Assembly (NCBI RefSeq): GCF_037975245.1
Contig: NC_092565.1
Coordinates: 21,070,999-21,134,998, forward strand
From: Apostichopus japonicus
Taxonomy: Eukaryota; Echinodermata; Holothuroidea; Aspidochirotida; Stichopodidae
Reading direction: 5' to 3'
Length of the DNA: 64,000 nt
A program made the position numbers and the translations under genes. Shown in pieces: positions 1-64,000 of the stretch. Each line of letters starts with the position of its first letter. Within the stretch, counting starts at the first letter, position 1. The notes beneath the pieces were generated by a model, which saw only the letters and a program-made list of their open reading frames with translations, made no database searches and was not told the origin of the DNA.

Positions 1-24
1 AGCAGGCACTGGTCGCCCCTTCAG
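1..24 (+). CDS. CNNM penultimate exon (partial)
   Basis: The window opens inside an exon that ends with CAG|GTAATA. Its last G completes the Asp codon with the AT that opens the exon at 2031, so the phases agree. The identity depends on the downstream exon. Confidence 0.5.
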
Positions 25-300
25 GTAATAGTTTATTTTTTTTAGTTGTTATGATTTGATTTTTTTTTTATTTAATTTGATTATTTTTTTTTAAACAAAA
101 CATTTAGTCAATTAAAGTACCTATTTGTAACACTTTAGTTTTGCCTTTGATGATGTTGTTTTGCTTCGTAAGTTAAAGGAGAACCGGAATTCAAAAACTG
201 CAAAAAAAATATTATACAGTGCAGCAGAGTTGTTGGCCTAGAACCAATCATCAAAGCTTCTTCTGCCCGGTCCTGAAATCTGAAAGATCTGATCATTTTA

Positions 301-370
<70 letters not shown>

Positions 371-2398
371 CAAGTGTTGATTGCCATCAAGATGTCATGA
401 AGATAAAACATCTTGATTTGTTTTGTGAGCTCTTTCACAAAATTCTTGAACATTTTAAATCAGCAAGCATTTTTACGATTGTGTACATTTCCAAGGTTGT
501 AAAGATTCCAGGTATTAAATGAAAAACAGATAGTTAAAGCAGCTTGTTACCAGGGTAACTAACTGAAGGTGGTTTGACAATCTAAGAACATCACAGTTTG
601 GTTTATTAGGAGTTCTGAATTTGACATTTTTTTTTTTTTTTGGCAGTCTGATATATACTTAATTTCTAGTCAAAATATGGCTCACAATGCACCCTTTGAC
701 ATGTAATAAACTCTCCTTAGCAACTAAGAATTTTTTTTATTTCATTCAAGAGGTATCACAGATTTAATGTTCCTTCACACACACAAAGCTGAAGACTCGA
801 TCAAGTCTCAATATGACATCATCAAGTCACACATGCTTCATATTATGTCTTAGGTTATTAATCTTTTTTTTTTTATTACAATCTACTGTAAAATGGATGG
901 ATTTTTGGCAATACTGACTCTATCATTCTGAAGGCCTTTACATGACCTCATGATGACATTGGTTTCAGTGTTCAGGACTGCTGACATTTGACACTTGGAA
1001 ATATGAAAAGAAAAACAGAGAAATGGTATTTTATTTAAAAGGTTTCAGACCCTAGTGACATGTTGACATCACATATTTGCAAAATGACAGCTCCCCAGAC
1101 ACAACTGTTAAACAAGGATATCTCCCAAATGCAGCAAGACTTTTTGTTATAGTTTTTTTTTGGTTTCAGTGATAATCGTAACCTATGCATTCATGATGGC
1201 ATATGTATGTGTGTGTGCGTTTGTGAAGCCCAGCTTGTAAACACGATATCTCAACAAGGGAAGGTCAGACCAATTTCATATGTGTAGACGTACCACATTA
1301 TGTACAAGAAGCCTATTGTTTTTGGTGGAGGTCAAAGGTCATTCAGGGTCACCAGGGGTCAAATTGTGAAAACCTTGTAAATACGGTATCTCAAGAAGGA
1401 AAGCTCGGGAAGACTTCATACTTAGTGTGTAGAAGTACCACATTGAGTACAAGAAGCCTATTATTTTTAATGGAGGTCAATGGTCATTTCGGGTCACCAG
1501 GGGTGAAATTGTGAAAACCTTGTAAACATGAAATCTCTGTAAGGAAAGCTTGGGAGGACCTCATATTTAGTGTGTAGAAGTACCACATTTGTGTAATAGA
1601 AGCCTATTGTTTTTGGTGGATGTCAAAGGTCATTTGGGGTCACCAGGGTTGAAATTGTGAAAACCTTGTAAACACGATATCTCAATACGGGAGGCTTGGG
1701 CCGACCTTTAATTTAGTGTGCAGAAGTACCACATTGGGTTGAAGAAGCCTATTGTTTTTGGTGGAGGTCAAAGGTCATTTGGAGAGTCATCAGAGGTCAA
1801 ATCGTGAAACCATTGTAAACATGTACACCCTCACTATACATTACGTCAGATTCATGAAGAAAACTGCTCATGTGTTACATCATCGAAACCACAATGCATT
1901 CTTGCATTCTGGTTGGTGAATAGTTCTACACGAAGATATCTGTCATATATATAATATGATTGTTGTGTTTGTGTCAGTCCTGTATTCAAGCTGGACAGAC
2001 TGGTGATAAAGCAGTCTATTGTTTCTTCAGATGATTCCCCAGCCTTATCCCAAGGCAGCACACCGAGTACCCCCAGTTCCCTCCGTGCGGCTATCTTCAA
2101 GCCCGATTTCACAGTGCGGCTTCTGTCCGACATACAGTACCTGAAAGTAACAGGTGCGCAGTACCACGCTGCATCTGTGGCAACCAAAATGGAGCGAGAG
2201 TTGCATAACACCGAGTCATCGACCGAGGTGTTCAGCAAACAGTGGAAGAAAACCCAGAAGAAACCAGTGGTAGAAAATCAGCCGGAGAATGCCATCCCGA
2301 ACAACCAACTTCCAGGCCCAGACGAAGAAGCCAGTTCCGAAGACTATTCCCCTCAGGTCAATCTCCTACAGAAGCATCCAAAGGAGTCTACCGCATAA
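1..2398 (+). CDS. CNNM-family (cyclin M) magnesium transport protein, 3' end of gene
   Basis: Two exons are visible: 1-24 (partial, ending at CAG|GTAATA) and 2031-2398 (terminal, stop TAA at 2396-2398). They join in phase 1 to read QALVAPSDDSPALSQ. The terminal exon contains FKPDFTVRLLSDIQYLKV followed by QYHAASVATKM. From memory this matches the conserved segment near the C-terminus of vertebrate CNNM2/CNNM4 ([20 protein letters not shown]). CNNM proteins are membrane proteins of Mg2+ homeostasis with a DUF21 membrane domain, CBS pair and cyclic-nucleotide-binding-like domain. Only the tail beyond the last of these lies in the window, so the paralogue cannot be told. The tail after the conserved block is polar and rich in E, S, P and Q, as expected for a disordered cytoplasmic end. 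Confidence 0.75.
303..370. repeat. (TA)n microsatellite
   Basis: About 65 bp of nearly uninterrupted TA dinucleotides in the CNNM intron, with one TAAATA interruption. Confidence 0.95.
1200..1830 (+). repeat. Tandem array of a ~146-bp AGGTCA-rich repeat, copy A
   Basis: The landmark TTGTAAACACGATATCTC recurs with drift at about 1230, 1377, 1523 and 1668, and again broken near 1815, giving a period of about 146 bp. Each unit carries several AGGTCA or GGGTCA half-sites. The array begins beside a TGTGTGTG stretch. The same family lies reverse-complemented at about 9487-10060 and 18000-18690. Confidence 0.9.
2031..2398 (+). CDS. CNNM terminal coding exon
   Basis: A pyrimidine-rich acceptor (TTGTTTCTTCAG) precedes 2031, and the open frame runs to TAA at 2396-2398. 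It encodes the CNNM C-terminal signature (DFTVRLLSDIQYLKV) and then a polar tail ending HPKESTA. Confidence 0.75.
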
Positions 2399-2536
2399 CA
2401 AAAGCTCTGATAAATGTAACGTTTTAGTTTTATAGTGACAGGAAACTTAAGTCATCTTTATAGTGCATTACAGATCATGCTATCCAGCCCACCTTAAAGT
2501 TATTCCAATATTTTGAACCCTTTTTTTGTTGGGTGA

Positions 2537-2542
2537 ATAAAT
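2537..2542 (+). terminator. Candidate poly(A) signal AATAAA of the CNNM gene
   Basis: AATAAA lies about 140 bp after the CNNM stop and is followed by a G/T-rich stretch (GGGGGGTGGGAGGGG). Position and context are right, but it is not proven. Confidence 0.5.
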
Positions 2543-4852
2543 ATATGTGCAAAATTTGTGGGGGGTGGGAGGGGGGTGGGTGATGGAAAGGATCAATAAA
2601 AATGTTAAAGGTGGTATAGTTAAATAAAGTAAAGATGAAAAGCATTGAATGACACCAAGGAAAATGTACTATCTATTCAATGTCTTTGAGTTTGCTACTA
2701 TAACAAGTTCACAAAATAAAAACTATTAATCAAACTAGGGTTAGTTTTGCTATAAAGTTGGTGGTCCGGAATCAATTTCCTTTTTTCTTATCCAAATATC
2801 GCAGTTTTCACGCTCGTGAATCTTGTTAACGCCATCACACTGTTAGGTCTACCTGGCATCTTGCCCACTTTGCAGAAGGTTTATGTTTTTTGGGGGTTCG
2901 TTTGATTTTGCTTAATGATACCCGATAAATTATTCATTTAGTTAATAGAATGTTTTAACGGGGGGAAAAAAAGAAGTAGGCTCAGGAAATCTATGTTAAG
3001 TGTAACAATACTATATTCTTAAATAAATATGAAATCAATTATTTCACACATTTCAAATTATAAAAGTAATAATAAGCAAAATGATAATTTTTTTAATGCT
3101 ACATGATTCTAGGACATAGGTTCTCTTTAAATTTGTACAAGGGCCAGAGGAAAACATTGGATGTATCAAAGGACCAGATGTAATCTGTTGAATTCTCTTT
3201 TCAGTTAGTGGTCAGTTAATTATGTAATTATCAGACATGGATCCAGGCAGGGGTGTGGAGCTGTTTACTTCTCCAAAATTCAAAAGTAGACCTAGTTATT
3301 CGCACAATATTTCTAGGGGAGGATGCTCTCAGACACCCCCCCCCCCCCTCCATGTGAGATGTTGGTTCCAATAACCTGGATCGACCAGCTGATTATAGTA
3401 TTAAAACTGGTGCTTTCATTGAATTATCATAATTTTAATCGTGTGTGAAGCAAACTACAATGCCAGGGATGATGTAAGGTGAGTTTTATAGATGATGATA
3501 TGTTATCCACAAATTCATCAAGAACTATCAGTAGGATTTGCACAAAGTAAGAATTTACTTCACCTCAAGATCAGTGATGTATATATATATATTAACATAA
3601 AAATGATAATTTTCGTGATTTAAGGTGGACCAATTTAATCAAGAAAGTTTTGGTTCAAATATTAAATGGATTTTCTGTTGGTATTAGAAAAGTGTTTGAA
3701 CAGATTCCCCACCCCCTCTCCTTCCCTGCCCAGTGATGGGACCATGTGCTGCGAAGTGCAAGACTTCAGAAGAAAGTCATTGCCGTGACTTTGGTTTGCT
3801 TTTAGAATGGCTCGACTTCGACTCTCGATCTCGACTTTTAATATGGCTCGAATTCGACTTCAAAGTTCACAAACTTTTCAACTGCTTAGGGATTGTTTCT
3901 TGCTAAAAGTGTATCGTGTAGGAATTTGTTGCAAATTTGTTTTTGCGAGAATAGAATGAAAGAAAGAAACACCTCATTTGATCAGTTTTTGTGTCTAAAG
4001 ATGATAGTTTGATCAATTTCAATCATATGTATTTAGATCAGTATTCATGTATGTTTACTAAATTAACTCCAGAAGTTCCAAGGACCAACTGCAGGATTAT
4101 TACCTCTTTGAGATTGTCTATGCTTGTTTATCATTGTCTGGCTGAATGTACAGCATTTAACTATTCATTAGATATTGTGCATCTGAAGTATGTGATGGAA
4201 GCTGTAAACCAAAACAATATTTAACATATTAGTTTTATTTCTTTGATATACTTGTAGATTATTCAAAAGAAACAGCATAACTACATTTACAGTAAACCAT
4301 TTCTGTCAAGTTTTACTTGTGTTAACTGTCAGCTGGCTGTATAGCTTAACAGCACCCTCTATTAATTGGGAGTCATCTTAAAAGCATTTCTCGTATCATC
4401 TCCGATTTAAAGACCAATTAAATTTGTCTCTATGAGATATGTTAGGCGGAATTCTTTATGTCATTATGGAGGTGGGTAAGATGGTATGTACAAGTGTGGG
4501 CTATGTGCTTGCATTTGATATTACATGACCTGACCAGAAAGTAACAGCACAAAATGGATAAAAGCAGACTTAAACCCCTTGACGATGTTTTAGTTTACTC
4601 TCGAAGAGTCAGTTAAGTTATATTTCAGTGGTGAAATGAATTATTCCATATGTTAAATTAATGTGCAATTTTTTTTTGTAATTTTGCAAACTGAACAGCT
4701 GATTTACATTATACTAATTATATTTTTGTAATTTGTAAAAGGAGTTTGCACAAATTCCTAGATTAACGTCCCTTCTCTTGCACCAGATTGGTCATTGAAG
4801 TAGTTGGCATGATTTCCATGGTGATGGTAATTCCTACATTATTTTCTGAAGA

Positions 4853-5023
4853 TCAAGCGTCATTACTTTCTCGGTATTATAGCCATTAATTTCTCGGTGT
4901 TACAGTCATTACTTTCATTGTGTTATAGTCATTAATTTCTCGGTATTTCAGTCATTATGTTCTCGGTATTACAGTCATTATGTTCTCGGTATTACAGTCA
5001 TTATTTTCTCGGTATTATAGTCA
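4853..5023. repeat. 23-bp minisatellite, about 7 copies
   Basis: The unit is close to GTCATTATGTTCTCGGTATTACA. The word TCGG recurs at 4871, 4894, 4940, 4963, 4986 and 5009, each a multiple of 23 apart; the copy near 4917 has mutated to TTCATTG. Confidence 0.85.
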
Positions 5024-6589
5024 CACATGTTATGCCCCTATGTGCTAAACAAAACAAAGTTATCAGGTGTAAACCAGAGCTGACACTAGTTACTTTATTG
5101 TGGGTCCCTTCGAGTCATTACCGGTGACTTTCGTGACCCAAGTATTGTTACTGATTTGGGTCCCTGTATGGGGGTGGGGGAGGGGTATTTCACAAACTTC
5201 TTTTAGTCACTTCACTTCGTTTAGTGACTCGAGTTGTGACATTGTGATAACACTGCTGTGGACATATTTAACTCTCTTCCAGGAAGTTAAGTTGCGGAAC
5301 AAAATGTTTAAGGAAATAATCTCAAAGCAGGTACATATTTTGTTTCTTACCAAAACAACTAATAAACTGAAATTGGCTTCCAAGGATACTTTTTAATTCT
5401 TTGACAAGATTTTCAAGTTTCATCTTACGATCAATCAGAAGACTAGTTGTGGCTAAGTCCTCTTGGAAGAACCTGGGTCATGACCTCAAAAGTTTACCGA
5501 CTGGTTTCCTACAGGGAGCACTGCACAAACAAATTTGAATTCATTTTCCGGCAGGTGGTGGAATATGGTTTATAAAAAATGTAATCGGCTGACGGCTAAA
5601 TGTACCCAAGAGTTCAGATATTTTTTCCTTTCTCTGAAATTGTGCCAAAGTTTAATGTGTGTTTAACCAAGGGAGGGGTAAGTAGAGTAAAAATAAAACT
5701 GATGTATGTCTTCTCTGATACGTAGTCACGGCTCGACTTCACATGTTTCTATTTTTTTCTTTTAAATATTTCATATACTGCCCAAAGTGTTTCTCTGTAT
5801 AATATAAACATTTTTCCTTCTTCTTCTTCATGTTCTTGTTATATTACCACCCTTTGATTTTATTTTTTTTCTGTTTCTGTTTAATAATTTCATTTGTGTT
5901 TTAGATTTAATACCTTATATGGAGTTCTGTACATTCATTTCTAGCTAGTTCAAGTCTTTCAATACTCCATGGTGCAAAAACATTTAAGCCTTAAGTTATA
6001 TTATGCACTCGCTGGTACCACAGATACTACTACACAAATAGCACTGGCAAAGTGTACCTGTTTCATTCATCTTACCAATTAAATTTTGCACAAAAACAGT
6101 CATAGGTTGGAATTATGCTTTGGAAATAATGTTTGCATGTTTTGTTACTCTGTTTGGAATAGCTGCATTTGATCTTTTTCAGATACAAATCGTTGCAATA
6201 ATTGCTTTTAACAATTTAACCGAATCGTTGTAAGTTCTAAGTTTCAAAAGATCATTAAATTCTTTTTAGTTTCAATGTCCTTGTTAGCAGCAGTTGACAA
6301 GAGGAAACATAACTTACAAATTCCATTTCTTCGTAACATTTAATTTCAAAATTGTTCAACGGGTTAAAAAAGTCAATCAAGTCAACTTCCGTCTGACAAG
6401 ACAGTGATGCAGATATTATATTTGATATTTGTTTCAAGATGATAGGTAATATCACCCTACACTCCGAAAATTACCCGCGACAGCCGAAAAATCACCGAGT
6501 CCCAAGAACAATGCTTGCTATAAAATATGATCAACTTATCGATTATGCTACAATATTGGTTGCCTATATTTTTTGGGTACTCCTAGACA

Positions 6590-6840
6590 GCGCTCCTTGA
6601 TAATTGTGTGTGTGTGTGTGCGTGCATTTGTTTTTCTATCTGACCGAGTACTTCAACAAAAGAATTCCAGGTCCTCGGTTGTGATTTCTAAAGAATCACC
6701 ACGTCCTCGGAAGAATTCTATTGTATGGGGTATTGTTAAGGTTAGGGTACGTGGATTTGAACAATTGAAAATACAATGGGGTGCTCGGTTGGAATGTAAT
6801 ACAAGCTTGGGTGTGTGTGTGTGTGTGTTTATTATCTCAT
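6590..6840. repeat. Dispersed repeat, copy 1 of a local pair
   Basis: A (GT)n stretch, then CACCACGTCCTC, ATGGGGTATTGTTAA and CTCGGTTGGAATGTAA, then (GT)n again. The same landmarks in the same order, diverged, recur at about 7325-7560. The open frames on both strands here have no recognisable family. Confidence 0.65.
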
Positions 6841-7324
6841 TTTTATTGCTTCTTAGAAATAGAAAAATTCTCAAGCTACCAGTCACAGGTGAGGGACTGC
6901 CAGTTACGTTCCATTATTATCCTTTTGCGTAAGCATCCAGTTTAATTGGAGGAAATATTCCATCCCAGTTTACCCTAACTTTGTACTATGTAAGCCTGTT
7001 GACTTGCCTGCTTTGGAAACATTTTTAACACCACCGTATGTGGATCATCATACTGGGCATTTCGTGATTACCTTGTTTTATTGGTAAATTATATACGTTT
7101 ATTTCTGTCTAGACCTCTTGACCAACATCTGATGTTTTGAGACCGCAGCTGGATATACAAACGGTTGCTGTCACATTTGGAATGCATGCTAAGATTGTTC
7201 TCAAAAGCTTGAAATGGGGTAGTCATGGATTTATGAGAAATTAGTTATGTTTATCGTGTGAGCAACATATCATAATATCATCATTTTCAGTCCCTATGCA
7301 CAAGGATTGTGTTGCAGGAGGTTT

Positions 7325-7560
7325 AGTCTGTGTGTGTTTACATATGTGCACTTTGTTTTGCATTTTAGACTGAGGACTAGAAGCTTGAACAAAGGAATGC
7401 CAAATCCTCAGATGTTATTTGAAAAGGAACACCACGTCCTCATAAGAAATTCTATTTGTTATGGGGTATTGTTAAAGTGAGGGTAAATGGATTCAAACAA
7501 TGGTGTCCTCGGTTTGAATGTAAAGGAACACTTTGTGTCTGTGTGTTCACTGATTGTGCC
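7325..7560. repeat. Dispersed repeat, copy 2 of a local pair
   Basis: Diverged copy of the repeat at 6590-6840, sharing CACCACGTCCTC, ATGGGGTATTGTTAA and CTCGGTTTGAATGTAA in order and the same orientation. This is either a repeat family with several insertions or an old local duplication. Confidence 0.65.
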
Positions 7561-9486
7561 CATGTTTCATTATTTATTCTACTTAACGTATTTCTTTAAT
7601 AACATCCATCTTAAATGAATTTGTAGTATTAAACAAGGTCATCCTGGTTTCCACCAAATTTAACAGAAAGGTACAGTATGTTCAATAGTTACTAAGAGTG
7701 GCAGATATCCAGGAGTGGTAATAGTATACAATACTCTCCCAGTGAGTAAACGGGGTTTAAGACTGGCCTTTAAAAGAAGATTTCACAAGTTGAATTATAA
7801 GTGACCAGTTTCTAGTTTGTCTAGCTTATTTGAATAAGGGTCATTAAGCATTTCATAAATTATGCTAATAATCCGTTATTATTTAGATGTACGTTTGTCA
7901 GGCATTCATGCATTCATGAGAGTCAACAAGAAACGTTTAGGTCATCCATTTTGTTTTTATATAGACGTACTATAGATTATACCTATCAAAATTGTATAGT
8001 ATTAAAGTACAATAAAAAATATAAAAAAAGATTAGCTCCAAAAAAAAAAGACTGTTTTCGATTTTTATTTATTATATTCAAAACTTCATGAACAACGTCA
8101 ATTTTGTATTGCAGATTGGCTACCGGAAATTGAGGAATTACTTAACAAAACATTATTTTTGTTCTCTTTTTACAAAGGAATTAATGCATAGAGGAACTTG
8201 CTTAAAGCTTAAGATATTAACAACTGATATACTTTATTATATAGACTCACAAAGTTCATAAAAGTAAATATTCTGTTATATTATGATGATAGAAAAGAAC
8301 ACTCCTTGCTGATGTGGAACATTTTTGTTGTTCTAAAACAAGATCTGTTCTAACCTTCATAACTAATGAACTAATTTCATAGGGTTAATCATGTTATGAT
8401 TATGTAAATTAAGGTTCATTAAAAGAAAACCAAAACTTCTAAAACACAAAGTTCTGCAAGCTATTACAGTTCTTTGCATGGGCTGTCCAGTTACCCTAAA
8501 ACATTTGGACAAAAATAAGTACCTTCAAAGATGTATTTAAAAACTTTACCTAGACTTCTTAAGGAATAATCTGTCCATATTGCTGACATGAAAATAGCCA
8601 CAAATTATAAAGATAATATTGCTTTGATATGCCAAATAGCATCAAGTTTGATACATTGAAATATGCAGTAATGCGTAACACAACTTTCCATACGTCATTA
8701 CTTGTAGTATGACACCATTTTGTATGTTATTTGACATCGTTTTCACACTAATAGTTGACCTGAATGTTGTTATCACCTTTGTCTCCCTCTCTACAATGAC
8801 AGCACAACCACATGTAGGCATGATGGGGGGGGGGGGGTGTATCATTGTCTGCAACCCCAGGCTTGGCGGAGGTCAATACATGGTCCTACAGAAATAGGTG
8901 TAATTAAAAGAATAAAGTATTCTCATTTTTATACTATACTTTAGGAAAATGTTTCAAAACAAGGTGAAGTGACATAATTATCCAATGGACCCATAACCAG
9001 GCCACATCTTCCCTAGCTTTTAAGAATAAATCAACGAGATTTTGAATAGCCTAAGTGCAGTTTTTGAAGATCATCTAACCCTGATGACATCATACACTGC
9101 ATATACTTTTGTTTCATTTCCTGGCTTCTAGAGTTTTTTCCCCGAAAATTCATTCACCCCATATCTCGACGTATGGACAATATATTGAAATGGAGGTTTT
9201 CATCCAACAAAGTGCCACATTATTTCTCTTCAACATAGTTTCACATTTTCTGCCAGTGGAACATCCCCTTGGACTTTTTTTCCTTTCTACATCAAATTAA
9301 TAACATTGACATGTTTCATCATCAAATAAAATAAGATTTTGTTTTCAATACCCATCAACAATCTTATGAGGTGCAATGCGATATATATCATAGTTAAAGT
9401 AGTAACATATCTTTATATCTCCATTTAAATATTATATTTATTGTTGTTATAGAATGATTGTTACGCTAAGAACAAACTAGAAATAT

Positions 9487-10060
9487 TTTTTAGGGTTCAT
9501 CCACTTGGTACTGTATAAGGCATCCACATGCTAAATATGATACCTTCTTGATGTCTACTTGAGATATTGTGTTTACAAGGATTACAGAGTTTGACCTCTG
9601 GTGACCCCAGATGACCTTTGAACTTCGACAGAATCAGGGTTTCCCTACTCAATGTGGGACATCTACATATTAAATATGAGACTTGACTATGTTGCTCTTC
9701 ATGAGATAATTTGTTTACAAGCTTTTCACAGCTTGACATCTGGTGACCCCAAATGACCTTTGACTTCTACTTAATACCATAGGGTTCTTGTACTCAGTAT
9801 GAGGCATCCACACGACAAGTATCAGATTCATTGCTTTTTCCCTTTTTGAGATATCGTATTCACATGGTTTTCAGTTTGACCTCTGGTGACCCCCAAATGA
9901 CCTTTGACCTTCATCAAAAACAATAGGCTTCTTGTTCTCAATTTGGGGCATCCACATGCCAAGTATTAGATCCCTCAAGGTTACTCTTCTTTAGATATCC
10001 TGTTCACAAGCAATGTCACATAAGCACACACACACACCCTCACCATCCATAGATTCAAAT
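9487..10060 (-). repeat. Tandem array of the ~145-bp AGGTCA-rich repeat, copy B
   Basis: Reverse complement of the 1200-1830 family. GACCTCTGGTGACCCC-like words recur at about 9589, 9735 and 9880, a period near 145 bp. The right edge ends in a CACACACA stretch followed by CACCATC-CATAGATTC, which matches the right edge of array C at 18690. Confidence 0.9.
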
Positions 10061-11299
10061 TAAAAAATAAATGTAATACACAGCTTAAATAAAGATTAGC
10101 TAAACTTATTTCAAATAACAAGGTACACCTTGCACACAACAACAAGTGTTCCACTTTAAAGTGGGTGGACTGCCACATTCATCACAGACCACTGGTCAAC
10201 TCAGAAGTAACATAAAATAGCCCAAAGCAAAATGAAATGACTTCTCTCTACATTACTTTAATGTACCCATTAAGGAATTAAGGATACAAATGGCTGGATT
10301 TCATTCTCGGTTACCACGTTGTTTATTATGAATTAAAGAGAACTTTAAAATACCTCCACTTTCATAGCTGGCATGATATTGATGGCAAGATTTAGTTTTT
10401 TGAGGGGCCAGCCGTGTGTTGAATTTAGGCACAAAATCAAGTTTGATACGCTGTAGACCATGATCCATGGTTGAGCTGTTATACATTTGATGTTGAAGAA
10501 AAAACCATGGCTTTGGTTGAGTTATTAGAAGATTTAAGACAATCGATTACTTTAAGCATGCACTGAGGAGCCAACCTAATCCAATTTGACTTTTAAAGTA
10601 TCATTCCAGAATTATAGCATATTCTAAAGGTCTTGAAACTTTACGACAGCAAGAGAAACATTACCTGCACTCAAATGTCCCTTTTTTTTTTCTTGAACAA
10701 GACATATCAGGACTAACATTCTGCTGCCTCAAGTCATGCTTTCAATCAACTCTCTTTTCAAGGTAAATAGTGTTTTATTCATCTTCACTCTTTCTCCAAG
10801 AGACTGACCTATTAAACATTAATGCAAGAAACATTACAAAGGTTGTCCAGCAAGCACCTCCCTCGGGTAACTGAATAATATCTATGTCACTGTACACATA
10901 TTTCCTTTAGTATTTGATACTTCCTGGTAACAACCTATTCAGAGAACTGTGTCATTCAACCATCAGAAAAAAGCACACATTGAGAACCTTGTTGTGAAAT
11001 TTATCACCTAGTCATATCTACAGATTCATGACTGTGCTGTTATGATGCAAACCGGAATAGTTTGACCCAGAGTGCCTTATATTCACTCACGACACTGGTA
11101 CCGATTACAAACGGCATCGGTGCAAGAGTAGGACCACTGGGCCCAAAGTGAGAACGTATTTTTCGACGATGGTCCACCTGCATGAAAGGATCTTTAATAC
11201 CGCCGAAATAATGTTTCTGGTGTCTCCTCCATAGCAGAATGCAGATTAAAGGTAAAAACTGACATGACCACCATCATTCCTCTTGGTTTGATAATCACG

Positions 11300-11707
11300 T
11301 CACAGTCGCGCTTGGTGGAATGCCAACTCGCCTTCCAAACATCCGGTCACTAAAGTCGGATGAGTTGGAGAGAATTCTGACGTGACCACTGTCCTCTTAT
11401 GACTTATCAAACGACACTTCTCTGTGAGTCCTTTAGAGTTTCCTCCGGTAGGGTTCAGATCGCAGAGTTCGCTACAGTCCGTGTTAAAAGTGAGCAACCT
11501 GACGCCGTCACCGAACGCGGAACAGATGTACCTCCCGTCCGGGCTGACGCTGAGTTCCTTGATGTATCCTCGGCCGTCGTTCCGTTCCGACATGTAATAC
11601 AAAAGTCTATCTTGCGGATGAAACGGGGTACTGTTGTCTGCGGCGGAGTCATGAATATCTTTATCCAGGTTACAATGGCCTCCTTGAATATCGTGTACGC
11701 AGGTCCA
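11300..11707 (-). CDS. DCAF10: DCAF10 terminal exon
   Basis: Acceptor CTTTCTCTAATAG. It opens WTCVHDIQGGHCNLD (compare TCVYEFQEG in human) and continues through YYMSERNDGRGYIKELSVSP. It ends in GCLEGELAFHQARL and a stop at 11302-11300. Confidence 0.92.
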   Translation of the reverse strand, partial: WTCVHDIQGGHCNLDKDIHDSAADNSTPFHPQDRLLYYMSERNDGRGYIKELSVSPDGRYICSAFGDGVRLLTFNTDCSELCDLNPTGGNSKGLTEKCRLISHKRTVVTSEFSPTHPTLVTGCLEGELAFHQARL

Positions 11708-14700
11708 CTATTAGAGAAAGAAGAACGGAAAGAAAACTTTAAGTTGGGCTAAAACTTGCAAGTTATGTTCGCCACGATAAAGGGACACTTCAACCCATAC
11801 TATAATGTTATAAAAAAAAATTCATTCATTGATTTTGATTTTTTGATTTTTTTGATTTTTATATAACGCTTTACACCAGTGATAGGTCTCAAAGCACTTT
11901 ACAGACGTTTTATTACCCCTGGTCAATGATATCCTGTCCCAGAGACAATCCCTTCAGCTGGCAGCAGTTTCATACTGCACCCAATGACAAGTTACCTCAC
12001 AGGTACCAATTTAACCCCTGGGTGGAGAGAGGCAAGTGAGATAAAGCATCTTGCCCAAGAACACAACGTAATGAATTAGGCAGGAATCGAACCAGCGATC
12101 CTTGGATCCCGAGTCCGAAGCCTTATCCAATTGGCCACCATGCTCTCATTGATGACACACAACAGATGTTCAAAAATCTTAAGAAAATCTACATTACCAC
12201 ATTACAGGCAGTCTACTAGGCAGCAGGTTACAGTGTCAAATAATCAGGATCGGCACTTGTTTCCGGTGATATTCCAGTAGCTTAAGTTGACTGCATTAAT
12301 GTGTCCGGCAACTTTAGTTCAACCCACATCTTTATAGCATTTTGTATGGCAAAGACATAGAATTTTTCAAAGTTGGTTAATTTTTTTCCAACAGCAGAGT
12401 GAATGATGTCATCATGGCAAATTTTAGCTGGAAAATGTTTTGTATTTCCTTACACAATTTATACATTCATCCAGAGAGAAAAAATAATTTCTACAAAATG
12501 CTTCAAATCTTATGAAATGCTAAGTACAGTTTGGAGAGAACAAAGAGGACATTTCACAGCTCAAGCAAATCTTCCAAAAGTATCACATTTCAAGAATTAT
12601 TTCAAGAAAAACATTATCAAAGGAAGGCATAAAGCTGTTGAAGAATATATCCTGTCATGATGTCACAGACCACCCAATGTAATCCACCTGCTGGAATCAG
12701 GAATAGCCAGTCAAGATAATTTTTAATCATAGTTAGGGACAAAGATGGGCTTGTCATCTATTGTTGTGGAATATTTGAATACTTTTAATATAAGCCGTAC
12801 AGTACATTGTGTGTCACAGGAATATCACTTTAATTGAGTCTTGATCTCCTCTTATCTATGCTGGCATCTATTACTGATCACAATTCAGAGTTTCAGGTTT
12901 CAACTTCTTTCTTCTTTTGGACGTATGAAACCTGTCACATGGTGACCTGCAAAGGTAGTCTGTCGATGTCATACTATACATGTAAGTACCAAGCGTAAAG
13001 CAAACATCAGAGAATAATTTGCATCTCGAATTTCAACACGACATGGCCAAACTGGAAAAATGTATAGCAGTTTTTATGTGTACCCATGAACAACAAACGT
13101 ATCATTTGATCAGAGCTAAACTGCATAGCCTTCCAAACTGCTACACTAAAATTCAACCACTTAATTATTTAATTATTCCCTGAACCTTTCAAAATGTTCC
13201 TTCAGGTACCAGAGGTCAGTAGAAGAAGAAATAGACTAAAAAAATAACTACAAAAGATTTTAAAAAAAAAACCCAACTGCACTTTTCAACTCTTTTAAAA
13301 GACTATCACACTTCTATCATCTGTTGTCGCATGCGTTAACTCTCGTGCGACTCTTACCTCCGATTCTTCCATTTCCGATGTGAACCTGGACATCATGCAC
13401 CAGCTCTGCGGGTGTACAACCAGCGAAGAGATGCACCATGGGTAACTCTCCCGGGGGAAATCCATCACGAGTTCGACTCGATTCCGTTTCTGATGAAAGA
13501 CGTGGTTCGACGGATGATTCGTCAAATCTTTTGGATCCTTTTCTTGAAGCAGCAAGTAATAGTCATCGGAAGAGAAGTCTTTCAAGTCTTTGGCAAGAGT
13601 TAATAAGTCCAGGTCGTGAATGATCAGGTAATAACCCAGAGAGGTCGACAGAATCATTTTACTGTCGTCTGGGGTCAGTCTCGTCCTCATCAAACGATCG
13701 AGACAAACCAATTCGGTCGGTTTGGCAGCCTCTGAAGAGTAGCTGTAACAAAAAAAAATGTTAAAAGAAATATTAAACCAGACAGACAGACCTCAGGGAT
13801 TCACTTTCCTACACTGGACAGTAAACATACAGGTTTAACCGAAGCTATGTTTGAAGAGTGACACTACAAGATGTCAAACCTGACACCACAGAAATAATAC
13901 AGAGCAATTTTCAAGTAAAACCTACAAACTCGGTGGTTCACGATAACCCCCAAGGCAGCATCTTTGCAAATGAGAACAAAAAGAATTCTACTACAAGAAA
14001 TTAAACAACTAAGCCATAAATTGAAGGAACCTAGAAATCACAAAACAGAATCTGAATATTATAACCATAATTGCTTGCATGCTCCTCTGTACCACATGAG
14101 TCACAATGTTACTATTAAAACTTGTTACCCCAAAATTCTCAATTCCTTTCCCATGGGGTTGTGAATCAGTCAACTAGGAGTTGATAGTTCCGAATAGCCT
14201 GTTGTGTTTTCAAGGACTTTTAGGGCCTGTTGTGTTGACAAGGACTTTTAGGGCCTATTGTGTTGACAAGGACTTTTAGTGACATGCAGAATGCTTACAA
14301 TAAGTATTCTTATACATCGGGATAGGATATAAAAAGTCTCACTCCCTACTATAGAACTATGAGTGCTAGACCAAGCTAGCTCCATAAAAGTTGAGCAACT
14401 TTTCCAATCGAAATCCAAACTTGTCTTTTTTCGTAATGTAAGTAGATTTTGCTTATTAAATAAGGAAACTATTTATAATTGTCTGTCAACTATTTTTGTG
14501 TGCCATTGGTAGTACTCATGGCCTTCTTCATACTGGGATTCACCTTATCTCAAACCTGAACATTGTGTTCTAACTTAATACTTTTTTCTCTTTCTTCTAT
14601 TTTATTACTCCTTCTCCTTCTTACTAAGTTAAATAACACCTCCATCATTTTATTTTGGTAAAAATTTATATTAACTTACCAGTTTTTAACATCTCTATGA

Positions 14701-17700
14701 AGGCATAAAGAGAATAAAACTGAAACTGATTTATTTATTTTGGTTTTTGTTTTCAATGCATGATGTAAAGGGGGAGGGGTTAATTCATCAATGAGGATTT
14801 CCTGCACATCCCTGTTCCATGTTGCAGCTGTTCCAGTCTACAGATATTCACTGTCTTGGCAACATAAACCCTTTCAATCATAAAACATATGGAAAGCAAA
14901 CTGACATTTCTTGGTTAATTGGTTATTTGCATTGGGTGTTACAACAGCTGTTCAGTGCCTCCCAAGAATTAGGCAAGTTCTGCCAGTTTTCCAAGAGATA
15001 AGACAAATAATCATTAACAGCCTTGCATTAAATTAAACAACAGAAGTAACAAGATAAAGCCTGATATGAATATCAGATTTGTCGATAATTGAAAGTAATA
15101 AATTAACGATAACTTCATCCTTCTGCGCTGGTAAAGATGCGATTTAAAGTCATTTGAAACGTAATAATTATAACTTTGAACTTAGTATCGGAGAGGTGAA
15201 TCTGATGTGACATATATAACAATTGCTTGCATTTGGAAGAGATTTGTTTACAAAATTGCATTGAATTACTACAGAGAAAGAAAAAAAAACCAGCAAGTTT
15301 TCACCAACTTGAACATCCGGGGTGTTATAGACTCTCAACTGCCCTTCATAACCGTTCTGACACACTTTCAGGTCAATTTGCAAATAAGTGTTAAAGCCCT
15401 AACACAAAAGAAAGACAAATGTAATATCAGTTTTTCCATTCTACCAATCCAACCCACCCATCCCCTCTCCCTCTCCAAAGGCTGACAGATATGAGGTGCA
15501 TTGATTTAACATTTAATAATTACAGGTTAGGATGAATCTCAAGGGTGCTCCCCTTTCATTCGTTTAACTTATGATTACCTAATAGTACATTTCCCCACCA
15601 AAGGCTTTAATTAGCTAGTGATAAGCCTAGAATAACCTGCTCGCTGTGAAACCATAGTAGTTAGCCAAGACTATTCAAAGTATAGTATTTACAGGGTAGC
15701 AGGCTCCCTTTAGAAGATTGAGATTTTTCGGTCATGTAGCAAGACTCCAGGAGGACGCTCCAGCAAAGGTTGCTTTAAGAGAAGCATTGAGACATACTGC
15801 TAAACCAGTAGGAAGGCCCGTGACTACCTTGCTTGGAAAAATAAAGTCACAATTTAAGGACGTTAACATTAACAATTTCGAGGAATTAATAAACCTTGCG
15901 CAAGATCGTGATACGTGGCGGAGGTTAATCACTGAGCATGTCGGATAGACGAGACTCAACTTACTACTACTACTAGGCTCCCTCTATGATCGATACAACG
16001 CATCGATGTAACAAGCTAAGTCGTGAGATATCTTGTTCCTGAATATGAGCTATGACATCATGCAGCTAACACATCAGGCTGCTATCCATATGTTTCAGCT
16101 AGAAGAACAATAATCTCTTGTCAATGCCACAATTTGACAATATATATTTACCACAAAAATCTCTCAGATCTGCAACTACTACTTCAAGATAAATATATAC
16201 CTATTTATGTCCCAGGCATAAACTTTGCCATCAAAACCTGAGGAAATCAGTTGACCAGTGGCTGGACTGTATTCTATGCTTTTCACCCAGTTCCTATGTC
16301 CTTGCAGCTGCGTGACCTTCTGCTTTACGTTCCTGAAATCCCATAATGCAACAGTACAGTCATCAGATCCTGTGGCGAAGGTTCTGTCATCTAAAAATCT
16401 TAAATGAAATACATAAAAAAAAATAAAACTCAATGATTTGGCAAGATATGTTATGCAATACTTGAGGTGTAAAAAATGTAAGCAGCTCAGAAAAGTAATA
16501 TATGAAAACTTCAACACAAACATCTGCTTCAGATTAGTAAAAACTGTTAAAGTCAAACTCTACCCTCATTCGATCCCTCCAGTCTTCAGACCTCTACCCT
16601 TAATCCATAAAAACACATCTTGCAAGATATCACAAAGTCATGAACTCCACTGCCATTTTGGCAATTTATAATGTAACAGTATCAATACTACTTGATAAAA
16701 ATTTATCACCCCTTTTTCAGAAGATGTTGCTGTTACTGTAATCATATAAAGAAATTAATTCATATGAAGAAGTGATTTCACCAACGCCATCTGGAAACGA
16801 CATGACATGTCAGGTATACTCTGATCAAGGTCATTATTCATGATAAAAGTTGTGTTTGCCAAAGCCTACAGGTGTTGTTTAAAGGGTGTGAAGACTCGCG
16901 CAAAAAGAAACGTCTTATGCCGGTAATTTGACCTAGTTTCGAATGAGGTGTAACAGAAGTGTTAAACACCACCATCGATCCCAGAAAATACACACACCGC
17001 TTGCTACCATATACCAATAAGACACTAGTGTATAGTCAGTACATAAAGCTGTGGTCAATACCCACAGCACAGTATACAAACGATACAGCGATGGACATTT
17101 CAGGTCCAGCTAAAGATAACAAGGTATCACATTTCATTACTGTCTGCATTTTGTAGAGACACAAACAAAACATCACTTGCAAGCAACAGAAAGTTAACTT
17201 TTTCAGATGGCCGCACGCGGTTTGAGGCGAGTCTTCAATGACTTTAACTACCATAATGGCATAATAATAATAATAATCGACAATGAACTGAAGATATATA
17301 TTAACATAACGGTGAGGAAGTGGCACTAAAATAAACAACACCACAAAAATTAATTGCCATACTGGTAGTGTACAAGAAGTGGAAGAAAAATACGATGTTC
17401 AACGAAGCTACTCTTTTAGAAGTATTAACATGCTTAGGTCTCATCATTACACACAAATTATCAGGTATAAATACACATGTACATATACCATTGTCAGCGG
17501 ATTGATTCCTTCTGTCTGCGAAAGGGAATCAACAACTTCTTCAAGATAATAAATGGGTGAACTTAGTCAAATAGTATGATGAATATCACCACACTACACA
17601 CATTGATTTATACATTACCATTGATTACCTTATGCAGTTCACACAGTCTGTGTGGGCCTTTGGAACAACTTGAATCTGGCTGAGTGCTAATGGGTCATAA

Positions 17701-20700
17701 ATCTTCATGGCATTACCTTCACATGCTGCCACAAGTATTTTGCTACATGAGAAAACATGAAAAAAAAAGACAAGAAAACTTGGTGATTACTGTACTTCTT
17801 CCACAAAAAGACCTTAATTTCCTTACACAACTAGAAAGCCAAAAGTCTAAGTGATTCCTTGCCCATAGGAAATTGTTTTTGTAAGTACTGTGGTTTCAAA
17901 TTGACACGTTTTCATTGTGAAGTTGTTATTTTTACACTAGATATAGAATGTTTAACATCCATGGGCATCGACTGAGATTTTTGTGAACCATGAAACACAG
18001 TATGAGTCGTCAAAGTTTGACCTCTGAGATATCACGTTGACAAGGCTCTCACAGTTTGACCTCACCACAGGTCTTTATTAATAATTTAATAATAATGGAA
18101 ATTCAAACAGATTGATGTCATGTTAACATGGATATAAATCAGCTGCTGGCATTCAATTATGGGCATAACATGTAATGCCAGATATAAGATCCAGACATGT
18201 TTTCCTGCTTGATATATCGTGTTTACAAGGTTTTCACCATTTGACCTCGGGTGACCCCAAATGACCTTTAACCTCTTCCAGTAGAGTTCTTGTACTCAAT
18301 ATGGGGCACCCATACACCAAGTATGAGATTACATTAATTACTGTTTCGTTCTGGAGATATTGTGTTTACAAGGTTTTCAGTTTGACCTCTGGTGACCCCA
18401 AATGACCTTTGACCTCTTCCAAAACGATAAATTCCTTGTACTCAATATGGGGCACCCACATACCAAGTATGAAATTACATTATTGTTTCCCTTTTTGAGA
18501 TATCTTGTTTACAAGCTTTTCAGTTTGATCTCTACCAAAAACAATGAGGTTGTTTTACTCAGTATGCAGCATCCACATGCAAAGTATGAGCTCCCCCAAG
18601 GTTACCCTTCTTGAGATATCGTGTTCACAAGCAGCATCACATACATTCGCACACTCACATACACACCATCACCATCACATAGATTCCTTTTGCCTTTGGC
18701 AAGGAATAAAAAAAATAGCCTATGTTTAGTCCACTGATTCACTAGTTAAGACACATAAGGTTATATGATTACTAAATTCAAGTGGAGTGTTCTTTTTTCT
18801 CCTAAAATATGAAAGATGGATGGGAGGGGAAAAGGGAGAGGAATTGGGGGAGGGGAAGTAGAAGGGAGAGCAGACAGAGGAAAGCCTACTTACCCGGTTG
18901 GTGAAAATTCTAGATTAAAAACTGCACCAAAGCCCACAAAAGAAGAAGAAGCTTTTGTCATATGAAGATATAACTGGCTTTGTAAGTTATTGATCAGCCT
19001 TCTTCTATGATAGATTTTCTGTGTCCTGGAATAACATCCATGATAAAGGGGAACCTTGGATGATCCTATCTGCTGCCCTCTACTCCAATCAAAGAAACCT
19101 TCGCAATGAGTTTTGCTGAGTTTATTGTGAGAAGGAACGGTTACAGAATCATCTGTACCGTCCGCTTTGATCATCATGCATTGCTGTATTAAAAAGGGGA
19201 GGAAAAAAGATTTTAATCAATCTTATCACTATGACATGAAAACAATACAATTGTTTTGAGACAATGAAAACAAAACAACCATCTAGACTTTGTAATCCTG
19301 ATAGTAAAAAGTATTAAAGTTGGATTGATAAGCTTGAAAAACTTGAAAGAGATGCCACCATTTTGCATACAGACACTCTCAATCAAACAAAATATTGCCA
19401 AGTAGTCAATCCTCTCCCTTCACATAACCCACCCCCATCCCCTCTCCAATTGGCTGCCCTGGCTTCAGGATAGCCTAGATATACTGCCAAGATATAAGTT
19501 AACATCTAAGCATTTAAGGCTGTGAATAGGACCCATGGTTGAAGTAGTACTATAAGTCTTGTATTAGCCTGATGATGTTGTGTTTGACATTAGCAATGAC
19601 CTGAACGAGGTCTTATGGTACATAAATATTTCAGTTAGGCTACAAATACAATACAGTTTTATTAATTTGAAAATAAGTTTACATTACATTGTACCAGATA
19701 CACTTTCATCCGTCTTTTAAATGGCAATAACTTATGCTGTTTACTGTAAGTGGATCAAGTGCCATTCTGCCATAGGTTACCATTCTGCCATAGATTTTGA
19801 TCCTTTCCGCCATGGTGGAAAGGCTTGAAACCTATGGCAGAAAGGTACATTTTAGGAATGGATTTCACACAGGAATGTATCGGTGAAATTTTTATTGATT
19901 CTCGTGGAAGGATAGGAACACTGTCTTCAAATATATAATATGGTTGGTTAAATAAATCAAATTAATTTAGGTTGATTGCATATTAAAAACACCGATTCTG
20001 TTGATTTTACTGGACAATTTTGCGGATTTTGAGGGCCTAGGTAGTGTGAAGCGCAGCAATATACAGTGCATATAGGCCTACAGTGCACCCACAATAATGT
20101 GCTCTTTCCACCATACAAAGTGCTTTACCGCCATCGGAGTAACATGGCAGAATGGCACTTTTACTATTGCGGGAAGAGCACATTTTCTATGGCGGAATTT
20201 ATTGATGGCAGAATGACACGGCCCCGTTTTAGTAGGTAGGCTAGTCTATGCCTTGTTCCAAATTAGGCCTAATGGCTTAATGCTATTATCTATGAGTTTT
20301 GATTAGTTCAAAAGCCTGAAAACCACATGCTGCAGTGCATAACAAACTGCTATATAGTCTAGACCTTTCCATTTGTATTTAAAACAATTTGTCCATCTTG
20401 GCTTCTTGATTTTGCTATGGGGGCATTATCAGATAAAGTATAGGCCTGGGCCTACCTGTGAAATAATATTAAGATTTTGCGTTACTCTAACTTGTTAGCA
20501 GACTCATGTTTTTCATGATCAAATTGTGTTAGTGTAAATGTGATGTGTGCTCAGCATTACCTTATTATTGAATATTGGCAAATTTGGACATGCAATGAAA
20601 CTAGTTATAACTGAGCCTGGCAAGGCCTAAAATTAATTATGGTTATGTAGGTTTTATCTCTAACTTAACGTCTCTTACTAGGTATCACTCTCGCTTAGGC

Positions 20701-21181
20701 TGGTAAAAGTAGTAATGAATGTGAATACTAACGCTTCGAGCAGGCAGACCCCAAGGCCCCAGACGAGTACTGTAGTAGTAGGAACTTCGCTGTCGTCAAC
20801 GTTGGGACTAGGCTACTTACTATTTAGTACTTGCTGGTTGGGCCTTATTACTGATGCAGAATATACAAAGTTTAACTTGTGATTTTGGACCAAACACCAG
20901 TACTAACGTAGACCTAATGCCAGAAATACAGTATATTGTGAAAATCTAACAGTAACAATACTGCATGCCGTCGTTACTAGTATTATAATACGGTTACCCT
21001 TATAATACTAGGCCTAGTAGTAGTAGCAATAGTAACATGCAGTCAGCACAAAAATGCCTAGCCTAACTCAGTTGTGTGGACTTTGGGAAAGATATTCATT
21101 TCAAGTCCATTTTGATGTCAGTCTTTGTTGTTGTTATTAAGTTCATGCTACCTTTAATCGAACTCCGCTTCTGTTTTGCAT
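11300..21181 (-). CDS. DCAF10: DDB1- and CUL4-associated factor 10 (WD40 repeat protein)
   Basis: Six exons on the minus strand join without a phase break: 21181-21152 (tentative), 19183-18894, 17742-17629, 16398-16201, 13742-13358 and 11707-11300. The product is 474 residues; human DCAF10 is 559 with a longer disordered N-terminus. Family landmarks: GAVFNLEFSPTG at the start of the first WD repeat; FATGSDDCTVALWDFR and LISSGFDGKVYAWD in the next repeats; LMRTRLTPDDSKMILSTS; TCVHDIQGG; and the C-terminal block ERNDGRGYIKELSVSPDGR with SPTHPTLVTGCLEG. DCAF10 is a nuclear or cytosolic substrate receptor that docks on DDB1 of CUL4 ubiquitin ligases; its substrates are poorly known. It is convergent with CNNM and head to head with PSMD4. 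The middle exon is shorter than the serine-rich insert of the vertebrate protein. Confidence 0.93.
11834..12145 (-). mobile_element. tRNA-derived SINE with 8-bp target duplication
   Basis: On the minus strand the element starts GAGCATGGTGGCC, with an A box (TGGCCAATTGGATAAGG) and a B box (GGTTCGATTCC). It continues through TTGGGCAAGATGCTTTATCTC and ends with GCGTTATATAAAAATC and an AATCAAAA-type tail. TCATTGAT flanks it at 11826-11833 and 12146-12153. The middle is shared with the SINE at 54046-54423. It lies in DCAF10 intron 5, in the same orientation as the gene. Confidence 0.85.
13358..13742 (-). CDS. DCAF10: DCAF10 exon 5
   Basis: Acceptor TTTTTGTTACAG and donor GGAG|GTAAGA. It starts SYSSEAAKPTE and carries LMRTRLTPDDSKMILSTS and YYLIIHDLDLL. 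It ends in SLVVHPQSWCMMSRF and EMEESE. The reading past 13358 is intron. Confidence 0.85.
14197..14280. repeat. 28-bp tandem repeat, 3 copies
   Basis: CCTGTTGTGTTGACAAGG-type units start at 14198, 14226 and 14254, in DCAF10 intron 4. Confidence 0.9.
15710..15974 (+). mobile_element. 5'-truncated non-LTR retrotransposon (LINE) 3' end
   Basis: An open frame at 15718-15948 reads RFFGHVARLQEDAPAKVAL, then KPVGRP and DRDTWRRLITEHVG and a stop. This is the usual C-terminal tail of LINE endonuclease/RT polyproteins (RWFGHV...GRP...DRxxWR). It ends in TTACTACTACTACT. AGGCCTCCCT-like flanks, exactly AGGCTCCCT, occur at 15701-15709 and 15975-15983 as a 9-bp target duplication. The intact frame and perfect duplication suggest a recent insertion. 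Confidence 0.88.
16201..16398 (-). CDS. DCAF10: DCAF10 exon 4
   Basis: The acceptor is AAG at 16401-16399, chosen over a nearby TAG because only it keeps the frame (R-FLDDRTF). Donor AATAG|GTATAT. It contains two WD repeats with the ALWDFR and AYAWD-type ends (written VYAWDIN here). Confidence 0.88.
16399..17628 (-). other. DCAF10: DCAF10 intron 3
   Basis: No repeats or coding sequence that I can identify beyond a short (TAA)n run near 17262. Confidence 0.5.
17629..17742 (-). CDS. DCAF10: DCAF10 exon 3
   Basis: Acceptor TTTCTCATGTAG and donor AAG|GTAATC. It reads KILVAACEGNAMKIYD and then KAHTDCVNCIR, completing the first WD repeat and entering the second. Confidence 0.88.
18000..18690 (-). 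repeat. Tandem array of the ~145-bp AGGTCA-rich repeat, copy C
   Basis: In DCAF10 intron 2. TTTGACCTCNGGTGACCCC words recur at about 18240 and 18385, with a partial unit near 18525. The right edge is CACACTCACATACACACC followed by ATCACCATCACATAG, matching the right edge of array B. Confidence 0.9.
18894..19183 (-). CDS. DCAF10: DCAF10 exon 2
   Basis: Acceptor CCCCTTTTTAATACAG and donor CCGG|GTAAGT. It encodes the basic/aromatic stretch FFDWSRGQQIGSS (compare FGWLKERSLGRG in the vertebrate protein) and ends in AVFNLEFSPTG, the first strands of the beta-propeller. Confidence 0.85.
19184..21151 (-). other. DCAF10: DCAF10 intron 1 (if the first exon is right)
   Basis: Holds the inverted-repeat element at about 19758-20220. 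The rest is unique-looking and rich in TAGGCCTA words; no coding sequence recognised. Confidence 0.45.
19758..20220. mobile_element. Inverted-repeat element with CATTCTGCCAT termini
   Basis: AAGTGCCATTCTGCCAT at the left is matched in reverse complement near 20147-20163, and again with one change (GTGTCATTCTGCCAT) at the right edge. CCGCCAT/ATGGCGG words are scattered between. This looks like a small non-autonomous DNA transposon. The ends and target duplication are not resolved. Confidence 0.5.
21152..21181 (-). CDS. DCAF10: DCAF10 candidate first coding exon (10 codons)
   Basis: On the minus strand an ATG opens MQNRSGVRLK and is followed by AAG|GTAGCA. It ends in phase 0, which fits the exon at 19183 starting CAA TGC ATG. 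If it is wrong, translation would begin at Met 19177 or on another upstream exon. It is the only short open exon with a donor that I found close to the shared promoter. Confidence 0.4.
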
Positions 21182-21340
21182 AACGGATTTTGATTGGACG
21201 CAGGAGACAGATAACCAGCTTATTGTCCAATCAAATGATCTGTTACATGTTATTATACGAACAGCTTTTGCCAAAGTCATTGAGTACACGATCTCTCACC
21301 AGCCCGAAAATCAAGTTCTGCAGTCGCTTTTAGAAGAGAA
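21182..21340. promoter_or_regulatory. Shared DCAF10/PSMD4 promoter with mirrored CCAAT boxes
   Basis: About 160 bp separate the tentative DCAF10 ATG (minus) from the PSMD4 ATG (plus). TGATTGG at 21191-21197 and CCAATCA at 21227-21233 are exact reverse complements, a typical NF-Y arrangement in bidirectional promoters. No TATA box is evident. Function is inferred. Confidence 0.55.
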
Positions 21341-21366
21341 ATGGTTCTCGAAAGTACAATCGTGTG
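21341..21366 (+). CDS. PSMD4: PSMD4 exon 1
   Basis: The ATG opens MVLESTIV and the exon ends in phase 2 at TGTG|GTAAGA. The start is fixed by the invariant MVLES N-terminus of the family. Confidence 0.93.
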
Positions 21367-24300
21367 GTAAGAACTGTTAGTGCCTTGCTTAGAATCATGT
21401 GCCATCTCCAACAAAATCACACTTTGTATCAGAAATACATTCCCAAATAGGCCGATACTTTAGGCTAATAGTAGTACTACTGCTACTAGTAGTAAAGTAT
21501 ACATGCGAGAGCAGTGATTTTGCATTTCTCGTAGTCGTATAGGCTATACGCGAACAGTGGTCGTGGTACTACTGGTAGCTAAGCCTAACAGTAACACTAA
21601 CAGCATTGTTAATAGGGTAGTATCGTACGAAATGTAACGCTTAGGTCAGGTGTTTCACTTTTTCGGCCTAGGGCCTACTGTATTAGTTACCGAACTTGAA
21701 CCGAACGTGAATTGCAAGCGTGACAAAGTAGTCTAAGTATAGTGGTAGCATGGTGACTTCAAAGTTCGGACACTTAAGACTTAAAACACCCCAAAACTAA
21801 ATCTTCTGGTCTAAATCACCAGAAAATATACTTCAAATGGTGGGAGAATTGTGTTATAGCACGATACACGGCCAAACTTTCTTTCCTGCAAACTGTTTTC
21901 ACGTTGTTTTCCAAGAAGATTCTTCGTGATTGTGGAACTGGTATTTCTTTGCTAGAGTATTGCGAAGTTCGGACACGCAACCCACAGTGTGGCGCTGGTG
22001 ATAAAATTGGTGGCGCAGTTGCTCTTTCAATAATTATAACAGACTTCATAGATCTTCGTCATTTTATTGACAAATATGAAAGTAATTTCTTGCACACGGG
22101 TCATTTTGGAGAGAAAATAACTGTAGCTTCGTACTTTTTGGTGAAATTTGGCTCTTCCTGTAGGTTTTCATGGTGAAGTCGTGTATTTCTTAGGGTGTCC
22201 GAACTTCGCAGTATGCCGAACTTCGCAATACTGACTATACTAGTAATTGCTTACTAAACTTGGGGGAATTTAGGCACACACGTCTCAACAGTGTTTATGC
22301 CCTCTTTATTCCTATTGTCTTAATCTCAGAAGAACATGTGTCCTTGCAGTTGGTTTCCTTACCATGACAACTGCAAAGCCATATGATTTATGAGGTACCA
22401 TTATTTGCTGACTAATCTGAAAGGAAGTTAGGCACACACAACAATGTTTATGCCCTGTTAATCTCAGAAGAACATGTAACCTTGCAGTTGGTTCCTTACC
22501 ATGACCACTGCAAAGTGTTATAATTTATGAGGTACGCAGTGGATTCTAAAAATGTAAAATTAAGCTGAGACAGAGCAACAAAATGACTGTCAAATTGTGA
22601 TCATGACAGTCCAATAATCAATGTTAAGCCCTGAACAACCTTCAGTGTACATATGATATACACTATCGCCCAGTAGGAATATAGCATCTAGTTGTTACAC
22701 TGGTATTACTTCAATGGGCACACCTTATTTCTCTCTTGTGCCATAAAACTGAGTTATTCCAATAACTACCAATAACACTGAGTAACTAAATACATAACCA
22801 TCACACTGAGTGATTCAACTACATATTCTGAACCGATAAAATTAAAATTTGATTTAGTCCAATCACAATTTACACGGTACACAAGTAAACTGTAACCAGA
22901 CAGCAACATGATCTAACTGTATGAAACAAGGGAAAATGTTACTGATGATGAGGTAAATTAGTTTTTTTTCTTCAGTTGGATCAGAAATGTTTGATTTCAT
23001 TTTATTTTTTCTTTACCAGTGCGGATACCAGTGAGTACATGAGAAATGGAGATTTTGTACCTACCAGAATCCAAGCACAGCAGGATGCTGTGAATTTAGT
23101 TTGCCTTTCCAAAACTAAGTCAAATCCAGAAAATAATGTTGGTCTCATTGCTATGTCACCAAGGTAAGTATCTTGAGTATGTTTTTTTTCTTTTCAAAAA
23201 CTGAATTGGAGATTTGATTTATGTCAGCTTACCAAGTCAGTGAGTTAGCTTACGATTGCAATAATTTTGTGGCCCAACAAAATTAAACAAGTTCTCATAA
23301 GTCCTATTTACAGTATATTGGAACATTCCATTGCTAAATTGATTAGCAAAAAACCTGAAGCTTGACTAATCCCATGCAGTCTAAAAAGATGTATTCTATA
23401 CTGTCTTATGTCATAAGAACAACCCTGATGTTTTCCGCATGTAAATTTTCTCCAGTTATCCCAACGTTATTATCCAACAGTAGTTTAGGCATACAAAAGG
23501 AACTTACAATTGACTTGATTTTGTGAATAAGTGTTTCTGAGATATAGTTTGTGTCCAAAATTTAAAAATGTATTGCATATTTAGTACTAGCCTGTTGCTT
23601 TTGACTAAAATCATGATTAGATTGAAAGATTTGACAGAGGTACTTTTGGTTTTTCTTTCATAATAGTGTCAAGGTTCTGGTTACCATGACATCAGAAGTG
23701 GAGATAATACTGGCAAACCTACACCAATGCCATCCCGAGGGTTCATTAAACTTTCTGACCGGTATCAAAGTAGCTCATGTAAGTATAGGCACTATATCAT
23801 ATATAACCAGTGCAAAAAGGTTGTCAAAGTCACTATCAAAGATGCAATTGTTTATAATAAACAGGAGTCCTATGATTGTGGGCAGAAAGAGAAATCTTAT
23901 CCCTGCCCTGTCCCCTCCCTTCTCCTTCTCTCTTTCTTTCTTTCATTCTTCTTTCTTTCTGGGATTCATGATTGTCAATATTTCCTTCATTCCATGCTTC
24001 CCCTGTCTTCTCAGAACAATTGCACTCTTGCTCTTGTTGTTTTTAGACCACTTCCCTTTCTCAGTGACCATACTATCATGATTTTACCTTTTCACCCACT
24101 TGTTATTCTACTGCCCCATGATTTTTGGGGAGATGGGGGGGAGGGGGAGTCTTATCAATCGTAAATTAAAATCCAAATAAAATGTGACAAAGGTTGACCA
24201 CGACTGCTCAGACTTATTACATCTATACCACATTTTTGGGCTTTATAATTATTATGCTTCTAACATGAACCAAGATCGTGATACGTGGTGGCATGAACCA

Positions 24301-27300
24301 GCAAATTGAAATATTTTTTCATTGCTTAAATTCACCTATCTTGTTTTTGTTTTTGTTTAGCTTGCTCTCAAACACAGGCAGGGTAAAAACCATCGGATGA
24401 GAATCGTAGCCTTTGTTGGAAGTCCAATTGAAAATGAAGAAAAAGAGGTAAGATGAAAGCAATATTTCATGGTGGCAAGAATCAATATTGGCATAATGAT
24501 ATTGTTTTGTTTGTTTGTCATATGTGGTTCTCCCTGTGTTCCTAGTTATGTCAAGGGTTTAGATTTATTCAAATTGTCTTCTGTGTGAGGAGACAATTCT
24601 ACTTTGTATTCACCTGTATCCCACGCCTCATCACTAGACAGATGTAGTGTGGGATGAAGAAGGGAGAGAGAGCTCAGCTCTTGTGACTCCCCTACATTGC
24701 AGATGTCTGTCCAAAAGTCCCTTGAACTGATTTATACTGGTAGCATCAATGGCAGACTGTGTGATTCCATTCAGAAACTACCCTGACCGGGAAAAAATGT
24801 CTGCGTACATTCAATTTTGAATATTTTGCACACAATTTCATTGAATGGCCTCTAGTAAAAGAGATGTCGCTAAATTCAAACCATAATTGAGGGCTAGCTT
24901 TTACGTAACCTTTCATAATTTTAAAAGCTTTAATTAAATCTCCTCTTAGTCTTCTGGTGGATAATGTGGTGAGATTTAGAGCAGAAAGTCTTTCATTGTA
25001 TGGCAAATGCCGCAAAACAGGTATCATCCTTGTAAATCTTCTCTGTACTTTTTTGAAGATAATCAATATCACCTTTTAAATATGGGTTCCAAGCTTGAAT
25101 GGCAAATTCCAAGTGTGGACGAACAAGAGATTTATAAAGTTTCAACATTAATTCATGTTCCTTTGTTTCAAAAGTTCTGTAAATCATTCCCAAAATCCTG
25201 TTGGCTCTTTTCACACAGGCAACAACTTGTGTATTTAATTTGAGAGAGCTTGGAACAATAACACCACGATCCTTTTCTTCATTCACTGTCTCTAATGGCT
25301 GACCATTCATAAAGAAGTTGAAATGATGATTATTATGACCAAAGTGCAGAATCTTACACTTGCTAACATTAAATAACATTTGCCATTACTCAGACCAGAG
25401 ATGCAGCATCTTGATATCCTCTTGCAAAGATAATGCATCGTTTCCATCTTCAATCCTGGTAAAAAGTTTTGTGTCATCTGCAAATTTTAAAACATGGCTA
25501 GAGATGTCATCATCAATATCATTGATATATACTTTATGGGGGGGGGGGGCTATTGTGACCATTTTTAGTGGGCTATTTTATGAGTAAAATGTAATGTTAC
25601 ATGGAACAATAATCTCAGAAATTTATGATTTTGTGTCATTTGAGATCAAATGTGTATGCAGTGAAGTGAAGAAAACTGTTCTTCACAAACATCAGTTATT
25701 TCAAAGAAAGTTACTGTTAAGTGCACTTAATTTTGAGGTGGTGCTCCCCTAGATGCATAAATCAACTACTAATTTCAATGATCTCTAATCTGCAGCTTGT
25801 AAAATTGGCTAAGAAATTGAAGAAAGAAAAGGTGAATGTGGATATCATCAACTTTGGACAAGATGTAAGTACAACAAAATTACCTTTCAATTAAGAAAGT
25901 TCATCTGAAAGGATTATGTTTGATTTAAAAACCAAAATTGTGTAGAGGGAATAGACATATATATATATATTAATCAGGATAAAAACTATACTTTATGGGG
26001 GCTATTGTGACTATTTTTAGTGGGCTATTCTGGAGACAGAGAGGGGCTTTTTTATGAGTTATATGTTTAACACCTTTTATACGAAAAATCAATCATAACA
26101 TGCGTGACAAGCTGAGAGTAAGGCTAAATATGATTAATTGTATGTACATATAGCCCTAACATAATATACTGGAGACCATCATGCAAAAAGATTAAAAATA
26201 ATTTCGAGGAACGGGTGTATCCAAAACATCAACATTTTCGGGACTCAAAATGTTGTATTCAAACAGAAATATTCCGGAGGTAATAACTGATTTGTCTGGT
26301 ACTGTAACTGAAGTTAGTAATGACGTATCTTAGTGACATAATTCCGGGAGCTATTGTTTTCACAATGTTTTTCAGAGGGCTGTTTGGACAAAACAGCGGG
26401 GTGAATCACCCAGTGTATTTTTGTATTTCAGTGTATTTCAGTGTATTTCAGTGTATTTTTAACGCTAATATGAATAATGTGATGTTTGGAGGCAACAGTT
26501 GAGTTGTTATTGTTTGCCATTTTGCCCAAACATCCCTAAGTGGGGCTTGAAGGTCATCATTACTGCCTCCAATTTTAGTGTGCAAATAGCGCTAACAGTT
26601 TTCAAAAGATCTCTGTATGAGTTTTTGAACCCTGTAAATCATTCACAGAAATTGAGGAGTCTAATAAATAAAGTGACAACAAGATGCTTTGTACAAGGAT
26701 GTTTTTGAGGTTGGCAGTTAAAGCAGCATTTTGCGTTTGGTCGCCGTTTTCTACTCTTTTGACATGTCCATCAATTTTTTACATATATCAATCACAAAAC
26801 AGCCAACTAAGATATTAGCCAAGTTTTTTCCCTGCCAACAACGTTAATTGGCGAGGAATTAAAGATATTTGCAGATAACGAGAAGAGTGTCCACGACAAA
26901 TTCCACATTTAAAACTAAACGCATACAGTTCCCCCAAACCCACTAGTTTGAATTCAACCAATCAGAGATGCAGGTTTAGTATGAGCCGTTGCTAAAAATA
27001 GATTCAAGACTTTGCGTTGGTACAACCAGGGAGTTGCAATGGAACTCCCTTGTACAACTGCCATATAGACTGTACACTAATAAGGCATGGTGTTGTATTA
27101 CGTATTGGTCAATGACGTTCGTAGTGTTTAAATATTCATATTATTTTATGCCACCATTTGAAGTAAGATTTAAATAGATAAGCTAGTTATGTATGTCGTT
27201 ATGGCATAGTGGAGTCAGTGAGGTTGAGAAAAATCATAGAAAAGGACGCAAAATGCTGCTTCAAGTTTTGTTGGAATTTGAATATATAAAAGTGACCATT

Positions 27301-30300
27301 ATTTGAATTTCTAGCATATGTGAGGCCAGTAAAGATGACCTCTGTTTCATGACTTTTGGGTGTTTTGAGTAGGTGAAGCTTGACAAGAATTGCATACGAG
27401 TAATGTTATGGTTTTCACACTTCACAGCATGTAAGGTTCTTATAGTGTAAGAATAAATGTGTCATTTTCAAAATGCTCACAATTTTTGTGTAAGATGAGT
27501 GAGAGCAGACCAAGCATTCTTTCTTCGTGTGTCGTCATTTACTGCAGTTTTTAGGGCTCCCTTTGCTGTCTCTTACGATCTTCTTAAATGATACCGAGCA
27601 TGGTCGGTATCTTTCTTTAAATACATTTCCTTCGCCAGCTTGTCTTTTCCTGTTTTCTGCACTCCATTTTTTCTCAGTTTCCGATGGTCAAAATCAACTT
27701 TTTGTTTTCCTGCTCAGATTCGTATTCATAAGTTATCATAACTTTGTTCTTTTGTATTAAAGAGTGACAATACAGAAAAGCTTACAACTTTCATCAACAC
27801 AATCAATGGTAGTGAAGGTACTGGGTAAGTGTTGCTCACAGTACGTTAATACGTTTCATGTAATTGAGTAGTGGAGTGGACACATCTACCTTTGGTTAGC
27901 ATTTTCAGCATGCCTGGCGATATGCATCAAGTTTCTCTGGCTTGTATTGTCAATGGAGAACCTGTCATCATAAATTATTTGATAGAGATGTTTAAGATGA
28001 ACTTTTCCTAGACAACAAAGAACATTCTTAACAAAGTAAAATTATTGGTTCAGTTTCCGGTGTCTTCCCAGAAAATATCACGTTCGATCAATAGGGCTTG
28101 AGTTTACAAAATGATATTTATTAATCCAAGTCTCCTCTCAATGCCAGAGATTGTGCACCATTTGTAGTTGTCACTTTGTCAGTGTAGGAAATTTCAAGAC
28201 ACAGGCAGCTATTGTACTATGAAATCAAACCAAATATCCTTTTTTTGATTAAATATGTTGCATGAATAATATCAAGAGTTTTATGGAATCACTTTTTTGT
28301 CATCTGTGACAGTTCCCATCTAGTGACCATCCCACCAGGCACACTGCTGTCAGATGCTCTCATGCATTCACCAGTCATAGTAGGAGAGGATGGGTCCGGT
28401 GCTGTACCTGGCCTACCTGGGACCGGCGGAGGGGAATTTGAATTTGGCTTTGACCCTGCTTCGGACCCAGAATTAGCAATGGTAAGTAGAAATATTGGTT
28501 TGACTGTGTTTACATATGTACAAAGGAAAATGCTCACAACTCACGGAAACAGTTTTTGGTTCCATTTATAGCTTTGAGTTTGATAACTCATTTCTTACTC
28601 ATGCGTTTGTTTTTCAAATGAATCACAAATAACCAAACCTGCTATTTTCAAATGTTGTGTAAAAGTAAGTTGGCCTGACGTTTCGATCCTAGCAGGATCT
28701 TCTTCAAAGGCTGAATGACAAGTAACAGTAACATAAGGGACAAAAACACGCACAGAATACAGACAGGTTAATGAGCATGGTGAACACTAAGAGATAGATG
28801 TAAGGGGATTAGTAGACAAGGGATGGAGAGAAGAAAGAAAGAAACCAACAATGTTGTGAGTACTATTTGTCTGTATTTTGAGGGTTTTGTCCCATTACTA
28901 TCAGCATCACCCTAGTGATAGAAGAGGTGTTGTACAAGGTTCAGCGTTTACAACATAGTTGTCCAACTCTTGTCTAACATGGTTGCCCCTTACTATGTGT
29001 TTTTTTGGTAGGCTCTTCGTATTTCCATGGAGGAGCAACGCCAGCGTCAAGAGGACGAAACCAAACAGGTGATCGAGGATACCGCTGGTGAAACCACTCC
29101 CAAACCAACCACAGACACAGACACCACAACAACACTAGCAGCAACCACTGCTGTTCCTCCTTCCGGTAAGAAGTGGCTCACGTAATGGGTATATAACTTG
29201 GGTCATTCTAGCCAACTTAAAGCAACGTCTAGGGATATCTGAATAGCCCTCATATCTAACAATCCTGGTGCCTTGACATGTGTTCTGAGTCCGTTGTCTA
29301 TTTTTTCCTTTCGGGTAGCCCTCGTAGAAGATCCGTAGCATCAGACCTTCAAAACTTAAACACATTTACGAAAAGGAAATCTTTGAGCCGTTATTATGCT
29401 TTGTTGGATGTAAGCACCCATGACCATTGCAACTCGTGAATACCTTTGTCTTTTGCCTCTTTCAGATTCTGAGGAGGCCCTGTTGGAGCAAGCTCTGGCC
29501 ATGAGTATGAACCCAGCTGCTGAGACTACCAGCAGCATGGAGGAAGCCCCAATCCCCGACTTCAGTAACATGACTGAAGAGCAACAGATCGCATACGCCA
29601 TGCAGATGTCGCTGGCACCAGACGGTGAGGATTCTCTATCATGAATTCAGTTATCAGTTTGATGCTTGTAATTAATTCACTATTTGTTTTGTCAGAGATA
29701 TTAAAGGGCTTCAAAGATTTAGGTTACAATCTTGTGTATCTAGAATCAGACCCAAAGTGTCTTGTTAATTAAAAGTGGTTATCCGGCTTGTGATAAAATG
29801 AAGGAATTTTTTAGGAACCGAAGACTTTCTCGGTATTCTCACGGGTAGCAGGTGATTTTGATAAAACTGGCACATGCCTCTATTGTGGGAATAGTCTTGG
29901 AGAAAAAAATGTACTCTAAACAAACTACTACTGCCAAAATAACACTTCTCTGTTTCCAAAGACAGTTAAATAGTAAACGCTCTTTTACAATAAATTCATC
30001 GTTTCTGACTCCCAACCTATCTGTACAGGTTAGACAACCTAATGAGAAAGCTTTGTTAGTCTGTAGGAATGGATCAGTGTATGTCAATTTCCTCCCAAAA
30101 CTGAAATAAGAATGAATTCTTTCATGTTTTGCATTGACTATTAAGGTGGCTGCTACAGTTTACTACAGAACCTAGTGTGCTCTAGTTTAGTTGGTTCCCC
30201 CTCGGGGAGGGTAGTGCTAGTTAAAATATTTGCAGATTTGGAGAGTAGATACCATTTTCTAGAATCATGTTTCATTCTATAAGCTAACTTTCTTCCTCTG

Positions 30301-31608
30301 GTTCATATTTTTCCTCTGACTCATCAGAGGAGGCGGAAACACCAATGGAGACAGATGCGGGAGGAAGCTCAAAAACAGACGATGCAAAGGTAAATTCATG
30401 AAGCCAACAATTCTGTCCCAAAGGTGTATCAAACAAATATTATCCAGAAACAATTTAGTGTCCAATTTTTCTGTAGCAGTATTGAAGGCCCTGACTTTTA
30501 TCTCTAATAAAACATTATTTTTTGGTTTCCTGTGCACAGCTTTGCCCATGGATAACAATTTTACCAGTTTGCACACAGCCCTTTGGGGAAATGATATAGG
30601 ATAATTTATTCCCTTCGATACGCAGATAAAGGAGCAATAAACTCATTCAGATGGCAGTAGAAATTTAAAAAGAAAGTTGATAAATGAACCAGTGTGATTC
30701 ATGGTGTAATTTAACCCCATTGCAAGCTGAATGAGCTAATAATGACAATGATTAATGTAATTAATATAATATAACAGGGTTATCGTCAGTGGTACAACCT
30801 CCTCCAGTAGTGTTGTGTGTTCAACCACAATAATTTCACCCTACAATAAGAAGCTGTTAGTCAACTCATTATTCTGTTGAAAAGCTGTATTTGATATTTC
30901 TGGCAAGAACTCTGTTTAATTCTTATGAGGCCACGTCATATTGACTCATACACTCAGAAAGATAATAATTTCACATGTAATGTCCTCACATGTAATGTCC
31001 ACACATGGGTGAAGATACACCAGATCTATATGAATTAAAAGAGTTTACATTTGGGTATAACGGTATTACTGATTCCAAGTTAGTGGAGTAATTCATCCCA
31101 GAATATATGGCAGGAAAGTAAGTGTCATGCATACACCCTGGAAGTTTCTTATTACATTTACATTACATCTTTCTGGCTGGAGTTTTGGTGAACATCCTGT
31201 ATTCATATATTTCTTTGATGCTTTAGCACACTGCAAAACTTCTATACAGAATATAACATTCTCACAGCAAGAATTGATATTTTTGGCAATTTGTGTGGTT
31301 TTGTCTTCCAAGCCTCATTCAGCATATATTGTGCAATTTCTCAACCATTACAATTACGTGAAAATGAATCAATCACTTTGTTCATTTCCTAGGCTGAAGG
31401 GGGCACAGAGGACTACTCTGAGGTGATGTCCGATCCAACATTCTTAAGAAGCGTTCTAGAGAACCTACCAGGTGTGGACCCGTCCAGTGAGACGGTCCAA
31501 AATGCAATGGGTTCTCTGCTCCAACAACAGACGACGAAGGACGAAGACCAACGGAAGAAGAAAGGAGACAAGAAAGATGGAGAAGACAAGGATGGGAAAA
31601 AGAAGTGA
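21341..31608 (+). CDS. PSMD4: 26S proteasome regulatory subunit Rpn10/S5a (ubiquitin receptor)
   Basis: Eleven exons join in phase: 21341-21366, 23020-23163, 23667-23778, 24361-24447, 25796-25864, 27763-27824, 28313-28481, 29012-29165, 29466-29624, 30328-30389 and 31393-31608. The product is 419 residues (human 377). Residues 1-190 form the von Willebrand A domain that wedges into the 19S lid/base, starting [20 protein letters not shown], with [15 protein letters not shown] and [13 protein letters not shown]. Ubiquitin-interacting motifs follow at about 217-236 ([14 protein letters not shown]), 277-290 ([13 protein letters not shown]) and 312-327 ([13 protein letters not shown]). The tail is lysine-rich ([14 protein letters not shown]). 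It captures polyubiquitinated substrates for the proteasome. It is divergent from DCAF10 and convergent with the RING ligase gene. Confidence 0.97.
21757..22234. mobile_element. Inverted-repeat element built on AAGTTCGGACAC
   Basis: AAGTTCGGACAC at 21762 is mirrored by GTGTCCGAACTT at about 22195, with an internal direct copy (GCGAAGTTCGGACAC) near 21962 and another CCGAACTTCGCA beside the right edge. It lies in PSMD4 intron 1. The edges are uncertain, and no target duplication was resolved. Confidence 0.45.
22268..22535 (+). repeat. Tandem duplication, two ~130-160-bp units
   Basis: TTAGGCACACAC, then AATCTCAGAAGAACATGT, CCTTGCAGTTGGTT, CCTTACCATGAC and TTTATGAGGTAC occur in order twice (about 22270-22400 and 22428-22535). 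The second unit has a deletion in the middle. Confidence 0.85.
23020..23163 (+). CDS. PSMD4: PSMD4 exon 2
   Basis: Acceptor TTTTCTTTACCAG and donor CCAAG|GTAAGT. It encodes [17 protein letters not shown] and [13 protein letters not shown] of the vWA domain. Confidence 0.95.
23667..23778 (+). CDS. PSMD4: PSMD4 exon 3
   Basis: Acceptor TTTCATAATAG and donor CTCAT|GTAAGT. It encodes [16 protein letters not shown] through LTGIKVAH. Confidence 0.94.
24361..24447 (+). CDS. PSMD4: PSMD4 exon 4
   Basis: Acceptor TTTTTGTTTAG and donor AGAG|GTAAGA. It encodes [20 protein letters not shown], highly conserved in Rpn10, and SPIENEEKE. Confidence 0.96.
24660..25535 (-). mobile_element. Decayed CR1/L2-like LINE reverse transcriptase fragment
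   Basis: Read on the minus strand, [10 protein letters not shown] and the catalytic box FADDTKLF are followed by [58 protein letters not shown] and [14 protein letters not shown]. This is the order of thumb-side motifs in jockey/CR1-type RTs. It is broken by an in-frame TAA near 25386 and a frameshift near 25045-25065, and truncated at the 5' side near 25530. It is inactive and lies in PSMD4 intron 4, antisense to the gene. Confidence 0.85.
25796..25864 (+). CDS. PSMD4: PSMD4 exon 5
   Basis: Acceptor CTAATCTGCAG and donor AAGAT|GTAAGT. It encodes [16 protein letters not shown] and IINFGQD. Confidence 0.96.
25865..27762 (+). other. PSMD4: PSMD4 intron 5
   Basis: Contains the second copy of a short local duplication (CTTTATGGGG...CTATTGTGAC...TTTTTAGTGGGCTATT, about 25529-25590 and 25987-26062), four GTGTATTTCA-like units near 26418-26460, and the inverted-repeat element at 26721-27261. 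Confidence 0.6.
26721..27261. mobile_element. Non-autonomous DNA transposon (MITE-like), 16-bp terminal inverted repeats
   Basis: AAGCAGCATTTTGCGT at 26721-26736 is exactly reverse-complemented by ACGCAAAATGCTGCTT at 27246-27261. The interior has no coding sequence. The flanks are TTA and CAA; no clear target duplication longer than two bases was resolved. Confidence 0.7.
27763..27824 (+). CDS. PSMD4: PSMD4 exon 6
   Basis: Acceptor TTTTGTATTAAAG and donor CTGG|GTAAGT. It encodes [20 protein letters not shown]. Confidence 0.94.
28313..28481 (+). CDS. PSMD4: PSMD4 exon 7
   Basis: Acceptor CATCTGTGACAG and donor CAATG|GTAAGT. It encodes [20 protein letters not shown], a glycine-rich linker and the start of the first ubiquitin-interacting motif (DPELAM). 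Confidence 0.95.
29012..29165 (+). CDS. PSMD4: PSMD4 exon 8
   Basis: Acceptor TTTTTTTGGTAG and donor TCCG|GTAAGA. It encodes [16 protein letters not shown], completing the first ubiquitin-interacting motif, then a threonine-rich linker. Confidence 0.95.
29466..29624 (+). CDS. PSMD4: PSMD4 exon 9
   Basis: Acceptor GCCTCTTTCAG and donor GACG|GTGAGG. It carries two motifs of the A-x-x-x-S type: [13 protein letters not shown] and [13 protein letters not shown]. Confidence 0.95.
30328..30389 (+). CDS. PSMD4: PSMD4 exon 10
   Basis: Acceptor CTGACTCATCAG and donor AAAG|GTAAAT. It encodes the acidic linker [15 protein letters not shown] followed by KTDDAK; compare SAMDTSEPAK in the human protein. 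Confidence 0.9.
30390..31392 (+). other. PSMD4: PSMD4 intron 10
   Basis: I see no repeat, RNA gene or conserved coding sequence in this interval. Confidence 0.5.
31393..31608 (+). CDS. PSMD4: PSMD4 terminal exon
   Basis: Acceptor TTCATTTCCTAG. It encodes [20 protein letters not shown], then [15 protein letters not shown], the conserved C-terminal segment, and a lysine/aspartate tail with a stop at 31606-31608. Confidence 0.97.
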
Positions 31609-31893
31609 TTTCATGAAACTAATTAATTAATTTGTTCGCGATGTTGCTGGAAACCAGTAGTAGGCTGTACAGGTTGGAGTATGAATACAACAGTATTTAG
31701 TTATTCCACTGACAGACGTAGAGAGAATCTTTGGAAAACTTTTCACAGATGGATTCTTTGCAATACTGGTCTTAAGAAATGTAACACTGTTTTGTCTGAC
31801 ACATTGGAGACGAAGGGAAAGGAATGCATTTGAAAGGATGAAGCAAACATATTATGACATTATTAACTATTCAAAAAAAAAGTAACTAAAGTA

Positions 31894-31899
31894 AATAAA
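31894..31899 (+). terminator. PSMD4: Candidate PSMD4 poly(A) signal AATAAA
   Basis: First canonical hexamer after the stop, about 285 bp downstream, followed by a T/G-rich stretch (AAATTTGTTTTTGC). Confidence 0.7.
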
Positions 31900-34128
31900 G
31901 GTGTGATCAAATTTGTTTTTGCTTAATGTATTTGCCCATGCCATGTGTGAAACGTTATACAACTTGTTGTAAAGATACGTTGCGATAAAGAACAATACAT
32001 TGTCGAAAGGAGGACCACTTTTCCCTTCTCTTTTGTTTGATCTCCCCTTGCTATGTTTTAAAGCAGTTCGATACTGGATCCCTTTTATCTCTTAAAGGAT
32101 GCAATCATATTCCATTTCTCAGCACTTTCACTCCAGGAGGTTGTGTGGTGTTTCATAAAAACTTGATGAAGTAAGTCTTTCCCCCCCCCAAAAAAAAAAA
32201 AGCCTTTTATTAACAGTTACAAGTTCAACTCCACTTTGATTGTTGATGCATACTGTTGACCAGGTCAAAGTTTCATTTACTATGAAAGGGTCCAAAAATA
32301 GCAGAAAGAAGTACCTACATGGACTCCCCTCCACCCCCCCCCCCCCCTCTTCACCAAATGAAAATTGTCAAGTCCAAGAAAGAAGGTATCACAACTATTT
32401 AAGGACTATAATTTACTTCCGTTTACCTCATAAATTCTGCTGTTTTGAAATTGATATAAATTTGAGAGATTACAGTGCATAATAAGTAGTTTTTCTTGCC
32501 TACATTTAATTAGCTCTTTTCTCCTGTATTTGCAAACAATGAAACTGAAATAACAAGTTTTGACTGTGACAAGTGACTCTACTATGCCTATATAGCACAA
32601 AGGGGACCAGAGGTAAGTATTGAAGCATACCTATGGTACAAACTGATATCCTGGAACTCCACTGCAAGACCACAAAATCTGACAATTTCAACAAAGTAGC
32701 AGCAGTTGAAACTTTTAGAGCAAGATCTATAATTTAGGGCTCAGCAGAGACATGCAGGTTCTGGGGCAGAGCTTAAGGAAGTTTCGGTTTTCTTTGCACT
32801 CTATAAACTACTTCAGCTTTTGCCCAACCTAAGTTTTTCCATGGATTCCTTTTGGGGAGCAATTAGGAGTCTATGGAACCCAGGTTGAGAAAGCTGGGGT
32901 ACATTATATTAAAGTGTTTGACGCTTAACCACAAGCACCACTCTCATGGCCCAAAAATATCTCCTAAGCTTGACCTTGCATTAATCCATTATCGAACATG
33001 TATCACCTAATCCATTTTTCACTTTAATATCACCTGCAGTTTGCAGACAATTGACATGAATTAGTGGATATCTGCATGTAAAAAGCAAATATATCAGCTT
33101 CATAACAACCCCCCCCTCCACCACACCCCATCTCCCCCTAATGTATAGTTACAGTATATTAGTGTGACAAAGCAGAAGTTTGAAAGACCATTCACCTTTC
33201 ATTAAATGTTGAACAGTATTCAATAGACAACAAATCTACCTACAAAGTAATGTATTTGTAACTTTATTGCCATGATACATAAAAAAAATTGTAGTATGTT
33301 GGGTACATTGATGTAACCATAGATAATCTTGATAAAAGTCAAACCGAAACTTGGAAAATATATATGCCTGATTTATGTAAAGTTCAAAATTCTTTCATTT
33401 TTTTTTTACAAAATGCTATGATATTCAGGTCAGTCTCTATATCCCCAAAAAAGTGTTACTTTTCATGAAAACATACCCCTGGGATTCAAGTTTTTTATTT
33501 GTGTGTACAAATATATGTAAAAAGTATAAAACAACTAGTGACAAATGTAACGTTTTGAAAGACTTAGAAAATCTTAGAAACAAAGAAAATTTCCTTTCTT
33601 TATCTTACAATCTTATTGTCTATCAATAACATACAGAGCACATATGCATATTAAAATCCATAGAAATAAAAAACAAAGCTTCAAGCCATAAGAAATCCAA
33701 AATGTTTACGCTATTTAGAAGTCTTTGACCAACCTTTAATAGCCTCAGTAATATCACAACAATTGGAGGCAATGAACTATGTTTCACTCAAACTGGCAGG
33801 CATTTAACAAATCCAGAGAAATTCAGCATGGAATCAGTTACACAATACGGAAAGAATTATAAGGCTACATTCTGTATCTTGCTTTCAATATAGTGTCATA
33901 TAAAACAATATCATGCATCCAACTATTCTGTTTCAACAGAATGAAAAAGATTTCATATTTTGTTATCTATAAAATTGGAAAGAAAGTACCCTGACTCTGG
34001 AATAGATTCATATTATTTTTAAAACAATAAAATTACAGCATCAAATACAGATTACAATTATTAAAATCATGATATTTATCATTAAGACATTTTTTCACTC
34101 GACAACAATTTCAGAAGTAACTAATGCC

Positions 34129-34404
34129 CTGTGATTTAGTTGCTATTAATGATAGCAACACCCAGCTCTGTGATTTAGTTGCTATTAATGATAGCAATAC
34201 CCAGCTCTGCGATTTAGTTGCTATTAATGATAGCAACACCCCGCTCTGTGATTTAGTTGCTATTAATGATAGCAATACCCAGCTATGTGATTTAGTTGCT
34301 ATTAAAGATAGCAATACCCAGCTCTGTGATTTAGTTGCTATAAATGATAGCAACACCCAGCTCTGTGATTTAGTTGCTATTAATGATGGCAATACCCAGC
34401 TCTG
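34129..34404 (-). repeat. 39-bp minisatellite, 7 copies, in the RING gene 3' UTR
   Basis: GATTTAG recurs at 34133, 34172, 34211, 34250, 34289, 34328 and 34367, exactly 39 bp apart. Each unit contains GTTGCTAT-TAATG-ATAGCAAC or a close variant, an 8-bp stem with a 5-nt loop. The array starts 11 bp past the RING gene stop codon. Because 39 is divisible by three, both strands stay open for over 100 codons, which is a by-product of the repeat. Confidence 0.95.
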
Positions 34405-34415
34405 GTATGCCACGT

Positions 34416-34651
34416 TTACTTCTCGTGGCATTTGTAAGCTCTGATGACATCACGAATAGGTGCACGACACATTGGACAATGGGAGCCGATATCTTTGAGT
34501 CGAAGGCCACACGTCAGGCACACACACATGTGGCCGCACTGGTAGAGGACCGAGTCGATACTCTTGTCCAGACAGATGATGCAGTGACCCTCTTCGGCTG
34601 GGTGGACGTCTCTGTTAGGAGGAGCAGCTACGGCATTCTCCAAGTTACCAC
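34416..34651 (-). CDS. RING ligase exon 7 (RING finger)
   Basis: Acceptor CCTCTTATTCCAG. It encodes CIICLDKSIDSVLYQCGHMC, then VCLTCGLRLKDIGSHCPMC and RAPIRDVIRAYKCHEK, with TAA at 34418-34416. The C-GH-MCVC-LTC pattern also occurs in Neuralized-type RINGs. Confidence 0.93.
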
Positions 34652-37600
34652 CTGGAATAAGAGGAACGTATGTAATTAACAAATGCCGTTTAAATTAATA
34701 ACACGAAGTAACCCTACTGCACGGATGTGCCCAGGACTTCCTGAGTGCCGGGTATATTGATCCCCGTCCTGGTGGAGGGGTTTAAGGGGAGGGGGTGTCC
34801 CCTTTGAGAAATTTTTCGAAGATGCCAAATGCTGGCACTTGTGTAGCTTTTTAAGCACATACACAAGTACTAGTTTTGTGAACAATTTACATTTTTAAAT
34901 TTATCTTTAGTGAAATATATATTACATACCTGGTAAAAGTTCTTAGTTTGTTTCAAAGAGATTTTACAAGGGACCAATTGAGAGCCGTAGGTAATGTTTC
35001 TCGCATGCGTAACTGATGCATTATTAGTCTGTATGATTTTGGCATAGGCTAGGCCCAATTTATGTTGAATATATTGTTAGGAATGTCGGGATTTTAGACT
35101 AAATAGTGCTGGGCGGGATTCACGATTTTTAAGACAGTGCTGGGCGGTAATTTTTAGTGCTGGGCAGGGCCGCCCAGTGTGGGCACATCCCTGCTACTGG
35201 TAAATATTTAATCCAAAATACTCTTAAATTTATGCCTAACGGTGATAATGAGGTGTCACTGGATGTATTGACATGAATATGTAGTGTGTATTGTAAATTT
35301 AAATGTAAAATTTATATGTAAATTTTGTAATGCCCAGCCTATTGATTAAAAGTACCCAATTGTAGGCACCCTCACTAGCAAATATTCATAGAGATGGCTC
35401 TTGTTTGTGTAGGATATATGTGAAGGAAGTGTTTGGTTCTGTTTCAATGTTCCATCTGAGTACACTTAAATTTATGATGCCGAACTGTATATATTCACAT
35501 GAATATTTAGTGCATGCAATCCTGACAAATTTCTACACCCAATCAGACTAGTGGAACTATATGGTGACATCAACACCCTTAGATATGCTACAAATTTTAA
35601 AACCATAAAGCAAACTTTGAAGTTACACTTTTGTAGTAATTGCTTCAGGTTACTTTTTCAGTGTCCATAATCTTCCGATAGTCACGGAATTCACAAGTTA
35701 CCGTGGTGGCATAAACTGAGCAAGAGAGTCTTCACATAATTTAAGAAAACAATGCTTCCTTTATAACTCCCTTAAGGCTTTAAATCCTCTTTAGAAGTAG
35801 TTTTGAAGCGACCCAAGAACTTCAGAACACACACTAACCTTTCCTCTACGCTTACATACATGTACGAAAAGTCACAAACACAGATATACAATACTACAAA
35901 CATTGGCTTCTCCTGGACACATCTTACCTGGAGAGTTGTGGAGCGCTGCTGCTACTTCTTGTCGAATAGATCTCTGTAGATCTAGCTGCAAATCAAAGCT
36001 AACTTTGACCATATTCTGAAGCTCCACCATCTGGTTTCGCAGGGTAGTCATCTCATGGGTCTGAAAATTTAAACAACCAGTCATTATGAAATTGAGGCTG
36101 GCAAACCATATCTAAACAATTATACGATTTCTAGCAACAGTCAAATTGATTATTCATTTCCAAAGTACCGGTATTTTATGGTACATAGCATGATCACTTA
36201 TTTATCGTTACGATTACGACTGCGATGTGTAGTTTGGTTGAAGGTAGTAATATTGATTTATGAAGAAAGCTGAAAATCAACCATGTTTTAATATTCATGA
36301 GCCTTGGCATCCTGCACAATGATGGATGCAATTATTCAAATTATTATTATTATTATCATACTATAATACTATATTATACTAAACAATAAAGTAAACAATT
36401 TAAATGTCCTGTCTGCAATATTGCAAATCACTGAAACTCATAGTGACCTATAAAAAGCAGGAAAATTTGTCTCAAATCTTCAAAAATAGGATCATACCAA
36501 AGTATGGCTGTTCATGTTGATCTCTTGAGTTGATCCTCCTCCAGCCGCACCAGACGGATTGATCCCCAGGTGACTGAAATCATTCCTGACGATATTATTA
36601 CGTCTTGGCAGGTTTTGGACGAATTCCATTACTTGTTGTCTGTCGCCATCTTGGCCAGCAGCATGATCCTGTAAAGGTATAAGGGAGAACAATGAATGAG
36701 AGGATTTAAAAAAAAAAATAAAAAAAAGTATTGAAGGATCTTTAAGAAAATGTTTGCATGGACCTATCATAACTGAAAAGTCAGTTACCGGTCTGTGGGA
36801 TTTGGTAAGACCGGTTACTTACAATTTGGGAAATAAATGATAGGATTTCGTTAACATTTATGACTTAAGCAACACATTCTTTGCTGTCGTGTGTTCTCTA
36901 CATTGCTAATTAAATTCCATTAAATCAAACAAAATACCAAACCTGGATGTCAACATATTTCATTTCAATTGCTCTGATATCACTGAGGGAAATTATAAAG
37001 CTTTTACAATTAACCGCAAGTTTTAAATCAGGAACCCTCTCAGAGACCCCTTGGTGCTTGGCTAAACTCAGGATTGCGGACACATGCAATTACCTTATGG
37101 CGAGTACTATGGGTAAAAGTGGTACAGATCTGTGTTTGACAGATAGTTATGGTTTCATAGGTTTATATTCTTTATTATTTTATAGAACCCAATGGAAACT
37201 TGAATGTTTCATGAGGGACAAACATACCTGTAACATGACCTCAAGTTGACCTCTAAAATTGCTCTCCAGAGTTGAAGTGACCAGTTGACTGTGGACCAAG
37301 TTGCTAATTTCTGTGATGATATTTTCTCTGTGAATTTGCTGAATATCTTCCACCGAACCATTTCCATTGTTGCTAAAATAAAACAAATGATACAGTTTTG
37401 GCTATAAATTTTCAATAAAAACAATAGAATGTGAAATGACCTAAATAGAAAAATCAAATCAACTACTGATATGGCAAGTTTGTCTTAAAAGACTCTGACC
37501 TAGTTAGTTAATTTGACAAAAGCCAAGCTTTTATTCTGTAAAGTAAAAAATGATGTCTTTTGATGGTCTGTAACACCTCTGTGAGTTTGCACTTGACTAA

Positions 37601-40600
37601 ATGACAAATCTGATACATAACAAGTGATAGGTTAAAGATGTAGGCTAACCAATCTACAAGCAATTGACCTTACATACATACATGGTGACATGATGCCTAT
37701 GTAGGTGAAATCATTTTCTAATATGCAGAGATACAATGGGTGATTGACAGAAGGTACCACTCGTAAATAGGAATGCACTGGATTTTGAAAGGACATGTTT
37801 TGGATATTACCATATTCCAACAGTTTCTTTAAGGTAAAGAGAGGGGAGGGGAGGGGGGAGGGGGGAGGTGTGCGTGTGAATATATCAGTCTACATACTCC
37901 TTGGTTTATATTTATATTTTTCAGTGGATGATGTTTCATCCTTTGAATGAGTAGATTTTGCACAAGGAATATCTTAAAACTTTGCACCTCAGAACTTAAA
38001 AATATTTCCTGCCAGATACCGAATAATTTTGAAAAGTTCCTTAAATTCAGCCACCATTCCGGCTGAATTTGAAAAATCAAGTGCATCCCTACTCGTGAAG
38101 GATTACAAATAATTAAATGCTTAAGTGCTCTATAGGACTTACATGAACATGTGGGATATATATGCAGCTATATCATGATCCATTTATTAGCTTCACCAGC
38201 AAACTCGACAGAAAAAGAGTAAATGATTTAGACGGTTTGGTAAATGCATCATAACTTTTTTGTCCTGATGACACCCAAACGATTCTCAGAGAAATCCTTT
38301 CCTGATTTAATCTTTTCTCTTGTTTGTTCGACACAAAATACAACTTGAAAGTTTATCAGTATTGCCCTAATTAATTCTAGAAATTCAAAGAATGGTCACT
38401 CGTGTTACTAACCATTTCACAAACATGGTAATGTAATCGTCTAGATAAATACTTCTCAATCTCAAGGAATAAGTCCGAGAGTTAGAACTTTCAGGCAAGC
38501 ATTTTTGCAGAGGTTTTTGACAAGTTTGGGCAGGCTGCAGTTGTGGGCCAATACTGATGATCACCTTTTAGGAGGGAAGCATAATTGTTTCACTTACTCA
38601 TTCCCAGCTCTGTTGAGAAGCCATGCCGACTGACTAGGTGCAACACCACCAGAACTAGGCCCTTGTCCACCACCTGAAACTTGAGGACTGGGTTGTTGTA
38701 CATATGGTTGCCTAGGCTGTGGTGGCATGAAATAACTAGGGTGCGGCTGTAAGAAATGCCTAGACTGTGGCTGTTGCTGCAAGAAATGAATATATATTTA
38801 TTTTTCAATTTTAAGATTGTAGCACCACATCGCTAACTTTCATACATGATCACATACTGTTGTTAGAAGCTAACATAAACCTCAAATAAATCTGTTATTT
38901 TCCAAAGTAAACTGTTTAACACTTGTAAGCTTTATACAGTACTCTCATTATATTACCAGTAGCACATGGACATCTTTTAACGTACAGTCACCAGTCTATA
39001 GGCTACTGGTCAAAGAAAACTGTATAGTATACAGTAGCTTTAAGTCATCAAGTGAGTTCTAGTTAAATTTTTGTAAGCAATATAGGAAGCAGACACACGT
39101 ATAGTACTAACTTTATAGGACATACGTGGCAACCAATTGCACTGATTGTCAGCTGTGCTAGCACTTAAGGATATTCATATTCAAAACTTGGACTTGGAAC
39201 CGATGTTAACAAGCACGGAATAGACCCTACACAGGCCGTAGATTTATGAAAATGGGGAGTAAACTTCTCAATAATGTTCTGTACCTGTAGACAATTTGGT
39301 AATGTCCATCAACAATATTAGAGTTTGGGGAATATGAACGAATACTTGAACGCACTGACTACAATGAGTATAATACAAGCACTGTAGTATAGCCTGCATG
39401 TTGTTGTTGAGCCAGGTCAAATGTTTATTTTACCTTCAGACTCATCACGAAGCCATTAGGTAAAACTATCAACTCTGAGACTGGTACCCTTATTCAGATC
39501 TACATTATGATGTCATTATGCACTACAATGAACCAATGCTATAATTTGTACACATGTTAGATCAACTTAAATCAGTTGTGAAACTAAAATCTTCACTTGC
39601 AAGTATAAAGGTCATCAGTATTGCTCCCTCAATATGCTAGAAAGTCAGATAGGCTAATGGATACCCATGCTCAAATCTCAACAAGTATTCTTTACTTTAG
39701 TTCTACACACTGAGAAATTTACTTGGCTATTTTAACAACCCTCAATGGCTGGGAGTTAATAGGGAGAATGAGAACCACCAGGAAGGTACTACTGAACTGT
39801 TTAAGATAGCAACTTTAAAGTGCTAACATTTGGGGTCAAAACTTATGACCTTTAAAACTTATGGGAAAGAATCAGATAATATTCACTTTGACACTCCTTA
39901 GCTTCCATATTATGTTTGAACAACTTACCAAGTGACCAAAGTGTTGGTTAGGTCCTGCATGGTATGGTTGTGGATATGCCATAGGGATGGGCATAAACTG
40001 GTTCACTATACCAGGAGGAGCCGGAGGAGGGGGTGTGGGCATTGGATGTCCATGGTGTTGAGAGGCAGCAACATTTGATGACGACGGATGAATGTTCACA
40101 CTAGAGTGAGTTGAACTGCTTATCGTACTAGCTTCTTCGTGCAGATTTGCCGGTACGAAGCCGTCCGTGAGTGGTCTTCCACTGACCGTGTTACCCGGAA
40201 GTCCCGCATTACGGAGGCGCAGTGCTGTCTCCAACTCCCGTTCCTGGCGGACGACGTTCCCTCTTATTATGTTTTCCAGCTGGGAGCGGAAATTATGACT
40301 CTCCAGAACGCTCGTGACCGGTTGGGACTGGAAGAGTCCTCTGACCTCCAGGACAACTGATCTCTGTTCTCCACTGGTTGTCGAGTTTTCGCTCTGATCC
40401 GATGATACACTCTCCGTTTCAGATTGGTAGTCACCAGCCCTCTGGGCTTGTGTGAAGAAACGTTCCAGTCTCTTCAGATTTTTGCCATCACTCACTCTTT
40501 TGGTTCTCTCTTGAATGGATTGCAGTTCCAACATCCTTTCTCTGAAGATTCAAAGGGGAAATTAAGGTTTTAAACTTCAATCTTTCCGATATTAATCTTA

Positions 40601-42381
40601 GTACCATTGACTTATATTAGTCAACATTACATTAAATATCAATCACTTATTAATTATTTATGAGCAATCTACATGTTTGTAAACACATGTAATATCTGTT
40701 ACTCTGTTGCTGTCGGTTGAGATACTCTGCACTGTATAAGACCTTTTTTTCCATCCAATTATGCATCTAACAACTCAATGCCTGTATATCCTTCATTCTT
40801 GATTGTCTTTCTGTAATAGACCTATCAACTTAGGATTGAACTATCAATCAGTCCTGATACAGCCTAGATACTAAACTATGGCAAGTAAATCGCAAGTTTC
40901 CAGCACAAAACTTATATATTCTTCATTCTCAATGATTTAAATGTTACATGGCTAATTGGCATTGACTATACTTACTATGACCTTGAGTTGATAGGAACCA
41001 GAGTTAATCAAAAGACAAGCCTAACAATTTTTGTAAATTACTTCTGAGACATGCAGTTAATGTGAACCACTACAGTATTTATTAGCAACCTTCAAATATA
41101 CTTTTTTATAATATTTTACTACACACAAAAAATAAAAAAATAGAAACATGAGAGTTATATCAATTCGAACATATCAGAGTAATATGATTCTGTCAAACTG
41201 AAAGCAATTAATCATTAGCCTGACATGTGGAAAAGTCTGGTTTCTTGCATGCAGACGTACATGGTGTGTGATTAGCCAAATGTAAAATAGGGTTCAGAAG
41301 CAACGTAGTACACTGCTGAAATAGTTGGCTTGACAAGTAATTAACATTGGTCATATTTCAAAAGACTTTTTCTTTTATGATATTGTATAAACTTGAACAA
41401 TCATAACCTAGTTATCGCTGCACCAATGCATCGTTTATTCAACGGATGATCAGGTAATTAAGTAAAACCTCCCTCATTGTTGATCCGATGATCGGGTAAA
41501 TAAGCATCGGTACGATACTGATTGAAACGTAGATCACGTAAAGAAACAAGAGCCCCACTCTTATTACCCAATGATCGGGTGAATATACTGCTTTCAACGA
41601 GACTGAAACCTGCCAAATATTGGGTTATGATTGGACATTTGAAAGGAAATTTTTGGTGGCAGTCTATTGGGTATACTTATATCTTGTGTAGCGTATCAAG
41701 GCCAAGCTTAGAGTGAGATCTCATCGAGTCTGACCAATGTGCTGCACTGACGTCACGTCTCGACGTTAGTCAGTCCTTAGATTCAAATTTCTGGTAGGAC
41801 AGGCCAACATTTCAAACACTCTATCACAGAAACTACAATTCATCACAGGGTAAGGCTTAGGGCGATACAATGATAACCATATGATGACAGGAAGGACTGG
41901 ATCCCGTTTTTCACTAAAAAAATCCTTTAAATGCGGTAAATACGGTATATCAGTATCAGTGATAATGTATATGTGTAGCTACTGTAGTTGTAGGTACCGA
42001 AATTACCGTACCGTGGCTACTAACAGTAACACAAGTTTCATACTCAGTCATATAGGCCTACCTTCTCTGTTTAATAAGGAGACGATCCAGTGCGGACAAG
42101 TGGCTATCAGTTTCGTTATCACTTGATGAACTATCATCTGCCAAAAGGACTTTGTTTAGTAGTCCACTTCTTCCTTCCTTCCCTTCCTCGTTCCCAATTT
42201 CATGCTCCTCCTTCGAAGCGATGGCACCTTCAGTGCAATCCAAGTAGTCAGATTCCTCATCGCTGCCTTTTTGAGATCCTGCAACAAGTGAATGTGTCGC
42301 CTGTCTGTTTTCACAACCACTGGTACCTGTTGCACGACGCGAAACGTTTGAAATGGCTGTGAATGACTGATTATTTCCCAT
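34416..42381 (-). CDS. RING E3 ubiquitin ligase, plant-like architecture, N-myristoylated
   Basis: Seven exons join without a phase break: 42381-42062, 40541-39929, 38776-38598, 37372-37228, 36668-36498, 36060-35928 and 34651-34416, giving 598 residues. Met-Gly-Asn-Asn-Gln-Ser at the start fits an N-myristoylation signal. Residues 1-106 are acidic and serine-rich. A motif appears twice, at about 169-206 (VLEVRGLFQSQPVTSVLES then FRSQLENII) and 389-419 (IITEISNLVHSQLVTSTLES then NFRGQLEVML). Between them is a P/Q/H-rich linker. Residues 477-520 are a predicted coiled coil ending LQLDLQRSIRQEVAAAL. The RING (544-582) has Cys 544, 547, 559, His 561, Cys 565, 568, 579 and 582. I cannot give a symbol. 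From memory the coiled-coil plus RING end matches a plant family (LELQRSIRQEVSAAL; CGHMCTC; CPICRAPI). The function is inferred: E2-dependent ubiquitin transfer at membranes. Confidence 0.85.
35928..36060 (-). CDS. RING ligase exon 6 (coiled coil)
   Basis: Acceptor AAATTTTCAG and donor TCCAG|GTAAGA. It encodes EMTTLRNQMVELQNMVK and DLQLDLQRSIRQEVAAAL, with heptad spacing of L, M and V. Confidence 0.9.
36498..36668 (-). CDS. RING ligase exon 5
   Basis: Acceptor ACCTTTACAG and donor TTTG|GTATGA. It encodes DHAAGQDGDRQQVMEFVQNL and then RNDFSHLGINPSG. Confidence 0.85.
37228..37372 (-). CDS. RING ligase exon 4
   Basis: Acceptor TTTTATTTTAG and donor TACAG|GTATGT. It encodes the second VTSTLES...FRGQLEVMLQ motif after NNGNGSVEDIQQIHRE. 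Confidence 0.87.
37373..39928 (-). other. RING ligase introns 2 and 3
   Basis: Apart from the exon at 38598-38776, no coding sequence is seen. A G/A-rich run (GGGGAGGGGGGAGGGGGG-like) lies near 37838-37868. Confidence 0.5.
38598..38776 (-). CDS. RING ligase exon 3
   Basis: Acceptor CATTTCTTGCAG and donor ATGA|GTAAGT. It is low-complexity Q, P, S and G (PQPRQPYVQQPSPQVSG) ending AWLLNRAGNE, and phase 2 at the end fits exon 4. Confidence 0.82.
39929..40541 (-). CDS. RING ligase exon 2
   Basis: Acceptor TTTGAATCTTCAG and donor CTTG|GTAAGT. It holds a basic helix (TKRVSDGKNLKRLERFF), the first VTSVLES-type motif, and a proline-rich stretch (PMPTPPPPAPPG) followed by a Y/Q/H/P-rich end. Confidence 0.88.
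40542..42061 (-). other. RING ligase intron 1
   Basis: Contains several GATCGGGTAAATAAG/GATCGGGTGAATA-like words near 41440-41590 that also occur, diverged, near 48170-48360. This is probably a short repeat family. Nothing else was recognised. Confidence 0.5.
42062..42381 (-). CDS. RING ligase exon 1
   Basis: The ATG opens MGNNQSFTAISNVSRR; the donor is AGAG|GTAGGC, phase 2. Gly2 and Ser6 are the positions N-myristoyltransferase prefers. The exon is rich in E, D and S, with LLADDSSSSDNETDS near its end. Confidence 0.85.
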
Positions 42382-45300
42382 GTTGGAAGTTTAACTAGTG
42401 AGAATAAATGCCTCAGATGTTGTTCTCGTAAGTCTTGAGCAATTGGGTTACTTTGGAGAACTTATATCAACTCTGTGCCGAAGAACAGACGGTCTGGTAA
42501 CTGATCGATTCGGTTTGTGTTCTTGTGTGATATTTGCATTCAGAGTGACTAATATGTTTACTAACTGCAGCGCATTACATAAGACCAATCAATATCCAGG
42601 TCGGGCCCCTGCACCTGATTGGCTGAAAGTCGAGGAAGACCGGTATGTCATACCTATTTTTAGAATAAATGTCACGGGTTAATTGTTTTCCTGTTGCGCG
42701 AGGGTGTAACGATTTTCAAAGAGTGATTCATCTTACCTTTGTTTGCATCGTTCATTGAGCTTTAACGATTCTGCAAACAGCAACTTACCGTACCATCAGA
42801 AGAGAACGAGTGAATAAACTTCCTCCTGTAACTACCATGAGTCATTGTCAGAGCTTTCCGCAAACATGACTGCTAGTCAATCGACCTTTCCTCTCATATA
42901 TTTAAAAAAAATAAAGAAAATTATAAAGAAAATATAAATAGCAAGTACTTGGCAACGCGTGTATGGTTCGATTTGACTGAAGCCTATAGTTTCAAGTGAC
43001 CTAAAGATTCAAATTTTCTGACCAGGGGCAAGGGGTCATGGATTGTCTCCTATACAAATGTAATGTCTATCGGTTACGGGAAACATGGGGAGGGGGGGAA
43101 CAGTGTCTCAGGGATGGTAATTGGGCCATGACAAAGCCCCGGTCTCTCGTATACATGGCAACAACGGTTATATACGTAAACCGCGTAAATAAATTCTACA
43201 CAATTTCAATCAAAACCATTAAAAAGCAATAATTTTGGGAGTTCATGGCTGGAATCAAGAATGAAAAATTCAACACTATCAGCTCCTCGTCCCCTACATT
43301 CACCTATAATGGTGCACGGACAACACAATCAGGCTTTACAGGCGTTTACTACTATACAGGCAACAGTTTGGCAAGGAGACCAGCCAAACTTATTCTTTTA
43401 CCAGAAAGTTTCCAATTAGATTTACGATGCCAGCGTCACCAACGGAAATGAATTAGAAATGAAAATAAAAACGAAAATGATGAAAAGTAGGCAAATCAGT
43501 GATGACGTTGCAACTCTCATCCTCAAATTTGCGGAATAAGTTATCGTTAAGATGTGTCCACTCCGGAGCTGAGGCACAGTGATCGCCATACACCTACCTA
43601 CCCAGTTTTGGAGTTCAGTATATTAAATAGTCTTATAGGACAATATTAACCTCATGAATTTGACTCATTACGTTAATTATTATGTTATGTTCATTAAAAG
43701 TCATTATTTCCAACAAAGGTATAGGTATACACAACCCTCATTGTGACGATTTGGCGTGTACATATGACATTCGACCTTTGACCTTAGAGCCTGCGAATAT
43801 TATCACTAACAGCCAGCTGGCTTCAAATAGCACATGTTCGTCAAACACTGACCATATCAAAATCCCTCATCAGGTCAGCCTTTAAGAGAAGTTTGTGGCA
43901 TACTGCAAAACAAATGTTAGCAAAGTTTACCAACGACCTCCAATGACCACTTGACCTTTGACATTTTATAATAATTAATATGATCTAAGAGAATGTCGCA
44001 ACACAATTTAATCACAAATTTGGCAAACGTATACATTATTGATATAGGAGCCTAGTCGCATCATATTTCCTTGAAACGGATTTGGCCAAGTCTCACATTT
44101 GACCTCCATTTACCACGTGACCATTAGCATGTGACTGATTTCTACAACCAATTCGAAGTTATCTTTACGAAACTTTACAGACATTTTGCTCAGCGGGTAT
44201 ACATGAACGTGAATTATGAGGGCAAGTCATGGAGTCATGAACAATAATTGATTAAGCGACTCGTTTGAAATTCACAGCCTTCATTCATGAACTCCGCACA
44301 GTGGACAGTACATCATTTGTCATTTTACTCCTGAAGCTTTGACCTCAGTTAATATCGTTACTATGTATTTTGATAATACCGTGAAGAGCTGCATCTGCAA
44401 TCAATATTTTGTCCCGGCGACTGATTCACAGTACAAAAATAAAATAAAAAACCGCAGCTTTCGCTTCATTCGACCGTTGACTTCTGACCTTTCATCAGTA
44501 GCGTACGCAAAGCGATTTGGTGGACAGGGGATTCCCCACCTCCAATCGTCAGTCGGGGGGGGGGGAGGTAGGGATGGTTCAGTCTAGGGATTTTTTAATT
44601 CAGCCGGGAAATAATTGGACCACTACTGCAGTCCCCCCACCCCCACCCCACTCCCTTTTATCAACCTCACACAAAGTATATATTAGCAAAGCATTGCGTT
44701 AAAGGCTACTTATGTAGTCCTAATTTAAAATCTTAATATGTCTCAGAATACACCATTTGACGTATAAAAAAAAATTGGGTTTGATCCCCCTCCCCCACCC
44801 CGGCCGCGGCCTGACCGCCAATATAGGAGTTGGATATTCAATGACCCGGGCCCAGTACATCCGCCTCCTTTTACAAAATCATTCTTTCGCCCCTCCCCTT
44901 CCATTCATGTTCAGCCCATATGTTAATCAATCGCGCATTTTCAACCCCCACCCGTCACAACTTTGAAATCTTGTGCACGCCACTGCCTATCATTGAAGGA
45001 AGGTATAGCTCTTTATCACGGGACACCTGACCTACCTTTAGTTTCTACCAGAGCCACATGGCTCTGGTTCCATACCAAATTTACACGATATCGATGAAGT
45101 TACCATCGAAACTGTTAAATTAAGATCTTGACAAATCATGTTTTTACCTCCATGGACAAATATAGGTACATTTTATGACCCAAATATGTACAATCTTTGT
45201 AGACATACACAATTTTTACGATATTCAAAAATAAATAGAAAATGAAAAGGTTGGAGGAGCGGGGCATTGATCCCCGTACCTCTCGCATGCTAAGCGAGCG

Positions 45301-46128
45301 CTCTACCATTTGAGCTACACCCCCGTGATGATAAATTTTGTGTCGTAATAAATATATAATGCAAAGGATACAGGTTTCAGCGGCGAGCTCATATATAAGA
45401 TAGGTAAAAATTAATCTTGTGGGAATATTAGCACACTTTCATGATTGTTGCGTTCATTAATTCCAAAAATTTATGTTTGATTTCGATTAAAATAATTTAT
45501 TAAGCATCATGTGTTTAACATTTTATGTGTTTGATTTGGCATACTGAAATTGGTGGATTTATACTTTCCCATCAAATTTGGATATCACCGAAAAAGCGCG
45601 CCATTTCTCTAGCTGATTTTATGTACAGGTTATGTACGGGACGGATGCTTATTGAGTTGTTGTTGTACTATTTGTGTAGGAAAGCTAGCGTCTTTGTACC
45701 CTATAGTGTTAATCGACTTGAGCTTGTGTGTACTATCCCGCTGGCCTAAGCATTTTCGGCGCTTGGCCAGTATTAACATTGTCCTCCTCAGTTTGTTCCT
45801 AGCCTAACTTTAGGTCTGTGGAACCTGGTGGATGGAAAGATTATTTTCAATAGTCATATATAGAGGCCTGACTGAGGCCGAAATGTATTGAATGTCAGAG
45901 TGGAATAATAGATAGTTAAGGCTGCAAATTGCGCTTTGTCTAAATTACGAATGTACGATATGCTTCTCTGCCGCAGCTGACATTAATTACTAATAGTGTA
46001 ACGTGTAGGCTGAGTGATAGCATAGCCGTTAGGCTAATTCTAGTGTCAGGTTAACTCGAACGAATTTTCAGTAACCGTTTCTTCTACCAGGCTTTACCAA
46101 GGACAAACATAATCGGAAAATTGGAAAT
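42382..46128. other. Divergent intergenic region between the RING gene and SMC3
   Basis: It must hold both promoters. The tRNA-Ala gene is at 45252-45324. About 43740-44350 has scattered TGACCTTTGACC-like words. A perfect 9-bp stem with a 4-nt loop (ACCAGAGCC-ACAT-GGCTCTGGT) lies at 45047-45068. Poly-G and poly-C runs occur near 44556 and 44635. No protein family is recognised. Confidence 0.6.
45252..45324 (-). tRNA. tRNA-Ala (anticodon AGC)
   Basis: The 73-nt minus-strand cloverleaf has acceptor GGGGGTG pairing with CTCCTCC, including the G3-U70 pair that identifies alanine tRNA and one U-U mismatch at 6-67. The D arm contains TAGCTCAAATGGTAGAGC. The anticodon arm is CTCGC-TTAGCAT-GCGAG. 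The T arm is CGGGG-ATCAATG-CCCCG, where A54 is usual in eukaryotic tRNA-Ala. The discriminator is A, there is no intron, and a TTTT terminator follows within 8 nt (plus-strand AAAA at 45245-45248). Confidence 0.95.

Positions 46129-64000
<17,872 letters not shown>

Follow-up and report, generated by a model that had tools for sequence, protein, structure and literature searches.

A single-copy sea cucumber RING protein with a duplicated segment, a likely animal relative of a scarcely studied family of plant RING proteins

A minus-strand gene at 42381..34416 of a 64,000-nucleotide stretch of Apostichopus japonicus DNA (the window) raises the question of whether an animal RING ligase can have the architecture of a plant RING family, as an earlier note on this DNA had proposed, or whether its likeness to plant proteins stops at the RING itself. 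Judged from its sequence, the gene product is a likely animal relative of plant RING proteins that have received little study, and we put a probability of roughly two in three on the fuller reading, that is, a single-copy, probably dimeric RING-type E3 belonging to an old, largely unstudied eukaryotic family that includes plant proteins.

When the gene was rebuilt from its splice sites, seven exons were found to join exactly into an 1797 nt CDS (including the stop codon) encoding 598 amino acids, as the earlier note had described, with GT-AG boundaries at 6/6 introns and one frame kept throughout. An in-frame stop lies three codons upstream of the ATG, because the stop-to-stop frame of exon 1 starts TSNMGNN. 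The exons, and a repeat array next to the last of them, are as follows (window coordinates).

42062..42381, minus strand: exon 1, residues 1-106 with 2 nt over; opens with MGNNQS and is rich in acidic residues and Ser
39929..40541, minus strand: exon 2, residues 107-311; helical region and repeat copy 1 (166-214), followed by a Pro-rich linker
38598..38776, minus strand: exon 3, residues 312-370; Pro/Gln-rich linker
37228..37372, minus strand: exon 4, residues 371-419; bulk of the second repeat copy
36498..36668, minus strand: exon 5, residues 420-476; completes the second repeat copy and continues as linker
35928..36060, minus strand: exon 6, residues 477-520; helix ahead of the RING, containing LQLDLQRSIRQEVAAAL
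34416..34651, minus strand: exon 7, residues 521-598 followed by the stop; encodes the C3HC4 RING and the IRDVIRAYKCHEK tail at the C terminus
34129..34404, minus strand: array whose 39 bp unit, present in 7.1 copies, holds an inverted repeat; it lies 11 bases past the stop codon of the RING gene

In a protein search of the 672 Mb genome, each of the seven exons was matched once, on contig C5, and the RING gene is single-copy and intact. The array carries a TTGCTAT/ATAGCAA inverted repeat in each unit and, since it begins so close to the stop codon, would probably form part of the 3' UTR. The segment 34110-34420 is predicted to fold as RNA better than 100/100 shuffles (z -3.5), an excess partly expected from the array's own repetition, and the 26 bp core of the 39 bp unit, with ≤2 mismatches, occurs seven times genome-wide, each time in this array.

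At the C terminus, where the earlier note had placed it, the protein carries a complete C3HC4 RING: the Pfam model zf-C3HC4_3 (PF13920) matches residues 541-589 with E 6.5e-13 and a score of 48.7 bits (cut-off 27), and the eight zinc ligands, assigned by spacing, stand in C3HC4 order (C544, C547, C559, H561, C565, C568, C579, and C582), with C563 as an extra cysteine outside the assigned ligands. With all eight ligands in place and the RING model over its cut-off, the sequence puts it beyond doubt that this is a RING protein and makes E3 ubiquitin ligase activity very likely. In the genome as a whole, PF13920 has at least 132 matches, the window's RING among them, a lower bound obtained with 150 of 350 candidates scored. 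RING cores have their E2 contacts and a linchpin residue at set places; in the present protein, the RING would recruit E2~ubiquitin via I546 and P580, and R583 occupies the usual linchpin place. In the dimeric RINGs of BIRC3, BIRC7, and MDM2, a C-terminal aromatic residue reaches across the dimer to the donor ubiquitin on the other subunit. Y593, in the tail ..VIRAY, aligns in the PDB search with this aromatic residue of BIRC3 (..VRTF), BIRC7 (..VRTF), and MDM2 (..VLTY), which favors a dimeric RING E3; by this analogy, the protein is probably a dimer in which Y593 would contact the donor ubiquitin on the partner, a likeness to the cIAP, BIRC7, and MDM2 RINGs that is one of mechanism and not of membership.

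Ahead of the RING, the earlier note had reported a VTS-LES-FR-QLE motif, present twice here and once in plant proteins. VTSxLES begins at residues 182 and 402 and FRxQLE at residues 191 and 410, and both belong to a repeat that is longer than described, ∼49 residues (166-214 versus 386-433), with a local alignment score of 76. Because this score was reached by 0/2000 shuffles (mean 31.5, sd 5.5, maximum 63), the double motif is real; the supposed difference in copy number from plants is not supported, since the plant proteins are likely to have two VS..FR.RL-type segments as well. The helices of both copies are no more amphipathic than shuffles. As a genome query, copy 1 gave no other match at E ≤ 1, a weak negative because copy 2 was likewise not returned, and a repeat profile matched four PDB sequences at E ≤ 1 (best 0.056), which is chance level. 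Binding of a partner or of cargo is the probable function of the two copies.

Between the second copy and the RING lies a presumed helix (residues 477-518) that contains the LQRSIRQEV.AAL-type string. Its hydrophobic moment was reached by 5.9% of 5000 shuffles at 100 degrees and by 9.9% at 102.8. Taken separately, neither half exceeds shuffles in amphipathicity, and the best heptad register of the helix places I, L, M, F, or V at 7/12 a/d positions. Because amphipathicity is unremarkable by this comparison, the coiled coil claimed for this region is weakly supported, and we rejected it as a proven feature; the presumed helix may aid dimerization. Used as a genome query, the helix (exon 6) found only its own match at E ≤ 1, and in the PDB it found two sequences at E ≤ 1 (best 0.74), again at chance level; for both the repeat and the helix, the negative PDB result is weak evidence on absence from vertebrates, because the PDB is not a proteome. 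The evidence thus supports the proposed architecture of a RING ligase in which a duplicated motif and a distinctive helix precede the RING.

The remaining parts are low in complexity or poorly modeled. Residues 1-95 are polar (66% S, G, P, Q, N, E, D, K, or T), and residues 216-372 are proline-rich (28 prolines). AlphaFold models made with no relatives were poor both for exon 2 alone (residues 108-311; mean pLDDT 51.9), where at low confidence the first 111 residues are helical and the remainder unstructured, and for exon 7 alone (mean pLDDT 43.7). The start MGNNQSF fits an N-myristoylation pattern of the PROSITE PS00008 kind at G2, a weak prediction that Phe at residue 7, which is not basic, counts against. 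MGRN1/RNF157 and plant LUL ligases have an N-myristoylated start; the MGNNQS start of the present protein, going by its sequence, may be myristoylated and would then place the ligase at membranes.

With the 598-residue protein as query, three matches were found in the genome outside its own exons, all of them RING matches. The closest, at C5:6131571 (44% identity over residues 531-595), is the RING of Neuralized, because an NHR domain lies ∼1 kb before it on the same strand; the other two we take to be RFFL/RNF34-like (on C15) and MEX3-like (on C13, 25% over residues 369-592). A PDB search with the cut-off set at E ≤ 0.01 yielded 36 distinct sequences (MGRN1, 1; BIRC/XIAP, 10; MDM2, 14; MDM4, 3; TRIM21, 4; MUL1, 2; CGRRF1, 1; MEX3C, 1). 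The best is MGRN1 (residues 497-591, E 3e-8), in which the RING is aligned without gaps, the likeness beyond the RING is weak, and the remainder of MGRN1 has nothing aligned to it; all the other sequences span the RING plus a few residues at most. Matches to Neuralized or other animal RINGs over the RING alone are the pattern that the earlier note had named as speaking against its proposal, and roughly this pattern is seen in the animal's own genome and in the PDB, two collections without the plant and other animal proteomes that might have given a different result. Viral contigs, prokaryote contigs, and plasmids contained no relatives when queried with the C-terminal 127 residues or with short motifs, as expected for a eukaryotic gene; given what those collections contain, the scans are uninformative on plants or animals. 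In the CTL (YEELL) RING-H2 family, a pre-RING motif is kept with the RING across plants and animals, according to PMC5764321. That family combines a RING-H2 with YEELL, whereas the present protein has a C3HC4 RING and lacks the exact string YEELL, and membership in the CTL family was rejected.

On the plant side, RING/U-box proteins of the AT5G04460 kind would have a pre-RING helix LQRSIRQEV.AAL, FR..L segments upstream, and an end LQRSIRQEVSAAL...CPLCRAPI..VIRAY, and AT5G04460 is a putative relative of the 598-residue protein. Against a putative plant C-terminal string, 23/46 positions of the pre-RING helix and 30/52 of the RING are identical (RING score 175); the RING of the animal's own Neuralized is nearly as close as that putative plant RING (25/49 identical, score 161). 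Because the plant string was written down with both the window and the earlier note already known, it cannot count as a test and does not independently confirm the string given in that note. The match of the helix is a lead and not proof; should the putative string be accurate, the similarity outside the RING would be the informative part. There are differences as well, in that the middle of the RING reads CGLRLKD here and CANELVR in the putative plant string, and the MGNNQS start is present here and not known from the plant proteins. In the open-licence literature searched, no paper contained the string RSIRQEV, and among the papers listed there was no description of an animal member of the AT5G04460-type family. 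We consider membership in this family likely.

The main competing account is that the protein diverged within an already known animal RING family (Neuralized, MGRN1, or IAP/MDM2-type) and lost the usual domains, in which case the plant likeness would amount to RING likeness plus an erroneous plant string. The best tested matches are indeed its own Neuralized, MGRN1, and then BIRC/MDM2 over the RING, and this RING contains CGHMC and CGLRL, which it shares with Neuralized of other animals. Set against this, the Pfam search of the protein returned RING families only, near or above their cut-offs, with neither an NHR nor a BIR model at E ≤ 1, so Neuralized membership was rejected, the NHR domain (PF07177) being present in Neuralized and in separate genes of this genome, and IAP (BIRC) membership was rejected too. 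Nor do the parts ahead of the RING follow Neuralized: in the 154-residue frame around its RING, the pre-RING helix scored 17, a value reached by 455/500 shuffles, and both repeat copies were at shuffle level there. Much the same held for the RFFL-like frame (helix score 19, 238/500 shuffles) and the MEX3-like frame (27, 129/500), with the repeat copies at shuffle level in both (best of all three frames, 72/500, MEX3-like). In the six frames of the two NHR-domain loci, the best helix scores were 33 and 32, without a shuffle control, and were taken as chance, having been picked among many frames. On balance, we regard descent from a known animal RING family as unlikely.

A lineage-specific gene, in which a novel helical protein found in no other phylum acquired a RING exon, is less likely still. 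It would account for the lack of any relative of the non-RING parts in the viral, prokaryote, plasmid, and PDB collections and in the animal's own genome, but the only eukaryotic data in those collections are that genome and the PDB chains, so the absence says little, and the putative plant helix does match at about half of its positions. Finally, the model could be mis-joined or the gene a pseudogene, given that exons 1, 3, and 5 have no Pfam domain match and that the model is known from genomic sequence alone; with canonical splice sites across seven exons, one frame over 598 codons, a second repeat copy that runs in frame across exons 4-5, and an intact RING, we consider this very improbable.

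If plants and the sea cucumber do share the architecture, the favored reading of an old eukaryotic family would make this an E3 family to which, as far as our searches reached, no animal function has been assigned; should the similarity be confined to the RING, the gene adds one more uncharacterised animal RING ligase. A possible role comes from the plant literature: PMC8623246, citing Kurth 2017, describes AT5G04460 as a RING/U-box protein and myosin XI interactor, and PMC3942036 groups plant myosin XI with opisthokont myosin V in a single myosin V-like cluster. The other literature mention of AT5G04460 that was found is in a table of microRNA targets. The report on myosin XI suggests a myosin V adaptor role for the animal protein, and by analogy one may imagine an ancient family of RING ligases riding on class V/XI myosins, in which the plant member would sit on myosin XI and the animal member, via its two repeats, on the globular tail of myosin V, ubiquitinating the motor or a cargo receptor to release cargo; such a family would have been kept in echinoderms and perhaps other invertebrates and lost or unrecognised in vertebrates. 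We hold this scenario to be speculative and improbable. DIL domains, the tail domain of class V/XI-type myosins, were matched in the genome on contigs C4, C21, and C19. The MadA/MadB adaptor papers examined do not mention RING, and AT5G04460 is at most a candidate for one of those adaptors.

Several other features of the window were recorded. On the plus strand, 31393-31608 is an exon with the C terminus of PSMD4/RPN10, a proteasome ubiquitin receptor (PDB match, E 6.8e-16), and an ORF at 28266-28571 is, by eye, probably a further part of the same gene. The minus-strand ORFs of a WD40-repeat gene extend over 11300-19216, the ORF at 16179-16559 giving generic WD40 matches; we take this gene to be DCAF10-like, and if it is, three ubiquitin-pathway genes would lie within ∼31 kb, probably by chance. 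A cohesin SMC3 exon lies at 57810-58154 on the plus strand (PDB SMC3, E 1.1e-14). On the minus strand, ORFs at 24746-25385 resemble, by eye, the broken C terminus of a reverse transcriptase/retroelement, and a 200-residue open frame at 52849-53451 is, also by eye, a single long tandem repeat with a unit of ∼18-22 residues and therefore probably a minisatellite and not a gene. A tRNA-Ala (AGC) occupies 45252-45324 on the same strand. Elsewhere in the assembly, the mitochondrial COX1 of contig C35 aligns gap-free with mammalian COX1 over the 447 residues read, and 9/9 of its AAA codons stand where the mammalian protein has Asn, the code of echinoderms and flatworms; since flatworm COX1 is far more divergent, an echinoderm is the most likely source. 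Besides this intact gene, COX1 fragments lie in pieces at C29:14745-31219 and may reflect either a nuclear copy or a variant of the mitochondrial assembly.
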